From Cellulomonas sp. JZ18 (GTDB lineage Bacteria; Actinomycetota; Actinomycetes; Actinomycetales; Cellulomonadaceae): a stretch of DNA of 64,000 nt. Position 1 is the stretch's first letter. Every line of letters starts with the position of its first letter. A program made the translations under genes and the position numbers. The stretch lies in contig NZ_CP045245.1 in NCBI RefSeq assembly GCF_009720485.1, positions 3,224,001 through 3,288,000 of the forward strand. Reading direction: 5' to 3'. The notes beneath the pieces are model-generated. The model was not told the DNA's origin. It made no database searches and worked only from the letters and a program-made list of their open reading frames with translations. Positions 1 through 64,000 of the stretch are shown here, piece by piece.

Positions 1-3000
1 ACTCGGAGTGGATCGACCACTTGTTGTGCGGGGTCAGGTACCGGACCGTGACGCCGAGGCCGACGCCGTCCTCGTCGGTCGAGCCGAGCGCGTTCTCGCC
101 GAACAGGGACTGCATGTCCAGCGGCGGGCGGAAGACCGGCAGCCCTTCGCCGATCTCGGTCATCCAGTCGTGGTCCAGGTAGAACTGCTGGCGCCCGCTG
201 AGCGTGTGCCAGGGCTTGAGCCGCTCGACGTTCACCGTGAAGGGCGAGTAGCGGCGCCCGTGCGCCTCGGTGCCGGACCACTCGGGCGAGGTCAGGACGG
301 GCACGGGGGCCGCCTGCGTGTCGGCGAACGTGACGCGCTTGCCCTCGTGCTCGGCCGCGAGGTCGGCCATGCGGGTGCCGGTGCGGCGCTCGGCCTTCTG
401 GAACCCCTGCACGGCGAGGCGTCCGTTCGTCGTGCCGGACAGCGTGAGGATCGCCTCGCACACGTGGACGTCCCGGTCGAGGCGCGGGCGCCCGTCGGCC
501 GCCGCGCCGGGCCGGCCCGCCGGGACGCGCGCGACGCCGTTGCGCCGCCGCAGGAACTCGATCTCCGGGCCGACGCCGAACGTCACGCCCTTGGTCGTCA
601 GGCCGGCCGTGTCCGGGACGGGCCCGAGCGTCGCGAGCTGGGCCGCCACCGCCGGGTAGTCGCGCTCGACCGTGACGATCTTCGGCATGGTCTTCCCGGG
701 GACGGGGTCGCACTCCCCCGCCTTCCAGTCCCGGACCCGCCCGTGCGGGACCGCGAGCTCGTCGGGGGTGTCGTGCAGGAGCGGCACCGCGACGACGTCC
801 GTGCGCCTGCCGAGGTGCGTCTCCGCGAGCCGGCTGAACGTGCGGGCGAGCGTGTGGAAGATGTCGAAGTCCGTGCGGGTCTGCCACGGCGGCGCGATGG
901 CCGGGCTGAACGAGTTCACGAACGGGTGCATGTCCGTCGTGTTGAGGTCGTGCTTCTCGTACCAGGTGGCCGCCGGCAGGACGACGTCGGAGTAGACGGT
1001 CGTGCTGGTCATCCGGAAGTCGAGGCTGACGAGCAGGTCGAGCTTCCCCGTCGGCGCCTCGTCCCGCCAGACGACGTCCCGCGGCCGGTGCTCGGGCGGC
1101 GCCTCGGCGGCGCGCAGGTTGGAGTCCGCGCCGAGCAGGTGGTGCAGGAAGTACTCGTTGCCCTTGCCGGACGAGCCGAGCAGGTTGGCCCGCCACACGG
1201 TGAGCACGCGCGGGAAGTTCTCGGGCGCGTCGGGGTCCTCCGCGGCGAAGCGCAGGGTCCCGTCCTGCAGTCGGCGGACGACGTGCTCGCCCGGGGCCTC
1301 GCCGGCGGCTGCGGCGTCGTCGGCCAGGTCGAGGGGGTTGCGGTCGAACGTCGGGTACGACGGCATCCAGCCCGAGCGCGCGGACTGCGCGACGACGTCC
1401 GCGGTGGACTTGCCGGTGAGCTGACCGCTGCCGGTGCGTCCGGCCGAGAGGGTGTCCGCGGAGAACGGGTCGTACCGGAACTGGTCGGTGTGCAGGTACC
1501 AGTACGCGGTCTGGATCATCGTGCGCGCGGGCCGCGCCCAGTCGCTGGCCGTCGCGTACATCTGCTGACCCGTCACCGGGCGCACCTTCTCCTGGCCCAC
1601 GTAGTGCGCCCAGCCGCCGCCGTTGACGCCCTGGCAGCCGGTCAGCGTCGTGAGGGCGAGGAAGGCGCGGTAGATCGTGTCGGAGTGGAACCAGTGGTTG
1701 GTCCCGGCGCCCATGAGGATCATGACGCGGCCGCGGGACTCCTCCGCGGTCTGCGCGAGCTCCCGGCCGATGCGCTCGGCCTTGGCGGCCGGGACGCCCG
1801 TGAACTGCTCCTGCCAGGCGGGGTGCAGGGCTGGGAGGCGTCGTCGTAGCCCGTGGGCCAGGTGCCCGGGAGGCCGGGGCGGGCGACGCCGTACTGGGCG
1901 AGCATGAGGTCGAGGACCGTGGTGACCAGGTGGCCGCCGACCCGGCGAGCGGGGACGCCGCGCACCACGGTGCCGGCCGCGCCGTCGGCGGAGTCGAAGC
2001 GCGGCAGGGCGACCTCGACCGCCTCGGTCGCGCCGCCGCCCTCGTCGGCCAGGCTCAGCGCGGGTCGGACGCTGCCGAGGTCGAGGTTCCAGCGGCCCTC
2101 GCCCGCATCGCCGTAGCGGAAGCCGAGGGAGCCGTTCGGGACCGTGGGCGCGCCGGTCTCCGCGTCGACGAGCACCGTCTTGAAGGCGGCGTTCTCGCTG
2201 CGGGCCTCCGCGCCGGGCAGGTCCTCGGCGGTGAGGAACTTGCCGGGGGCGTACGCGCCGTCCTCCGTCGGGTCGAGGCGGACGAGGAACGGCAGGTCGG
2301 TGTAGCGGGCGGCGTACTCGGCGAAGTACTTCGGCCGCCGGTCGACGTAGAACTCCTTGAGAAGCACGTGCCCCATCGCCATCGCGAGCGCGCCGTCCGT
2401 GCCGGGTGCGACCGCGAGCCACTCGTCGGCGAACTTCACGTTGTCCGCGTAGTCGGGCGCGACGGCGACGACCTTCTGCCCGCGGTAGCGCGCCTCGGCC
2501 ATCCAGTGCGCGTCCGGCGTGCGGGTCACGGGCAGGTTCGAGCCCCACATGATCAGGTAGGCGGCGTCCCACCAGTCGCCGGACTCCGGCACGTCCGTCT
2601 GGTCGCCGAACACCTGCGGGGAGGCGACCGGCAGGTCCGCGTACCAGTCGTAGAACGACAGCATCGGGGCGCCGAGGAGCGCGTGGTACCGGGCGCCGAC
2701 GCCGTGGGACACGATCGACATGGCGGGGATCGGCGAGAAGCCGGCGATGCGGTCGGGCCCGTACCGGCGGATCGTGTGCACCTGCGCCGCCGCGACGATC
2801 TCGACCGCCTCGTCCCACGTCGCGCGCACGAGCCCGCCCTTGCCGCGCACGCTCTTGTAGCGGCGGGCCGTCTCGGGGTCGTCGACTAGGCTCGCCCACG
2901 CCGCGACCGGGCCGCCGCCGTGCCGGGCCTTCGCGGCGCGGAACATCTCCAGCAGCACGCCGCGCACGTAGGGGTAGCGGACGCGGGTCGGCGAGTACGT

Positions 3001-3345
3001 GTACCAGCTGAACGCGGCGCCGCGGGGGCAGCCGCGCGGCTCGTACTCGGGGCGGTCCGGGCCGACCGACGGGTAGTCGGTCTGCTGCGCCTCCCACGTG
3101 ATGATGCCGTCCTTGACGTACACCTTCCACGAGCAGGAGCCCGTGCAGTTGACGCCGTGCGTCGAGCGGACGACCTTGTCGTGGCTCCAGCGGTCCCGGT
3201 AGAAGGTGTCGGCGTCGCGGCCGCCGCTCTGGTGCAGGGTCCGCAGGTCCTCGCTGACCTCGCCGCGGCGCAGGTGACGGCCGAGCCGGAGGATCGCGTC
3301 GGAGGCGGGGCCGTCGAGGCCGGGGCGGGAGTCCTGGGTCGTCAC
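1..3345 (-). CDS. narG: Respiratory nitrate reductase alpha subunit NarG (C-terminus off the window, one frameshift)
   Basis: Catalytic subunit of membrane-bound nitrate reductase NarGHI, reducing nitrate to nitrite at a bis-MGD molybdenum centre. His63, Cys67, Cys71 (HGVNCTGSC) and Cys106 (RGCPRG) match the FS0 iron-sulfur ligands. FYDWYADLP at residues 231-239 carries the Asp that binds Mo in E. coli NarG. The frame breaks just after YDDASQP. Adding one G to the G4 run at 1820-1823 restores TPAWQEQF and then conserved NarG sequence (GTNHWFHSDT, GGGWAHYVGQEK) to the left edge. The break therefore looks like a sequencing deletion, although a real mutation cannot be excluded. narK lies 54 bp upstream on the same strand, so narK-narG is probably one operon, with narHJI expected beyond position 1. 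Confidence 0.95.
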
Positions 3346-3399
3346 GGGGGCTGCCTCTCGTCGCGTGGGGGCGCTGCGGTCGGGCCGGTGTCGTGCGGT

Positions 3400-4701
3400 T
3401 CAGGTGCGGTGGGGCTCGTCCCGGGCGTCGCCGCGGGCGGAGCGGGCGACGGGCCCGCGGGTGAACAGCGCCGCGCCGAGCGAGACGACGGCGAGCAGCG
3501 CGAGGCCGAGCGAGTAGTCGCCGAGCCGGTCGTAGACCGCACCCATGACCAGGGGCGGGACGAACCCGCCGAGGCCGCCGGCCGCGCCGACGAGGCCGGT
3601 GACGGCGCCGACCTTCTCCGGGGGTGCCAGCCGGCCCACCACGGCGAAGGTGGCGCCGGAGGACGCACCGAGCAGGGCCGCGAGCCCGAGGAACGCGATC
3701 GTGCCGATCGGCATGAGCGGCAGCTCGAGCGCCGCGAGCGCCGCGAGGACGGTGATGCCGAGGAACGAGACCACCAGGACCGGGATCGCACCGATCCGGT
3801 CGGACAGCGCGCCGCCGACGGGCCGCATCGCGACCGCCAGGACCACGAAGCCCGCAGTGCGGAAGGCGGCGTCCTCCGGGGTGAGGTCGAACGCGTTGCC
3901 CAGGTACGTCGGCAGGTAGACGCTGAACGCGACGAACCCGCCGAAGCCGACGGCGTAGAGGAACGAGAGCTGACCCGTCGCGGGGAGCTTGGCCGTCGCC
4001 CAGGTGCGGGCGAGGAAGGAACCCTGCGGGAGGGTCCGGTTCGGGGCGTCCCGCAGGAGAGCCGCCGCGACGGCCGCGTAGAGGACGAGGACCCCGGCGA
4101 CGATGAGGAACGGCGCCTCCGCGCCCAGGTTGTCGGTGAGGCGCACGGTCGTGAACGCCGAGATCGCCGTGCCGCCCATGCCGATGCCGAACAGCCCCAG
4201 CGCGGTGCCGCGCCGGGCCGGCGGGTACCAGGCGTTGACGAGCGGCACGCCGATCGCGAACGTCGTGCCGCCGAGGCCGAGGAAGAACCCGCCGACGATG
4301 AGCGACGCGAACGACTCCGCGACGAGCCCGATGAACAGCACGGGCAGCACCGTGAGCAGGCTGACGACGGGGAACATGACGCGGGCGCCGATGCGGTCCG
4401 TCAGGGCACCGACCGGGATGCGCCCGAGCGAGCCCACGATGACCGGCACGGCCACGAGCACCGACTGCTGGAACCCCGTCAGGTCGAGCCGGTCACGGTA
4501 GGCAGAGCCCAGCGGGCTGATGAGCGCCCACGCCCAGAAGTTGACGAGGAACCCGACCGTCGCGAGGACGAGCATCCGGGTGGCCTGCGGTGGGGCCGTG
4601 GTGGCCGCCGTCGGCGGGGTGGCCGCCGTCGCGCCCGTAGGCGCGCGCGTGCTGCCCCGGCCGGCACCGGCACCGTGTGATCCACGCTCCGACGTCGCCA
4701 C
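3400..4701 (-). CDS. narK: NarK-type nitrate/nitrite transporter (MFS)
   Basis: A 433-aa major facilitator protein. After a roughly 40-residue Ala/Thr/Pro-rich cytoplasmic tail it shows about 12 hydrophobic segments. Glycine-rich stretches (GLGGTTFAIGVP; GAAGGLGGFVPP) correspond to the nitrate-signature helices of NarK/NasA transporters, and VGALTDRIGAR is the MFS loop 2-3 motif. It would import nitrate or export nitrite for the reductase encoded 54 bp downstream. The GTG start is preceded by a purine-rich stretch (GAGGGG). Assignment to the NarK family rests on sequence plus linkage to narG; the direction and mechanism of transport cannot be read from sequence. Confidence 0.92.
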   Translation of the reverse strand: MATSERGSHGAGAGRGSTRAPTGATAATPPTAATTAPPQATRMLVLATVGFLVNFWAWALISPLGSAYRDRLDLTGFQQSVLVAVPVIVGSLGRIPVGALTDRIGARVMFPVVSLLTVLPVLFIGLVAESFASLIVGGFFLGLGGTTFAIGVPLVNAWYPPARRGTALGLFGIGMGGTAISAFTTVRLTDNLGAEAPFLIVAGVLVLYAAVAAALLRDAPNRTLPQGSFLARTWATAKLPATGQLSFLYAVGFGGFVAFSVYLPTYLGNAFDLTPEDAAFRTAGFVVLAVAMRPVGGALSDRIGAIPVLVVSFLGITVLAALAALELPLMPIGTIAFLGLAALLGASSGATFAVVGRLAPPEKVGAVTGLVGAAGGLGGFVPPLVMGAVYDRLGDYSLGLALLAVVSLGAALFTRGPVARSARGDARDEPHRT

Positions 4702-4734
4702 GTCGGCCCCCTCGCGTCGCCACGAAGACCGACA

Positions 4735-4940
4735 TCAGGGACATCGGTCGCCTGAGGCGACCGTAGCAGCGAGGTTGCGGGCGTGCCGAGGGACGTGCGG
4801 GGCTTCCGGAGTCGGAGCGGTCAGAGCGGCGGGCCGCACCGCCGCGACGACGTGCCGGCGCGCGTGATGGCGACCGTCTCGCCGCGCTCGACGGCGTCGA
4901 GGAGGTCGGAGAACAGGCGCGAGGCGTGGGTGGCCGTCAC
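4735..4940 (-). pseudogene. Phd/YefM-like antitoxin, frameshifted or truncated, no toxin beside it
   Basis: A GTG at 4940 opens MTATHASRLFSDLLDAVERG, then ETVAITRAG, the typical N-terminal DNA-binding half of Phd/YefM antitoxins. As read, the frame ends at 4821 (39 aa) with an unrelated tail. Adding one base near 4855-4858 restores HVVAAVRPAAL, the expected continuation, and extends the protein to about 68 aa ending at 4735. No Doc or RelE toxin gene is visible on either side (narK on one side, a membrane protein on the other). It may be an orphan antitoxin, a remnant, or an intact gene with a sequencing deletion. Confidence 0.6.
4746..4762. promoter_or_regulatory. 8-bp perfect inverted repeat upstream of narK
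   Basis: GGTCGCCT-G-AGGCGACC, eight perfectly paired bases around a single base, lies 45 bp upstream of the narK start and just beyond the end of the antitoxin remnant. It could be an operator for narK or a hairpin end of the short upstream transcript. A one-base spacer favours a protein-binding dyad over an RNA hairpin. Confidence 0.4.
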
Positions 4941-5039
4941 GGTGCGCGTGCCGCCAGATGGGGCTCGATCTCAGATTCGGTGAGGATCGCGCGTCGTCGT
5001 CCCCCTCGGCGCGCGACGGATGGCGGCTCGGCGCGCCGC

Positions 5040-5045
5040 TACCGT
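5040..5045 (+). promoter_or_regulatory. -10 hexamer TACCGT of a leaderless gene
   Basis: TACCGT is followed by six bases and then the GTG at 5052, the spacing of leaderless actinobacterial promoters. No Shine-Dalgarno sequence precedes that GTG. Confidence 0.45.
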
Positions 5046-5051
5046 GTGCAC

Positions 5052-5534
5052 GTGACGACCGATGCCGCCCTGCGGCCGGCGGCGGCCCGCCTCGCCGCGG
5101 TCGGAGCGCTCACCGCGCTCGGCGGCTGGGCCGTCACCGCTGCGCAGGGTCTCCTCACCTGGAGCCGGCTCATGACGCCGAGGGACGTCCGCTCGTCGAC
5201 CGCCCTGGAGACGGGCCTGCTCGGAGCAGGCGTCGTGCTCGCGGTGGCGTGGGCGGCGACGGCACTCTCCGGTCGTCGTCAGGGTCCGGACCTGCGCGAC
5301 GTGCGTCGCGTGGTGACCGTGCGGCTCGCCTGGGCGACGCTGATGCTCCTGACCTGGTACGGCTTCGCCGTCACGCAGTGGTGGCTCGTGATCGCGGCCG
5401 CGGTCAGCGACCCGACGTACGTGGACCACTTCCGTCGCGACCCGACGGTCGTCGAGCCGGTGCTGCTGGTCGCTGCGCTGGTCTGCGGTGCAGTCTGCCT
5501 CGCACGGCTGCTGGGCGACCGTCGGCGCCCTTAG
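5052..5534 (+). CDS. Hypothetical four-helix membrane protein
   Basis: A 160-aa protein with four clear hydrophobic segments (starting AAVGALTALGGW; LLGAGVVLAVAW; LAWATLMLLTWYGFAV; VLLVAALVCGAVC) and short charged loops. No family recognised. The GTG at 5052 is chosen because TACCGT at 5040-5045 is a good -10 hexamer ending six bases before it, which gives a leaderless mRNA, the same arrangement as several other genes here. An in-frame GTG at 5046 is the alternative. Its stop overlaps the stop of the convergent DUF4334 gene. Confidence 0.6.
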   Translation: MTTDAALRPAAARLAAVGALTALGGWAVTAAQGLLTWSRLMTPRDVRSSTALETGLLGAGVVLAVAWAATALSGRRQGPDLRDVRRVVTVRLAWATLMLLTWYGFAVTQWWLVIAAAVSDPTYVDHFRRDPTVVEPVLLVAALVCGAVCLARLLGDRRRP

Positions 5535-6100
5535 CCACTCGCGTCTCGCTCCCGTCGCAGCGCGAACACGTACGGCTGCGGCTGCCACCGCATGTCCATG
5601 ACGCCGAGCACGGTCTCGTCGTCGACCCGCCGGAAGGCGTCGACGACCGGCAGCCGGTCGTAGACCATCGCCCCGGACGGCACCCCGCGGTACGTCACCT
5701 CGCGCAGCCGCGCCTGCGGCCGGGACGTCGTGACGAGCGGCCGGACGAGCGCGAACACCGGGCCCGCGAGCGCGCGCGGGACGACCGGCGCCAGGCGCAG
5801 CGCCGCCCGCAGCGGCAGCCACGTCGGCGTGATCGCGACGAGCCGCCCGCCCGCACCGCGGAACACCAGCGGGTGCACGACGTCCGGCGTGACCATGCGC
5901 TTGCCGTACCAGCCGAGCACCTCCAGGAGGCCGTCGAACGGGTGGCCCGTCGGCACGCCGGTCCCCCGCCACCGGCCCAGCAGGTCCTCGACGGCGACCG
6001 GTGGCAGGGGGTCGAACAGCGCGAGCGCCGCGTCCGGCGTGGTCCCGCCGGCAAGGGCGGCGAGGCGGCGACGCGCCTCCTCGGGTCCGAGCGTGTCCAC
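5531..6100 (-). CDS. GXWXG / DUF4334 domain protein
   Basis: A 189-aa soluble protein. The motif LLGRWRGTGVPTGHP at about residues 40-55 is the GXWXG signature (G-R-W-R-G), followed by a conserved WYGK, and the C-terminal half (YRGVPSGAMVYDRLPVVDAF and MDMR) matches the DUF4334 domain that normally accompanies it. The family is small, probably ligand-binding and calycin-like, with no established function. It converges on the four-helix membrane protein with a 4-nt overlap of the ends and stands alone on its strand. Confidence 0.85.
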   Translation of the reverse strand: MDTLGPEEARRRLAALAGGTTPDAALALFDPLPPVAVEDLLGRWRGTGVPTGHPFDGLLEVLGWYGKRMVTPDVVHPLVFRGAGGRLVAITPTWLPLRAALRLAPVVPRALAGPVFALVRPLVTTSRPQARLREVTYRGVPSGAMVYDRLPVVDAFRRVDDETVLGVMDMRWQPQPYVFALRRERDASG

Positions 6101-6162
6101 CGCGCCTCCTCGCCACCCGAGCCCGGGCCGGCCCGTCCGCCTCGACGGTACGACGCGTGACG

Positions 6163-6372
6163 TCAGCGCGGCGCGGTGACGACCGGGCCGGCGTCGCCGC
6201 CCTCGCCGAGCGGCAGCGGCGCCCCGGCGACGTCCTCGTCGCCGAGCGGGTGCACGAGCTGGCGCATCGCGAACGCGACGAGGGCCATGGTGGCGGCGGC
6301 CGCGGCGAGCACGGTGCCGCCGTGCCGCTGCCAGCGGGGGCCCGGCGGTGCGGCGGGGGCGCGCATGAACAT
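6163..6372 (-). CDS. Small single-pass membrane protein at the end of the mrp operon
   Basis: A 69-aa protein with one hydrophobic segment (GTVLAAAAATMALVAFAM, about residues 19-36) and an acidic, Gly/Pro-rich C-terminal tail. It begins one base past the mrpG stop, so it is almost certainly co-transcribed and translated with the antiporter genes. No family recognised. Position and topology suggest an accessory subunit or modulator of the Mrp complex, which is inference. Confidence 0.6.
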   Translation of the reverse strand: MFMRAPAAPPGPRWQRHGGTVLAAAAATMALVAFAMRQLVHPLGDEDVAGAPLPLGEGGDAGPVVTAPR

Positions 6373-6373
6373 G

Positions 6374-6715
6374 TCAGTCCTCCTCGTGGTGGGTGGCGAG
6401 CTCGGCGACGTCGGTCTCGTCGCTGAACGCGTGGCCGGAGTTCACCGCCGCGCGGGCGATGGCGATGGCGCCCACCGCCGACGTGAGCAGCTGCAGCACG
6501 ACGGCGAGGACGACCTTGACGACGTCGGCAGGCCGCGGGTCGAGCAGCGCGGCGCCGACGGTGACGAACGCGACGCCCAGCGCCGCGGCCGTGGCGACGG
6601 CCGAGGTCCGGCCGTACGCGTCGGCGAACCGGCGCAGGCCCACGGCCGCCAGCAGGAAGATCGCGGCGCCGGCCAGGACGAGCACCTGGCCGAGCACGCT
6701 CCACACGGCGCTCAT
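6374..6715 (-). CDS. mrpG: Mrp/Mnh cation/H+ antiporter subunit G
   Basis: A 113-aa protein with three hydrophobic segments and the MrpG/PhaG core (LAAVGLRRFADAYGRTSAVATA). MrpG is a small obligatory subunit of the Mrp antiporter, which exchanges Na+ or other cations for protons. The ATG overlaps the mrpF stop (ATGA), giving translational coupling. The C-terminal tail is charged (TDVAELATHHEED). Confidence 0.92.
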   Translation of the reverse strand: MSAVWSVLGQVLVLAGAAIFLLAAVGLRRFADAYGRTSAVATAAALGVAFVTVGAALLDPRPADVVKVVLAVVLQLLTSAVGAIAIARAAVNSGHAFSDETDVAELATHHEED

Positions 6716-6969
6716 CGGCGGCCTCCCGTCAGCGCGCGGCTCAGCGACACCGCGGCGAGGAACGCCACGAGCGTGGCGACGATGACGACGTCGAAGGTGC
6801 CGGCCCGGCCGAGGCGGGTGCCGACCAGCGCGACGAGCGCGACGAGGCTGAACGTCAGCAGGTCGGCGGCGACGACCCGGTCCGCGGGCTCCGGCCCGCG
6901 CGCGACCTGGTACGCGGACACGAGCAGCGCCACGGCGCAGCCCACGATGGCGATGTCGACGGCGATCAC
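6712..6969 (-). CDS. mrpF: Mrp/Mnh cation/H+ antiporter subunit F
   Basis: An 85-aa protein with three membrane segments and the MrpF signature PADRVVAADLLTF. The GTG start at 6969 overlaps the mrpE stop (GTGA) and its stop overlaps the mrpG ATG. The start was chosen on these couplings and on the family length of about 85-95 aa. Confidence 0.92.
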   Translation of the reverse strand: MIAVDIAIVGCAVALLVSAYQVARGPEPADRVVAADLLTFSLVALVALVGTRLGRAGTFDVVIVATLVAFLAAVSLSRALTGGRR

Positions 6970-7325
6970 GGTCGTCCCTCCGGTCGTACGACGGCGCGCA
7001 GCCGGTGCGAGGTGTCCCGCAGGTCGGCCAGCGCGGTCTCGGCGTCCGGGTGGTAGAGCGAGTGCACGAGCAGCGCACGGCCGTCGTCGCCGTCGGGGAC
7101 GACGCCGAGCACGAGCGTCCCGGGCGTGAGCGTGATGCAGACGCTGAGCGCCACGAGGTGCGCGTCCCCGCCGGCGCCGAGAGGCAGGCGCACGACGCGC
7201 GGCGCACCCCGCGGCGCCGGTGTCGCGATGTCGGCCAGCACCGCCCCGGACGACCGCACGATCGCGCCGGTGAACCACAGCACGAAGGCCAGGGCGCGCA
7301 GCGGCAGGAGCAGGACGCGGGTCAT
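6966..7325 (-). CDS. mrpE: Mrp/Mnh cation/H+ antiporter subunit E
   Basis: A 119-aa protein: N-terminal hydrophobic region, then the MrpE core VCITLTPGTLVLGVVPDG and LVHSLYHPDAE. It is shorter than the roughly 160-aa Bacillus homologue, lacking one N-terminal membrane hairpin. Start and stop overlap mrpD and mrpF by 4 nt (ATGA, GTGA). Confidence 0.88.
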   Translation of the reverse strand: MTRVLLLPLRALAFVLWFTGAIVRSSGAVLADIATPAPRGAPRVVRLPLGAGGDAHLVALSVCITLTPGTLVLGVVPDGDDGRALLVHSLYHPDAETALADLRDTSHRLRAVVRPEGRP

Positions 7326-8938
7326 CGGCCCGTCACCTCCGTCACGTAGGTCGTCGTGTCGAGCAGGCCGTCGGCCGCGACGCCGGCGAGGTCCAGGAGG
7401 CCCTGCGCGCCGAGCCCCAGCACGACCGTGACCGCGGCGAGCGCGACGGCGGGTGCCGCCAGCGCGGCGCGGGACCGGCGCGTCCACGTCACCTCGGACG
7501 TCCGCGCGGTGGCGGTGCGGGTCGCGACGGCGGCACCGCCGGCGGCGCCGTCCCGCGCGTCGTCGCCGGCCGTGCCGTCCCGCGCCGTGCCGTCCGTCGT
7601 CCCGCCGTCCGCACGGACCGGCCCGGCAGCCCCCGACACCAGCGCCGGCGCGAACACCGCGTTGACCAGCTTGAGCATCGACAGCAGCGTCACCAGGCTG
7701 ACGGCCAGCGCGGCGACGACCACGGCGACCTGCCCGGCGGCGAGCGCGGCCAGGACGAGCGAGAGCTTCGCGACGAACCCGGAGAACGGCGGCAGCCCGG
7801 CGAGCGACAGCGCGGCGACGCCGAACGCGGCGGCGAGCACCGGCTCACGGCGCATCCGCGGCTTCAGGTCGTCGAGGACGTCGGTGCCGTACCGGGTCTC
7901 GATCGCCCCCGTCGACAGGAACAGCGACGCCTTCACGACCATGTGGTGCAGCAGGTAGAAGATGCCGGCGGTGAGCCCGGCCGGGGTGAACAGCGCGACC
8001 CCGAGCAGGATGTAGCCGATCTGGCTGACCATGTGGAACGCCAGCACGGAGCGCATGCGCTGCTCCCCGGCGGCGCCCAGCACGCCGACGACCATCGTCG
8101 CGCTGAACACGACGAGCCCGATCCACAGGTACCGCTGGTCGCCCTCGAAGACGACGGCGTAGACGCGGTAGATCGCGTAGATGGCGACCTTGGTGTGCAG
8201 GCCGGAGAACAGCGCGGTGACGGCCGGCGACGTCGACGGGTAGGCGCGGGCCAGCCAGCCGTGCACCGGGACGACGGCGGCCTTCATCGCGAGCGCGACC
8301 AGGCACATGCCCACCGCGGCGGCGACGACCGGGTCGTCCGTCGCGGCGCCCGCGAGCGCGGCGAGGTTCACCGTGCCCGTCACCCCGTAGGTGAGCGCGA
8401 CGCCGGCGAGCAGGACGGTCGACACGACGAGGTTGAACACGACGTACAGTCGCGAGCCCCGCACGGACGCCTCGGTGCCGCGCCGCTCCCGCGCGAGCAC
8501 GAGCAGCCCGTACGACGGCAGCAGCATGACCTCGATGAAGACGAACAGGTTGAACAGGTCCGCGGTGAGCAGCGCGCCGTTGACGCCGGCGGTGAGCACC
8601 AGCACGAACGGCGCGAACAGCCGCAGCCGTCCGGTGCCGGACGCCAGCGCGAACGCGGAGCACGCGAGCGTGAGCAGCGCCGCGACGGTCATGACCAGCG
8701 CGGACAGCGCGTCCGCGGCGAGCGGGATCGCGATGCCGGCGTCCCAGCCGCCGACCTGGTGCACGAGCACGGAGCCGTCGCGGGTGGCAGCGACCAGCGC
8801 CACGGCGGCCGCCAGGTTCGCGGTGAGCAGCGTCATCAGCAGCACGCGTGCGCCGGTGCCGCCGCGCACGGGCAGCAGCGCGACGCCGGCAGCCACGAGC
8901 GGCACCGCGACGAGCAGGGGGAGCACGTCGGGGTTCAT
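7322..8938 (-). CDS. mrpD: Mrp/Mnh cation/H+ antiporter subunit D
   Basis: A 538-aa polytopic protein of the proton-translocating antiporter family shared with NuoL/M/N of complex I. It contains the conserved FVFIEVMLLPSYGLLVL with the membrane Glu, and MKAAVVPVHGWLARAYP with the helix-breaking Lys. A low-complexity Asp/Gly/Ala insert (about residues 440-475) interrupts the C-terminal region and is likely a cytoplasmic linker specific to this lineage. The start overlaps the mrpC stop. Confidence 0.94.
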   Translation of the reverse strand: MNPDVLPLLVAVPLVAAGVALLPVRGGTGARVLLMTLLTANLAAAVALVAATRDGSVLVHQVGGWDAGIAIPLAADALSALVMTVAALLTLACSAFALASGTGRLRLFAPFVLVLTAGVNGALLTADLFNLFVFIEVMLLPSYGLLVLARERRGTEASVRGSRLYVVFNLVVSTVLLAGVALTYGVTGTVNLAALAGAATDDPVVAAAVGMCLVALAMKAAVVPVHGWLARAYPSTSPAVTALFSGLHTKVAIYAIYRVYAVVFEGDQRYLWIGLVVFSATMVVGVLGAAGEQRMRSVLAFHMVSQIGYILLGVALFTPAGLTAGIFYLLHHMVVKASLFLSTGAIETRYGTDVLDDLKPRMRREPVLAAAFGVAALSLAGLPPFSGFVAKLSLVLAALAAGQVAVVVAALAVSLVTLLSMLKLVNAVFAPALVSGAAGPVRADGGTTDGTARDGTAGDDARDGAAGGAAVATRTATARTSEVTWTRRSRAALAAPAVALAAVTVVLGLGAQGLLDLAGVAADGLLDTTTYVTEVTGR

Positions 8939-9267
8939 GCGTCCTCCTCTCGCCCGTCGTCGTCGGGCCCGGCGACGTCCTGGCGTCGGCCGGTGACCGC
9001 GAGCACGAGCAGGTAGATGGTGATGGCGAAGGCGATGACGATGGCCGTCAGCACGAACGCCTGGGGCAGGGGGTCGGCGGTGGTCGCCGGGTCGAGGTCG
9101 GCGCCGAGCGGCTCGTCGCGGCGCAGGACGCCGCCGGAGGAGAACAGCAGCAGGTTGACGGCGTGGCTGAGCAGCACGGCGCCGAGCACGACGCGCAGCA
9201 GGTCGCGCTGCAGCAGCAGGTAGGCGGCGCCGGCGACGAGGGCGCCGACGGTGAGCGCGAGCGTCAC
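8935..9267 (-). CDS. mrpC: Mrp/Mnh cation/H+ antiporter subunit C
   Basis: A 110-aa protein homologous to NuoK. Three hydrophobic segments carry LLRVVLGAVLLSHAVNLLLF and DPLPQAFVLTAIVIAFAI, the usual MrpC core. The GTG start overlaps the end of mrpA by 4 nt and the stop overlaps mrpD. The last 20 residues are hydrophilic and acidic. Confidence 0.93.
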   Translation of the reverse strand: MTLALTVGALVAGAAYLLLQRDLLRVVLGAVLLSHAVNLLLFSSGGVLRRDEPLGADLDPATTADPLPQAFVLTAIVIAFAITIYLLVLAVTGRRQDVAGPDDDGREEDA

Positions 9268-12055
9268 GGGACCCGCACCTCCTCCCGGTCGAGATCGGCC
9301 CTCTGGTCGCGCGGGTCCGCCTCGCGCCGGTCGTCGCCGGCGGGCGACAGGCCCAGCCGGTTGACGGCGGCGAGGATGACGCCGAGCACCGCGAGGTAGA
9401 CGCCGACGTCGAAGACGAGGGCGCTGGTCAGGTGCACCCCGAGCACGTAGGCGTGCAGGGGCCGCAGGAACGCCCCGTCGACGAAGCCGAGCAGGCCGGT
9501 GACGACCGCGACGACGACGCCCACCCCGGCGATGGCCAGGTACGGCCGCTCGACGCGGGGCACGTCGTCGGTCGGCGCGGCGAGGTACGCCAGCACGAGC
9601 GCGCACGCACCGATGAGGGCGGCGATGAACCCGCCGCCGGGGGCGTTGTGCCCGCGCAGCAGCGCGTACAGCGAGGCGCCGAGCATGACGGGGACCAGCA
9701 GCCGGTCGAGCGCCTGCAGGAAGACCGCGTTGCGCCCGGGGTCGGCGACGACGGTCCGCGGCTCCGGCACCTGCGGCCCGTCGACGGCCCGTCGGGCGTC
9801 GAGCAGGGCCGCGATCGCGGCGGCGGCGACCGCGAGCACCACGAGCTCGCCGAGCGTGTCCAGCGCGCGGAAGTCCACGAGGATCGTGTTGACGACGTTG
9901 GTGCCGCCGGTCAGCGCCTGGGCCTCCCGCAGGAAGAAGTCGCCGACCTCCGACGCCGGCCGGTGACCGGTGAAGACGAGGGTCCCGAGCGTCGCGGCGA
10001 CGCCGGCGCCGACCGCGGCGGCCGCGGTCGCGACGCTGCGGCGCCGACGCACCCGCGGCAGCCGCTTCGACATGCGGCGCAGCACGAACACGAGCACGAC
10101 GACCGTGAGGATCTCGACGAGCAGCTGGGTCAGCGCCACGTCGGAGGCCCCCAGCACGAAGAACCACAGCACGACGCCGAAGCCGACGACCCCGACCGCC
10201 ACGACGGCGGTCAGCCGCGAGCGGGCACGGACCGTCGCGACGATCCCCGCGACGACGACCACGAGCAGCCCGATGTCGAACGGCCCGGGCGCGCTGCCCT
10301 CGGGCAGTCCGCGCCAGAGCGTGCCGGCCACGACGCCGCCCGCCGCCAGCAGCACCACCGGCACGGCGAGGTGCCGGGCAGGGGCGTCGGAACGGGTCAG
10401 GTCCCCGACCCGGCGGCCGAGGCGGATGACGCCGTCGTGCGCGCGCTGGACGACCTCGGTGCCCACCACGGGCAGCAGGCGGCGGCCGACGAGCAGCGCG
10501 TCGACCGGGCCCCGCCGCCACAGCACGATCGTCAGACCTGCGGCCACGGCCAGGAGCGACGCGAGCAGCGCCGGATTGACGCCGTGCCACAGGCTCAGGT
10601 AGCCGACCTCGTCGACGTCGACGCCCGCCGCCACGGCGACGGCCGGCGCGGTCAGCGTGCCGACCGACGCGACCGCCAGCCCGGCGCCGAGCCCCCGAGC
10701 GCCGCGGCACCGACCGCGACCGACATCGGCGCGGTGGGGCGCGGCTCCGCCACGTCACGGCGCGGGCCAGGCAGGGTGCCGACGACCATCCGCGCGCTGT
10801 ACGCGGCGGTCAGCACCGCGCCGACCACGACGGCGCCGGCCGCGAGCAGACCCAGCACGCCCGCGTCGGGGGCGGAGAAGAACGCCTCGAGCACCGTCTC
10901 CTTGCTGACGAACCCGAGCGTCGGCGCGACCCCCGCCATGCTGACCACCGCGATCGCGAGCAGGGCGGCGTCCCACGGCATCGACCGCGCGAGCCCGCGC
11001 AGCTCGCGCAGGTCCCGGGTGCCGGTGCGCTTCTCGATCAGCCCGACGGACATGAACGCGGCGGACTTGAACAGCGCGTGCGCGACGACGTGCACGACCG
11101 CGGCGAGCATGGCCGTGGGCGTCCCGACGCCGATCACGGCGACGAGCAGGCCGAGCTGGCTCACCGTGGAGTAGGCGAGCAGCTCCTTGAGGTCGGTGCG
11201 CTGCAGCGCGAACAGCGCGCCCATCACGCACGTCACGAGCCCCACGGTGACGAGCACGGCCGGCCAGACCGCCGACGCGGACGCCGCGGGCGCGAACAGC
11301 AGCAGCAGGTAGATGCCCGCCTTCACCATCGCAGCGGCGTGCAGGTACGCGCTGACCGGCGCCGGCGCGACCATGGCGTCCGGCAGCCACGCGTGGAACG
11401 GGAACTGCGCCGACTTCGTCATCGCCGCGAACGCGACGAGCGAGGCGACGGCACCCGCGAACACCGGGTCCTGCTGCCACGCCGGGTCCGCGAGGGCCGC
11501 CGTGAGGTCGGTCGTCCCGGTGCGCACCGCGACCGTGACGACGGCACCGAGCAGCGCCAGGCCGCCGGCCGCGGTGACGAGGAACGTCCGGGTCGCCGGC
11601 GGGCCGGCGTCCGGCCCGGAGCGCAGGATCAGCAGGTAGGAGCAGACGGTCGTCAGCTCCCACGCGACGAACAGCACGACGAGGTCGTCGGCGAGGACGA
11701 GCGTGAGCATCGCCGCCGCGAACGCGGTCATGAGGACGTAGAACGCGGTGGGCCGTGGGGCACGGACGTACGCCGCGGAGTAGACCATCACGAGGGCGCC
11801 GACCACGAGGACGACCAGGGCGAACAGGAAGCCGAGCCCGTCGAGGCGCAGCCGCAGCCCGACGTCGAGCGCGGGCATCCAGGGCACGTCGACGCGGGTC
11901 TCGCCGCCCGTCGCCCACGCGGCCGTCACCACGCCGGCGACGCCCAGCAGGACGGCGGCGCAGGCGTAGCCCGCGCGACGGCCGAGGGCACGGGTCAGCA
12001 GCGGGCCGAGGGCGACCAGCGCCCAGCTCAGCCCGACCGCGAGCAGCAGGCTCAC
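9264..12055 (-). CDS. mrpA: Mrp/Mnh antiporter subunit A with fused MrpB domain (one frameshift)
   Basis: The largest antiporter subunit, homologous to NuoL. The first 450 residues contain DDLVVLFVAWELTTVCSYLL and MTKSAQFPFHAWLPDAM, the NuoL-type proton-channel motifs. The C-terminal part (GHNAPGGGFIAALIGACALV) is the MrpB domain, fused as is usual in actinobacteria, so no separate mrpB is missing. The frame breaks at the C5 run 10692-10696. One extra G on the coding strand restores a continuous protein of about 930 aa. The GTG start overlaps the stop of a 26-codon leader ORF. Confidence 0.93.
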
Positions 12056-12132
12056 GACCGCGGGGACGGGATCGCGGGCAGGCGGAGGCGGGGGCGGCGC
12101 GCCGAGGGCGCGCCGCAGCGGCGGCGAGGCAT
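12052..12132 (-). CDS. Candidate 26-aa leader peptide translationally coupled to mrpA
   Basis: ATG at 12132 opens MPRRRCGAPSARRPRLRLPA followed by six further residues, ending in a TGA that overlaps the mrpA GTG (GTGA). A GGAG about nine bases upstream is a reasonable ribosome-binding site, whereas the mrpA GTG has none of its own. The peptide is extremely Arg/Pro-rich, a composition associated with ribosome slowing, so it could act as a translational leader for the operon. No homology was recognised and its expression is inferred from layout only. Confidence 0.45.
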   Translation of the reverse strand: MPRRRCGAPSARRPRLRLPAIPSPRS

Positions 12133-12151
12133 GGTGGTGGCTCCAGGGGTC

Positions 12152-12171
12152 GGTCGGCTACGTCGCCGACC
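12152..12171. promoter_or_regulatory. 7-bp hairpin in the mrp leader region
   Basis: GGTCGGC, six-base loop, GCCGACC, 20 bp upstream of the leader ORF start. It is the only clear secondary structure in the 430-bp space between mrpA and the divergent GH15 gene. Together with the leader ORF it may form a regulatory 5' UTR. I could not match it to a known riboswitch. Confidence 0.35.
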
Positions 12172-12486
12172 CGTCTTCCCGGCACTCCGCGATCCAGGCT
12201 AACCGGCGAGCCTGCGGATCGCAGGTCGGGACGGGGCGGCGCCGCCGAGGGCGCAGTCGGGCCGGCGCGCGGTCGTCGGACGTTGCGCGGGTGGACGGCA
12301 CGACGCAGGCCGCGGACCTGCACCGGCATCCGGTGCGACCGCTCGGGGCGGCCGGGACTCGCGCCGTCCTGTGGCTCGTGGCGGTGCGGTGTGGTCCTCG
12401 TCACGCTGACCCCGTGCGGCGGCGACCACCTCGCCGGCGCGGCGTCCGCGCTGCGGGCGGCGCCGGTCGCACGTACAAAGGACGAG

Positions 12487-14370
12487 GTGAGCACCCACCT
12501 CGAGGACTACGCCCTGCTGTCCGACCTGCGCACCGGACCCCTGGTCTCCCGGGACGGGAGCATCGACTGGCTGTGCCTGCCCCGCTTCGACTCCGCAGCG
12601 GTGTTCTGCGCGATCCTCGGCGGCCCGGACGACGGACGGTGGAAGCTGTCGGCGGTCGACGGTGAGGTCGTCGAGCGCCGGTACCTGCCGCAGACGTTCG
12701 TGCTCGAGACGACGTGGCGCACCCCGACCGGCACGGTCCGCGTCACGGACTTCCTGCCGCCGCGCGGCGACCGGGACGACGTCGTCCGGCGCGTCGAGTG
12801 CCTCGACGGCACGGCGGAGGTGGAGCACGACCTGCGCCTGCGGTTCGACTACGCGCGCGCGACGCCGTGGGTGCGCGTCGTCGAGCACGACGGCGCCCCC
12901 GCGCTGCTCTCGCTCGCCGGCCCTGACGGCGTGCTCGTCACGGGTCCGCTGCTGACCTGGGCGGGCGTCGACGACCACGAGGACGACGAGGGGCACGACG
13001 CCGCCGAGCAGCCGGGGGCGTTCCGCGCCGGCCAGGACGGCGAGGGCGGTGCGCGCGCCCCGCGGCTGACCGGCAGGTTCCGGCTCGAGAAGGGCGACGT
13101 GCTCGACTGGGACCTCGCGTGGTTCCCGTCCTGGGACGACCTGCCCGACCGGATCGACGCCGACCGCGCGCTCGCCGAGACGCTGGAGTACTGGGCCGAG
13201 TGGTCGTCGCGGCTGACCGTGCACACCGACCACGACCCGATCGTGCTGCGCTCGCTGCTCGTCCTGCGGGCCCTCACGCACGAGCGGACGGGCGGCATCG
13301 TCGCCGCACCCACGGCGTCCCTGCCGGAGGGCCTGGGCGGTGAGCGCAACTGGGACTACCGGTTCGTGTGGCTGCGGGACGCGGCGCTGACCATCGAGGT
13401 CGCGATCGCGCACGGGCTGACCCGCGGCGCGCGGCTGTGGCGGGACTGGCTGCTGCGGGCGGTCGCGGGCGACGCCGACGACATCAAGATCATGTACGGC
13501 ATCGGCGGGGAGCGGGAGCTCGACGAGAAGGAGCTCGACCACCTCGCCGGCTACGAGGACTCCCGGCCCGTGCGGATCGGCAACGGCGCCGCGGACCAGT
13601 ACCAGGCCGACGTGGTCGGCGAGGTGATGATCGCCCTGGCGATGCTGCGCGACGCCGGCGTCGAGGAGGACCAGTACTCGTGGGGCCTGCAGAAGAGCCT
13701 GCTGCGGTACTGCGAGGTCAACTTCGACCGCGAGGACCACGGCATCTGGGAGATGCGCGGCGACCTGCACTACTTCACGCACGGCCGGGCGATGATGTGG
13801 GCGGCCTTCGACCGCGGGGTGCGGGCCGTCGAGGAGCACGGGCTGGACGGGCCGGTGGAGCGCTGGCGCGAGCTGCGCGACCGCCTCCGCGAGGAGATCG
13901 ACACCCGCGGCTTCAACCGCGAGATCGACAGCTTCACGCAGGCCTACGACACCACCGAGGTCGACGCGTCCCTGCTGCAGCTGCCGCACACCGGCTACCT
14001 CGCCTACGACGACCCGCGCATGCTCTCCACCGTCGCCCGCATCGAGAAGGACCTGCGCGACGACCACGGCCTGCTGCACCGCTACCGCACCGACACCGGC
14101 GTGGACGGGCTCGAGGGCGAGGAGCACCCGTTCCTCATCTGCTGCTTCTGGCTCGTGGAGCAGTACGCGATGAGCGGCCGGCTGGAGGAGGCCGAGGCGC
14201 TCATGGACCAGCTCACCGGGTACGCGAACGACCTCGGCCTGCTCAGCGAGGAGTACGACCCGGAGGCGGGGCGGCTCATCGGCAACTTCCCCCAGGCGTT
14301 CAGCCACCTGGGGCTGATCCGGGCGGCGGACGCGATCGCGGCGGCACGGGAGCGGGAGGCGGCGACGTGA
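12487..14370 (+). CDS. GH15 family glucan/trehalose hydrolase
   Basis: A 627-aa cytoplasmic protein without a signal peptide. The N-terminal part (SDLRTGPLVSRDGSIDWLCL) and the (alpha/alpha)6 region (GGERNWDYRFVWLRDAALT) are characteristic of the glucoamylase-like GH15 proteins that include mycobacterial trehalase. The family hydrolyses alpha-glucosidic bonds; whether this one acts on trehalose or maltooligosaccharides cannot be decided. The GTG at 12487 follows AAAGGA at good spacing and removes a meaningless upstream extension. It overlaps the downstream channel gene by 4 nt, an unusual coupling between a hydrolase and a membrane channel. Confidence 0.9.
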   Translation: MSTHLEDYALLSDLRTGPLVSRDGSIDWLCLPRFDSAAVFCAILGGPDDGRWKLSAVDGEVVERRYLPQTFVLETTWRTPTGTVRVTDFLPPRGDRDDVVRRVECLDGTAEVEHDLRLRFDYARATPWVRVVEHDGAPALLSLAGPDGVLVTGPLLTWAGVDDHEDDEGHDAAEQPGAFRAGQDGEGGARAPRLTGRFRLEKGDVLDWDLAWFPSWDDLPDRIDADRALAETLEYWAEWSSRLTVHTDHDPIVLRSLLVLRALTHERTGGIVAAPTASLPEGLGGERNWDYRFVWLRDAALTIEVAIAHGLTRGARLWRDWLLRAVAGDADDIKIMYGIGGERELDEKELDHLAGYEDSRPVRIGNGAADQYQADVVGEVMIALAMLRDAGVEEDQYSWGLQKSLLRYCEVNFDREDHGIWEMRGDLHYFTHGRAMMWAAFDRGVRAVEEHGLDGPVERWRELRDRLREEIDTRGFNREIDSFTQAYDTTEVDASLLQLPHTGYLAYDDPRMLSTVARIEKDLRDDHGLLHRYRTDTGVDGLEGEEHPFLICCFWLVEQYAMSGRLEEAEALMDQLTGYANDLGLLSEEYDPEAGRLIGNFPQAFSHLGLIRAADAIAAAREREAAT

Positions 14371-15230
14371 GCGGCCCGGCAGCGTGGGCGGCGGCCGTCG
14401 GGGGCGTCCTGCTCGCCGCCTTCGCGCTGCGGGACGTCTTCCACACGCTCTGGCACCCGGAGGGCGAGGGCGTCGTCAGCCGCACCGTCATGCGCGCCGC
14501 CTGGCACGCGACCGGCCCGTTCGGACCGAGGGCGCGCAACCTCGCAGGGCCGGCCGGGCTGGTGGGCGTCGTCGTCACCTGGGCCGCGCTGGTGATCCTC
14601 GGCGCCGCCCTCGTCTACTGGCCGCACGTCTCCGACCAGTTCGTCTACGGCACCGGACTGCGCCCCGACGAGCGCTCGTCGTTCCTCGACGCGCTGTACC
14701 TGTCGGCCGTCGTCCTGAGCACCCTGGGGCTGGGCGACATCGTGCCGCGCGGCGGGTGGCTGCAGGTCGTCGTCGGGCTGCAGGGGCTGATCGGCTTCAG
14801 CCTGCTGACCGCCGCCGTGTCGTGGGTGCTGCAGGTGCAGTCGGCGCTGGTGCGCCGCCGGACCACGACGCGCGTCGTGCACGGCCTGCGCCGCGCCGAC
14901 GCCGAGGAGGCCGTCCCGTCGATCGCGCTGCTCACCCGGCTCACCGAGGACGTCGCGGCCATGCACGTCGACCTGTACCAGACCACGCCGACGTACTACT
15001 TCCGCGACCAGGACCCGCGGGCCGCGCTCGCCACGGCGCTCCCGCACCTGTACGTGCTGGCCGAGCGCGCGTCCGCCGAGGACGACACGGGCGTGCGGGC
15101 CGCCGCGTCCGCGCTGCGGGTCGCCCTCGACGACCTCGTCGGCCTGCTCGACGAGCAGTACCTGCACACCGGCGGCGACCGGGACGCCGTCCTGCGCCGG
15201 TACGCGCAGGACCAGCGGCACGCGCCCTGA
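14367..15230 (+). CDS. Two-pore-helix potassium channel-like protein
   Basis: A 287-aa protein with four hydrophobic segments in the first 160 residues. STLGLGDIVPRGGW at about residue 113 corresponds to the selectivity filter and following loop of K+ channels (T-x-G-[YFL]-GD), with Leu in place of Tyr. The C-terminal 130 residues are a soluble helical domain (LTRLTEDVAAMHVDLYQTTP) typical of actinobacterial two-TM ion channel proteins, without an RCK domain. GTG start coupled to the GH15 stop. Confidence 0.8.
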   Translation: MSGPAAWAAAVGGVLLAAFALRDVFHTLWHPEGEGVVSRTVMRAAWHATGPFGPRARNLAGPAGLVGVVVTWAALVILGAALVYWPHVSDQFVYGTGLRPDERSSFLDALYLSAVVLSTLGLGDIVPRGGWLQVVVGLQGLIGFSLLTAAVSWVLQVQSALVRRRTTTRVVHGLRRADAEEAVPSIALLTRLTEDVAAMHVDLYQTTPTYYFRDQDPRAALATALPHLYVLAERASAEDDTGVRAAASALRVALDDLVGLLDEQYLHTGGDRDAVLRRYAQDQRHAP

Positions 15231-15249
15231 CGGCCTCCCCCGGGGCCCG

Positions 15250-16125
15250 TCAGGACACGGTGAGCACCGTCCCGGCCGGGACCTTGTCCCACAGCAGGTC
15301 GAGGACCTCGTCGCTCACGCGGATGCAGCCGTTGGAGATCGCGCCGGTCCGGGCGAACGGCGTCGTGTGGATCGCGGTGGCGGACGTGCCGGTGTTCCCG
15401 TCGTAGGCGTCGATCGTCTCGCTCTGGCTCGAGAGCAGCAGCACGCGCGGCGTGTACGTGCCGGGCTGCTCCCACTGCGAGCCGACGACGAACTGCGGCA
15501 CCGGGGGCGTCGGCGTGTCCGGTGCGCCGACGGCGATCACCGGGACCGTCTGCGTCGCCTCGCCCTGCTCGATGGTCAGGGTCCGCGCAGCGAGGTCGAG
15601 GTGCAGGCGCCAGTCGGTGCCGGACGGCGCGGTGTCCTCCGCCCGGATCCACGCCGTGCGGCCGTTGACCTGCGCCGGGTCCTGGCTCGGCAGGGCGCCG
15701 CGGCTCGCGACGAGCACCCTCAGCCACCCGCCGCGCTGGTCGAGCACGGGGAGCACCGTCGGCACGTCGAGCGTCACGGCCGGGACCCGCCCGACGGGCG
15801 TGCCGTCCACCGCGTCGTACCCGGCGGTGTCCCGCACGACGGTCGCCGTCTGCCACGTCCCGAGCGCGGGGTCGTCGTTGCGCCGCTGCTCGAGGCCGTC
15901 CGTGCCGGGCAGCCCGGGCACGACCGTGACCGGGTCGACGACCGGCAGCGCGGCGAGGTCGACCGGCGCCGGCGCGGCGGGCGCCGGTGCCGGTGCCTTG
16001 GTGGCCGCGACCGACGCCTCGACGACGACCGGCTCCGGCGGGGGCGACGGCGCGCACGCCGTCGGCAGCACGACGACGCACGCCGTCACCGCGACCGTCA
16101 CGCAGGTCCGCACCCGGGTCAGCAC
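15250..16125 (-). CDS. L,D-transpeptidase (YkuD domain) lipoprotein
   Basis: A 291-aa exported enzyme. The N-terminal signal ends in LPTACAP, a lipobox-like site, followed by an Ala/Pro linker. The C-terminal domain carries HTTPFARTGAISNGCIRVSD, containing the catalytic His and Cys of YkuD L,D-transpeptidases, which make 3-3 peptidoglycan cross-links. The central 150 residues are an undefined accessory domain. GTG 16125 is chosen as the first start giving a positively charged signal sequence; another GTG lies 12 bases inside. It converges on the channel gene. Confidence 0.88.
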   Translation of the reverse strand: MLTRVRTCVTVAVTACVVVLPTACAPSPPPEPVVVEASVAATKAPAPAPAAPAPVDLAALPVVDPVTVVPGLPGTDGLEQRRNDDPALGTWQTATVVRDTAGYDAVDGTPVGRVPAVTLDVPTVLPVLDQRGGWLRVLVASRGALPSQDPAQVNGRTAWIRAEDTAPSGTDWRLHLDLAARTLTIEQGEATQTVPVIAVGAPDTPTPPVPQFVVGSQWEQPGTYTPRVLLLSSQSETIDAYDGNTGTSATAIHTTPFARTGAISNGCIRVSDEVLDLLWDKVPAGTVLTVS

Positions 16126-16198
16126 CCGTCCATCGTGCGCGCTCGACGCGGGGCGTGCCAGACCGCCCGCCGACCGGTCGGGGTGGTTCGCTGGACCG

Positions 16199-16636
16199 GT
16201 GACCGCCGAGCACCCCGAGCACGCCGGCCCCTCCCCCTCGTCGGGCGCCCCGCACGCCGGGAGCACGCTCGTCGTCGACGCCGCGAACGTCGTGGGCGCA
16301 CGCCCCGACGGCTGGTGGAAGGACCGCGCCGGAGCAGCCGCGCGCCTGCTCGACGGCGTCGCCGCGGCCCTCGGTCACGCGGAGCTTGGGGGGCGGCGGG
16401 TCGTCGTCGTGCTGGAGGGCCGGGCCGCCGCCGTCGAGGGCACGTGGGACGGCATCGAGGTCGTCCGTGCGGAGCGCGACGGGGACAGCACGATCGTGGA
16501 CGTCGTCGCGGCAGCGGGCGCCGACGTCCTCGTCGTCACCTCGGACCGCGAGCTGCGCCGCCGGGTGGAGGCCCTCGGCGCGCAGACCCGCGGCGCGGGC
16601 TGGCTCCGCGACCTCCTGGACGACGCACCGTCCTGA
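16199..16636 (+). CDS. NYN/PIN-like domain protein (YacP-like)
   Basis: A 145-aa protein. LVVDAANVVGARPDGWWKDR at about residue 24 gives the D-x-x-N motif of NYN/PIN-like nucleases, VVVVLEGRA and DVLVVTSDRELRRRV supply the second and third acidic positions. Probably a metal-dependent ribonuclease-like protein, but substrate unknown. It starts 73 bp from the divergent L,D-transpeptidase gene and the two may share a control region. Confidence 0.7.
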   Translation: MTAEHPEHAGPSPSSGAPHAGSTLVVDAANVVGARPDGWWKDRAGAAARLLDGVAAALGHAELGGRRVVVVLEGRAAAVEGTWDGIEVVRAERDGDSTIVDVVAAAGADVLVVTSDRELRRRVEALGAQTRGAGWLRDLLDDAPS

Positions 16637-16777
16637 CCGCCCCCCGTTCCCGCACCGCCGCGCCGACTTCGCGACCTCTGTGCCGAGATCGTGCCTCGTG
16701 GCCGTCGGACTCGGCACCGACGTGCCGAGCTCGACGCCCGAACGGGTGGGCGCAGCGGGCGGGAGGGCGGCCGCGGG

Positions 16778-17419
16778 TCAGAGGACGCGGAGGGCGTCCG
16801 TGGTGGCGCGCTCGCGGCGGGACAGGGCGTGGAGGACCTCGACGTCGCCGTGGCGGTGGCGAGCCGCGCCGACCAGGACGTCGACCGCGACCGCGGTCGT
16901 CGACGCCGGTGCGCGCACGTCGCTGCCGACGCTCAGCGCGAGGTCCTCGGTGTGCACGGCGAGCTCGACGCAGCGGGTGCGCAGGTACTCGTCGAGCAGC
17001 AGCGTGTGCCCCCGGTGGCCCACCGTCAGACGCCGGTCGGCCGGCTCGTGCGGCAGCCGCTCCCGCAGGCGGTCGGACGCGGCCACGACCGCGGCCACCA
17101 GTGCGTCCCGTCCGTGCGCCGCCGTCTGCGCGCTGCGCTCGCGCACCCCGGTGTTCAGCTCCGATGTCGGCTCCGCCGTGCCCGTGAGGTCGCCGTAGTA
17201 CGCCACCGCCGTGACGAGCGGGGCGTCCGGTGTCAGCGGCCCGTCGAGGTACCACTCGACCTGCAGCACGCTGCGCGCCAGGTGCGCGGCGAGCTCCCCG
17301 ACCGTCATGCCCACGAGCGCGGAGGGTGCGTCCCAGGCGTCCGCGACTGCCTCGCTGCCCACCAGGCCGACGGCGACGTCGACCCCCTTCCGGTAGACCG
17401 ACCGCGGCGATGTCGTCAT
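16778..17419 (-). CDS. Maleylpyruvate isomerase N-terminal (DinB-fold) protein
   Basis: A 213-aa helical protein. GMTVGELAAHLARSVLQVEW is the conserved first metal-ligand helix of mycothiol-dependent maleylpyruvate isomerase-like proteins (DinB superfamily), and EYLRTRCVELAVHTEDLA supplies the later His. Members are mycothiol-linked transferases or of unknown role. The ATG at 17419 is taken because sequence upstream overlaps the neighbouring gene's promoter. Substrate cannot be inferred. Confidence 0.75.
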   Translation of the reverse strand: MTTSPRSVYRKGVDVAVGLVGSEAVADAWDAPSALVGMTVGELAAHLARSVLQVEWYLDGPLTPDAPLVTAVAYYGDLTGTAEPTSELNTGVRERSAQTAAHGRDALVAAVVAASDRLRERLPHEPADRRLTVGHRGHTLLLDEYLRTRCVELAVHTEDLALSVGSDVRAPASTTAVAVDVLVGAARHRHGDVEVLHALSRRERATTDALRVL

Positions 17420-17445
17420 GGACCGGAGTGTGCCGGGCACGTGCG

Positions 17446-17696
17446 TCAGCCGTCGATCGCCTCGACGCCCTGGCGGTCGAGCTCGGCCAGGTGGTCGCGC
17501 ATGTGCTGGAGCACCTCGGGCGGGCGCCCCACGTGGCGGCGTCGAGCGTCGCGGTCAGGTAGACGTGGTTCGCCGTGCGGCCGGTGCCGAAGTTCGACCG
17601 CCGGCCGGGCACGACCGCGTCGCCGACCTGCAGATCCGCCTTGGTGCCGTGGAAGAAGGGGCAGGGGTCGTCGACACCCGTCGCTCGCTCGCTCAT
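17446..17696 (-). pseudogene. Truncated rifampin ADP-ribosyltransferase (Arr) remnant with unrelated tail
   Basis: Residues 13-56 (PFFHGTKADLQVGDAVVPG and ANHVYLTATLDAATWGA) are the N-terminal half of Arr, which inactivates rifamycins by ADP-ribosylation. The rest of Arr, normally about 140 aa with EPTGPFEDDPN, is absent. After one missing base around 17518-17524 the frame continues into PEVLQHMRDHLAELDRQGVE and stops at 17446, a helical tail unlike Arr. So about 83 aa in total. It cannot form the full active site and is probably inactive; the tail might be a fused remnant of another gene. Confidence 0.6.
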
Positions 17697-17889
17697 GCGC
17701 ACCTCAGGTCCCGGTGGTCCCGCTGCGGACGTCCTCGACCCTGGGCACCCGGCGGCAGGGGCGTCGACGGCAGGGACGACGGGGAGCAGGCGGGCCGGGA
17801 TGTTCGTCGCGGCCGTACGCACGCCGTGCGCACACGCGCGAAGGACGTCCCGGCTCCACGTCCGGCGGGTCGCGACGGCCGTCCGTCGA
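17697..17889. other. Intergenic stretch, nothing recognised
   Basis: About 190 bases between the end of the YaaH-like gene and the start of the Arr remnant. I see no convincing ORF, dyad or promoter in it. Confidence 0.5.
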
Positions 17890-18543
17890 TCACAGCTGGC
17901 GGCGGACCCCGGCCTCGTGCGCGAGCGCGCGCAGCTCGTCCTCCTCCGACCCGGTCAGCGCCACCCGGCCCGCCCCGCGACGCCCCAGCGGCAGCACGGT
18001 CCGGTGCCGGACGTCCTCGAGCTCGAACCCGAACGCCCCGTACAGCGCGAGCGCCGCGAGCACGAGCCCCACCACCGCCGCGGCGCTGAACCACGTCCGG
18101 TCCCCCGTCAGCTCCGCGACGCCGGTGACGGCGAAGCGCACACCCGCGAGCGCCATGACCGACGCGGCCACGAGCTTGGTCGTCGCGGCCGCCGCCGGGA
18201 CGAGCATCGCGACCCCGGCCGCGAGCAGCAGCACCCCGAGGCCCGCGCTCGCCGCACCGGGCGGGCTCGTCAGCGTCGCGAGCGCGACCGCACCCCACGT
18301 CCCCGCCAGCACGCCCATGCCGGTGCCGGCGACCGGGTCGCGCGCGAGGAACCCGAGCACGGACGCGAGCAGCTGCACCGGCACCGTCGCGGCCAGCACC
18401 CCGAGTGCGACGACGCGCCCCTGGTCGGCCGGCACCCACTGCAGCTGCACGGCCGCGAACGCCGTGGTCGCCAGGAACAGGCCGAGGAAGCCGAGCGGCA
18501 GCGGCGTGCCGATCGGGCGGACGACGACGCGCACGTGGGACAT
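17890..18543 (-). CDS. Acetate/succinate transporter-like membrane protein (GPR1/FUN34/YaaH-like)
   Basis: A 217-aa protein with six hydrophobic segments. PIGTPLPLGFLGLFLATT near the N-terminus resembles the NPAPLGL signature of YaaH/SatP monocarboxylate carriers, followed by a short C-terminal cytoplasmic tail of about 45 residues. It is the last gene of a three-gene unit with the helical protein and the molybdopterin oxidoreductase, each joined by overlapping stop and start codons. Why a carrier would belong with that enzyme is unclear: it may bring in a substrate or a small acid. Confidence 0.6.
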   Translation of the reverse strand: MSHVRVVVRPIGTPLPLGFLGLFLATTAFAAVQLQWVPADQGRVVALGVLAATVPVQLLASVLGFLARDPVAGTGMGVLAGTWGAVALATLTSPPGAASAGLGVLLLAAGVAMLVPAAAATTKLVAASVMALAGVRFAVTGVAELTGDRTWFSAAAVVGLVLAALALYGAFGFELEDVRHRTVLPLGRRGAGRVALTGSEEDELRALAHEAGVRRQL

Positions 18544-19025
18544 CAGCTCACCAGGGCCTGCGTCGCGGACTCCTTGAGCTTGCCGTTCGCCCACTTCATC
18601 TGCCGCACCGTCTCCGGGTGGCACCGCTGAGCGAGCCCGAGCAGGTCGGTGTGCCGGATGCCCTGCGCCGCCTGGGCGACGAGCTCCCAGTCGACGGACA
18701 CGCCCGCCGCCTTGAGGTACAGCCCGCGCAGGTCGCGCAGCAGCAGCAGGTCGGCGGTCGAGGTGCGCCCCACCAGCTCGGCGGACCGCTCGAGCGCCCG
18801 CTTCGCCAGGCTGGGCATGCCGTGCGGCTCCGGGTCCAGGTCCTCGCCGTAGCGGCCGGCGACCGCGGCGATCTCCCGCACGTGCTGCTGGGACCACCGG
18901 GCCAGGTCCTGCGCGACGTGGAAGATCTCGTGGTCGACGCGGTGGCGGTCCGCCACCTGCAGCAGCTCGTGCCCGAGGTCGTCCTCGGAGCGGTGCAGCT
19001 CGCGCAGGGCGAGTCCGATCTTCAT
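18543..19025 (-). CDS. Hypothetical helical protein partnered with the molybdopterin oxidoreductase
   Basis: A 160-aa, almost entirely alpha-helical protein, rich in His and Glu (ELHRSEDDLGHELLQVADRH, DHEIFHVAQDLARWSQQHV). Repeated E/H pairs on predicted helices suggest a four-helix, ferritin-like metal or haem site, but no family is recognised with certainty. Its ATG overlaps the oxidoreductase stop (ATGA) and its stop overlaps the membrane-protein start (TGATG), so the three products are made together. It may be a dedicated electron-transfer or maturation partner. Confidence 0.6.
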   Translation of the reverse strand: MKIGLALRELHRSEDDLGHELLQVADRHRVDHEIFHVAQDLARWSQQHVREIAAVAGRYGEDLDPEPHGMPSLAKRALERSAELVGRTSTADLLLLRDLRGLYLKAAGVSVDWELVAQAAQGIRHTDLLGLAQRCHPETVRQMKWANGKLKESATQALVS

Positions 19026-21472
19026 CGCGCCTCCTCCAGCACGTGCTCGACGACGGTGCGCGGCCCCCGGGTCGGCGGCAGCGACGCCCGCACGGGCGAC
19101 GACGCCGTCGTCGTCGGCGCGGGCGACGCCGTCCCGTCGGCGCGCTCCACGAGCCGGATCGCGGCCGCGGCCGTCTTGAAGATCGGCTGCTTCGACGCCG
19201 GGTCCCACTCGGTGATGGTCAGCTCGTTGGCGGCACGCCCCTGCCCGTCGGGCTCGTGCCCACCCGGGGTGTCCCAGTAGCCGTAGTGGAACGGCAGGAA
19301 CAGCACGCCGGCACGGATGCCGGACACGCGTACGCGGGCCCGCACCGACCCGCGGGGCGTCGACACCTCCGTCAGGTCGCCCTCCGCGAGCCCGAACGCG
19401 TCCGCGTCGTGCTCCGACACCTCCACCCAGACGTCCGGCGCGGCCGACGCCAGCTCCGGCGCCCGGCCCGTCTTCGTGCGGGTGTGGAAGTGGTAGACCG
19501 TCCGCCCGGTCGCCAGCTGCAGCGGGAAGTCCTCGCTCGGCACCTCGTGCGGAGGCAGGTACCGCGCCGCCTTGATGACCGCACGCCCCTGCGGGTTCAT
19601 GGCCTTGTACTCGGTCGGCTCGACCGGTGCGCCGGTGACGAGGTCGCGCCCGTAGCTCTCGCACACGTCCGGGTGGGCGAAGAACCGGCCGTCCGCGTAG
19701 AGGCGCTCGGTGCCGTCGGGGTGCTCGTCGTCGCACGGCCACGGGATGCCGCTGCCGCCGCGCAGCTTCGCGTACGTCAGGCCGGTGTAGTCGCACGGCC
19801 GTCCGCGCGTGCACTCCTTCCACGCCTCGAACGCGGACTCGGGGTCGTGCCACTTCACCAGCGGCTGGCCGTCCTTGTCGCGCAGGTCCATGCGGTGCGC
19901 GAAGTCGACGAGGATGTCGAGGTCGGCGCGCGCCTCCCCCGGTGGGTCGACCGCCTTCTCCGACAGGTGCACGGTGCGGTCCGCGTTCGTGAACGTGCCG
20001 GTCTTCTCGCCCCACGTCGCCGCGGGCAGGACCACGTCGGCGAGCTGCGCCGTCTCCGTGAGGAAGAGGTCCTGCACCACGAGGAACAGCCGCTCCTGCG
20101 ACAGGACCGAGCGGATGCGCGCGAGCTCGGGCAGCGAGACGGCGGGGTTGGTGCCCGTCACCCACATCATGCGGATGGACCCCTCCTCGACGTACCGCAC
20201 CATCTGCATGACGTGCGTCGGCGGCGAGTAGTGCGGGATGTCCATCGGGTCGACGTTCCAGACGCGCGCAAGATCCTGGACGTGCGCGTCGTTGGACCAG
20301 TTGCGGAACGCCGGCAGGTCGCCGTCGGCCCCGCACTCGCGCGTGTTCTGGGCGCTCGGCTGGCCGTTCATCTGCAGCAGGCCGCACCCGGGCCGCCCGA
20401 GCATGCCCCGCACGAGGTGCAGGTTGTTCACCTGGACCGCCGCCGCCGTCGCCTGGTGGGACTGGTAGAAGCCCTGCAGGACGGTGGACGTCAGCCGCTC
20501 GGCCGTGCCGAGCAGGCGCGCGGCCTCGCGGATGCGGGCGGCCGGGACGTCGCAGATGCGCTCGACCACGTCGGGCGGGTACTCCCGCACGGCCTTCTCG
20601 AGCTCCTCGAATCCGACCGTGTGGGCGTCGACGTACTCCCGGTCGACCCAGCCGTTGGCGAGGACCTCGTGCAGCAGCCCGTTCATCAGGGCGACGTTGG
20701 TGCCCAGCCGCGGCGCGAGGTGCACCGTCGCGGCGCGCGCGACGGGCGTGAGCCGGGGGTCGACGCAGACGACGGCGGGCGGGTCGTCGCCGGCGAGGCG
20801 GTCGAGCACGCGCATCCACGTCACGGACTGCGTCTCGGCCATGTTGTTGCCGAACAGCGCGATGACGTCGGCGTGGTCGATGTCGGCGAACGACCCCGGC
20901 TGCCCGTCGCACGCGAACGACTCCTTGAGCGCGGCCGCGGCCGTGGCGGTGCACAGCCGGGTGTTGCCGTCGACGTGGTTGGTGCCCAGGCCCCCGTGCG
21001 CGATCACGCCGAGCGTGTAGTACTCCTCCGCGAACAGCTGACCGGTCGTGTAGAAGCCGACGGCGCTCGCGCCCTGCTCGGCCAGCAGCTCCTTCGTCCG
21101 TGAGACGACGCGCTCCATCGCGGTGTCCCAGTCGGTCTCGACGAGCTCGCCGTCCACCCGGACCAGCGGCCGCGTCAACCGGTCGCGCGAGCCGTTGGCC
21201 TGCCAGCCGAACAGGTCCTTCACGTCGACGCGACCGCGGTTGACCCGGTCCACCGCCCGCCCCCGCACGCCGACGACCCGGCCGTCCTTGACGGCGATGT
21301 CGAGCGCGTCGCCGTTGGAGTGCAGGATCGAGGCCGTCTGCACCCAGCGGTCGACGTCCTGCGGGGCGACGCCCTCGGCGAGGTGCATGTCGACGCGCTG
21401 CGGCCACGGCGTGCCGGGCGCGTACGGGGTGCGGGTGCCCCAGGGGTCGGCGATGCGGTCGACGTGAGCCAT
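19022..21472 (-). CDS. Molybdopterin oxidoreductase (nitrate reductase-like) lacking the 4Fe-4S ligands
   Basis: An 816-aa protein of the assimilatory nitrate reductase/formate dehydrogenase superfamily. NTRLCTATAAAALKES has the Mo-ligating Cys (Cys174), and the C-terminal molybdopterin dinucleotide-binding domain (LATGRTVYHFHTRTKTGR, ANELTITEWDP) is complete. Normally the N-terminus has a CxxCxxxC cluster motif. Here the equivalent segment reads VQTASILHSNGDALDIAVKD (from residue 44) with no cysteine at all. The alignment around it is otherwise good, so this is a substitution, not a truncation. It therefore probably has no FS cluster. ATG 21472 follows GGAGG at good spacing. No signal peptide is seen, so cytoplasmic. 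Confidence 0.88.
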   Translation of the reverse strand: MAHVDRIADPWGTRTPYAPGTPWPQRVDMHLAEGVAPQDVDRWVQTASILHSNGDALDIAVKDGRVVGVRGRAVDRVNRGRVDVKDLFGWQANGSRDRLTRPLVRVDGELVETDWDTAMERVVSRTKELLAEQGASAVGFYTTGQLFAEEYYTLGVIAHGGLGTNHVDGNTRLCTATAAAALKESFACDGQPGSFADIDHADVIALFGNNMAETQSVTWMRVLDRLAGDDPPAVVCVDPRLTPVARAATVHLAPRLGTNVALMNGLLHEVLANGWVDREYVDAHTVGFEELEKAVREYPPDVVERICDVPAARIREAARLLGTAERLTSTVLQGFYQSHQATAAAVQVNNLHLVRGMLGRPGCGLLQMNGQPSAQNTRECGADGDLPAFRNWSNDAHVQDLARVWNVDPMDIPHYSPPTHVMQMVRYVEEGSIRMMWVTGTNPAVSLPELARIRSVLSQERLFLVVQDLFLTETAQLADVVLPAATWGEKTGTFTNADRTVHLSEKAVDPPGEARADLDILVDFAHRMDLRDKDGQPLVKWHDPESAFEAWKECTRGRPCDYTGLTYAKLRGGSGIPWPCDDEHPDGTERLYADGRFFAHPDVCESYGRDLVTGAPVEPTEYKAMNPQGRAVIKAARYLPPHEVPSEDFPLQLATGRTVYHFHTRTKTGRAPELASAAPDVWVEVSEHDADAFGLAEGDLTEVSTPRGSVRARVRVSGIRAGVLFLPFHYGYWDTPGGHEPDGQGRAANELTITEWDPASKQPIFKTAAAAIRLVERADGTASPAPTTTASSPVRASLPPTRGPRTVVEHVLEEAR

Positions 21473-21600
21473 CGGATCCTCCCGGTGGTGGACGGCTGGC
21501 ACGCCCGCGGCCCGGACGACCGTGCGGGTCGGCGCCGTCCCACGCTGCACCCGTGACGGCGTGCCCGCCACCGGCGAGCGCGAGCGCACCGCCGCCCTCG

Positions 21601-21894
21601 TCAGTCCGCGGGCTCGTCCAGCGTCCGCCGGGTGACCATCGCCTGGCCGACGACGAGCAGCGCGAAGCCCCACAGCGCGTACCGGTCGGAGGCGGCCGAG
21701 GCCTGCGCGAACGACTGGGTGGCGGCCGCCTGCCCCTTCGCGATCGCGTTCCAGTTCAGCGCCGCGACGAGGTTGCCCAGGCCGACGGCCGTGACGATCC
21801 CGCCCGGCGACACCCAGCGCCACGCCCACCGGCGCGCCCAGCGCGCCCAGGCGCCCGCCGCCGTCGTCGTGCTCCCGCCGCCGTCCTGGTGCAC
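21601..21894 (-). CDS. Small membrane protein, function unknown
   Basis: A 97-aa protein with two hydrophobic segments (SPGGIVTAVGLGNLVAALNW and RYALWGFALLVVGQAMV) and a short basic N-terminus. GTG 21894 follows an AGGAGG at 4-5 nt, the best start. It is 128 bp upstream of the oxidoreductase on the same strand and may be co-transcribed. No family recognised. Confidence 0.6.
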   Translation of the reverse strand: MHQDGGGSTTTAAGAWARWARRWAWRWVSPGGIVTAVGLGNLVAALNWNAIAKGQAAATQSFAQASAASDRYALWGFALLVVGQAMVTRRTLDEPAD

Positions 21895-22001
21895 GGTGCC
21901 TCCTCGTCGTGGCGCGTCGTGGCGCGACCCTAACCGGTCGCGGTCGCGCCGGGGCCTCGTCGTGGTGCCCCGGCGCGACCGGCGCGTGACCGGACGCCCC
22001 C

Positions 22002-23834
22002 TCAGTTCGGGGCGTGCACCCCGTCGGCGGGGTTCGACCCGTGGTCGCGCGTGGCGCCGCGCACGTACATCGACGACGGCGTGCTGCCCGCGAACCGCTG
22101 CGCGATCGACCCGGCGAACGGCGTGGTCGAGGCGTTCTGCCCGAGGGCGTCGGTGTACACCGTCGTCGGGGCGGTCGTCCGCACCGAGAACGTGCCCGGC
22201 CGCATCTGGCGGATGGTGCCCTTGAACGGCGACGCGACGTCGTCCCACGCCACCTGCGCGCCCGTCCGCTGCGTGGTGCGGCGCGCCATGTCGCAGAAGG
22301 CGCCCGGCACGCCGAGGTAGCAGGCGTCGACCGTGCGGGCCAGCCGGTTCGGCCTGCTCGCGTCGTGGTACCGGCTCGGGTTCAGCACGTAGAACAGCGG
22401 GGACAGCCGGAACGTCACCTCGGGCGTCGACAGCCGCACGTCCGAGAACCAGAACTCGTGCAGGTCGAACGCGTCGAACGCCGCACCGCCGAGGATCGCG
22501 TCGACGCAGGACGCGTCGGTGATGAGCCGGCCCAGCGAGCGGGTGTCCGACGGGGAGTCGGCGGGCGTGGCGGTGCCGACCTGGGTGAACGTGCCGCCGA
22601 GCGGGCCCGGGCAGTCGGTGCTGCCGAAGCCGCCCGGACGGCCCAGCGGGATCAGCGCGCTGTACCGCACCTGCGAGGTCTGCCCGCCCTGCGTGCAGTC
22701 GGCGGCGAGCAGCAGCTCGTGCAGGTTGTTGGTGAAGGCGTCCGGCGAGTGCGTGCCCTGGTGGAACTTCAGCAGGACGTCGCAGGTGCCGACCGTGGCA
22801 CCGGACGGCGCGTCCACCGCGATGCCGGTGTCGCCCTCGATCACCGCGACGTCGTCGGCCGCGAAGACCTTGTGCCCCACGTGGTCCTCGTGCCGGTGCG
22901 AGGACGTGGCGGTCCGGGCGAGGACCTCGCTGGTGTAGGCGAACGCGGGCCAGCCGGTCTCGCGGAACAGGACGGACGTGCGCGGGTCGTCGCCGTGCTC
23001 GTGGCCGAACGTGCAGCCGCTCGCGTCACGCGCCGGGTGCCACGTCGGGTACACCTTCCCGTCCGGGCCGTAGGTCCAGTACCGGGCGTGCACCTCCACC
23101 GAGCACTCCCCCGCCCGCGGGTTGTAGCCCGATGCCGACGCCGTCTGCAGCATCGTGTACGCGTGGCTCAGCGTCGCGCCCGCGGGCGGGAGCGACGTGC
23201 CCCAGCCCGGTGCCGACGGCGGCGTCACCGGCGGCAGCGTGCCGGGGACCGGAGCGGTGGGCGCCGGGGTCGTCGGCGCGGGAGCCGGCGTGGTCGGCGC
23301 GGGAGCCGTCGGTGCCGGAGCCGGCGACGTCGGTCGCGGAGCCGGGGCGGGCGACGTCGGCGCCGGGGACGGGACGGACGGCGACGTCGGCGCGGGCGTC
23401 GCCGTCGTCGTGCAGGCCGTGCCGTCGAGCGTGACGGCGGTCGGCAGCGGGTTGCTGCCGGTCCACGTGCCGCTCACCGTGACGGAGGCGGTCCGGCCGG
23501 TGCCGAGGGCGCCGTTGTACGACGCGTTGCGGACGGTGACGCGCGCGCCGTCCTGCGCGACGACGCCGCCGTAGGCCCGCTGGACGCGCTGGCCGGCACC
23601 CGCGGTCCAGCCGAGCGTCCACGAGCGGAGCGCGTCCCCGGTGTTGGTCACGGCGACGTTCGCGACGAACGCGCCGGGCCACTGGGCGGTGACGGTGTAC
23701 GACGCACGGCACGCGGCGGCGGCCTGCGCGCCCGTGGCGGTGACGACCCCGACCGCGGTCGCGGTGACGGCGGCGAGGGAGAGGAGTGCGGCGACGGCGC
23801 GACGGCGCGGTCGCACGCCGGAAGGCATGGACAT
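22002..23834 (-). CDS. Secreted CBM2 protein with an uncharacterised His-rich C-terminal domain
   Basis: A 610-aa exported protein. Residues 1-39 are a signal peptide (basic start, hydrophobic core, AQAAA). Residues 41-140 form a family 2 carbohydrate-binding module (RASYTVTAQWPGAFVANVAV, paired Cys at both ends), which binds cellulose or xylan. A Pro/Thr/Ala linker of about 85 residues follows. The C-terminal ~370 residues contain CTFGHEHGDDPR and HRHEDHVGHKVF, His/Asp clusters that look like metal ligands, and six or more Cys. I do not recognise the domain as a glycosidase, esterase or LPMO. It probably acts on plant polymer outside the cell, but the reaction is unknown. Start ATG 23834; an upstream extension lacks a signal. 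Confidence 0.82.
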   Translation of the reverse strand: MSMPSGVRPRRRAVAALLSLAAVTATAVGVVTATGAQAAAACRASYTVTAQWPGAFVANVAVTNTGDALRSWTLGWTAGAGQRVQRAYGGVVAQDGARVTVRNASYNGALGTGRTASVTVSGTWTGSNPLPTAVTLDGTACTTTATPAPTSPSVPSPAPTSPAPAPRPTSPAPAPTAPAPTTPAPAPTTPAPTAPVPGTLPPVTPPSAPGWGTSLPPAGATLSHAYTMLQTASASGYNPRAGECSVEVHARYWTYGPDGKVYPTWHPARDASGCTFGHEHGDDPRTSVLFRETGWPAFAYTSEVLARTATSSHRHEDHVGHKVFAADDVAVIEGDTGIAVDAPSGATVGTCDVLLKFHQGTHSPDAFTNNLHELLLAADCTQGGQTSQVRYSALIPLGRPGGFGSTDCPGPLGGTFTQVGTATPADSPSDTRSLGRLITDASCVDAILGGAAFDAFDLHEFWFSDVRLSTPEVTFRLSPLFYVLNPSRYHDASRPNRLARTVDACYLGVPGAFCDMARRTTQRTGAQVAWDDVASPFKGTIRQMRPGTFSVRTTAPTTVYTDALGQNASTTPFAGSIAQRFAGSTPSSMYVRGATRDHGSNPADGVHAPN

Positions 23835-24013
23835 GCGGTGAGTTCCCTGGTTCGTGAGGAGGATCGGTGTCGCGCTCCGGGCGTCACCGACTCGTCGTGC
23901 ACAGGGTCGCCCCCCGCTGAGCACCGACTCGCGCGGTCACGGTAACCGGGCGAATCCGGCAGCTGAAGGGGGTGTACCGATTCGTCCCGAGGTGAGGTGC
24001 GCCACGTGCGGCG
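23835..24013. other. Intergenic between the GH13 gene and the CBM2 gene
   Basis: About 180 bases holding the end of the sugar cassette and the promoter region of the CBM2 gene. No strong hairpin or operator is evident; a weak GGGAACTCACC precedes the CBM2 ATG. Confidence 0.4.
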
Positions 24014-25711
24014 CTACGCGACGGCGAGCCAGGCGGCGCAGTCCGGCCCGACGACGCCCGCCGCCGCGCCGTCCGCGTCGCTGCGCAGCAGCACCGTCGC
24101 ACCCTCCGGCACGGCGACGGGCCCCTCGCCGAGGTTGACGACGACGAGCACGTCGCCGTTGCGGAACGCCAGCACGTGCCGCGGGTCCGTGCCGTCCACC
24201 TGCGCCCACGCGAGCGTCCCGCGGCCCAGCGCCCGCTCGCGCCGGCACCGGATCGCGTCGCGGTACAGCGCGAGCGTCGACGACGCGTCCTCGTCCTGGA
24301 CGTCCACCGCGAGCGCCGCCCAGTCGTCCGGCTGCGGCAGCCACGTGCGGCCCGTCGGCCCGAAGCCGAACCCGGGCCGGCCGGCCTCCCACGGCAGCGG
24401 CACCCGGCACCCGTCGCGCCCCCGCTCGCGGCCCCCCGAGCGGAACCACATCGGGTCCTGACGGAGCGCGTCCGGCAGGGTCGTGTGCTCCGGCAGCCCG
24501 AGCTCCTCGCCCTGGTAGAGGTACGCGGACCCGGGCAGGGCGAGCATGAGCAGCGCCGCGGCCCGCGCGCGGCGCAGGCCGAGGGCGGCGTCGGGCTGCG
24601 GGTCGTCCGCGCCGATGCCGTTGGGCGAGCGGCCGGTGTCGATCCACCCCAGCAGCGAGGCGTGCCGCACCACGTCGTGGTTCGACAGCACCCAGGTGGT
24701 GGGCGCGCCGACGGCGCCGTCGGCCTCGAGGGACACCGTGATGACGCGGCGCAGCGCCTCGGCGTCCCACCGGCACTGCAGGAACGGGAAGTTGAACGCC
24801 TGCTGCATCTCGTCCGGGCGGACGTACCGCGCGGCGCGCTCGGCGGGCTCCACGCACGCCTCGCCGACCATCGCCCGGTCACCCGGGTAGGACGCGAGCA
24901 GGCGGTTCCACGACCGGTAGATCTCGTGCACGCCGTCCTGGTCGAACATCGGGCCGAGGTCGACCACCTCCGAACCGGGGGCGTGCGCGCTGCCGCCCAT
25001 GACCATCGCGGTCGCGCCGCCGTCCCAGTCCGGCAGGCCCTCGGCCTTCACCAGCCCGTGCGCGACGTCGACGCGGAAGCCGTCGACGCCGCGGTCCAGC
25101 CAGAACCGCAGCACGTCCTCGAAGCGGGTGCGCACGAGCGGGCTGTCCCAGTCGAGGTCGGGCTGCCGGGCGTCGAACGTGTGCAGGTACCACTGGCCGG
25201 CGTCCTCGCCGCGGCCGGTCAGGGCGTCGACGCGCGTCCACGCCGGCCCGCCGAACACCGACTGCCAGTTGTTCGGCGGCTCCCCGCCGTCCGGGCCGGT
25301 GCCCGGGCGGATCAGGTAGACGCCGCGCCGGGCGCTGCCGACCGGTGCCGCGAGCGCGTCGCGGAACCACGGGTGCGCGTCGCTCGTGTGGTTCGGCACC
25401 AGGTCGACGATGACGCGCAGCCCCCGCGCGTGGGCCCGCGCCAGCAGCGCGTCGAGGTCCGCGAGCGTCCCGAGCGCCGGGTCGACGTCGCAGTAGTCCG
25501 CCACGTCGTACCCGCCGTCCGCCTGCGGGGACGGGTAGAACGGCGATAGCCACAGCGCGTCGACGCCCAGGCGCACCAGGTGGTCGAGGCGCTGCACGAT
25601 CCCGGGCAGGTCCCCCACGCCGTCGCCGTCGGAGTCCGCGAACGACTTGGGGTAGACCTGGTAGATGACGGCGTCGCGCCACCAGGGCGCGGCGTCCGCC
25701 GGCCGGCCCAC
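24014..25711 (-). CDS. GH13 alpha-glucosidase
   Basis: A 565-aa cytoplasmic glycoside hydrolase. The (beta/alpha)8 motifs are all present: VIYQVYPKSFADSDGDGVGD, VDLVPNHTSD, GFRVDVAHG with nucleophile Asp215, MVGEACVEP with acid/base Glu284, and LSNHDVVRH with Asp346. VPNHTS and the length suit alpha-glucosidase or oligo-1,6-glucosidase subfamilies, not secreted amylases. It is the last gene of the uptake cassette, so it splits the imported alpha-glucoside inside the cell. GTG 25711 chosen: it follows GGGGGCG and lies 27 bp past the upstream permease stop. Confidence 0.92.
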   Translation of the reverse strand: MGRPADAAPWWRDAVIYQVYPKSFADSDGDGVGDLPGIVQRLDHLVRLGVDALWLSPFYPSPQADGGYDVADYCDVDPALGTLADLDALLARAHARGLRVIVDLVPNHTSDAHPWFRDALAAPVGSARRGVYLIRPGTGPDGGEPPNNWQSVFGGPAWTRVDALTGRGEDAGQWYLHTFDARQPDLDWDSPLVRTRFEDVLRFWLDRGVDGFRVDVAHGLVKAEGLPDWDGGATAMVMGGSAHAPGSEVVDLGPMFDQDGVHEIYRSWNRLLASYPGDRAMVGEACVEPAERAARYVRPDEMQQAFNFPFLQCRWDAEALRRVITVSLEADGAVGAPTTWVLSNHDVVRHASLLGWIDTGRSPNGIGADDPQPDAALGLRRARAAALLMLALPGSAYLYQGEELGLPEHTTLPDALRQDPMWFRSGGRERGRDGCRVPLPWEAGRPGFGFGPTGRTWLPQPDDWAALAVDVQDEDASSTLALYRDAIRCRRERALGRGTLAWAQVDGTDPRHVLAFRNGDVLVVVNLGEGPVAVPEGATVLLRSDADGAAAGVVGPDCAAWLAVA

Positions 25712-25737
25712 GTCCGCCCCCGGTCCCGTCGCCGCCG

Positions 25738-26637
25738 CTACTTGATCGCGCCCTGCGTCACGCCCGCCATCACCCAGCGCTGCGTGAACAGGTAGACGAC
25801 GATCGCCGGCGCCATGGCCATGAGGTAGGACGCGAACGCGACGTTGTAGTTGCTGCTGAACTGCGTCTGGAACACGCTCTGCAGCACCGGCAGGGTCTGC
25901 AGCGTCGAGTCCGCGGTGATGAGCGACGGCATCATGAAGTCGTTCCACGAGGCGAGGAACGCGAAGATCGCGACCGTCGCGGCCATGGGCGCCATCATCG
26001 GGAACACGATGCGCCGGAACACCGTCCACGTCGACGCGCCCTCCAGCTTCGCGCTCTCCTCGAGCTCCTCGGGCAGCCCGCGCACGAACGCCGTGAACAG
26101 CAGCACGCTGAACGACAGCTGGAACATCACGTGCAGCAGCGCGACCCCGACCGGGTTGTCGAGGTTCACCATCCCCGTCAGCTTCACCTGGGAGAGCGCG
26201 AGCACGGGGAACGGCAGGAACATCGCGGCGAGCAGGTAGAAGAACGACGCCCGGAAGAACCGCCGGTCCCAGTTGCGCGCGATCGCGTACGCCGCCATCG
26301 AGGCGAGCGCGACCGTCCCCAGGACGGTGACCGTGGTGACGAACACCGAGATCGCGAAGCCGCGCGGGAAGTTCGTCAGCCGCCACGCCTCCACGAACCC
26401 CTCGACGCTGAACGGTGACGGCAGCGAGAACACCTGCCCGTTCACCGACTGCGCGGTCGTCTTGAAGGCCATCGTGACCGTCGCGTACAGCGGCAGCAGC
26501 ACCGCGACCGTGCACACGAGCAGCACGACGGTGCCGGGCCGGTTCGGGTGCTCCTCCGTGCCCTGCCACACGAGCCGCCGGCGGCGGCGCACCGGCACCT
26601 GCGCCGGGCCGGTGGTGGCGAACGTCTGCTGGGTCAT
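25738..26637 (-). CDS. ABC sugar permease, MalG-like
   Basis: A 299-aa inner-membrane permease of the carbohydrate ABC family CUT1, with six hydrophobic segments and the EAA loop ELEESAKLEGASTWTVFRRI about residues 195-215, which contacts the ATPase. The ATG overlaps the stop of the MalF-like gene (ATGA). The locus has no ATP-binding protein, so a shared MsiK-type ATPase elsewhere probably energises it, as in other actinobacteria. Confidence 0.93.
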   Translation of the reverse strand: MTQQTFATTGPAQVPVRRRRRLVWQGTEEHPNRPGTVVLLVCTVAVLLPLYATVTMAFKTTAQSVNGQVFSLPSPFSVEGFVEAWRLTNFPRGFAISVFVTTVTVLGTVALASMAAYAIARNWDRRFFRASFFYLLAAMFLPFPVLALSQVKLTGMVNLDNPVGVALLHVMFQLSFSVLLFTAFVRGLPEELEESAKLEGASTWTVFRRIVFPMMAPMAATVAIFAFLASWNDFMMPSLITADSTLQTLPVLQSVFQTQFSSNYNVAFASYLMAMAPAIVVYLFTQRWVMAGVTQGAIK

Positions 26638-27568
26638 GAGACCGACGCCTTCCCGCGCGTGACGCGCAGCTGGAGCAGGGCCAGGACGACGGCGATGAGG
26701 AAGAAGATCGTCGCGTTGGCCATCTGGTACGCGTAGTCGCCGCCGGTGAAGCCGGAGAAGATCGTCATCGCGACGCTGCGGGTCGCGGTGCCCGGACCGC
26801 CGTTGGTCAGGCCGACGATGATGTCGTACGCGTTGAGGAAGTTCTTGAAGCCGATGATGACGTTGATGACGACGTACCCCGCGACGAGCGGCAGCGTGAT
26901 CGACACCAGGCGGCGCCACGAGGAGGCGCCGTCCATCGCGGCGGCCTCGTAGACCTCGCCGGGGATCGACAGGATGCCGGCGATGTAGATGAGCAGCGCG
27001 GACGGGATCGCCTGCCACGCGGTGACGAAGACGATCGTGGTCCAGGCGAGGTCCTCGTTCGCGAGCAGGCTCTGCGCGAGCACGTCCGAGCCGATCCGCG
27101 CGCCCAGCTGCGGCAGTGAGTTGGAGAACAGGAACTGGAAGACGTAGGCGATGATGATCCCGGAGATCACCATCGGCAGGACGAAGACGGTGCGCAGCGC
27201 GACCTTGGCGCGGATCCGCGACGTCAGCCCCACGGCCAGCAGGAACGCCACGACGTTCACGACGAGCACCGTGACGAGCGCGAAGCCGATGGTGAACCCG
27301 TACGAGCTGAGGATCGCGGGGTCCGACACCATCGCGACGTAGTTCGTCAGCCCGATGAACCGGAACTCCCCGAACCCGACGGAGTCGGTGAAGCTCAGGG
27401 TGATGCCCATGACCGCCGGGACGGTGATCGCGAGCGTGAACAGCACGAGCGACGGGACGAGGAACAGGTAGAACGTCGCGCCCACGCGGCGCCGGCCGGT
27501 GCGCTCGGGCGGGGCGGGGCACCGCCGCGCGTCCGGGCGCCGGTGGACGGGGCGGTGGTCGTGGCCAT
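26634..27568 (-). CDS. ABC sugar permease, MalF-like (likely one frameshift near the N-terminus)
   Basis: Six-segment CUT1 permease with the EAA loop (GEVYEAAAMDGASSWRRL). A frame open from a GTG at 27596 exists, but its first 40 codons use rare triplets and give an odd His/Arg-rich stretch. ATG 27568 has GGAG eight bases upstream and opens MATTTAPSTGARTRGGAP in a second frame with normal codon use. One missing C/G in the runs at 27507-27519 joins the two into a 311-aa protein. I take ATG 27568 as the true start and the break as another single-base deletion. Confidence 0.85.
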
Positions 27569-27592
27569 GTGCGGTCTCCGGTCTGCCGGCGG

Positions 27593-28887
27593 TCACTCGG
27601 GGACGGACGAGCGGAAGGCCAGGCGCGACCAGTCCGCGTCGAGCGTGCGCAGCACCGGCAGCGGGTCCGCGCCGGTCGCGATCGACTGCGCGTAGTTCTG
27701 CAGCGGGATCGACTGCGGGATGAGCTGGGACGCGCCGAGGTAGAACGCGGCGCGGTCGTAGTACTCCTTCAGCTCCACGAGCGTCGTGTTCGTCACCGGG
27801 GCCGCCCCTCGGTCACGCCGAAGCCGAGCGCCTGGGCGTTGTAGGCGTCGATGACGTCGGGCCGCATGAGGAACGCGAGGAACTCGCGCGCGGCCTCCTT
27901 CTTGCGCGACCCCTCGGGGATCCACAGGGCGAGGTCGATGTTGACGCGCACCTTGCGGTCGTCCGGGTCCTCGGTCATCGGCAGCGGGAACGCGCCGACG
28001 TCCAGGTCGGGGTTCGTCTTCGCGATCTCCGTCAGGGCCCACGGTCCCTGCAGGTACATGGCCGCCTCGCCGTTCGCGAACGCCAGGTTGCCGTCGCCGT
28101 AGCCGCGGCTGGCCGCGTCGGGGTTCGACCAGCCGACGAGCTGCGTCATGCGCTCGACGGGCTCGACGAACTGCTTCTGGAACGCGACCGGCGAGCCCGG
28201 CCCGACCTCGTCGCCCTGCTCCTTGAGCTCGGTGAAGAACTCGGTGGTGTCGAGCAGCCCGCCGACGGAGTAGTCGAAGTGCCCCTGCGCGATGGTCCAC
28301 GGGTCGCGGAACGTGCTGTAGATCGGGGTGACCCCGGCGGCGGTGAGCGTCTCGCACAGGGTGACGAACTCCGACCACGTCGTGGGCGGCTGCACGCCCT
28401 GCTGCGCGAAGATCTCCCGGTTGTAGAGCACAGCGGCCGCCATGAGCGAGTACGGGATGACGCTCGTGCGGCCGGGGTAGGTGGCGGTCACGTCGATGAG
28501 CGGCTGCAGGTCCTCCAGGACCCGGTCGGCCTCCGGCATGTCGGACAGGTCGCTGAGCACGCCGCGCTCGACGTACCGGGAGATCTCGAAGTTGTAGTTG
28601 AGGCACCCGAGGTCCGGCGGGGACTCGCGCACGAACGACCCCGCGAGGTTCGACGTCGCGTCGTGCCGCACGCGCACCGCCGACTGCTCGGAGTGGAACT
28701 GCTCGATGAGCTGGTCGAAGTAGCCGATGACCTCGGGCTTGGACTGGTAGAACGTGATCTCGGTGGCCCCCGACGCGGACCTGCCGGCGCACGACGAGAG
28801 CGCGAGCGTCGCGCCGGCGACCCCGAGTCCCTGCAGGAAGGTCCGGCGCGTGACGCCGGGCGCGACCGGAGGCGGGAGGGAGGGCAC
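27593..28887 (-). CDS. ABC sugar-binding lipoprotein (one frameshift near the C-terminus)
   Basis: Extracytoplasmic solute-binding protein of carbohydrate family 1, about 431 aa when repaired. The N-terminus TRRTFLQGLGVAGATLALSS then Cys33 combines a twin-arginine motif with a lipobox. The frame ends early at GVTEGRPR. One added G in the run at 27805-27808 restores GVTEGAAPVTNTTLVELKEY and the proper C-terminus ending at 27593, just before the permease gene. It heads the cassette and would deliver an alpha-glucoside to the two permeases. Two LacI-type operators lie upstream. Confidence 0.92.
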
Positions 28888-29011
28888 GTCGTCTCCTCGG
28901 GTGGTCGGCAGGGCCGACGGCCACGCGCCTGCGGGCGCCGGACGTCGGGGTCGCGCGACGTGCGCGCTGTGCGGATGACGACGTCGTCACCCGGGATCGG
29001 TCCACCTCGAG

Positions 29012-29027
29012 CCGGAAGCGTTTCCGG
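29012..29027. promoter_or_regulatory. LacI-family operator O1 of the sugar cassette
   Basis: CCGGAAGCGTTTCCGG, a 6-bp perfect dyad around GCGT, has the A-rich/CG-centred shape of LacI/GalR operators. It is 125 bp upstream of the binding-protein ATG and 100 bp from the divergent lacI-type gene. Confidence 0.7.
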
Positions 29028-29097
29028 ACGATTCACCCTCCCGCCGCTCCGAGGGGCTGTCAAGCCGAGAGCCCCGGGCCGGCCGGCGGCTCTCTCG

Positions 29098-29113
29098 GTG
29101 CAATCGCTTCCGG
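29098..29113. promoter_or_regulatory. LacI-family operator O2, at the regulator's own promoter
   Basis: Read on the minus strand it is CCGGAAGCGATTGCAC, sharing CCGGAAGCG with O1 but with a degenerate second half. It lies immediately upstream of the regulator's -10 hexamer, so it fits autorepression. Confidence 0.6.
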
Positions 29114-29115
29114 AC

Positions 29116-29121
29116 TACAGT
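29116..29121 (+). promoter_or_regulatory. -10 hexamer TACAGT of the leaderless regulator gene
   Basis: TACAGT is followed by six bases and the GTG start at 29128, with no Shine-Dalgarno, indicating a leaderless transcript starting at or beside the GTG. Confidence 0.5.
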
Positions 29122-29127
29122 CGACCG

Positions 29128-30156
29128 GTGGGCCTCGCGCACCTCAGCCTCGCCGACGTCGCCCGCCTCGCCGGCGTCTCCCCCGCCACCGCCTCCCGCG
29201 CGCTGAACTCCCGCCCGGAGGTGGCCGAGGCGACCCGCGCCCGCGTCCTGGCGGTCGCACGCGAGCACCACTACGTGGCGTCCCCCGAGGCGTCGGGCCT
29301 CGCCTCGCGGACCACCGGCCGGGTCGCCGTCGTCGTGCCGCACCTGTCCCGCTGGTTCTTCGGCGCGCTGCTCGAGGGGCTCGAGGCGCGGCTGCGGCGC
29401 GCCCGCCTCGACGTCCTGCTGTACCACGTGCCCACGCGCCGCGACCGGCACGACTTCTTCGAGCGGCTGCCCGCCCGGCGCAAGGTCGACGCGGTCGTCG
29501 TGCTGGCGTTCCCGGTCTCCGAGCACGAGCAGGCCCGGCTGGCCATGATGGGCGTCGGCATCGTCGCCGCCGGCGGCCAGGTGGCCGCCTTCCCCCACGT
29601 CTGCATCGACGACCACGCGGCCGCGCGGCAGGCCGTGGACCACCTGCTGTTCCTCGGCCACCGCCGCATCGCGATGATCGAGGCGGTGGACCCCGAGTCG
29701 GCGGAGTGGCGCGACGGCATGGGCCGCACCACCGGGTACCACGAGGCGCTCGCCGAGGCCGGGGTCGCGCCGGACCCCGACCTCGTCGTCACCGTGCCGT
29801 GGGGCGAGCAGCACGGCGCCGACGCCATGTCCCGGCTGCTCGGGCTGCGCGTGCCGCCCACCGCCGTGTACGCGCACTCCGACGAGGTCGCGGCCGGGGC
29901 GCTCGCGACGATCCGCCGCGCCGGGCTGCGCGTGCCGCAGGACGTCTCCGTGATCGGCATCGACGACCACCCGGTCGCCGCGCTGCTGGACCTGACGACG
30001 GTCGCCCAGCCGGTGCGCGAGCAGGGCGAGGCGGCGGGGCAGCTGGTGGTGGACCTCGTCGCCGGGCGCCAGGTGGCACCGGCGGCGCCCGTACCGACGC
30101 GGCTGGTCGTGCGGGGCAGCACGGGGCCACCGCGGCAGGCCGACGCCGGGCGCTGA
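29128..30156 (+). CDS. LacI-family transcriptional regulator of the alpha-glucoside cassette
   Basis: A 342-aa regulator. The N-terminal helix-turn-helix reads LADVARLAGVSPATASRALN, then the hinge RVAVVVPHLSRWFFG and a periplasmic-binding-protein-like sugar domain (GHRRIAMIEAVDPESAEWRD; DVSVIGIDDHPVAALLDLTT). It is divergent from the binding protein-permease-GH13 cassette with two matching operators between them, so it very likely represses that operon until an alpha-glucoside binds. GTG 29128 is placed by the leaderless promoter and HTH register. Confidence 0.92.
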   Translation: MGLAHLSLADVARLAGVSPATASRALNSRPEVAEATRARVLAVAREHHYVASPEASGLASRTTGRVAVVVPHLSRWFFGALLEGLEARLRRARLDVLLYHVPTRRDRHDFFERLPARRKVDAVVVLAFPVSEHEQARLAMMGVGIVAAGGQVAAFPHVCIDDHAAARQAVDHLLFLGHRRIAMIEAVDPESAEWRDGMGRTTGYHEALAEAGVAPDPDLVVTVPWGEQHGADAMSRLLGLRVPPTAVYAHSDEVAAGALATIRRAGLRVPQDVSVIGIDDHPVAALLDLTTVAQPVREQGEAAGQLVVDLVAGRQVAPAAPVPTRLVVRGSTGPPRQADAGR

Positions 30157-30193
30157 CGCCGGGCGCTGACGCCGGGCACTGACGACGGGCCCG
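30142..30193. repeat. Tandem 13-bp repeat at the regulator's 3' end
   Basis: Unit GACGCCGGGCGCT: two exact copies, a third with one change (GACGCCGGGCACT) and a partial fourth (GACGACGGG...). The first copy holds the last codons and stop of the LacI-type gene. As 13 is not a multiple of 3, each copy puts its TGA in a different frame, so readthrough in any frame is halted. Copy number may vary by slippage. Confidence 0.75.
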
Positions 30194-30217
30194 CCCGGTG
30201 GCGGCTCAGCGGGCCCG
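30186..30217. terminator. Candidate bidirectional terminator between lacI-type and tetR-type genes
   Basis: CGGGCCCGC and GCGGGCCCG, a perfect 9-bp stem with a 14-nt loop, between two convergent genes. It overlaps the last codons of the TetR gene. No T-run follows, as is common in high-GC actinobacteria. Confidence 0.4.
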
Positions 30218-30820
30218 ACCGCGCACCGTCGCGACGGCGTCCCACCACAGCGCCTCGAGGTCCTCGGTCGCGCCGCCGCGCAGCCACGTGTCGACGGCGA
30301 CGTCGAGGCACGCGAGCGCGGTGGCGACGAGCGCGCCGGCCCGGTGCCGCGCGGTGCCGGCGGCGACGCCGTCGGCCTCGAGCCGGCGGGCCAGCTCCGG
30401 CACGAGCACCGCCTGCCAGGCCAGCTGCTTCTCGAGCCGCTTGGCGTGCAGCGCCGGCTCCTCGTGCAGGAGACGCCCGAGCGCCACCTCCTCCGGGCGC
30501 GGGTCGCCGACGCTCGCGCGCAGCACCCGGAACGCCTCGGCGAGCGACTCCCACGGGTCCTCGCCCGCGGGGCGCGCCGCGAGCGCCGCGTGCAGCACCT
30601 GCCCGCGCTCGACCATGTCCCCGAGGACGACGTCCTCCTTGGTGGCGAAGTAGCGGAAGAACGAGCGGCGGGAGATGCCGGCGGCCGCGGCGATCTGGTC
30701 CACCGTCGTCGCGTCGAAGCCCTGCTCGAGGAAGAGGGTCGCGGCCGCCTGCGCGATCTCGCGGTGCACGGCGCGGCGGGTGCGCTCGCGCAGGCCGGGC
30801 GGGCGGGCGTCGCTGGTCAC
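30206..30820 (-). CDS. TetR-family transcriptional regulator
   Basis: A 204-aa protein. The HTH (ATTVDQIAAAAGISRRSFFRYF, about residues 37-58) is classic TetR, and the following KEDVVLGDMVERG and C-terminal helices form a ligand domain of the actinobacterial TetR_C type. It is divergent from a short-chain dehydrogenase with a shared 15-bp dyad between them. GTG 30820 follows TACCAT by six bases, so it appears leaderless. The ligand is unknown, probably a substrate or product of the dehydrogenase. Confidence 0.9.
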   Translation of the reverse strand: MTSDARPPGLRERTRRAVHREIAQAAATLFLEQGFDATTVDQIAAAAGISRRSFFRYFATKEDVVLGDMVERGQVLHAALAARPAGEDPWESLAEAFRVLRASVGDPRPEEVALGRLLHEEPALHAKRLEKQLAWQAVLVPELARRLEADGVAAGTARHRAGALVATALACLDVAVDTWLRGGATEDLEALWWDAVATVRGRAR

Positions 30821-30826
30821 GCGCCG

Positions 30827-30832
30827 ATGGTA
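30827..30832 (-). promoter_or_regulatory. -10 hexamer TACCAT of the tetR-type gene
   Basis: Read on the minus strand, TACCAT lies six bases before GTG 30820, a leaderless promoter layout. Confidence 0.5.
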
Positions 30833-30857
30833 CGGGGACGGCGGGCGATGCCAGACC

Positions 30858-30872
30858 TGGCACTAGGTGCCA
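30858..30872. promoter_or_regulatory. Operator dyad between tetR-type and SDR genes
   Basis: TGGCAC-TAG-GTGCCA, a perfect 6+6 dyad. It covers the expected -35 position of the SDR promoter (17 bp upstream of TACGGT at 30882-30887) and lies about 26 bp upstream of the regulator's -10, so one bound TetR dimer could control both directions. Confidence 0.7.
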
Positions 30873-30881
30873 TTTGCGGCG

Positions 30882-30887
30882 TACGGT
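30882..30887 (+). promoter_or_regulatory. -10 hexamer TACGGT of the SDR gene
   Basis: TACGGT ends six bases before ATG 30894 with no Shine-Dalgarno, so the mRNA is probably leaderless. This decides for ATG 30894 over an upstream GTG at 30867, which lies inside the operator. Confidence 0.55.
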
Positions 30888-30893
30888 GCCGAC

Positions 30894-31706
30894 ATGGGAG
30901 CCCTCGACCTTCGCCTGCAGACCACCCTCGTCACCGGCGCCAGCGCCGGCATCGGCGCCGCCCTGTCCCGCGCCCTCGCCGCACGCGGGTCCGACCTCGT
31001 CCTCGTCGCCCGCCGCGAGGAGCGCCTGCACACGCTCGCCGACGAGCTGCGCCGGACCCACGGCGTGCGCGTCGAGGTCGTCGCGGCCGACCTGTCGGCG
31101 CCGCGCCCGGGCCGGACGCTCGCCGCCGAGGTCGCACGTCGGGGCCTGCGCGTCACGAGCCTGGTGAACAACGCCGGGTTCGGGCTCGACGGGCCGTTCG
31201 CCGCCGAGGACCCCGACCGCCTGCAGCAGCTCGTCGCGGTGGACGTCGCGGCGGTGGTCGACGTCACGCGCGCCTTCCTGCCCGACCTCGTCGCGGCCGG
31301 CACCGGCGCCCTCGTCAACGTCACGAGCATGGCCGCGTACCAGCCGTCCCCGGGCATGGCCGCGTACGCCGCGAGCAAGGCGTTCGTGCTCAGCCTCACC
31401 GAGGCGCTGTGGTGGGAGACGCGCGGCACCGGGCTGCGCACGCTCGCGTTCGCGCCGAACCTGACCCGCACGGAGTTCTTCGACGAGATCGGCACCGAGG
31501 GCTACCGCGGCCGCTACCAGACGCCGGACGACGTCGCCGCCGCCCTGGTCCGCGCGCTCGAGAGCGGCCGCGACCCGGGCCCGAGCACGACCGCACGCCG
31601 CGGCGACCGCGCCCTCGTCGCGCTCGCACGCCTGCTCGGGCGGCGGACGGCGCTGCGGGCGATGGCGCGGATCTCCGGCGACCGCCTCCTGGGGGCGTCC
31701 ACCTGA
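30894..31706 (+). CDS. Short-chain dehydrogenase/reductase
   Basis: A 270-aa NAD(P)-dependent SDR. TGASAGIGAALSRALA is the glycine-rich cofactor motif, NNAG the structural motif, and the catalytic Ser (NVTSMAAYQ) and YAASK with Tyr/Lys are intact. The Arg-rich segment after the first beta-alpha-beta unit (ARREERL) suggests NADPH. Substrate unknown. Probably controlled by the divergent TetR. Confidence 0.92.
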   Translation: MGALDLRLQTTLVTGASAGIGAALSRALAARGSDLVLVARREERLHTLADELRRTHGVRVEVVAADLSAPRPGRTLAAEVARRGLRVTSLVNNAGFGLDGPFAAEDPDRLQQLVAVDVAAVVDVTRAFLPDLVAAGTGALVNVTSMAAYQPSPGMAAYAASKAFVLSLTEALWWETRGTGLRTLAFAPNLTRTEFFDEIGTEGYRGRYQTPDDVAAALVRALESGRDPGPSTTARRGDRALVALARLLGRRTALRAMARISGDRLLGAST

Positions 31707-31718
31707 GCCACGGTCACG

Positions 31719-32507
31719 TCACGAGGCGGCGAGCAGCACCAGCACGCCCATCTGCGCGTCGAGCAGCAGGTGCACCACCAGCAGGTACGGCAGCAGGGAC
31801 GGCCGCCGGCGCAGGACCACGGCGAGCAGCAGCGTGAACGGCAGGAACATCAGCGCACGCCAGACGAGGAACCGCGCGTCGAGCAGGAGCGGGAGCGTGA
31901 CGTGCTGGAGCGCGTGCAGCAGCGCGGGCGCCGCGACGACGACGGCCGTCCCCCGGCCGAGGGCCGCCAGTCGCGGCTGCACGTACGCGTAGTAGGTCGG
32001 CAGCTCCGCGAGCGCCGTCGTCACGGGGAACAGCACGGCCGAGGTGACCGCGGCCGCGAGCGGGAGGGGGCGCACGAGCAGGTCGAGCGAGACCTGCGGG
32101 TCACCCCAGAGCAGCGTCGCCAGGCCCATGTTCGGGCCGGCCGCGAGCGCGGCGCCGGCGAGCGTGACGAGCAGCGCGGCGGGCACGTCCCGGCGCACGC
32201 GCGCGCGGTCGGGCCGGTAGAGGTCGCGCAGCGACGCCCCCTCCGCCCGCATCCGGCGCGCCAGCAGCGTCAGCGTGAGGACGTTCGCCGCGGTCGCCGT
32301 CAGCGGCCACCAGGCCGCCGAGTCCGCCCACGGCGACACCGAGCCGCCCGCCGCGAGCAGGAGCGCGACGACGGCCTGCGCGGCCGCGAACGCGACGAGG
32401 CGCAGGAGGAGCATCGTGAGGACCTGACGGCCGGACGGCGCACCACCGAGCTGAGGTGCGGCGTCGACGCCGGGCGAGGCGGGAACGGTCACGGGGGCCG
32501 ACGACAT
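31719..32507 (-). CDS. CPBP-family-like membrane protein (degenerate)
   Basis: A 262-aa protein with about seven hydrophobic segments. It has the layout of CAAX-protease/bacteriocin-processing (CPBP, Abi) proteins: a first motif region TTALAELPTYYAYVQPRL, a second ALLHALQHV and a third VVHLLLDAQ. The first motif lacks the double Glu (EExxxR) needed for catalysis, so protease activity is doubtful. GAGGACCTCCGC precedes the ATG. An 18-bp palindrome lies 50 bp upstream. Ends converge with the SDR gene 12 bp away. Confidence 0.6.
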   Translation of the reverse strand: MSSAPVTVPASPGVDAAPQLGGAPSGRQVLTMLLLRLVAFAAAQAVVALLLAAGGSVSPWADSAAWWPLTATAANVLTLTLLARRMRAEGASLRDLYRPDRARVRRDVPAALLVTLAGAALAAGPNMGLATLLWGDPQVSLDLLVRPLPLAAAVTSAVLFPVTTALAELPTYYAYVQPRLAALGRGTAVVVAAPALLHALQHVTLPLLLDARFLVWRALMFLPFTLLLAVVLRRRPSLLPYLLVVHLLLDAQMGVLVLLAAS

Positions 32508-32557
32508 GCGGAGGTCCTCTCGGGTGCGCGTGCTCTGCTCGCGCCGGTCCGGCGCGA

Positions 32558-32575
32558 TATCTTCCGCGGAAGATA
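32558..32575. promoter_or_regulatory. Perfect 18-bp palindrome upstream of the CPBP-like gene
   Basis: TATCTTCCGCGGAAGATA, fully self-complementary, 50 bp upstream of the CPBP-like ATG. Its AT-rich ends stand out in this GC-rich DNA. It is a strong candidate operator (PadR- or TetR-type in form), but no regulator gene of that kind is adjacent. Confidence 0.65.
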
Positions 32576-32786
32576 CCGCGCGGCACGGCCACGCGGAGCC
32601 GCACGTGCCCCGGACGGCCCAACGCCCTGCCGGGCGCGCGGTCGTCCGCGCCGCCCCGGTCCCGGCAGGCACGACGTCCCCTGCGGCAGGATCCCGGACG
32701 GTCCGGCCGGGGCACGCCCGGGACGCGCCGGGGCGCCCCGCTCCGACGACCGACCTCCGGTGCGGGGCGCCCCGTGCGGGCCGGCC

Positions 32787-32951
32787 TCAGGGGCGCGCGG
32801 GCGGCCGCGACGAGCCGCCGCCGCGGTGCGTGACCTTGCTCAGCAGCTCCTTGGCCTTGCGCTGGTTCTCCGGCTTCGCCATCTCGCGCTTCGCGATCTG
32901 GGCCGCCTTGAGGGCGAGCCCGCTCTTCATCGCCTTGCCCAGGAATCCCAT
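32787..32951 (-). CDS. Small basic helical protein, function unknown
   Basis: A 54-aa protein, very Lys/Arg-rich and predicted mostly helical (MKSGLALKAAQIAKREMAKP, then ENQRKAKELLSKV) with a disordered Gly/Ser/Pro end. GAGGAGG seven bases before the ATG is a strong ribosome-binding site, which supports it as a real gene. No family recognised. Confidence 0.6.
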   Translation of the reverse strand: MGFLGKAMKSGLALKAAQIAKREMAKPENQRKAKELLSKVTHRGGGSSRPPARP

Positions 32952-33022
32952 GTGTGCCTCCTCGTCGGCGGGTGCGACGACGGTACGTCGGGTCGGGCGC
33001 GGGCGCGCGGCGGGGACGGCGG

Positions 33023-34114
33023 TCACGCGTCCCGGCCGAGCTCGGCCCTCGGGTGCCAGTCGGCCGGGACCTCGTCCGTGAGCGCCGTCGTCGCGAGCGC
33101 CTCGCCGAGCACCGGCGCCTGCTTGAACAGGTTGTGCCCGGCGACGGCCGTGACGCCGTCCGCGCTCCAGATGCCGACGCCGTCGTCGCCCCACGGCAGC
33201 GCGGTGACCCAGCAGTGCACGTGGTCGACCGGCTCGGGCCGCAGCCCCGGCAGCGCCCGCCGGACGTAGGCGACGGTGCGGTCGGCGAGCGCGGCGAGCT
33301 CGTCAGGACGCGCGACGGCGCCCCCCGGCTCGGCCGGTACGTGCCCGCTCAGGCCCACCGCGAGGTGGCGTGACCCCGGGTACGGCGACGCGTACACGCC
33401 GCTCTCGCCGAACCGCCCGCTGCCGTCCTGGAACGTCGGCAGCGGCCCGTCGGCGCCGTCCGCACGCTCGAACGTCAGCCGGACGTGCGCGCCGAGCTCG
33501 ACGGGGACCTGCGTGCCGAGCGCGCCGGCGAGCGCGGCCGTGCCGCGTCCCGCGCACAGCACGACGTGGTCGTACACGTGCACGCCGGTCCCGGTGCGGA
33601 CCTCGACGGAGCCGTCGTCGCGGCGGCGCACCGCGAGCACGTGGTCGGCGACGAGGGCGTCCGCGAGCCGGGCCGTCAGGGCCCCGACCGCGGCGCGCGT
33701 GCCGATCGCGCCGCCGTGGACGTCGAGCATCGCCGGCCCGTCGTACGCGGCGAGGACGGGGAGCCGCTCGCGCAGCTCGTCGCGCGTGAGCGGCCGCGCG
33801 GGCGCGTCCGGGAACTGCGCGAGCGTCGCGAGCTTGTCGGCCACGCCGTCGCCGATCACCACCGCGCCGTCGGGGGCGACGAGCTCCACGCCCAGCTCGT
33901 CCTCCCACTCGCGCCACAGCGCGCGGCTGCGCACGACCTGCGCCACGAGGCGCGGGTCGGCGTGCGCGTGCCGGAAGATGCGACCCTGCCCGGCCGACTG
34001 GCCGCCGCCCGGCGGCCCGGACTCGAGCACCGTGACCTGCGCACCGCGGCGCTGCAGCGCGAAGGCGGTGGACAGGCCGATGATCCCGGCACCGACGACT
34101 GCGACTCGTGGCAT
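33023..34114 (-). CDS. FAD-dependent amine/amino-acid oxidase (monomeric sarcosine oxidase-like)
   Basis: A 363-aa flavoenzyme of the DAO family. VAVVGAGIIGLSTAFALQRR is the dinucleotide-binding fold, and GGGQSAGQGRIFRHAHAD matches the second flavin-contact region of sarcosine oxidase/MTOX. VHCWVTALPWGDDGVGIW contains a Cys at the site that binds FAD covalently in monomeric sarcosine oxidase. Substrate likely an N-methyl or secondary amino acid; not resolved. ATG 34114 begins directly at the Rossmann strand. Confidence 0.85.
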   Translation of the reverse strand: MPRVAVVGAGIIGLSTAFALQRRGAQVTVLESGPPGGGQSAGQGRIFRHAHADPRLVAQVVRSRALWREWEDELGVELVAPDGAVVIGDGVADKLATLAQFPDAPARPLTRDELRERLPVLAAYDGPAMLDVHGGAIGTRAAVGALTARLADALVADHVLAVRRRDDGSVEVRTGTGVHVYDHVVLCAGRGTAALAGALGTQVPVELGAHVRLTFERADGADGPLPTFQDGSGRFGESGVYASPYPGSRHLAVGLSGHVPAEPGGAVARPDELAALADRTVAYVRRALPGLRPEPVDHVHCWVTALPWGDDGVGIWSADGVTAVAGHNLFKQAPVLGEALATTALTDEVPADWHPRAELGRDA

Positions 34115-34161
34115 GTGGTCAGCCCACCACGGACCCGGGTGAGCCGCCCGCGGTCGTCGTC

Positions 34162-35148
34162 CTAGCCGAGCAGCCGCGCCAGCGCGGCGTCGGACGCCGC
34201 GAGCGCCGACCGGTCGTACGTGCTGCCCGCGGCCACGAGCTCGGCGGCCCCGGTGCGCTCGAGCAGCTCCGCCAGCCGCGCCTCGACGTGCGCCGGCGAG
34301 CCCGCGACGGCCGCCGCCGCGGTCTCGTCGAGGTACTGCTGCTGCCGCGCCGTGCGCCGTGCGGCGCGCACGGCGGCGACCGGCTCCAGCGGCGGGAACT
34401 CCCCGGTGGTCCGGCTCAGCGCCATCGCCCACGCCTCCGGCAGGAGCAGGTCGGCCGCCTCGGCGTCGGTGTCGGCGACGAGCACGTCGAGGCTGATCGC
34501 GACCCACGGCTCCGCGAGCTGCGCCGAGGGGCGGAAGTCGCGTCGGTACCCCGCGAGCGCCGCGAGTCCCGGCTCCGGGTCGCCCGCGACGCCGAGGACC
34601 GGCCCGCCGACGACCACGGGCAGGCCGAGCTCGGCCGCGACCTGCAGGCCGCGGCCGGTCGCGAGGACGTACATCGGCACGGGCGCCACCGGCTGCGGCC
34701 GCAGCGTGATCTCCGCGGTCCCGTCCAGGTAGGCGCGCAGCTCGGCGAGGTCGGCGGCGAAGTCCCGGTCCACCTGGCGCAGGGCGCGACGGACCGGCGC
34801 GGTGAACCCGGGCGAGCGCCCGAGGCCGAGGTCGACCCGACCCGGCGCGAAGGCGGCCAGCGTCGTGAACTGCTCGGCCACCACCAGCGGCTGGTGGTGC
34901 GGCAGCATCACGCCGGCGGACCCGATCCGGATCCTCGTCGTCGCCCCGGCGACCGCCGCCAGCAGCACGGCCGGCGCCGACCCCGCGACACCGGGCACGC
35001 CGTGGTGCTCGGCCACCCAGAACCGGTCGTAGCCGAGCCCTTCCACGCGGGACGCGCGGGCGACCGTGCCGCGCAGCGCCGCGGCGTCGTCCTCCCCCGC
35101 GCGCGTGCGCGACCGGTCGAGCAGGGAGAGGCGCGGCTGGTCGGTCAC
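34162..35148 (-). CDS. LLM-class flavin-dependent oxidoreductase
   Basis: A 328-aa luciferase-like monooxygenase of the MsnO8-type subgroup. Characteristic stretches are YDRFWVAEHHGVPGVAGSAP and GVMLPHHQPLVVAEQFTTLA, then GRVDLGLGRSPGF. It would use FMNH2 from a separate reductase; substrate unknown. It lies downstream of the SNF2 gene and is separated from it by a hairpin, so it probably has its own promoter. Confidence 0.9.
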   Translation of the reverse strand: MTDQPRLSLLDRSRTRAGEDDAAALRGTVARASRVEGLGYDRFWVAEHHGVPGVAGSAPAVLLAAVAGATTRIRIGSAGVMLPHHQPLVVAEQFTTLAAFAPGRVDLGLGRSPGFTAPVRRALRQVDRDFAADLAELRAYLDGTAEITLRPQPVAPVPMYVLATGRGLQVAAELGLPVVVGGPVLGVAGDPEPGLAALAGYRRDFRPSAQLAEPWVAISLDVLVADTDAEAADLLLPEAWAMALSRTTGEFPPLEPVAAVRAARRTARQQQYLDETAAAAVAGSPAHVEARLAELLERTGAAELVAAGSTYDRSALAASDAALARLLG

Positions 35149-35168
35149 GCCACGTGCAGCGTCGCGGA

Positions 35169-35189
35169 CCCGGCGGATCTTCCGCCGGG
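35169..35189 (-). terminator. Terminator hairpin after the SNF2 gene
   Basis: CCCGGCGGA-TCT-TCCGCCGGG, a 9-bp perfect stem with a 3-nt loop, just past the SNF2 stop and before the LLM start. Confidence 0.6.
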
Positions 35190-35200
35190 CCCGGTCGGCG

Positions 35201-37366
35201 TCAGGCCACGCCGTCGGACAGCGCGTCCGTCAGCAGCCCCACCAGCGCGTCGACCTGCACGTCCGCGGACGACGTGACGTCCTCCTCCGCGGCCCCGTCG
35301 AGCGCCCGCGCGGCCAGCCCGGACTTGCTGTCGATGAGCTCGGCGATCCTCGCGTCGATCGTCTGGGCGGCGATGACGCGCCACGCGGTGACGGGCTCGG
35401 CCTGGCCGATGCGGTGGACGCGGTCGATCGCCTGCGTCTGCTCCGCGTAGGTCCAGGACAGCTCGGCCAGCACGAGGTTGGACGCGACCTGGAGGTTGAG
35501 GCCCACGCCAGCGGCGGTGAGGGAGCAGACGACGACCTGCACCTCGGGGTCCTCGACGAAGGCCTTGATGTTCTTCTCCCGCACGCGCGTCGTCTGCTCG
35601 CCGCGGATCGAGGCGTACCGGATGCCGCGGTCGGCGAACGTCTGCTCGGCGGCGTCCATGACGTCGACGTGCTTGGCGAAGAACACGACCTTGCCGACGT
35701 TGCGCGCCAGCTGGGCGGCGTAGTCCGCGGCCAGCCCGGCCTTCGCCTGCCCGATGCGGCGCACCATGGTGAACACGTTGTCGCCGCCGGTCTTCGAGCT
35801 CGAGTCCTTGAGCTCGGCCGCCGCGACGCGCCGGGCGAGCTCGCGGTCCACCCCGTGCACGACGGCGCCGCCCCCGTCCCGCGCCTCCAGCGCCGCCCGG
35901 TAGCGGGACACGAGCCGGCGGGCCAGCGCCTCCTCCGCGGCGCGGACCGAGCGACCGGCCGCGCCGTCGAGCTCGACGGGCAGGTCCGCGACCCGGCGGG
36001 CGGGGATGTCGGCCACCACGTCGGCCTTGCGGCGGCGGACGATGCCCATGTCGATGACGGCGGCCCGGGCCGCGGCGGAGAAGCCGCGGTCGGCCGGGGT
36101 CAGCCCCGTGTCCTCCAGGGCGGTCATCAGCCGGCCGAGCGGCTTCTCGTCGTCGATCCAGCCGAGGTACTGCCAGATCGCGCGGAAGTCCTCGATGTCG
36201 TTGATCAGCGGCGTGCCGGTCAGCGCCATGAGCAGCGGCCGTGCGGTGCGCTCGCGGATGCGCTCGGAGAGCGCGAGCACGTGCTGCGAGCGCTGGGACG
36301 TCTTGTTCTTGATGAAGTGCGCCTCGTCGACGACCATCCCGCGGAAGCCGAGGTCGCCCAGCCAGCCGACGTGCCGGTCGAGGATGTCGTAGTTGACGAT
36401 GACGACGTCCGCGAAGGCGTCGACCTCGTCGCCGTCGCCGTGCACGACCGTCGCGCGGCGCAGCGGCGTCCACAGGCCGACCTCGCGCGCCCAGTTCGTC
36501 TTCACGACGTTCGGCACGACGACGAGCAGCGGGAACGCGTCGGCCGCCTGGGCGGAGAGCAGCGCCTGCGCGGTCTTGCCGAGCCCGGGCTCGTCGGCCA
36601 GCAGGAACGTGCGGTGGCCGCGGGCGGCGGCCGCGACGACCTTCGCCTGGTGGGGCATCAGCTCGCGACCGAGCGGCACGGGCACGTGCCGCGGCTCGGG
36701 CAGCTCCATGCACGCGGGTGCGCCGGGGCTCGCGTCCTCGAAGGAGCGGAACAGCGGCTCCAGCAGCTCCCAGCCGGCCAGCCGACGGGGCCTGGCCAAC
36801 CGCTCGGCGGCGGCCTCGAAGTCCGGTGCGAGGAACGGGTTCGCCATCTGCCGGGCGATCGCGGACCGCGGCACGACGCGCTTCTCGACGCCGGGCACCG
36901 GCTCGGGCGGGGGCGTGGGCTCGGGCTCCGGGGGCGACTCCAGCCCGCCCTCGCGCATCACGGTCGCCTTGTAGGCGCGGGCGGCGTCGGACACGCGGGC
37001 GTCCTCGGAGAGCAGCGCGAGCAGCGACGTGTCGCGGGCGGCGATGCGGGCGAGCATCGTCGCGACGCCGTCGAGCCGCTTGAGCTGCTCGCTGCGCTTG
37101 GCCTGGGTCAGCTCGTCGTCCGCCATGACGCGGGCGCGCTCCTCACGGACGAGCAGCGCGACGACCTGGAACTTCGTACGCAGCGCGGGGCGCGTCGGCG
37201 GTCGCCGCACGACGTCGTCGACCTCGCGCGCGATGCCGGCGAGGACGGGGATGATCCCCTCCTCGTCGCGTCGCCGGGCGCGGCGGCGCGGTGCGGCGCC
37301 GTTCTCGCCCCGGCCACCGCCGGCCGGGCGCGCGCGACCGGACCGGCGCTGGCCAGCTCCTGCCAC
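35201..37366 (-). CDS. SNF2-family DEAD/DEAH ATPase
   Basis: A 721-aa helicase-like ATPase. The motor starts near residue 250: LLADEPGLGKTAQALL (motif I), VVDEAHFIKN (DEAH box), LMALTGTPLIND (motif III) and QAIDRVHRIGQ (motif VI) are all present. About 240 N-terminal residues are variable and helical. The closest type is the single-polypeptide SNF2 translocase similar to SMARCAL1/HepA, acting on DNA or stalled polymerase; no nuclease domain. GTG 37366 is preceded by GGAGG with proper spacing. Longer extensions are shadow sequence. Confidence 0.88.
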   Translation of the reverse strand: MAGAGQRRSGRARPAGGGRGENGAAPRRRARRRDEEGIIPVLAGIAREVDDVVRRPPTRPALRTKFQVVALLVREERARVMADDELTQAKRSEQLKRLDGVATMLARIAARDTSLLALLSEDARVSDAARAYKATVMREGGLESPPEPEPTPPPEPVPGVEKRVVPRSAIARQMANPFLAPDFEAAAERLARPRRLAGWELLEPLFRSFEDASPGAPACMELPEPRHVPVPLGRELMPHQAKVVAAAARGHRTFLLADEPGLGKTAQALLSAQAADAFPLLVVVPNVVKTNWAREVGLWTPLRRATVVHGDGDEVDAFADVVIVNYDILDRHVGWLGDLGFRGMVVDEAHFIKNKTSQRSQHVLALSERIRERTARPLLMALTGTPLINDIEDFRAIWQYLGWIDDEKPLGRLMTALEDTGLTPADRGFSAAARAAVIDMGIVRRRKADVVADIPARRVADLPVELDGAAGRSVRAAEEALARRLVSRYRAALEARDGGGAVVHGVDRELARRVAAAELKDSSSKTGGDNVFTMVRRIGQAKAGLAADYAAQLARNVGKVVFFAKHVDVMDAAEQTFADRGIRYASIRGEQTTRVREKNIKAFVEDPEVQVVVCSLTAAGVGLNLQVASNLVLAELSWTYAEQTQAIDRVHRIGQAEPVTAWRVIAAQTIDARIAELIDSKSGLAARALDGAAEEDVTSSADVQVDALVGLLTDALSDGVA

Positions 37367-37770
37367 ATCTCCTCCTTCGCACCCGGCCGCCCCGCGCACG
37401 CGGTGCGGCGGGCCGTGAAACGGCGGCCGGGAGCGGTCGCCCCGGGTCGCGTCCCGTGTCTCGGACGCGCGCTCGGGCTCGCGACGTGCGACGTCGCAGC
37501 TCCGCCTCTGCGTCGGGCGCAGGTCCGTGCCGAGCCGGTGGTGCCACGCCGCCGGACGTCCGGCGCACAGCGCGTCGGCACGATCCGGCCTGGTCCGGCA
37601 CCGGCTGGTGTGCAGCCTACCGCCGAGTACCTGCGCGGGCGCTCCACCCCTGCGCGCGCCACCCGTCCGCCCGGCACGGGCGCGCGCGGACCTCCGGGAC
37701 GGGGTCGCCGGCGGCGCGGAGGCGGCCCTCGCCACCGGCGCACGAGCACACCCGGGCCGCGGACGCGCAC

Positions 37771-37816
37771 ACGGCAGGGGCCGGGGAGATCGTCCGACCT
37801 CCCCGGCCCCTGCCGT
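37771..37816 (-). terminator. Very strong terminator of the xylanase gene
   Basis: Arms 37771-37788 and 37799-37816 pair perfectly over 18 bp around a 10-nt loop, 35 bp past the xylanase stop. The stem is nearly all G-C. It also insulates the SNF2 gene, whose start lies further left. Confidence 0.85.
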
Positions 37817-37850
37817 CATGTCCGTCGCGGACCGTGCCCGGTCCGGTCGG

Positions 37851-39719
37851 TCACCTCCGCTCGAGCGCCGCCACCGCGGCGACGAGACGGTCGGTCGCCG
37901 CGCTGACGTCCGCCTGCCGGCCGTCCTTGCGCAGGACGTGCTGCGCCTTCGCCAGCGCCGCCTTCACCGCCGCGACGCTCCTGCCGGTGTAGACCTTGCC
38001 CCGCAGGTCGAGCGCGGCCGCCTCGGCGACGGTCCGCTCCAGCCGCGAGGTGTCGACGATGGACCGGCGCAGCCCGAGCCAGCGCTCGGGGTCGGCGCTG
38101 GCGGCCGCACCGAGCTTCTCGGAGAAGTCGCTGTTGAAGATCAGCGGGTTGTGGGTGGACCGCCAGCTGCGCTGGTCCGTCAGACCCCAGAACGTGACGC
38201 GGTGGATGTCCGTCGAGTACTTCTTGTAGACGGCGAAGTACTCCGCGAACCGCTGCGCCTGGATCGCCTCCAGCTCGGCGCGGTTGCTGATCTTGCCGAC
38301 CCAGTAGTCGAACTCGCCGCGGGAGATGCGGTCCTTCACCGACGGGTCGGTCAGGTCGCGGTACTGGGACCGGTCGTCGCCCTCGGGCTGGCCGTTCCAC
38401 GCCTCCCACACCTGCAGGTCGAGCTCGCTGATGCTGACGTCGAAGCCCGCCTCGATGATCAGCTGGATGGACCGCTCCACCGACGCCTCGTCGGAGCACG
38501 CGCCCGGCTGCCACTCCTCCGCCGCGTCGTTCACGAGGCGCGGCAGCCGCGTGAGGCTCGAGCAGGCGAACGCCGGCGTCTGGTTGATGTAGTTGTGCGA
38601 CTGCATCCCGATCGCCTCGACGAGCGGGCGCGGGTCCTCCGGGTGCTCGGCGGCGTAGCGGGCGTTGAGGTCGGTCGCCATCGCGATGATCGCCTGCGCC
38701 TTGCCCTCGGACTGGAAGACGTTGAAGTCGTTGTACTCCAGCCGCGTCTGCGGGTCGTAGGTGCGGGCGAGGACGAACGCGTCGTAGAGGAAGTCGGACG
38801 GGTGCTCGCCCGCGGCCGCGTCGGCGCCGTTCGCGTAGGCGCTGTACCAGTTCGAGAACCCGCCGTTCGGGCCGCCGCGCAGGAAGTCGCGCCAGTCCTG
38901 CGTCGCGGGGTCGAACTCGGCGAGGCCGTCGACGAACGCCTCGTTGACGACGTCCCAGGAGACGGCGCGGCCCTGGAAGTGCGTCAGCACCTCGCGGACG
39001 TACCGCTCCATGTTGGCCCGGGCCTGCTCGCGGGTGCCGCCGGTCGGCCCGCTGTTGATCCGCGGCGGCGACTGCCCGTGCCACACCAGCACGTGCCCGT
39101 GCACGTCCATGCCGCGCGCGAGCGTCTGGTCGACGAACGCGTCGGCCTCGTCCCAGCGGAAGGTGAACTCCCCGGTGACGGGGTCGATGTTGTCGTTCGG
39201 CAGCAGCTGGTCCGGCTTCATGGCGTTCTCGGCCGTCATGACGCTGTAGTGCTTGGCGATGGTCGCCGAGCTGGGCGAGCCCTCCGCGTAGGTGTCGAGA
39301 CCGGACCAGATGTTGCCGACGTCGAAGTAGTCCCGGTAGGCCTTCTTCAGCGAGGCCATCTCGTGGCGGAACGTGGTCTCGAGGACGACGTCGCCCTCCG
39401 GCATGGTGAACGAGTCGACCCGGGCGCCGATCCAGCCGAGCTCCTCGGACGTCCACCCGCCCCACACCTGGTGCCGGCCGGGCGTCGCCGTCAGCTCGAC
39501 CGTCTCGCCGGCCTCGTAGCTGCCGGCCCCGGTGACCTTGCCCTTGCCGTGGACGCGGATCTCGACGTCGAAGGTGTCGTCGACGTACGCGTACGCCGGG
39601 GCGGTGACGCCGACCGCGGCGAGGGCGAGCGCGACGGCCGCCCCGATCCTGCGCGGAGCCCTGCGGGCGTCCGCCCCTCCTGGTGCACCGTCACGACGCT
39701 GTGTGGCACGCCATCTCAT
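37851..39719 (-). CDS. Secreted GH10 endo-beta-1,4-xylanase with N-terminal repeat domain and C-terminal FIVAR-like domain
   Basis: A 622-aa exported xylanase. Residues 1-44 are a signal peptide ending APAYA. Residues 45-117 form a bacterial-repeat/InlB-B-like beta domain (KGKVTGAGSYEAGETVELTA). The GH10 barrel (about 122-540) has the acid/base WDVVNEAF (Glu260) and nucleophile ISELDLQV (Glu432); MTAENAMKPDQL and HVLVWHGQ are further GH10 signatures. About residues 550-622 resemble a FIVAR/helical wall-associated module. It hydrolyses internal xylan bonds outside the cell. The ATG follows GAGGAAG. It has its own promoter and an operator-like dyad. Confidence 0.94.
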   Translation of the reverse strand: MRWRATQRRDGAPGGADARRAPRRIGAAVALALAAVGVTAPAYAYVDDTFDVEIRVHGKGKVTGAGSYEAGETVELTATPGRHQVWGGWTSEELGWIGARVDSFTMPEGDVVLETTFRHEMASLKKAYRDYFDVGNIWSGLDTYAEGSPSSATIAKHYSVMTAENAMKPDQLLPNDNIDPVTGEFTFRWDEADAFVDQTLARGMDVHGHVLVWHGQSPPRINSGPTGGTREQARANMERYVREVLTHFQGRAVSWDVVNEAFVDGLAEFDPATQDWRDFLRGGPNGGFSNWYSAYANGADAAAGEHPSDFLYDAFVLARTYDPQTRLEYNDFNVFQSEGKAQAIIAMATDLNARYAAEHPEDPRPLVEAIGMQSHNYINQTPAFACSSLTRLPRLVNDAAEEWQPGACSDEASVERSIQLIIEAGFDVSISELDLQVWEAWNGQPEGDDRSQYRDLTDPSVKDRISRGEFDYWVGKISNRAELEAIQAQRFAEYFAVYKKYSTDIHRVTFWGLTDQRSWRSTHNPLIFNSDFSEKLGAAASADPERWLGLRRSIVDTSRLERTVAEAAALDLRGKVYTGRSVAAVKAALAKAQHVLRKDGRQADVSAATDRLVAAVAALERR

Positions 39720-39867
39720 GTTGCGCTTCCTCTCGACTGCGGCTCCGAAAGTCGGCGTGGCCGCGCCCGAGCGCGGTCCGCCGCCGACGTCCCTGTGCAT
39801 GCTCGTCCGCGGCGCCCGTGCCGCCGACGCTGGCGGACGAGGCGCGCGGACCCCACCCCTGCTCGTG

Positions 39868-39887
39868 CCCCTGCAACGTTGTAGGGG
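39868..39887. promoter_or_regulatory. Operator-like dyad in the xylanase leader
   Basis: CCCCTGCAACGTTGTAGGGG: CAACGTTG is fully symmetric, and the outer arms pair except for one position on each side. TGCAACGTTG has the shape of LacI-family sites. It lies about 40 bp downstream of the expected transcription start. Confidence 0.6.
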
Positions 39888-39928
39888 CGTCTGGTTTGCC
39901 GTGAACGCCGCTTTGAGGCGTGGGTCAC

Positions 39929-39957
39929 AACGTAAGGAGGGGGCCGGGGGACGTCAA
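39929..39957 (-). promoter_or_regulatory. Xylanase promoter (TTGACG-17-TACGTT)
   Basis: On the minus strand TTGACG (39952-39957), exactly 17 bases, then TACGTT (39929-39934): a good housekeeping sigma-70-type promoter. Transcription would start near 39922, giving a roughly 200-nt leader to ATG 39719 that contains the operator-like dyad. Confidence 0.65.
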
Positions 39958-40036
39958 GGAGTCGGGGCGTTCGTCCCAGGGACGAGTTGCGACGCGCGGG
40001 CCGCAACTCTCGCGCCGGGGCCCCGTGCGCAGGTGC

Positions 40037-41068
40037 TTACCGGCCGCCCGTGATCGACCGGTGCCGCTGCTGCACGCCCGCCGCGCCGTACGGGTAGTCG
40101 TCGACCCGGGGCGCGCTGGCCTCGCTGAGCCGCGCGACCGCCTCGGGCTCGAGGACGAGGTCCGCCGCGCCGAGGTTGTCGTCGAGCTGGTCGACGGTCC
40201 GGGCGCCGAGGATCACCGACGTCACCGCCGGCTGCTGCGCCAGCCACGCGAGCGCCACCTGCGACATCGACGCGCCCTGCGCGTCGGCGACCTCGCGGAC
40301 GGCGTCGACCACCTGCCACGTCCGCTCGTCGGCGTTGCGGGCGGCCCACGCCTCCATCCCGCGCTGGGGGTTCTCGCCGAGGCGCGTCGCGCCCGTGGGG
40401 TCGACGTCGCGCTGGTACTTGCCGGTGAGCCAGCCGCCGGCGAGCGGCGACCACGGCAGCAGGCCCAGGCCGGCGTCGAGCGCCGCGGGGACGACCTCGT
40501 GCTCGATGTCGCGGACGAGGAGGTTGTACTGCGGCTGCAGCGTCACCGGCGGCGCCCAGCCGTGGGCGCGGGCGACGTGGACCGCCTTCGTGAGCTGCCA
40601 GCCGAGGTAGTTGGAGAAGCCGTAGGAGGAGATCTTGCCGGCGGTGACGGCGTCGTCGAGGAAGCGCAGAGTCTCCTCGACCGGGGTGAGGGCGTCCCAG
40701 GCGTGCACCTGGTAGAGGTCGACGTGCTCGACGCCGAGGCGGCGCAGGGACGCGTCGAGCGCGTCGCGCAGGTGGCGGCGCGAGAGGCCCAGGTCGTTGG
40801 GCCCCTCCCCCATCGGGAACCGGCCCTTGGTCGCGAGGACGACCTGACGCGCCTCCGTCGGGTGCTGCGCCAGCCAGCGGCCGATGATCTCCTCCGAGAC
40901 GCCGGCGCTGTACACGTCGGCGGTGTCGACGAGGGTGCCGCCCGCCTCGACGAACCGCGTGAGGATCGCGTGCGACGTCTCCTCGTCCGCCTCCGCGCCG
41001 AACGTCATGGTGCCGAGCGTCTGCGTGGAGACGACGGTGCCGCTGCAGCCGAGCGTGCGGTACTGCAT
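40037..41068 (-). CDS. Aldo/keto reductase
   Basis: A 343-aa NADPH-dependent AKR of the YajO/general stress type. Catalytic Asp/Tyr (LVDTADVYSAGVSEEIIGRW), Lys (LATKGRF) and His (YQVHAWD) are in place, and LAWLAQQPAVTSVILGARTV gives the cofactor-binding loop. GAGTCCTCC-type sequence near the ATG (GGAGGAC on the coding strand) is a good ribosome-binding site. Physiological substrate unknown. Confidence 0.92.
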   Translation of the reverse strand: MQYRTLGCSGTVVSTQTLGTMTFGAEADEETSHAILTRFVEAGGTLVDTADVYSAGVSEEIIGRWLAQHPTEARQVVLATKGRFPMGEGPNDLGLSRRHLRDALDASLRRLGVEHVDLYQVHAWDALTPVEETLRFLDDAVTAGKISSYGFSNYLGWQLTKAVHVARAHGWAPPVTLQPQYNLLVRDIEHEVVPAALDAGLGLLPWSPLAGGWLTGKYQRDVDPTGATRLGENPQRGMEAWAARNADERTWQVVDAVREVADAQGASMSQVALAWLAQQPAVTSVILGARTVDQLDDNLGAADLVLEPEAVARLSEASAPRVDDYPYGAAGVQQRHRSITGGR

Positions 41069-41148
41069 GGGAGTCCTCCTGGGTGGGCGCGGGTGCCGAC
41101 CCTGCCCACTCCACCACCGCCGGGTACCGGCGGCGAGCGGGCGGGGGC

Positions 41149-42129
41149 TCAGCGGCCGCCTGCCGCCGCCGCGCGCAGCCGCGCGAGGCCCTCGTCGATC
41201 GTCACCTCGGGGCGCCACCGCAGGTCGGCGCGCGTGCGCCGCTGGTCGAACCAGTGGGCGGTCGAGAGCTGCTCGGCGAGGAACCGCGTCATCGGCGGCT
41301 CGTCCTGCCCCGGACGCACCCGCCACACCGCCTCGACCGCGCCGCCTGCGGCGCGCGCCAGCCCGGCGGGGACGCTCCAGCGCGGGGCCGGCGCCCCGGC
41401 GGCGGCGCAGATCCCCGCGAGCATCTCGGCCACCGGGCGCGGCTCGCCGTTGGTCACGACGTAGGCGTTGCCGTGCACCGCGTCGTCGTCGGCCCGCTCG
41501 AGCGCCGCGGCGATCGCGGCGGCCGCGTTGTCGACGTAGGTGGTGTCGATGAGCGCGCGGCCGCCGTCGAGCAGCGGCAGGCGGCCCGCCCGGGCCCGCG
41601 CGACGATGCGGGCGACCAGCTGGGTGTCGCCCGGACCCCAGACCAGGTGCGGGCGCACGGCGACGACGCGCATGCGGTCGCCGTCCGCCGCGAGGGCCGC
41701 GAGCTCCGCGCGCGCCTTCGTCCGGGCGTAGTCGCCGCGGGCGCGCTCGGGGTCCGCCGGCCGGGCGTCGTCGCCGACGATCGAGCGGCCGCTGTGCGCG
41801 ACGGACGGCGAGGACACCTGCACGAAACGGGTGGCACCCGCACGGGCGGCGGCACCGAGGAGCCGCTCGGTCCCGTGCACGTTGACGCGCTCGAAGTCGG
41901 CCGGGTCACCTGCGAGGGAGACCTTGGCGGCGAGGTGGACGACGCCGTCGACGCCGGCGACCGCCCGCGCGACGTCGTCCGCCGACGTCACCGAGCCGCG
42001 CACGTCCTCGACGCCCGGCACGGCGCTCGGGCGACGCTGGAACGTGCGCACCTCGTGGCCCGCGGCCAGCACGCGCGCGGCGACCGCGCGGCCGAGGAGC
42101 CCGCTCGCGCCCGTCACCAGGACTCTCAC
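41149..42129 (-). CDS. oleD: OleD, 2-alkyl-3-oxoacid reductase
   Basis: A 326-aa extended SDR/3-beta-HSD-type reductase. MRVLVTGASGLLGRAVAARV is the NADPH motif, GDYARTKARAE carries the catalytic Tyr-Lys, and RPHLVWGPGDTQLV is typical of OleD. In olefin biosynthesis it reduces the beta-keto acid made by OleA to a beta-hydroxy acid. GTG start overlaps the oleBC stop (GTGA). The family call relies strongly on the oleA-oleBC-oleD order. Confidence 0.88.
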   Translation of the reverse strand: MRVLVTGASGLLGRAVAARVLAAGHEVRTFQRRPSAVPGVEDVRGSVTSADDVARAVAGVDGVVHLAAKVSLAGDPADFERVNVHGTERLLGAAARAGATRFVQVSSPSVAHSGRSIVGDDARPADPERARGDYARTKARAELAALAADGDRMRVVAVRPHLVWGPGDTQLVARIVARARAGRLPLLDGGRALIDTTYVDNAAAAIAAALERADDDAVHGNAYVVTNGEPRPVAEMLAGICAAAGAPAPRWSVPAGLARAAGGAVEAVWRVRPGQDEPPMTRFLAEQLSTAHWFDQRRTRADLRWRPEVTIDEGLARLRAAAAGGR

Positions 42130-44824
42130 GGCCGGCGCACCTTTCCCCCGGACAGCACGTCCTCAGCGCAGCGCGCGAGCCGGGTGCGGTCGATCTTCGA
42201 GTTGTGCCGCACGTCCGTGGGCAGGTCGGGCACCACGAGGACCGCGGCGAGCGGCGCGTCCACCGCGGCGCGGACGGCGTCGGCCAGCTCCGCGGGCGCC
42301 AGACCCGGGCGACGCGTCCGCGGCCGGGTCTCGACGACGGCGACGAGCAGCTGCGTCCCCCGGGGCCCGATCCCCACGACGCCCGCACGCTCCACGGCCG
42401 GGACCCGCTCGACCCGCTGTTCGAGGCCCACGGGGGTGACCACGCCGTCGGCCGTGGTGACGACGTGGGCGAGGCGTCCCTCGACCCACAGCCGGCCCCC
42501 GGCGTCCAGGTGGCCGACGTCGCCCGTGCGGTGCCACCGGTCGCCGGGGACGTCCCGGGCCGCCGCGCGGTCCGTCAGGTGCAGGCGGAAGTAGCCGTCC
42601 TTGAGGTGCGGGGCGCTGACGAGGATCTCGCCCGTCCGACCCGGCTCGGTGGTCGGCTCGCCGGTCGCGGCGCCGTCGTCGTCGAGCGGGCTGATGCGCA
42701 CCTGCGTGGTCGCGGTGGGGCGTCCCACGCAGACCCCGCCCGGGTAGCCGTCGGCCCGGGCGGCGGTCGCCTCGCGGATGCCCGCGAGGGTCGCGTCCGT
42801 CATGAGCAGCCCCTCGGTCATGCCGTACGGCGTGTGGGGCTCCGCGTTCGGCATGAGGCGGCCGGCGGCGGCGAGCAGGTGCTCGGGCACCGGGGCGCCC
42901 GCCGAGAGGAAGGTCCGGACGCGGGCGAGTGCGGCGTGGTCCGCGGGGGTCAGGTCGTCGGCCGTCGCGACCACGTTCGCCAGCGCCGCCGGGGACAGGA
43001 AGAGGACCGTCGCGTCCACGGCCGCGGCCGCGGCCGCCACGGCCGGGGCGGTGAGCGTGCGCGGGGAGGTGACGTCCATGTCCGGCGTCACCGACCGTGC
43101 GCCCAGCGCCGGTGCGAGCAGCGCGAAGGGCGCGAAACCCGCGACGAGGCCCGTGCCGGGGCCGAGGTCGTACTGCGCGCGCAGCGCGCCGGCCACCGCG
43201 GCGAGCTGGCGGTGGGTGTAGACGACGCCCTTGGCCGGGCCGGTGGAGCCGGAGGTGAACAGCACCGCGGCGGTCGCGTCGGGGCTCGGCTCGGCGGGGA
43301 GGTCGACGCCGCGCCCGGCGTCCACGAGGTCGACGAGAGCGTGATCGACACCCAGCGCGCGGGCGAGCGCGGGAGGGAGCGGCGTGGTGGAGATCCGCTG
43401 GCCGGGCCAGCCGAGGGCGCAGGCGGCCGTGAGACCGCGCAGCTCTCCGACGACGTGGTCGGGCCGGGCACCGCGGACGGCCCGCGTCAGGCCCTTCACG
43501 CCCAGGCCGGCGTCGGCCACGACGACGACGGCGCCGATCCGCAGGCAGGCGTACAGGACGGCGGTCAGGTCCGCACCGGGCGGGACGAGCAGGGAGACGC
43601 GGTCCCCGGGCCGCACGCCGACGGCGGTGAGACCGGCGGCCAGCTCGCGGATGCGGCGGGCAAGCAGCGACCAGGTGACGACGCGCGGTCCCGCGCCGCC
43701 GGGCGGCGCCATCTCGACCAGGGCCGTCTGCGTGCTGTCGCGCTGCTCGTCGAGGTGGTGCCACAGGGGCTCGTAGAGCGGCGCGGACGTGGCTGCCGGG
43801 GGGTCCACAGGCGGGACGTCGGCTGGCCGGGCGTCGGAGCCGGCCGGGGCGCCGGTGCCGGCCGTCGCGCCGGCGAGCCAGTCGAGCGCCGCGCTCGCGT
43901 AGTCGACGTCCTCGGCGACGAGGTGCCCGGCGCCCTCGAACCGGTGCACGTCGGCGTGCGGCAGGCGGTCGACGAGGTCGTCCAGGTACTGGTCGCCGAA
44001 GACGGGGTCGCTCGGGCCCCAGAGCAGCAGCGCCGGGACGTCCAGCCCGCGCACCCCCGCCGCGACGCGGTCGAGCTCGGCGGCGCTGGGGTGCGCGGCC
44101 GTCACGGGGATGTCCGCGACGAAGCCGCCGATGCCCCCGCGGCGCTCGGCCCCCGGTACGGCGCGCGGTAGGCCTCGCGGACCGGTCGGGGCAGGCGCGG
44201 GCGGGCGAGCGCGAGCGTCGTCTCGAGGAAGGCCGGCGTCGCGACGGTCGCCGCACCCAGGACCCCCGGGCGCAGCGCGAGCCGCAGCGGGGCCGGCACC
44301 CGCAGGTGCGCCGGCTGGTGCACGGCGGTGTTGAGCAGGACGACTCCCGCGAGCAGGTCCGGGTGGTCGACGGCCCAGCCGAGGCTGATGACGCCGCCCC
44401 AGTCGTGCCCCACCGTGACGACGGGGCCGGCGAGGCCGAGCGCGGTCGTGAGGTCGTCCAGGTCCGCGATTCGCTGCGGCAGCCCGCGCGGCGACCCGGT
44501 GCGCTGGGAGAAGCCCATCTCGAGCTGGTCGACGGCCACCACCCGCCACACCTGTCCCCCGGCCGCGGCCCGGTCGGTCGCCGCCGAGAGCAGGCGACGC
44601 CACAGGTAGGACCACGTGGGGTTGCCGTGCACGCACAGCAGGGTGCCGACCGGCTCGACGCCGAGCCGGGCGAGGTGGTCGGCGTTGTCCAGCAGGTGCC
44701 ACGTGCGGCTGTCGGGGCCCGCCGCGACGAGGCGCGAGAAGGACGGGTCGAGGCCGTCGAGGCCCCGCGGCGGCAGCGAGGCGGGTGCGGTCGCCCCGGC
44801 TGCGGCCGGCAGCGCGCCGATCAC
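42126..44824 (-). CDS. OleBC fusion: beta-lactone decarboxylase and beta-lactone synthetase (one frameshift)
   Basis: About 899 aa when repaired. The OleB half is an alpha/beta hydrolase with VGHDWGGVISLGW (nucleophile Asp141, haloalkane-dehalogenase type). The OleC half is an acyl-AMP-ligase-like domain with FTSGSTGPAKGVVYTHRQL and YGMTEG. OleC closes a beta-hydroxy acid to a beta-lactone and OleB splits it to alkene and CO2. The frame breaks at the C5 run 44150-44154. One extra G on the coding strand joins AYRGA to ERRGGIGGFVADIP. GTG 44824 overlaps the oleA stop (GTGA). Fused OleBC is the usual actinobacterial form. Confidence 0.9.
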
Positions 44825-45843
44825 CAGGCGATCTCCGTCATCGCCGTGTTGATGCCGGAGCCCACACCCATGAGCAGCACGCGGTCGCCGGGCGCGAGGT
44901 GCCGCGCCTCCTCCGCGAGGGTCATGGGGATCGAGGCAGGACCCACGTTGCCGTACCGCGGGTAGGTGAGCGGCACACGGCTGCGGTCGAGGCCCGCGGC
45001 CTTCACGATCGCGTCCGTGTGGACGTCGGAGACCTGGTGGAGGACGTAGCGGTCCATCGACGCCCAGCTCCAGTCCTTCCTCGCCTCCTTCCACGCGGCC
45101 ATGACGAGGTCGAGCCCGCCCTTGAGCAGTGCCTTGGCGTCGGTGAACATCCCGTTCACGCTGCCCACGCACAGCTCGTTGAACTGCGTCGCCGCGCGCG
45201 TCACCCCGCCCAGGATCCGGTGGCCCTCGGGGTGGGCGTCGGCCGGCCCGATCACCGCGGCGACAGCGCCGGAGCCGAGGGTCAGGCTCGGAAACTCGCG
45301 CATGAAGTCCCGGCGCGTCACCCCGGGCTGGTTGAGCCGGTCGATCGTGATGTCCTGGATCTCGTCGGCGTCCTCGCCGTCGACGACGACGGCGTAGCGG
45401 ATCTGCCCCGCGTCGATGAGCTGCGCCGCGAGCGTCATCCCGTTGACGAAGCCGAGGCACGCGTTCGCGAGGTCGAAGTTGACGGCCGACGGCGGCAGGC
45501 CCATGCCGTGGTGCAGACGCACCGCCACCGAGGGCTCGAGGTGCTTACGGGTGACCGAGGTGTTGATGAGCATCCCGACGTCGCCCGGGTTGACGCCCGC
45601 CTCTGCGAGGGCCTTCTCGCCCGCCGCCACCGCGGCGGCGTCGAAGCTCTGGCCCTCGGCCCAGTTGCGGCGCTCGTGCACACCGGCGACCCGCTGGAGC
45701 AGGCCGGTGGGCAGCCGCAGGCGGTCCAGCACGGGCGCGAGGCGACGGTCGATGTCCGCCGACGTCGTCACGCGCTCCGCCACCGTCGTCGCCAAGGACA
45801 GCAGTGCCGCGTTGCGGTGGACCGACGTCGCGTTGCCCCTCAC
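44821..45843 (-). CDS. oleA: OleA, acyl-CoA head-to-head condensing enzyme
   Basis: A 340-aa thiolase-superfamily (FabH-like) enzyme. Cys129 (DLANACLGF), His269 (VLHQVSDVH) and Asn299 (YPRYGNVGPASIP) form the catalytic triad. OleA joins two fatty acyl-CoAs head to head to a beta-keto acid, the first step to long-chain olefins. GTG 45843 has a purine-rich GGAGGGG upstream. First gene of a tightly coupled ole operon. Confidence 0.92.
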   Translation of the reverse strand: MRGNATSVHRNAALLSLATTVAERVTTSADIDRRLAPVLDRLRLPTGLLQRVAGVHERRNWAEGQSFDAAAVAAGEKALAEAGVNPGDVGMLINTSVTRKHLEPSVAVRLHHGMGLPPSAVNFDLANACLGFVNGMTLAAQLIDAGQIRYAVVVDGEDADEIQDITIDRLNQPGVTRRDFMREFPSLTLGSGAVAAVIGPADAHPEGHRILGGVTRAATQFNELCVGSVNGMFTDAKALLKGGLDLVMAAWKEARKDWSWASMDRYVLHQVSDVHTDAIVKAAGLDRSRVPLTYPRYGNVGPASIPMTLAEEARHLAPGDRVLLMGVGSGINTAMTEIAW

Positions 45844-46063
45844 ACCCACCCCTCCCGTGGCGCGCACCGGGCCGCGCCGACCGCACGATCGTGCACCTGC
45901 CTGGGCGGCGGCGCCTTCCGAGGCAACGGCGAGCGGGGTGCGCGCGTTCCAGAAGTCCGGTCGTGCCCCGTCAGCGGGGTGCCGGCGAGCATCTGCTGCC
46001 GGCGGTGCGTCCCGGCGAGATCGGGCGCGCACGGTGCACGTCCCCCCGCGTCCGGGAGGGGCC
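45844..46063. other. Upstream region of the ole operon, cut by the IS element
   Basis: 220 bases from oleA to the IS3 element's left end. It must hold the ole promoter, but I cannot pick a convincing -10/-35 pair. No gene seen. Confidence 0.4.
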
Positions 46064-46083
46064 TGGTGCACGAGTAGGTGACA
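46064..46083 (+). repeat. Left terminal inverted repeat of the IS3 element
   Basis: TGGTGCACGAGTAGGTGACA; matches the right end with one mismatch. The match extends five further bases outward (GGGCC). Confidence 0.85.
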
Positions 46084-46116
46084 CCCACCTGTGGCGCCGT
46101 GGGCGTCGCTGGAACG

Positions 46117-46428
46117 ATGTGCACCGTGCCCAGGCCCTATCCCAAGGAGTTCCGCGACGACGTCGTGGCCGTGGCTCGCCGCGGGGACGCTCCGATCAAG
46201 CAGGTCGCAGCCGACTTCGGGATCGCCGAGTCGTGCCTGCGCAACTGGCTGCGTGACGCCGACGTCGAGGGCGGCAACCGTCCGGGCGTGCCCCGCACCG
46301 AGTCTGCCGAGCTGCGTGAGGCGAACCGAAGGATCCGGCTGCTCGAGCAGGAGAACGAGGTCTTGCGTCGCGCGGCGGCGTACTTGTCGCAGGCGCACCT
46401 GCCGGGAAAAGGCTCTACCCGCTCGTGA
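46117..46428 (+). CDS. IS3 OrfA (transposase HTH subunit)
   Basis: 103 aa with a helix-turn-helix (PIKQVAADFGIAESCLRNWL) and a leucine-zipper-like C-terminus (ELREANRRIRLLEQENEVLR), the DNA-binding and multimerisation part of IS3 transposase. ATG 46117 is preceded by a GGAACG stretch. The frame ends at TGA overlapping the OrfB GTG, with the slip site 16 bases earlier. Confidence 0.9.
   Translation: MCTVPRPYPKEFRDDVVAVARRGDAPIKQVAADFGIAESCLRNWLRDADVEGGNRPGVPRTESAELREANRRIRLLEQENEVLRRAAAYLSQAHLPGKGSTRS
46404..46410 (+). promoter_or_regulatory. Programmed -1 frameshift site GGGAAAA
   Basis: Heptamer G-GGA-AAA in the OrfA frame fits the X-XXY-YYZ slippery form. Slipping back one base changes the reading to AGG-CTC-TAC and joins OrfA to OrfB as ...KRLYPLVSELAADGIP, the usual IS3 OrfAB fusion. 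Confidence 0.75.
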
Positions 46429-47285
46429 GCGAGCTCGCCGCCGACGGCATCCCCGTCGCGGTGACGTGCCGGGTCCTCAAGCTCTCCAGACAGCCCTACT
46501 ACCGCTGGCTCGCGGCACCGGTCGGTGCCCGCGAGTTCGACGAGGCGCACCTGGCCAATGCGTTGTTCGACGCTCACCGGGATGACCCGGAGTTCGGCTA
46601 CCGGCTCCTGGCCGACGAGGCCGCCCGCGCGGGGCATCAGGCGTGTGACCGGCGTGTGTGGCGAATCTGCGCCGAGAACCGCTGGTGGTCGGCGTTCGGC
46701 AAGAGACGGGTCAGGGGTGGCAAGAAGGCTGGTCCGCCGGCCCACCACGACCTCGTGCTGCGCCAGTTCCGGGCCGACGCGCCGAACCGGTTGTGGCTGT
46801 GGGACATCACCGAACACCCCACGGCCGAGGGCAAGGTCTACCTCTGCGCGATCAAAGACGTGTTCTCCAACCGAATCGTCGGCTATTCGATCAGCGACCG
46901 CATGACCTCACGCATCGCGGTGAACGCTCTGGTCAGCGCCGTGCAGCGACGCCAGGACGTGACCGGCTGCGTGGTCCACAGCGACCGCGGCAGTCAGTTC
47001 CGCAGCCGGAAAGTCGCCCGAGTCCTGGCGCTCCACGACCTCGTCGGGTCGATGGGGCAAGTCGCCTCCGCAGGCGACAACGCGGCCATGGAGTCGTTCT
47101 TCTCCTTGCTGCAGAACAACGTCCTGAACCGGCGACGCTGGGCCACCCGCGAGGACCTGCGAATCGCGATCGTGACCTGGATCGAGAGGACCTATCACCG
47201 CCGCCGACGCCAAGCCCGACTCGGCCGGCTGACACCCATCGAGTTCGAGACCATCATGACCACTCAGGTCGCACTCGCCGCCTGA
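46425..47285 (+). CDS. IS3 OrfB (transposase catalytic domain)
   Basis: 286 aa from the GTG at 46425, normally made as the OrfAB fusion through the GGGAAAA site. The DDE triad is WDITEH, HSDRGSQF and ESFFSLLQNNV (D-D-35-E spacing), with an HTH_21-type region before it. The enzyme cuts and joins the element by a circle intermediate. Confidence 0.93.
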   Translation: MSELAADGIPVAVTCRVLKLSRQPYYRWLAAPVGAREFDEAHLANALFDAHRDDPEFGYRLLADEAARAGHQACDRRVWRICAENRWWSAFGKRRVRGGKKAGPPAHHDLVLRQFRADAPNRLWLWDITEHPTAEGKVYLCAIKDVFSNRIVGYSISDRMTSRIAVNALVSAVQRRQDVTGCVVHSDRGSQFRSRKVARVLALHDLVGSMGQVASAGDNAAMESFFSLLQNNVLNRRRWATREDLRIAIVTWIERTYHRRRRQARLGRLTPIEFETIMTTQVALAA

Positions 47286-47292
47286 GTCGAAC

Positions 47293-47312
47293 TGTCACCC
47301 ACTCGTGCACCA
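47293..47312 (-). repeat. Right terminal inverted repeat of the IS3 element
   Basis: On the minus strand TGGTGCACGAGTGGGTGACA, starting eight bases past the OrfB stop. Confidence 0.85.
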
Positions 47313-47348
47313 GGCCCTTGCGATCGGCCACTGAGGAGGGACTGGGCT

Positions 47349-48584
47349 GTGCGTGCATACGACAACGCGATGAAGTTGGTCGACGCAGTGTTCTTCGTCG
47401 AGCCGGCCGACGACCGACTGACCGTCGTACTGGAGAGTCGGGGGCCACAGCGGAATCCCGACTACAGCCACGCGCTCGACCTGATACTCAGTCGCCTGGC
47501 TCGCCTCGACACGAGGCTGATCGACGCCTGGGTTGATTCCCGGGTGACACGCCAGCTGGCGCCGGAGGCGCGTCGAGTCATCGAAGGGCCACTGCGCCTC
47601 GACCCAAGCCTCGACGCCGCCAGGCTCCGAACTCGTTTGACCACGGCGGCGGCGCGTGTCGGTCGCCGACCCAACGCCAGCGGCCCTGGCAACCCCACAA
47701 AGCGCCTCCGCTTGGCGGTTGAGGTCCCAGGCTTCGGTTCGTCTGACGCAGATCGGCTCGAAGAGACCCTGGCGCGTCCGACTGGAGTGTCCAAGTTGTT
47801 CGAGGTCGATGCAGCCGACCTCCTCCGAGACTTTATCGGGGTGGAGCTCACCACGGTGAGGGGACAGGTCAACAGGATACTCGGCGTCCGGCCACCAATC
47901 GCTTTGGTGGCGACAGGCCGCTCGCCAGAGGGCGCGGCCGTGCAGGTTGCCGACGTGGCCGGCGCGCTTGAGACGCTAAACGAGGAAGGCTCGGTCGAGC
48001 TCAGCACGGAGGCCGTGGGCTACAGGAGCGGGTTCATCGGCGCCCTGCTTCGCGAGTTGCCTGACACGAGGATCGAGCACTCCTCCCCGCCGCGGATCGT
48101 CTACGACCCCCGTCACCGTCACGCCACAGATCCCACTAGCGACGAGACGTCACGAACGCCGGCGCCGGGACCCTTCCAGGGCGACCTGGACCGACCGATC
48201 ACGGCGCGTCAACGCAGAGAGCAACGCAAGCTCCGCAGAGCCCTCTTGGCAGGCCGGGACGAAGCGCCTTGTGCGGTGTGCGGAGACATCTTCCCGGCGC
48301 GGTTCCTTTGGGCGTCACACATCAAGCGCCGCTCAGTCGCGACGGAAGATGAAGTGCGGGACCTTCCCTATATCGCGATGCTCGCCTGCATCCTCGGGTG
48401 CGATGCGCTCTTCGAGGATGGCTACATCGCCGTACGCGACGGGACGTTTGTAGGGACCACGGCGGTGGACGTCGGATCAGCACTCGGTCAGCGGGTACGC
48501 GCACTTGAAGGTCGCCCCGTCGATGACTACGCGAGGCGAGCTCCGTACTTCTCCTGGCACCACGAACAGGTCTTTCGCCCCTAG
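47349..48584 (+). CDS. HNH endonuclease-domain protein, accessory island
   Basis: A 411-aa protein. The C-terminal ~100 residues form an HNH-type domain: CAVCG (Cys308, Cys311), ASHIKRR (His324) and LGCDALFEDGYI, where Cys stands in place of the usual His before DALF and the usual Asn is not seen. The N-terminal ~290 residues (LESRGPQRNPDYSHALDLIL; RLIDAWVDSRVTRQL) are a globular domain I do not recognise, conceivably for recognising modified DNA as in type IV (McrA-like) enzymes. GAGGAGGG precedes the GTG. It converges on the KAP NTPase. Codon use is visibly less GC-biased than in the flanking core genes. Confidence 0.75.
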   Translation: MRAYDNAMKLVDAVFFVEPADDRLTVVLESRGPQRNPDYSHALDLILSRLARLDTRLIDAWVDSRVTRQLAPEARRVIEGPLRLDPSLDAARLRTRLTTAAARVGRRPNASGPGNPTKRLRLAVEVPGFGSSDADRLEETLARPTGVSKLFEVDAADLLRDFIGVELTTVRGQVNRILGVRPPIALVATGRSPEGAAVQVADVAGALETLNEEGSVELSTEAVGYRSGFIGALLRELPDTRIEHSSPPRIVYDPRHRHATDPTSDETSRTPAPGPFQGDLDRPITARQRREQRKLRRALLAGRDEAPCAVCGDIFPARFLWASHIKRRSVATEDEVRDLPYIAMLACILGCDALFEDGYIAVRDGTFVGTTAVDVGSALGQRVRALEGRPVDDYARRAPYFSWHHEQVFRP

Positions 48585-48798
48585 CCCAGAATCTGGTCGC
48601 TGCCGGGGTACGGCGCACGCACCTGGCCCTGGACACCCATAACGACGGCTCCCCTGACGCCTTCGCGAGCAAGAACCGTGGCGGAGTGTGCTCCTCGACG
48701 ACGTCGTCGTGGGCCGCATGCTGGACGCCGCCGCCACCAGGACCGTGCGCCCCGATCGACTCGTAGCCTTTCAGAAATCGCGCCGCATCGCTTCCGAG
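48585..48798. other. Gap between convergent HNH and KAP genes
   Basis: 214 bases; no ORF of its own and no strong hairpin seen. Confidence 0.4.
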
Positions 48799-51042
48799 CT
48801 ACGACTCGTCGGACACCCCCGACATGGGCCGCGCCTCCCCTACTTCATCCGGCGACCTATCCTTCCGCATCCGACGGAGCGCGGACAACGCGTAACTGAT
48901 CCGGTTCTCACGAGTTGCGGGGATTCGCAACACGTCACCTTCCAGGGGCGCCACTGCGTCGAGTTCTGCAGAAAGTTCCGCAAGAACCCGTTCCAAACCG
49001 AATACATCGTCTGCGGTCGAGCTCGCGAACTCACCGATGTTCGGTGACGCTCCCGGAACACCGATCGGCACCGTCAGAGAGGTGAGAGCCCCGACAACCT
49101 CAACGAGAGGCCAGGCGCCCGAATCGACGCGCTCGCGTAGCCAACCATGGGCGGCCGCAGGGTCAAGTTCGACCCACGGCCAAAAGCCGCTCATCGCGCC
49201 GTCGGCGAATGGGGAATCGAATCGATTTGCGGAATGCCAAGCGCTGAGTGCAGACCTGACTATGTCGACGAGCCCTTCGAGATCAAAACCGGGTGGCACG
49301 AAACTTCCGTACGGCGAGCGCGCGTTCCGGTGCAGCGCTCGGACAACGTTCACCGAGAATCGGAAAGTCTCCGGCTGCGCACACCTCCGCGCTACCGCCT
49401 CTGCGGCCGCCTCGCTACCCGCTCGCACAAGCGCGAGTGCCGCGCCGTGCTCCGCCGAGCGCCGTGGGTCGTCGAATATCTCGCGAGGCGTATCATCGAG
49501 CTGCGGCCACAACTCTCCGAACAACTCGAAGATCGCGACCTCAGGCAGGGTCTCGCCTGAGTCACGAAGTCCCTCAATCTTTCGCGCCGCCCGCGCAGTG
49601 TTGTCTCGGATCTCGGCCTTGAGGCGCTGAACCGGCCGACCTTCGATCCCTCGCGCGAGTTCGCCCAAGGACTGGCTGAGCAGCGAGTCCGGGAAGTCGT
49701 CCTCGGGCACGCCAAAGCTAACGTAGCGGTCGAAGTAGTCGGCGTGAGACACCGCCTTGGGCGTCGACCGCTGCCCAGCCGTCGTGAAGGAGCTCGCGCT
49801 CGCGAATGCGGCTTGAATCTCGGGGAAAAGGTCGGAGAGTACGCGTATGACGCCGTCGCGGTGATCACTATCAACGCGCGCTCGCTCGATCCTGTCGCTC
49901 CAGAACCTCTGCCGCTCCTTGGCTGCGGTGGCATCCCGGCCGCCGAAGCGCCAGGAAGTGGAGGCGCGGCCAAGGAGCGCATCGCGCTCTCGCTGCACCA
50001 TCGCGTAGACACCCGGTTCCTGCGTTCGGAGCCAGGTCATGAGAAGGAAGTCGACGAAATCCACTTCGCCGCGCAGGGGCCCGAAGAAGGCTTGCACCTG
50101 CCCGAGGAAGCGGCTGATCGCGCGAGGAGTTGCCAGGCGACGGTCGAGCACTTCGAAGTAGATCTCGCTGAGCCGTCGTTGGTCAGCGGCCGTCAGCGGT
50201 GCGCTATTGCTGGTCAGAATCGATGTCAGCCCACGGTTGAGCAAGACAGATCGCTGCGACTCCCGGAGCACAGGCATGTCCAGGCGCACCTGCACGATTT
50301 TCTCCAAGTATGCGCGCGCGCGCGACTCGTTGCCCCCAGCGATCGGTGTGTTCTGAAGGACATCTAGAAGGGTCCGCTCGTCGTAAGCGAGCAGGTAATA
50401 AACATGGGGAAGACGCCCTACAAGCCGAACGAGCTTGAGCACCTCGAGAAGTTCCTGCGGGGTCAAGCGATCCAGGTCGTCCACCACCATCAACACCGGA
50501 CGTTGGAGACGCCGAAGCGCCGCCTCGGCGGAGCGCTTCGCGGCGGAGGCGCTCGTATCGCCACTGACGAGGTCCGCAATGGTCGTAATCACGCCCTCGG
50601 CGTCGACACCGATGATTCCGCCGAGCTTCCCAATCGGACTAATGGTACGTGCGAGGTCACCCACCTTCGCTCGCGCCCCGCTCGGCCGGCTGCCCTTCGG
50701 CAACGCTGCGGCGAGCTCGTTGAAGAAGCCATGTTGAAGACTGGGGGCGTCCGGATAGGTCCAAGGGTTGAACTCCGCCAACAGCCACGAGTCCGAGCGC
50801 CTGGAGGTCAAGTGCTTGCGGAGAAGCTCAAGAATCGACGTCTTCCCGGAGCCCCAGTCGCCGATGAGCGCCATCACGCTCGACTCGCTCTGGGCCCTCA
50901 CGGTGTCTACTAGCGAGGCGAGATAGGTCGTGAACGAGTGACGTCCCAAATCATCGGGCCGTTCAGGTGACCCATCGCGAGGGTCGTCGCTGAGCAGGTT
51001 GATGCTGACTGGCTCAGCGCTTGCCGCCTCGGCTCGTTCCAT
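48799..51042 (-). CDS. KAP-family P-loop NTPase
   Basis: A 747-aa protein. Walker A GDWGSGKTS (residues 61-69), the KAP signature FNPWTY (91-96), Walker B VLMVVDDLDRL (183-193) and YLLAYDERTL (216-225) define a KAP NTPase, the family of eukaryotic Kidins220 and F-plasmid PifA, a phage-exclusion protein. Unlike many KAP proteins it has no membrane helices inserted; the C-terminal ~400 residues are helical and unassigned. ATG 51042 has TACGGT six bases upstream, so it appears leaderless. A role in phage defence is inferred from family and island context only. Confidence 0.85.
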   Translation of the reverse strand: MERAEAASAEPVSINLLSDDPRDGSPERPDDLGRHSFTTYLASLVDTVRAQSESSVMALIGDWGSGKTSILELLRKHLTSRRSDSWLLAEFNPWTYPDAPSLQHGFFNELAAALPKGSRPSGARAKVGDLARTISPIGKLGGIIGVDAEGVITTIADLVSGDTSASAAKRSAEAALRRLQRPVLMVVDDLDRLTPQELLEVLKLVRLVGRLPHVYYLLAYDERTLLDVLQNTPIAGGNESRARAYLEKIVQVRLDMPVLRESQRSVLLNRGLTSILTSNSAPLTAADQRRLSEIYFEVLDRRLATPRAISRFLGQVQAFFGPLRGEVDFVDFLLMTWLRTQEPGVYAMVQRERDALLGRASTSWRFGGRDATAAKERQRFWSDRIERARVDSDHRDGVIRVLSDLFPEIQAAFASASSFTTAGQRSTPKAVSHADYFDRYVSFGVPEDDFPDSLLSQSLGELARGIEGRPVQRLKAEIRDNTARAARKIEGLRDSGETLPEVAIFELFGELWPQLDDTPREIFDDPRRSAEHGAALALVRAGSEAAAEAVARRCAQPETFRFSVNVVRALHRNARSPYGSFVPPGFDLEGLVDIVRSALSAWHSANRFDSPFADGAMSGFWPWVELDPAAAHGWLRERVDSGAWPLVEVVGALTSLTVPIGVPGASPNIGEFASSTADDVFGLERVLAELSAELDAVAPLEGDVLRIPATRENRISYALSALRRMRKDRSPDEVGEARPMSGVSDES

Positions 51043-51048
51043 GGCGCG

Positions 51049-51054
51049 ACCGTA
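51049..51054 (-). promoter_or_regulatory. -10 hexamer TACGGT of the leaderless KAP gene
   Basis: On the minus strand TACGGT ends six bases before ATG 51042, without a Shine-Dalgarno. Confidence 0.5.
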
Positions 51055-51217
51055 GCGCCGCGACGGGCGAGCAGGTCCGAAGGCGTACCCGATGCCTTCG
51101 AGTCGCGCAGGCGGGGCGCGGGCGCGAGCAGATCCCGTGCCGGCGCCTGGGCACGGTGATCCTCCTCCCGGCGGCGTGGGTCGAGCGCGAGCCGACGATG
51201 CCGGTCAAGCGGCGCTG

Positions 51218-52268
51218 ATGTCCGTCACCAGGCGGGCACACCCGACAGGCAAGGTGACCTGGCGCGCGAAGGTGTTCTTCGAGGGCCGGGTCATCGCGCA
51301 GCGGTCGTTCGGGCGCCGGGTCGACGCCAAGCGCTGGGAGGCGGACCAGCTCGCGAAGCTGGACGCCGGCTCGTGGATCGACCCGGCGCGCGGGCGGATG
51401 ACGTTCGCGGCGCTGCCCGAGGAGTGGCAGGCCTCGCGTGGTCACCTGGCGGTGCGGAGCCAGGAGAACACGCGGTTCCTGCTGGACAAGTACGTGATCC
51501 CGGAGATCGGCGCCTACCCGATCTCCGGGATCTCGGCGGCCGACGTCGAGCGAGTGATGTCGGCGCTGACGGCACGCGGGCTTGCGACGGCGACGCGGCG
51601 TCGGGCGCTGTCGATGATCCGGCTGGTGTTCGACTACGCGATCCGCGACCGACGGCTCTCGGTGAACGTCGCGCGGATGGTGTCGCTGCCCGCGTGGCGG
51701 TACCAAGCGCGAGCCGCGCTGGCTGCGGCCCGAGCAGCTCGGCCGGCTCGTCACGGCGGTCCCGCCGCTGTGCCAGCCCGTCGTGCTGTTCCTCGGGACC
51801 ACGGGGTGCCGATTCTCGGAGATGGCAGCGCTCCGGGTCGACGACGTCGTGCAGACGCCACACGGGCTCGGCGTCCGGGTGCACCGCGCCGCGACCCAGT
51901 CGAAGCGGACGAGCGGCGCGGTGTTCGGGCCGACGAAGACCCACCAGACCCGGACGGTGCCGGTGCCTGCGGCGCTGGATGAGTACGTGCGGACGCGGGT
52001 CGCCGGGACGGCGCCGGGAGGGTGCCTCTTCCCGAGCCCGACCGGGGGCGTGTGGACGAACACGAACTTCCGCGCACGATCGCGGTGGATGAACGCGACT
52101 CGGGCCGCGGGCGTCGAGGGGACGACGATCCACGACCTGCGGCACATCGCCGCGTCGCTGCTCATCGCGGCTGGGGCTGACGTGAAGGCCGTGCAGGTCA
52201 TCCTCAGGCACTCCACCGCGACGATGACGGTGGACCTGTACGGGCACCTGTTCAGCGAGGCCACCTAG
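51218..52268 (+). pseudogene. Tyrosine recombinase (integrase), frameshifted
   Basis: An integrase of the actinobacterial phage/island type. The N-terminal SAM-like arm-binding domain (SRGHLAVRSQENTRFLLDKY) and the C-terminal catalytic domain (TTGCRFSEMAALRV with Arg; HDLRHIAASLL with His-x-x-Arg; LRHSTATMTVDLYGHL with His and Tyr) are in different frames. Removing one base around 51692-51694 restores SLPRGGTKREPRWLRPEQ. That is an extra base, not the G-run deletion seen elsewhere. The frame then ends at a TAG after FSEAT although the sequence continues coherently (QAMERLPVIPL). It is probably inactive, so the island may be stuck. Confidence 0.8.
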
Positions 52269-52439
52269 CAGGCGATGGAGCGGCTGCCGGTGATCCCGCT
52301 GATGCAGGCGCCGCGTGGGATCGAGCCGCCGCCCGCGACTTCCCGCTCGCATCGCTGAATGGCGCTCAGGGACCGCGTTCAGCCCATGTGTGTCCGTGCC
52401 GGCTGGCAGACTGGAGCCCCACGACGAAAGGAAACGAGG

Positions 52440-52604
52440 ATGTCGGAGAGCGCTGGCTCGGAGCGGTCTGGCTCAGAGAACCGTCAGTACGTCGAACTCT
52501 CGGAGCAGCGTGGCCTCGAGATGGTGCCGCTGGCCCCACCGGCACCGGGCAACATCGTCAACATGGCCAATCCCGCCCCTGAGGCAGACAACTTCGAGGA
52601 CTGA
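52440..52604 (+). CDS. Small acidic peptide, first gene of a two-gene unit
   Basis: A 54-aa acidic, hydrophilic peptide with no hydrophobic segment (ESAGSERSGSENRQYVELSE; NMANPAPEADNFED). GGAAACGAGG precedes the ATG and its TGA overlaps the next gene's ATG by one base (TGATG), strong signs of a translated gene. No homology recognised. It could be a cognate partner of the DUF6338 membrane protein. Confidence 0.55.
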   Translation: MSESAGSERSGSENRQYVELSEQRGLEMVPLAPPAPGNIVNMANPAPEADNFED

Positions 52605-53326
52605 TGCCGACCAGTTGGGGCGGTGCACTTCTCTTCCTCCTCCTGATCGCACCTGGCGTCCTGTTTGATCTGCTCGCCGATCGTCGGCGTGCTCAGGTGA
52701 AGGAGACGGCCCTCCGCGAGGCAGGCCGTATCACGCTCGCTTCTCTGATTTTCGGCGGCGCGGCGTTCTTGCTCGTCTGTGCGCTCGCGGCGGCCCTGCC
52801 AGAGGTCCTGGTGTGGCCCTTCGCCGCCCTCGAGGCCGACGACCCGGTGGAGCAGTACGGCTCCGCTCGACTCGCCGCGACACTCGGCGCCCAGACCCTG
52901 ATGGCCTTCGGTGCAGCGTGGGGCTCCAACCTGTGGCTGAATCGTCGCCGTCGTTCTCCGCTCACCGCATCAACTTGGCGGGACCTCTTGACCAAGACCT
53001 GGTGGCGCAGTGGGGAGAGACCGGGCCGCATCCGCGCCGTCTCCACTTGGAAGCTGATCCTCGCGGAGAACGTTCCCGAAGGTCAGTTTGCCCATCTGCG
53101 GGTACGCCTGAAGAGCGGGACAGTGTGGCTCGGGCGAGCCGGACCGTTCAGCACTGATCTTGAGACCTCCGGGCGCGAGCTCGTGCTGCAGAGGCCACTG
53201 GCGGTTGGGCCGCCAGATGCGCCTCCGAAGCCCCTTCCTTCGGCATGGCAGGTTGTACTTCTCTCAGGGGACGACATCGACTCGATCACCGTCCAGTACG
53301 TCACGTACCGGGACGAGGGGCCCTAA
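52604..53326 (+). CDS. DUF6338-like membrane protein
   Basis: A 240-aa protein with an N-terminal membrane anchor (GALLFLLLIAPGVLFDLLAD), a second hydrophobic region (LASLIFGGAAFLLVCALAAA), a possible third (LMAFGAAWGSNLWLN) and a soluble beta-rich C-terminal domain (GQFAHLRVRLKSGTVWLGRA). Order and motifs match the DUF6338 family, common beside mobile elements but without known function. Translated with the upstream 54-aa peptide. Confidence 0.7.
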   Translation: MPTSWGGALLFLLLIAPGVLFDLLADRRRAQVKETALREAGRITLASLIFGGAAFLLVCALAAALPEVLVWPFAALEADDPVEQYGSARLAATLGAQTLMAFGAAWGSNLWLNRRRRSPLTASTWRDLLTKTWWRSGERPGRIRAVSTWKLILAENVPEGQFAHLRVRLKSGTVWLGRAGPFSTDLETSGRELVLQRPLAVGPPDAPPKPLPSAWQVVLLSGDDIDSITVQYVTYRDEGP

Positions 53327-53369
53327 CCTCCAGCCTCAAGCACGCCGCAGCCGCCTTTTCCCTCAGGCG

Positions 53370-54163
53370 CTAGCTAGACTGAGCCCGCGGAGCCTCGCAT
53401 CGGTGATCGAAGAGGCTCCAGCCGCGCCGCAACATGGTGAACGCAGCCATGAACGACTCCGCGATCTCGAAGAGGTCGGCGCCTGATCGGAATTCGGCCA
53501 TTCGAGCGGAGTAACCAGCGCGCCGCCGGAGCGAGACCATCTCAGTGCTTGGCCGCGTGAGCACGGGCCAACCTAGGCCGTGCGCGTCCCCGCTCAGCTG
53601 CATCCAGAGCCCGGGGATCGCGGACCGCTGCCTCGCATCGGAGAAGGCCGCCCGGGCTGCCGACGTCACCACTTGAGTCTCGGTAGGCGCCTGGTTTGCC
53701 GTCAGGCTCGGCGTCGCTGCCCATCGCGCCCTGATCGCCTGGAGCCTGCCCTGCAGTTCGCTCAACGCCAGTACTTGTTCGTCAGGGGCGAGGCCCGCCG
53801 CGCCGGACGCGATGAACTGGTGGAGGCGCCGGTGCACCTCGTGGATGGTGCGGAGGGCATTCTGCTGACGATCATGCCGGTCGTCAGGAGCAAGGAGCCA
53901 GACCGCACGCACCGCGCCAAGAAGCGCCCCCGAAGCACCGTGAGGTGAGCAATCGGGAAGCCCTCGCGTTGCTCAAGCGGCACCCGAGAAAGGTTGAGCT
54001 TTTGCACGCCTGCAATCAGGCTCAGACGAGCCACCTGATAACGGGGAATCGGGACCGTGCCACCGCGTCGACGTGCAACTCGCTGCCGGCTGCGGCTCTT
54101 CAACCGTTCTGGAGCGAGCCCGCCAGCGGTCAAGCGACCTGTAGGTGCTCCTAATCTCTGCAT
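53370..54163 (-). CDS. Helical hypothetical protein, one frameshift (island)
   Basis: Two overlapping frames (53370-53912, 53762-54163) join when one G is added to the C5 run at 53927-53931: AHLTVLRG then ALLGAVRAVWLLAPDD. The repaired protein has about 264 aa, mostly helical, ending with SGDAHGL-type sequence (MQLSGDAHGLGWPV). This layout (LTVLRGAL..A.WLL near the middle, S..AHG near the end) recalls uncharacterised proteins found in defence islands; family not certain. Start ATG 54163 is tentative. Confidence 0.5.
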
Positions 54164-54564
54164 GGCTAGTGCTGGCGCACCTGCTCACCCGTCGACTCCT
54201 CCATGCCACCATCTTTCGAGTACTTCCCGCGGAGCACGAGAGGCGCGCCGGGATCACCGGTACCGCCCCAACGCGGCAGATGGTCATCGCCAGGATGGAC
54301 CCGCAGCGGCCCCTTCAACTCAGTGGAGCGCCGAGCGCTGTCCTCATTCCGGGATGGCGCAGGCGCGGGCCAGACCGCATCGGAGGTCGCCGCTTACGAA
54401 TATCAGCCGTTGGCGTCCGCCGGCGTCCGTCCACGTCCTCGACAGGCCGTCCACGTCCTGAGACAAATCGCTGACCACACCTGCCCAATGCCCAGCAAAT
54501 CGGACACAGACCCCGTCGCGGCCGCGGCGTCCATATCGCCCCCTGGCCTGCAACAACATCTATG
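54164..54564. other. Right end of the island, no gene recognised
   Basis: 400 bases between the helical gene and the tRNA. Several short frames exist on both strands but none has a start signal, codon bias or recognisable sequence. Confidence 0.5.
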
Positions 54565-54637
54565 TGCGCCTGGGCAGATTCGAACTGCCGACACCCGCTT
54601 TAGGAGAGCGGTGCTCTATCCCCTGAGCTACAGGCGC
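54565..54637 (-). tRNA. tRNA-Arg (anticodon CCT)
   Basis: 73 nt without encoded CCA. Acceptor GCGCCTG pairs with CAGGCGC, discriminator A; T-loop TTCGAAT; anticodon stem CCGCT/AGCGG with loop CTCCTAA, so anticodon CCT reading AGG. Its 3' end faces the accessory island, as expected for an integration target of a tyrosine recombinase. Confidence 0.96.
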
Positions 54638-54867
54638 TCGGGCCCCGCGGTCGCGCGGCCCGGGCGGACACAACCGGGCTGAGCGCTCGGCTGGACCGTC
54701 GCCCAGCCTACCGGCCTGGCGTCCCGGCACGCGGCCCCGCCGCTCGCGGCTCGCGGCACCCCTTCTGTCGCCGCTCGACGGTAATGTCCCGAACGACCGC
54801 GGTCCGTCGACGCATCGCGCCGGCCGCACCGCAGCCCCGCCGTCCATGCCCGGCACGAGGAGAGACG

Positions 54868-55158
54868 TTGACGCGACCGCTCCCGGCGGACTACCCGCCG
54901 ATCCTCTACATCCCCTGCGTCCGCGCGGTCACCGACCCCGCCGACCTCGAGGTCGTCTACCGCACCACGCGCGACGGGCGCACGGCCCTCCTCGTCTACT
55001 CGGCGCTCGACCGCCTGCACGCCGGCGCCGGTCCCGACCAGCCGTGGTTCACGCTGCCGACGTCGGAGCTGCAGAAGCTCTACGACGTCCGGCCGTTCGA
55101 CCTGGTGCTGCTCGACATGCTCGTGCCGGAGGAGCACCGGACGGTGGCGACGGCATGA
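54868..55158 (+). CDS. SAV_915-like / SseB-related protein
   Basis: A 96-aa soluble protein. RDGRTALLVYSALDRLHAG and DQPWFTLPTSELQKLYD match the SAV_915 family, small actinobacterial proteins related to SseB N-domains found in type VII secretion loci. The TTG at 54868 is chosen because AGGAGAG precedes it at proper spacing; a longer frame from 54784 lacks such a site. The stop overlaps the next ATG (ATGA). Confidence 0.75.
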   Translation: MTRPLPADYPPILYIPCVRAVTDPADLEVVYRTTRDGRTALLVYSALDRLHAGAGPDQPWFTLPTSELQKLYDVRPFDLVLLDMLVPEEHRTVATA

Positions 55159-55442
55159 GCATCGGCGCGGACTTCACGGCGCTGCACGGCATCGCGTCCG
55201 CGCTGCGGGCGGCCGGGGAGGACCTCGACGGCGCGTGCCGGTCCATCCCGGCGTCGACCGGGACGGGCGACGCCGCTCCCCTGCTGGCCGGCATCCTCAC
55301 GACCGTCTCGGGCACCGTCGCGTACCTGGCCTACGAGGCCGACCTGCTCGGCGAGCGCGTCGCGGAGTGCGAGCAGACGCTGGCAGCGACCGACTCGGGC
55401 GCGGACGAGCGGCTCGCGGCGATCGTCGGGGAGCTCGGATGA
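55155..55442 (+). CDS. Small helical protein, WXG100/ESX-like candidate
   Basis: A 95-aa, two-helix protein (DFTALHGIASALRAAGEDLD ... YEADLLGERVAECEQTLAAT) without signal peptide. The size, helical hairpin and its place between SAV_915 and a WXG protein suggest an ESX-type partner, but no WXG motif is present. Coupled by 4-nt overlaps on both sides. Confidence 0.6.
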   Translation: MSIGADFTALHGIASALRAAGEDLDGACRSIPASTGTGDAAPLLAGILTTVSGTVAYLAYEADLLGERVAECEQTLAATDSGADERLAAIVGELG

Positions 55443-56695
55443 GCACGGTCGACGCCCGGATCGAGGGTGAGCCGGCATCGATTCGCGCGGTGTCGTCCTG
55501 GCTCTCCGGGACGCTCGTGCCGGCGGCGACGCAGGCCGCCAACACCAGCCGCAGCCAGCGCGACCGGGCCGCGGAGGCCTGGGACGGCACCGCCTCCGAG
55601 GCTGCGCAGGGTCGCATCGCGACGCTCTCGACGCGCACCACGCAGCTGGGCACCACCGTGTCCGACACCGCCCGCAGCCTCGACACCCTCGCCGCCGCGC
55701 TCGAGGCCGAGCAGGCGGAGATGGACCGCGCCCTCGGCGTCGCGCGCAGCGGCGGGCTGCAGGTGGACGGCACGGTCGTGCACTCACCCCCGGCGGCGCA
55801 GCCCGTCGCGGACCTGCCGTCCGGCGCCACCCCCGAGCAGGCGCAGGCGCACGGACGGGCGATGCAGGCGCACGCGCTCGCCGTCGCGAAGATCCGGACC
55901 TGGGACGAGGTCGTCGACATCGTCGACCGCGCGCGGAGCCGCTGGCGCACCGCCCTCGACGACGCGTCCCGCACGTGGACCGGCAACTCCGGCAACCTCG
56001 TCGGGCTGACGCGGGACCTGCTCGCGGCCGGTGCCGAGGTGGGTGCGATCACCGCGGTGTCGCGGTTCGCCTCCTCCGGCGCGCAGATGCACGCCGCCGA
56101 GGCCGCTTCGCTCGCCCGGCACGTGTCCGAGCTCGCCCCTGACGGCCGCGTGGTCACCACCCCGTCGCACTGGTACGACCTCTACGACCGCATGCGCGCC
56201 GAGACGGCGCTGGCCGACGACGCCGCACGCGCAGCCTCCAACGCGAAGGTCCCGGTCGCGCTCGGGCGCGGGCTGCTCGTGCTCGGCGTCGCGGCCACCG
56301 GGTACGGCATCTACGACGACATCCAGGACGGCGAGTCCCCCGCGCAGGCCGCCGTGTCGAACGGCGCGGGCTTCGCCGCGTCCCTGCTCGCGGGCGCCGG
56401 TGCCGGTGCGGCGACCGGCGCGATCGTCGGGTCCTTCGTGCCCGTCCCTGTTGTCGGGACGGTCGCCGGTGCGGTCGTCGGCACGGTCGTCGGGACGACG
56501 GTCGGGCTCATCACGTCCGGCGCCGTCGACTCGATGTGGGAGAACGGCGTCGACTCCCTCGGCGACGTCGGCAACGCCATCGCCGACGGCTGGGACGAGA
56601 TGACGAGCACCGTCGGCGACGCCGGCGAGATGATCGGCGACGCCGCGGGAGCGGTCGGCGGCACGGTGAAGGACGCGTGGGATGCCCTCTTCTGA
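55439..56695 (+). CDS. WXG-like protein with C-terminal glycine-zipper membrane domain
   Basis: A 418-aa protein. Residues 1-110 form a long helical hairpin with RAAEAWDGTAS, a WXG-type turn; a second turn TWTGNSGN lies near residue 180. The middle is helical. From about residue 280 there are two or three Gly/Ala/Val-rich hydrophobic helices (GAGFAASLLAGAGAGAATGA; VGTVAGAVVGTVVGTTVGLI), with GxxxG repeats typical of pore-forming or self-assembling membrane segments. The end is again amphipathic. It looks like a type VII secretion substrate or toxin; this is inference. ATGA-coupled to the preceding gene. Confidence 0.65.
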   Translation: MSTVDARIEGEPASIRAVSSWLSGTLVPAATQAANTSRSQRDRAAEAWDGTASEAAQGRIATLSTRTTQLGTTVSDTARSLDTLAAALEAEQAEMDRALGVARSGGLQVDGTVVHSPPAAQPVADLPSGATPEQAQAHGRAMQAHALAVAKIRTWDEVVDIVDRARSRWRTALDDASRTWTGNSGNLVGLTRDLLAAGAEVGAITAVSRFASSGAQMHAAEAASLARHVSELAPDGRVVTTPSHWYDLYDRMRAETALADDAARAASNAKVPVALGRGLLVLGVAATGYGIYDDIQDGESPAQAAVSNGAGFAASLLAGAGAGAATGAIVGSFVPVPVVGTVAGAVVGTVVGTTVGLITSGAVDSMWENGVDSLGDVGNAIADGWDEMTSTVGDAGEMIGDAAGAVGGTVKDAWDALF

Positions 56696-57509
56696 CGCGC
56701 CGAGACGGGGCATGGGGCGCGGCTTCCTGTGGTTCGTCGTCGTCGGGAACGCGCTCCTGGGTTCCGTGCTCACGGTGGTGTCGCTGGGGATGCTCACGCA
56801 GCCGGGGACCTGGTCGCCGGCCGTGTCGCTCGTCGCCGCGGCCGCCGGCCTGCACTGGGTCGCCGCCGGCGCCGTCGGCTTCCACCGCATGTACCTGCGC
56901 CGCCCCCGCCTCGACGGCGCCCGCGTCACGACGACGACCACGGACGACGGCCGCCCTGCGGTCGAGCTCGCCTGGGCGCGCACGATCATCGCCGTCCCGG
57001 CGTTCACCGTCGCCGGGCTCGTGGTCCTGCTCGCCGCCGCCACCGTGCTGCAGGCGGCGGAGGGCGACGCCGGGGCCGCCGCGTGGTTCACCGGCGCCCT
57101 CGCGCTGCTGCTGGCGCTGCTGCTGCCGGACAGCCTGCTGCGCCTGCGTCGCCGCGCCCGGCTCGTCCTGACCCCGCACGGCGTCGAGCTGCACGGGTGG
57201 GACGGCGACGGCGCCCTCGCGTGGGACGACGTCGTCGGCGCGACGCTCGTGGACGCCGGCGCCTGGACGTCCCTGCGCCTCATGGGCCGCCCCGGCGCCA
57301 CGCTCGATTGGCGGCGCAGGCCCCGCGTGCTGTTCGCACCCGCCCCGCGCGGGCCGCACCTCGACGTGCCGGCCCCCGCCGTCGACGTCGACGTCCGGTT
57401 CCTGGCCGGCACGCTGCTGCACTACGCGCAGAACCCGGCGGCGCGGGCGGAGATCGCGGACGGCAGGGCCCGCACGCGGCTCGCGGAGCACGTCCGGCCC
57501 CCGCGCTGA
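56682..57509 (+). CDS. Membrane protein, possible immunity/partner of the WXG protein
   Basis: A 275-aa protein that overlaps the WXG gene by 14 nt. Four hydrophobic segments in two pairs (FLWFVVVGNALLGSVLTVVS; VSLVAAAAGLHWVAAGAVGF; PAFTVAGLVVLLAAATVLQA; WFTGALALLLALLLP), then a soluble PH-like domain (RARLVLTPHGVELHGWDGDG, ALAWDDVVGATLVDAG). Co-expression with a membrane-active protein suggests protection or assembly, unproven. Confidence 0.6.
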   Translation: MPSSDAPRRGMGRGFLWFVVVGNALLGSVLTVVSLGMLTQPGTWSPAVSLVAAAAGLHWVAAGAVGFHRMYLRRPRLDGARVTTTTTDDGRPAVELAWARTIIAVPAFTVAGLVVLLAAATVLQAAEGDAGAAAWFTGALALLLALLLPDSLLRLRRRARLVLTPHGVELHGWDGDGALAWDDVVGATLVDAGAWTSLRLMGRPGATLDWRRRPRVLFAPAPRGPHLDVPAPAVDVDVRFLAGTLLHYAQNPAARAEIADGRARTRLAEHVRPPR

Positions 57510-57576
57510 CCGACCGAACCCGGCCGAGCCGGTGGCCGGCCCGCCCGGTACTGCGCGCCAGCCGAGGACTCGCCGC

Positions 57577-58997
57577 CTACCGCCCTCGCGGACGCACCGC
57601 GCCGCGCTCCCCCTCGGCCCCCACCTGCGCCGACCGTCCCGCCCGCACCAGCACGCGCAGCATGACCACCGCGAGCGCCAGCAGCACCGCGTACAGCACC
57701 TGCGCCCGCTGCAGCGGCTCCTCCACCAGCCCCAGGCCCCCGCCGAGCCAGCCGTACGCCGCGGTGCTCGCCAGCGCCAGGCCCACAGACTCCGCGACGA
57801 CCACCGCCGCCGCCATGCGGTCCTCGGAGATCCCGTCCCCCTGCTCGGGTCGGCTCAGGCAGCGGCCGAGCAGGTCCGGGTACACCGTCCCCATCCCGAG
57901 CCCCAGCAGCGCGGCCCCCACCAGCAGCCCGACGAACGCCGGCCGGTCCCCGGCGGGCGCCAGCAGCGTCGTCCCCAGCACCACGGCCACGCCCAGGGCG
58001 ACGACCACGCCGGCCCGCAGCGCCCGCCGCCGGAAGCCGGCGTCGTCGAGCGCCGGGTGCGACCCGGTCCACAGCGCCGCGGCGGCCCACGCGAACCCCG
58101 GGGCCGCGATGACGAACCCGAAGTGCCCCGCGCCGAGCCCGAACGCGTCGTGCGCGACGACCGACAGCACCATGGTCGCCCCGAAGTACACGGCCGCCAC
58201 GACCAGCAGCGCCGTGAGCCCCGCCCGTCGCCCGCTGCGCGCACGGAACGTCCCGTCGGGCAGCACGGCGGCGGCGGCCCGCAGCATGAGGCCGCCGCCC
58301 ACGAGGACCGCGAGCGCGGACCACGCACCCAGCGGCAGGGACAGCACCGCGGAACCGGTGGCCAGCGCGACCGACCAGGCCCACGGCGCCGGCTCCGCCT
58401 CGGCCGGCTGGGTGCGCTCCGGCATGGACCGCGCGACGAGCAGCCGCGCGAGCAGCAGCAGCGGCAGGTACAGCACCATCGCCCACCGCCACCCGAACGC
58501 CGTCGAGACCGCGACGGCGTACACGGGGCCCAGCACGGACGAGAACAGCCAGACGCCGGACATCCCCGCGAGCACGAGCTGCCGGTACCGCGGCGGGAGC
58601 CCACGGCTGATCGCCCCCATGCTCACCGTCGCCAGCGCCCCTGCGGCGAGCGCGCGCACGGCCGTGCCCACGACGAACGCGGGCATCGAGGTGGCCACCG
58701 CGCACAGCACCGCACCGGCCGCCGTGACGACCGTGAAGACGACCAGGAGCCGCCCGACGCGGAACCGGGAGAGCAGCCACGCGCCGACGGGCATCATCAG
58801 GAACGTCGGCGCCTGCGCGGCGGCGTCCAGCGGGCCGTACAGGTGGGCGCCGTCCAGCTCGTCCGCGACGAGCGGCAGCACGGTCTGCGACAGGTAGCGC
58901 TGCATGCCCGCGAGGAACTCGACGAGCACGAGGGACAGCGCGAGCGTGGCGACGGCGAGGCGTCCGCGGGGGCCCGGGACGGTGTGCTCGACGCCAT
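57577..58997 (-). CDS. MFS transporter (one likely frameshift near the N-terminus)
   Basis: 12-14-helix drug/H+ antiporter-like MFS protein, about 473 aa when repaired. The loop motif GAWLLSRFRVGRLLV follows helix 2. The frame opens at a GTG 58929 inside the first helix, which is unlikely. ATG 58997 opens MASSTPSRAP in another frame, and one extra C/G in the run 58968-58972 joins it to RGRLAVATLALSLVLVEFLA, completing helix 1. Substrate unknown; divergent from the polysaccharide GT2. Confidence 0.8.
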
Positions 58998-59388
58998 CCG
59001 ACGATCATGGCGCGCGCGCCCGCCTGCGGGGAGCGGTCCACGCCGGGCACGTTGGGCAGGGCCGGGTCGCCCACATGGTGGACGAACCGGTCGGACGGAG
59101 GGGTGTTTCGTCCTATATGACGGAATCGCCTGCGTTCGCCGTCGCCGCCGCCGACGCGACGGCGGACCGCCCCGCTCCCACCTGCGGCGACGTGGTCTCC
59201 GCTCACCCGGCCGGACGCAGTCACAGCCCCGACGACCACGGACGCGACCGCCGCGACGGTTCACCCGGGAGTCGGACAGGTGTCCGGTTCGCCCCCGATC
59301 GGACTATTCACGGCGTTGGTCCCACGCGCCTACCTTCGGCCTCGCCAGGTCAACGGAGACGCCGCACCGAACCGACGGGAGCCCCCCG
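58998..59388. promoter_or_regulatory. Divergent promoter region, MFS / GT2
   Basis: 390 bases. It contains an AT-rich patch TTTCGTCCTATATGACGGAA (59106-59125), an imperfect dyad that may hold the MFS promoter, and CGGACA-GG-TGTCCG (59273-59286), a perfect 6+6 dyad about 100 bp upstream of the GT2 ATG, a candidate operator. No ORF. Confidence 0.45.
59273..59286. promoter_or_regulatory. Dyad CGGACAGGTGTCCG upstream of the GT2
   Basis: Perfect 6-bp arms around GG, placed about 100 bp before ATG 59389. A candidate operator for the polysaccharide genes. Confidence 0.4.
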
Positions 59389-60744
59389 ATGCCCTCGGCC
59401 GCCACGTCCTTCCTGCCCGCACTCGACACGAGCGCCCTGACGTTCGAGAACCTGCGCGACCTGTTCCCGCTCGCGCTGGCCGGCATCGTCGTCTGGGGCC
59501 TGTGGCTGTACCGCGTGGTGCTGTCGCGGATGGCCCGGCCGATCACGTCGGACTTCCGCGCGACGACGTCGGTGGTCGTGCCCTCGTTCCACGAGGACCC
59601 GGACATCCTCATGAGCTGCCTGGCGTCGTGGCGGTCGCAGGACCCGACGGAGATCATCGTCGTCCTCGACCTGGCCGACACCGAGGCGTACGAGCGCATC
59701 AGCGCGCTGGGCGACCCGGTGATCCGGCCGATCCTGTTCCGCCACGCCGGCAAGCGGTCCGCGCTGGGCGAGGGCATCCGGCACGCCCGCGGCGAGCTGC
59801 TCGTGCTCACGGACTCGGACACGTCCTGGCAGCCGGGGCTGCTCGAGGCCGTGCAGATGCCGTTCGCCGACCCCGACGTCGGCGCGGTCAGCACGCAGCA
59901 GAACGTGTACGACCGGGGCTCGAGCGTGTGGCGCCGCGTCGCCGACTGGCTCGTGAGCCTGCGCTACTACGACTACGTGCCGGCGATGGGCCGCGCCGGT
60001 GCTGTCGCGTGCGTGTCCGGCCGCACCGCCGCCTACCGGCGGGCCGCCGTGCTGCCGGTGCTGCCCAACCTCGAGGACGAGTTCTTCCTCGGCCGGCGCT
60101 GCATCGCCGGTGACGACGGGCGCCTCACCTGGCTCGTCCTGGCGTCCGGCTACACGACGGTGCACCAGTCGTCGGCCCGCGCGCTGTCGATGTTCCCCGC
60201 GTCGTTCCGGGCGTTCGTCAAGCAGCGCGTGCGGTGGAGCCGCAACTCCTACCGCTGCTACCTCACCGCCGCGTACAAGGGCTGGCTGTGGCGGGTCCCG
60301 TTCGTCACCAAGATCACCGTCCTGCAGATCCTGCTCACGCCCGTGACCATGGGCATCACCCTCGGGTACCTCGCGTTCTCCCGGCTCGAGCCGACCGCCG
60401 GCAGCGTCGCCGCCGTCGTCGTGTGGCTGCTGCTGGGGCGCGGCATCCGCGGCCTGTCCTACCTGCGCCGGCACCCGAAGGACGTCGTCCTGCTGCCGCT
60501 GGTCACGCTCGTCGTCATCTTCATCGCGCTGCCCATCAAGCTCTACGCCTTCCTCACGATGAACAAGCAGGGGTGGCTCACGCGGCACGCGGACCAGATC
60601 GGCGGCGACGGCCAGACGGCGGGCACGCTGACGGGCACGCCGGCGAGGCCCACCACCCCGACGCCGGCTCCCGCCCCTGCCCCCTCCCCCGCCCTCGTGC
60701 CGGTCGGCGCGGTCGCCCACCGGACCGCGGAGGTGACCGCGTGA
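59389..60744 (+). CDS. Processive family 2 glycosyltransferase (hyaluronan/chitin/cellulose-synthase type)
   Basis: A 451-aa membrane GT2. N-terminal helix (LALAGIVVWGLWLYRVVL), then the GT-A domain with TSVVVPSFHEDPDIL, VVLDLAD, the TDSDTSW metal site, and LEDEFFLGRR; VKQRVRWSRNS is the QxxRW-type processivity motif. C-terminal three helices form the export channel. It makes and exports a beta-linked polysaccharide. A Pro/Ala/Thr tail ends the protein. ATG 59389 removes a long meaningless extension. GTGA-coupled to the beta-helix gene. Confidence 0.9.
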   Translation: MPSAATSFLPALDTSALTFENLRDLFPLALAGIVVWGLWLYRVVLSRMARPITSDFRATTSVVVPSFHEDPDILMSCLASWRSQDPTEIIVVLDLADTEAYERISALGDPVIRPILFRHAGKRSALGEGIRHARGELLVLTDSDTSWQPGLLEAVQMPFADPDVGAVSTQQNVYDRGSSVWRRVADWLVSLRYYDYVPAMGRAGAVACVSGRTAAYRRAAVLPVLPNLEDEFFLGRRCIAGDDGRLTWLVLASGYTTVHQSSARALSMFPASFRAFVKQRVRWSRNSYRCYLTAAYKGWLWRVPFVTKITVLQILLTPVTMGITLGYLAFSRLEPTAGSVAAVVVWLLLGRGIRGLSYLRRHPKDVVLLPLVTLVVIFIALPIKLYAFLTMNKQGWLTRHADQIGGDGQTAGTLTGTPARPTTPTPAPAPAPSPALVPVGAVAHRTAEVTA

Positions 60745-62972
60745 ACCGCGCGCCGCTGCTCCGCCGGCGCCGACGCCGCGTCGCGGCCTGCACCCTGGCG
60801 GTCGTCCTCGCGACGACGCTCGCGGCGACCCCTGCCTCCGCTGCGCCGCGCGCGGCGTCGCCCACCACGTCGGACTCCTCCTTCCTGACGGGGCCGATGG
60901 GCGTGGTGCTCGCCGTCGTCGCGGCCGCGCTCGGCGACATCGAGGCGCCGCCGGCGGACGGGGCCGGCACCGAGCCGGCGAGCGCGGGCAGCACCGCCCA
61001 GGCCGCGGACACGACGACGGGCGCGGGCAGGCGCACCCCCGGGGCGACCGGCACCGGCACGCCCAGCGCGACCGGCACCAGCACGGCGACGAGCGCCGAC
61101 GCCGAGGCCCGCGACACCGGTGACCGCACGGACGCCGAGGACGCCGACGCCTCCGCCGGCGGCCGCCCCTACCCCGGCGACCCGACGACCGAGGCCGTGC
61201 TCGTCGCCGACGAGGACGACCGCCTCGACGAGGTGCGCACGGTCAGCTCGATGGTCCGCTGGCGCCAGCTCGACATGACGACGCCGTACCGCCTGACGAA
61301 CGGCTCGACGTACACGCTGGTGCTGACCAAGCGCGAGGCGGACTACACGGTGACGGACCTGCTGGCGCTGGCCCCGCAGACGTTCGTGCGGCAGCCCGAC
61401 GGCGCGTTCCTGCTCACCGAGAACCTCGTCGTGCAGCCGGGCGCGACGCTCGCCCTCACCGCACCCGGCGGCCTGACGCTGCGGCTCGCGAGCGACGCGG
61501 AGCGGTTCGTCTCGATCGTCAACTACGGCGGCAAGCTCGTCACCCGCGGCACCAGCACCGACCCGGTGGTCGTCACGAGCTGGGACCGCTCGACGGGCGC
61601 CCCCGACCTGCTCACGGACGACGGACGCGCGTACGTGCGCTCCATCGGCGGCCAGGTCGACCTGCGGGGCACCGAGTTCCGGGACCTCGGGTTCTGGAGC
61701 GGCCGCACGGGTGGGGTCGCACTGACCGGCACGGACCGCCCCACCGGCGGCGCGCTCGAGTCGTTCGGCCGCGAGCTGCGGGACAACGTCGACGCGATGC
61801 GCGCCCAGCAGCAGGCGGCGGCCGCCTCGGCCGCCCCCGACCCCGCCGCCCCGCCGGCCGGCGGCCTCGTCGACGGCATCCTGCCCGCGGGCGACCTGCC
61901 GCTGCCCGAGGTGGACCTCGACGACCCCACGTTCAGCTACGTCGCCGCGAGCGTCGACGACGTGACGTTCGCGGGCAACGCGTTCGGCCTGTTCCTGTCG
62001 AGCGCGAACGGTGTCGACATCACCGACTCGGTGGTCACCGGCAGCCTCGTCGACGGCCTCGTGCTGCACCGCTTCGTCGCGAACGCCGCGATCAGCGCGA
62101 CCGTCGTCAGCGACAACGGCGGCGACGGCATCGTGCTGTCCCGCGCGACGACGGGCATCGTGCTCAGCGAGGTCGAGTCGACCGGCAACGCCGACGAGGG
62201 CATCGAGCTGCGCGGCGAGTCCCTCGCGGACGGCCCGAGCGCGACGGGCTCCCCCGTGGGCGACTACGGCAACAACTCGGTCTCCAACAGCACGGCGTCG
62301 GACAACGGCGGCCACGGCATCGAGGTGGTCGGCGGCCGGAACGTGAGCCTGACCGCGAACGACGTGTCCGGCAACGACATGGGGATCGTCGTGCGCGACC
62401 CCGCGTCGGAGGTCGCGATCGTCGGCAACCGGCTGCGCGGCAACGCCCGGCACGCGATCGCGCTGCGGGACGGCGTGCTGTCGGCCACGGTCAGCGGCAA
62501 CGTGGTGGAGGACGGGCCGAACGGCGTGTACCTGCGGGACGCGGTCGCGGACGTGCGGCGCAACACCATGTCGGGCATGACGCTGCACGGCGTCACGCTG
62601 GTCGGTGCCACCGAGGGCGCGGTCGTGCGGGAGAACGACCTGGCGGGCCGCGGCCCGAGCGCCGTCGACGCCAAGCGCGCGACGGGTGCCGAGGTCGCGG
62701 ACAACGACACCAGCGGCTGGACGAGCACCAAGCCGTTCTGGACCGTGGTGCGCAACGCCGCCCAGCCGCTGACGGTCATGTGGGTGCTGCTCGGGCTGCT
62801 GGTGCTGGTCACGGCGCTGCGCGGCCTCGGCCGTCCCCGCGAGCGCCGGCACCCGTACGCGGCGCAGGCCCGCATGGCGGAGATCGTCGGCCGCCCCGCG
62901 AACGACGCTCCGCTGCCGCAGCACGAGGTGCGCCAGCGCCGGACCGGGGAGGTGCACGGTGCGTCGCGCTGA
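60741..62972 (+). CDS. Secreted right-handed beta-helix protein, membrane-anchored (polysaccharide epimerase/lyase-like)
   Basis: A 743-aa exported protein. Signal peptide residues 1-35 (ATTLAATPASA), a disordered Thr/Ala/Asp region, a beta-sandwich-like part, then a parallel beta-helix at about 400-660 with recurrent N/D-rich turns (SDNGGDGIVLSRATTGIVLS; NNSVSNSTASDNGGHGIEVV). A C-terminal helix (MWVLLGLLVLVTALRGL) anchors it, followed by a basic tail. The fold resembles alginate C5-epimerases (AlgG) and PL6-type lyases; the catalytic residues are not identified. Coupled to the GT2, so it probably modifies or exports that polymer. Confidence 0.8.
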   Translation: MNRAPLLRRRRRRVAACTLAVVLATTLAATPASAAPRAASPTTSDSSFLTGPMGVVLAVVAAALGDIEAPPADGAGTEPASAGSTAQAADTTTGAGRRTPGATGTGTPSATGTSTATSADAEARDTGDRTDAEDADASAGGRPYPGDPTTEAVLVADEDDRLDEVRTVSSMVRWRQLDMTTPYRLTNGSTYTLVLTKREADYTVTDLLALAPQTFVRQPDGAFLLTENLVVQPGATLALTAPGGLTLRLASDAERFVSIVNYGGKLVTRGTSTDPVVVTSWDRSTGAPDLLTDDGRAYVRSIGGQVDLRGTEFRDLGFWSGRTGGVALTGTDRPTGGALESFGRELRDNVDAMRAQQQAAAASAAPDPAAPPAGGLVDGILPAGDLPLPEVDLDDPTFSYVAASVDDVTFAGNAFGLFLSSANGVDITDSVVTGSLVDGLVLHRFVANAAISATVVSDNGGDGIVLSRATTGIVLSEVESTGNADEGIELRGESLADGPSATGSPVGDYGNNSVSNSTASDNGGHGIEVVGGRNVSLTANDVSGNDMGIVVRDPASEVAIVGNRLRGNARHAIALRDGVLSATVSGNVVEDGPNGVYLRDAVADVRRNTMSGMTLHGVTLVGATEGAVVRENDLAGRGPSAVDAKRATGAEVADNDTSGWTSTKPFWTVVRNAAQPLTVMWVLLGLLVLVTALRGLGRPRERRHPYAAQARMAEIVGRPANDAPLPQHEVRQRRTGEVHGASR

Positions 62973-64000
62973 CCGTGTCCGCGCCGCCCTGCTCGTCCTC
63001 GGCCTGGCGGTCCTCGCCGCGTGCGCGCCGGGGTCGGGGGACGACGCGCCGACGGCGGCACCGACGAGCACGCGCACCCCACCCCCGGTCGTCCCCTCCC
63101 CGCCGCCCGTCCCGTCGGGGGACGACGACGAGGACGACGACGCGGACGCGTCGGCCGAGGGCGCGACGCCGATGCCGGACTGGATGAGCGAGCCGGTCGC
63201 CGAGGCGCCCGCGTGCCCGGCGCCGACGGTCACGGTCAGCGACGCCGACGGGCTGCAGGCCGCGCTCGACGGCGCCGCCCCGGGCGACGTCATCGGGCTG
63301 GCCGACGGCGTGTACGCCGGCGAGTTCGTGGCCCGCGCGTCGGGCACGGCCCAGCAGCCGATCGCCCTGTGCGGCGGCCGCGGGGCGGTGCTGGACGGCG
63401 AGGGGATCAAGGGCGGCTACGCCCTGCACCTCGACGGCGCGCAGCACTGGCACGTCGACGGCTTCACCATCCGCAACGCGCAGAAGGGGCTCATGGCGGA
63501 CGGGACGGTCGGCACGACGGTCTCCCGCCTGCGCGTCCACCACATCGGGGACGAGGCGATCCACCTGCGCCGCGTCAGCACCGACAACCTCGTCACGGGC
63601 AACGCGGTCAGCGACACCGGGCTGCGCAAGCCGAAGTTCGGCGAGGGCGTCTACGTCGGGACGGCCGAGTCCAACTTCTGCGACGTCACGGACTGCGAGC
63701 CCGACGCGAGCGACCGCAACCGCGTCGTCGCGAACGCCTTCTGGGCGACGACGAGCGAGGCGGTCGACATCAAGGAGGGCACGCAGGACGGGCTCGTCGC
63801 CCGCAACGCGTTCGACGGCAGCGGCCTGGTCGAGGCGGACTCCTGGGTCGACGTCAAGGGCCGCGCCTGGACGGTGGAGGACAACACCGGCCGGCACAGC
63901 ACCCTCGACGGCTTCCAGACGCACGAGATCATCGACGGCTGGGGCACCGACAACGTGTTCCGCCGCAACCAGGGCGAGCTCGACTCCCCGGACGGCTTCC
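62959..64000 (+). CDS. Beta-helix lipoprotein, PL6/AlgG-like (cut by right edge)
   Basis: At least 347 aa. A signal with LAVLAAC lipobox, a Pro/Asp-rich linker, then a right-handed beta-helix beginning VYAGEFVARASGTAQQPIAL and GGYALHLDGAQHWHVDGFTI, the chondroitinase B / alginate lyase (PL6)-type start. GTG 62959 has GGGAGG six bases upstream and overlaps the previous gene's last 14 nt. A second beta-helix protein in the same operon supports polysaccharide tailoring or turnover. Confidence 0.78.
   Translation, partial: MRRADRVRAALLVLGLAVLAACAPGSGDDAPTAAPTSTRTPPPVVPSPPPVPSGDDDEDDDADASAEGATPMPDWMSEPVAEAPACPAPTVTVSDADGLQAALDGAAPGDVIGLADGVYAGEFVARASGTAQQPIALCGGRGAVLDGEGIKGGYALHLDGAQHWHVDGFTIRNAQKGLMADGTVGTTVSRLRVHHIGDEAIHLRRVSTDNLVTGNAVSDTGLRKPKFGEGVYVGTAESNFCDVTDCEPDASDRNRVVANAFWATTSEAVDIKEGTQDGLVARNAFDGSGLVEADSWVDVKGRAWTVEDNTGRHSTLDGFQTHEIIDGWGTDNVFRRNQGELDSPDGF

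Follow-up and report, generated by a model that had tools for sequence, protein, structure and literature searches.

Type IV restriction enzymes limit both phages with modified DNA and gene transfer between bacteria, and two described members provide the closest points of reference for the protein considered here. EcoKMcrA possesses two pockets for (hydroxy)methyl groups, one formed by S30 and N119 and the other by W31 and T121 (PMC7145662). VcaM4I is an auto-inhibited enzyme with separate reading and cutting sites, in which the nuclease is kept in check by a linker helix, the HNH domain deprived of that linker being toxic; the structures solved leave open the step that leads from reading to the cut (PMC7897488). 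At the level of genomes, tRNA hotspots with defence cargo, mobilizable elements included, are known in E. coli (PMC10121019). None of the papers listed in a search of the open-licence literature mentions Cellulomonas.

Here we examine an accessory island of Cellulomonas sp. JZ18, contained in a 64,000-nucleotide stretch (the window) of its 4.04-Mb, single-contig genome. We favor, at a probability of about 0.75, a reading of this island as the decayed copy of an integrative element, one of a family residing at tRNA-Arg(CCT) with interchangeable and often anti-phage cargo, which carries here a predicted type IV nuclease along with a KAP NTPase and a peptide-DUF6338 pair as separate cargo.

Boundaries and gene content of the island

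The segment from 47,319 to 54,563 has a GC content of 66.7%, compared with 75.0% on its left side (1-45,800) and 75.3% on its right (54,700-64,000), and falls below every one of 154 intervals of the same length taken from 1-45,800 (mean 0.750, SD 0.009, minimum 0.729). This bears out the low-GC island proposed in an initial annotation made from the sequence alone. The genes listed there (HNH, KAP, broken integrase, peptide/DUF6338 and a hypothetical) were all found, as were the IS element named as left neighbor and the end of the island at the 3' side of tRNA-Arg(CCT) (Table 1). The HNH gene starts 31 bp past the end of the IS. The accessory nature of the island, also claimed at the outset, agrees with the presence of the HNH protein in only one of 35 other genomes of the genus and of KAP in three of 34, at no more than 35% identity. 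Since DUF6338 exceeds its cut-off in 11 of 59 genus genomes, and relatives of the 180-aa ORF occur in three of 80 others (29-31% identity), these genes likewise give no indication of core conservation.

Table 1. Features of the island and its borders, in window coordinates
Feature	Position	Strand	Remarks
Left chromosomal flank gene, presumably ketoacyl-ACP synthase III-like	44,821-45,804	-	Outside the island; protein encoded by 41 of the 81 genus genomes, counting its own, at E<=1e-60
IS element, presumably IS3-type	46,059-47,317	+	Pfam HTH_Tnp_1 and rve; orfA 46,117-46,428, orfB 46,425-47,285
HNH protein, 411 aa, GTG start	47,349-48,584	+	NEco - central domain - HNH
NEco domain (putative reader), residues 1-144	47,349-47,780	+	
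Central domain, residues 150-258	47,796-48,122	+	Common to relatives with differing readers
HNH nuclease domain, residues 281-411	48,189-48,581	+	
KAP P-loop NTPase, 747 aa	48,799-51,042	-	PF07693, E 3.8e-44
3' stump of excisionase-like gene	51,119-51,218	+	DNA identity to L217 and L234
Tyrosine integrase, broken frame	51,218-52,268	+	Phage_int_M and Phage_integrase matched separately; frames 51,218-about 51,740 (+) and 51,783-52,268 (+)
54-aa acidic peptide ORF, pI 4.1	52,440-52,604	+	One-base overlap with DUF6338 start
DUF6338 protein, 240 aa	52,604-53,326	+	PF19865, E 3.2e-27
180-aa ORF	53,370-53,912	-	No Pfam (E<=1) or PADLOC match
Element arm adjoining tRNA	54,413-54,563	.	Similar stretch present at 16 of the 32 hotspot loci compared
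tRNA-Arg(CCT)	54,564-54,637	-	3' end is the integration target

An integration hotspot at tRNA-Arg(CCT)

The 3' end of tRNA-Arg(CCT) is an integration hotspot in the genus. A DNA search of 81 genus genomes (own included) with the tRNA region revealed, among the matches listed, many partial copies of the 3' end of the tRNA, lying on the contig that contains the tRNA gene. Thirty-two loci were then compared, eight having the window's left neighbor and 24 (L217-L240) picked for a visible partial tRNA copy; to the left of the tRNA, 27 of these 32 have one or more partial copies of it, of 83-100% identity. The outermost copy in these 27 islands lies 2.9 to 16.5 kb from the tRNA, and the orientation of the copies is that of the tRNA in all except L228, which has a single, inverted copy. 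GC content is 61-68% in the related islands and 67-74% in their flanks, the island being lower than its flank in 25 of 27 cases; L175 shows no difference, and in L222 the island is the richer in GC.

A dedicated tyrosine integrase, with its frame broken in the window, is located near the tRNA 3' end, and would insert elements of this family into that end. Its C-terminal part has relatives of at least 67% identity in 29 other genomes, some of them fragments; in 26 of the 29, among the matches listed, the relative lies no more than about 13 kb from the tRNA, on one contig with it; the remaining three (G012, G067 and G075) are split drafts. Relatives adjoining the same tRNA are 74-95% identical to this part, many of them long open frames.

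The left flank of the window is common to nine relatives, in which homology ends at window positions 45,852-45,944. The tRNA is also contained in eight of these nine loci, and the window's HNH, KAP, DUF6338 and 180-aa genes are absent from all nine. Two loci, L172 (G094; 3,609-11,339) and L179 (G102), have internal copies of the tRNA 3' end with the 150-bp element arm adjoining, an arrangement suggesting successive insertions at one tRNA; in L179 the arm also adjoins the tRNA itself.

The cargo of the related islands was assessed through the largest ORF of each, chosen after exclusion by eye of integrases, relaxases and transposases and scanned against PADLOC. Fifteen of the 27 match at 1e-8 or better (the weakest, L233, at 5.7e-9), such matches denoting homology, not function. 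They comprise SoFic, PDC-M02B, HEC-06, HerA, DzbA, mad6/PD-T4-6 (twice), NsnB or HEC-03B (twice), a type IIG enzyme, a dGTPase, Dsr1 (twice), PDC-M07A and LmuA. No match at 1e-8 was obtained for the largest cargo ORF of the other 12; in two of these (L172 and L236) a second ORF matches PADLOC, outside the count of 15. Tallies of PADLOC families, which are a rough guide because families and not proteins are counted, came to 315 and 158 for 135 island ORFs of at least 150 aa and to 54 for 112 control ORFs. The control derives from 12 arbitrarily placed stretches of ten of the island genomes (147 ORFs called, 135 drawn randomly, less 23 ORFs of L256 and L257, which were dropped for size). A codon score of our own making was used to call the ORFs of both sets, and helicase and relaxase-like proteins raise the matches in island and control sets alike; GajB helicase models make up 22 of the 25 control families listed.

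With 12 of 27 largest cargo genes lacking a PADLOC match at 1e-8, the hotspot is worth searching for new defence genes, and its delimited islands, at least 27 in one genus, offer a compact source of them. Large cargo genes (830-1029 aa) without a match at 1e-8 are found at L219:2447-5533, L222:1711-4200, L224:1496-4234, L227:2610-5228, L229:8337-11060 and L230:4559-7240, and are candidate undescribed defence genes.

Decay of the window copy

Several parts of the mobile element are damaged in the window. The small gene before the integrase, which from its sequence we take to be excisionase-like, is complete in L217 and L233 and retains only its 3' end here; this stump displays 96.4% DNA identity to L217 and L234 over 112 bp (51,119-51,230). 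No relaxase was detected among nine window ORFs scanned with Pfam; TrwC relaxase is present in eight of 135 cargo ORFs from the related islands. A repeat of the tRNA 3' end, which the initial annotation had suggested seeking at the left edge, is absent from that edge, the longest exact match elsewhere in the window being 11 nt. As repeat copies bound 27 related islands, we read this absence as loss.

The manner of this loss is suggested by comparison with the near relative G094. Its homology to the window ends at 45,941, and 118 bp beyond this point comes the start of a degenerate tRNA copy; in the window, it is the IS that starts 118 bp past the same point. The ends of the IS are alike at 24 of 25 bases, and no matching flank repeat was seen at them. 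Matching ends, the lack of a flank repeat and the position of the IS at the expected place all fit an IS-linked event, through which we infer the left end to have been lost. A second copy of the IS, at 81% identity, resides elsewhere in the same genome (G000:C1:3984479-3985701).

The integrase of G003, a genome with the same left flank, is 88.6% identical to that of the window and is also frame-broken; in the two species (L177 (G003) 4,272-5,214 and window 51,385-52,328) the frame is interrupted within one and the same short stretch. A programmed frameshift was considered and not accepted, several relatives of 94-95% identity being long open frames. Given the broken integrase, the excisionase-like stump, the lack of a relaxase and the missing left repeat, the element in the window is probably no longer capable of self-driven movement.

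Domain structure of the HNH protein

The 411-aa HNH protein is predicted to be a type IV, modification-dependent restriction enzyme. Its McrA-like character, put forward in the initial annotation, was upheld by an N-terminal NEco domain recognized both by profile and by fold. Single-sequence comparison gave a weak NEco match (PDB 6r64, E 0.007) and, at E<=0.1 in the PDB, none to VcaM4I, so that these two relationships are firm by profile and fold only. The C-terminal HNH domain has intact catalytic residues and is a better match to VcaM4I than to McrA. In the NEco pocket, the equivalents of S30, N119 and T121 are kept (within ESRG and GNPTKR); the position of W31 is occupied by R in the window protein and in most NEco relatives, and by A or S in some. 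Substitutions of W31 given in the consulted portion of the EcoKMcrA study do not include R (PMC7145662). Replacement of this residue in the distal pocket suggests that the mark read may differ from that of EcoKMcrA.

The central domain is less readily placed. Profile comparison with the PDB produced matches of E 0.5 and worse, and in fold comparison no entry stood out, a result that is not proof of a new fold. In the predicted model, its C-terminal half resembles winged helices (Zalpha, F-112 and BirA).

In relatives, the part comprising the central and HNH domains is joined to other readers (SBD and EVE), and the carriers of NEco do not form one clade in the tree. L025 has an SBD-like N-terminus before this same part, as tested by PDB search (7ccd and 5zmo, which we take to be SBD structures), and an SBD-like N-terminus is assigned to L023 and L026 by resemblance. 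L014 represents the EVE version of this part. EVE was labeled by eye in L017, where a PDB sequence search gave no confirmation. Reader labels in the tree are by eye for L015, L016, L017, L019, L021, L023, L026 and P0018-P0020, and NEco labels beyond the window protein were given by alignment with it or by look; the tree leaves out L024 (unclear N-terminus), L005, L011, L012, L020, L029, L032, L033, L035 and L084. Two further kinds of N-terminal domain, possibly more modification readers, precede the central and HNH domains in P0014, P0015, L005, L013 and P0006.

A tentative proposal, to which we give about one chance in three, is that the central and HNH domains constitute a reader-independent nuclease chassis on which the N-terminal reader has been swapped repeatedly, among readers of methylcytosine, of phosphorothioate, of a flipped modified base and of two further kinds, and whose central domain, an SH3-like barrel followed by a winged helix, would turn the occupation of any reader into cutting. 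In the open-licence literature searched, neither a NEco-central domain-HNH protein nor a common chassis with exchanged readers was found. If the proposal is true, a single domain swap would re-aim one nuclease at new phage DNA modifications. The occurrence of one nuclease half behind unrelated readers also offers a direct way to study the step from mark-reading to cutting.

In mechanistic terms, the NEco domain would read modified cytosine in the intact double helix, without flipping, in the manner of EcoKMcrA, and two HNH domains would dimerise and cut nearby. The central domain would couple reader to nuclease, either holding DNA or releasing the nuclease, and may take the place of the inhibitory linker helix of VcaM4I. 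It could instead be a modification reader itself (of N6-methyladenine, for example), in a two-reader enzyme that requires both marks on the DNA or accepts either one. The winged-helix likeness of its modeled C-terminal half is consistent with this alternative, as are described SRA-winged helix-HNH enzymes with 6mA specificity (PMC11037411; PMC10101028), in one of which it is the winged helix that recognizes 6mA (PMC11037411). However, the domain occurs together with readers directed at unrelated marks, which argues against a reading role of its own and leaves this alternative unlikely, at perhaps one chance in five; with the same central and HNH domains behind phosphorothioate and EVE readers, coupling, gating or DNA-holding is the more likely function.

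Distribution and neighborhood of HNH relatives

A contig scan of genomes yielded 90 HNH relatives, of which 80 were kept, and neighbors were scanned within about 5 kb of 20 of these 80 loci (109 of 110 ORFs). The families listed for these 109 ORFs include matches to type I methylase, type IV enzyme and DrmB (DISARM) models, two each, and to mad2 and mad8, three each; 220 PADLOC families were counted in all, vs 54 in the control of 112 ORFs. These counts do not contradict the expectation that HNH homologues lie near defence genes. The HNH relative in genome G021 of the genus matches P0014 in sequence, a protein ascribed to Cellulomonas gilvus. Plasmids supplied 15 records matching the HNH protein, with 15-34% of the query covered.

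These surroundings also bear on whether the protein might be a mobile-element or repair nuclease, using a NEco-like fold for general DNA binding. Change of the W31 equivalent to R, in the window and in most close relatives, would suit such a role. Yet the S30, N119 and T121 equivalents (residues from PMC7145662) are retained, relatives have SBD-like and EVE readers, some have restriction genes nearby, and phage records contain no match to the protein at E<=1e-3, all of which make this explanation improbable. Of the genes in the island, that of this predicted type IV enzyme is the most evident defence gene.

KAP and the peptide-DUF6338 pair as separate cargo

PifA has a role in phage exclusion. 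The island's KAP protein had been likened to it, and this stands for the KAP part, where the PADLOC PifA model matches at 7.2e-59 (residues 28-490 of 747 to 15-485 of 720), and fails for the full length, with no sign of orthology. KAP homologues number 533, with full-length relatives at up to 63% identity. The protein has no hydrophobic segment over the hydropathy threshold used and no match in the PDB by sequence. Most of the ORFs listed next to six KAP relatives look unconnected with defence when judged by eye, which lends no support to a linkage of KAP with defence genes. Judged from these homologues, KAP is a common single gene and a separate item of cargo.

The DUF6338 protein scores 95.9 bits against a curated cut-off of 26.5 (PF19865) and has two hydrophobic N-terminal segments (2-27 and 40-76). 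All six window-type DUF6338 genes of the genus, that of the window included, have a preceding short ORF; both the type and the ORF were assigned by our own reading, and two of the genes are identical and one is split by an IS. Plasmid records with a DUF6338 relative number eight, of which seven were examined. Five of the seven have an annotated short ORF immediately ahead of DUF6338, and two have one that is unannotated, the seven including two pairs of near-copies. An acidic small ORF also lies immediately ahead of DUF6338 in L263-L269, actinobacterial plasmids being among its carriers. Among 11 further class-level loci, a clear preceding short ORF was seen in five. All ten peptides examined are acidic (pI 4.1-4.9). 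A sequence motif common to them was sought and is unproven, the best 7-residue block being equalled in 38 of 300 shuffles. None of 37 stretches from viral contigs was confirmed to hold DUF6338. Among the neighbors of DUF6338 are genes for TIR and caspase proteins (L264), for a CHAT protein (L268) and for a kinase (L266), and other copies lie among ordinary-looking genes (L258, L259). By these records, peptide-DUF6338 is a recurrent two-gene unit, which we take to be separate cargo.

That HNH, KAP and peptide-DUF6338, although close neighbors within an island of 7 kb, form one joint multi-gene defence system, and hence the undescribed system initially envisaged, is highly improbable and was rejected, since the HNH and KAP genes are on opposite strands, the 80 HNH loci with flanks of up to 10 kb contain no relative of KAP, DUF6338 or the 180-aa ORF (tblastn E<=1e-3), and the nine same-site loci lack all four genes.

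Comparison with known systems

The hotspot elements resemble the tRNA-targeted integrative mobilizable elements of E. coli in their tRNA target, their integrase and their exchanged defence cargo, and several members share with these a relaxase; they differ in host genus, and the window copy is without relaxase, open integrase or left repeat (PMC10121019). Within the cargo, the KAP protein shares with PifA and other KAP P-loop NTPases the domain PF07693, but its match to PifA is limited to residues 28-490 of 747.

The HNH protein shares with EcoKMcrA (PDB 6ghc, 6r64) an N-terminal NEco fold, a C-terminal HNH domain, the S30, N119 and T121 equivalents and the location of the gene on a mobile element (e14 in the case of EcoKMcrA; PMC12707154). 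It differs in having, between NEco and HNH, a further domain some 105 residues long (the central domain), in an HNH domain closer to VcaM4I than to McrA, and in R at the W31 position of the distal pocket. With VcaM4I (EVE-HNH; PDB 6yex, an entry for which an assignment to TagI was rejected) it has the HNH domain in common, whereas VcaM4I combines an EVE reader with a helical auto-inhibitory linker (PMC7897488) and the window protein combines NEco with the central domain. ScoMcrA and the SBD-HNH enzymes, which act on phosphorothioate DNA, have an SBD reader like that of L025, L023 and L026, in place of the NEco of the window protein. The 6mA-dependent enzymes HHPV4I and HhiV4I (SRA-winged helix-HNH) have an N-terminal SRA in place of NEco, and match the window protein in their three-part layout of reader, central domain and HNH; the likeness is one of layout.
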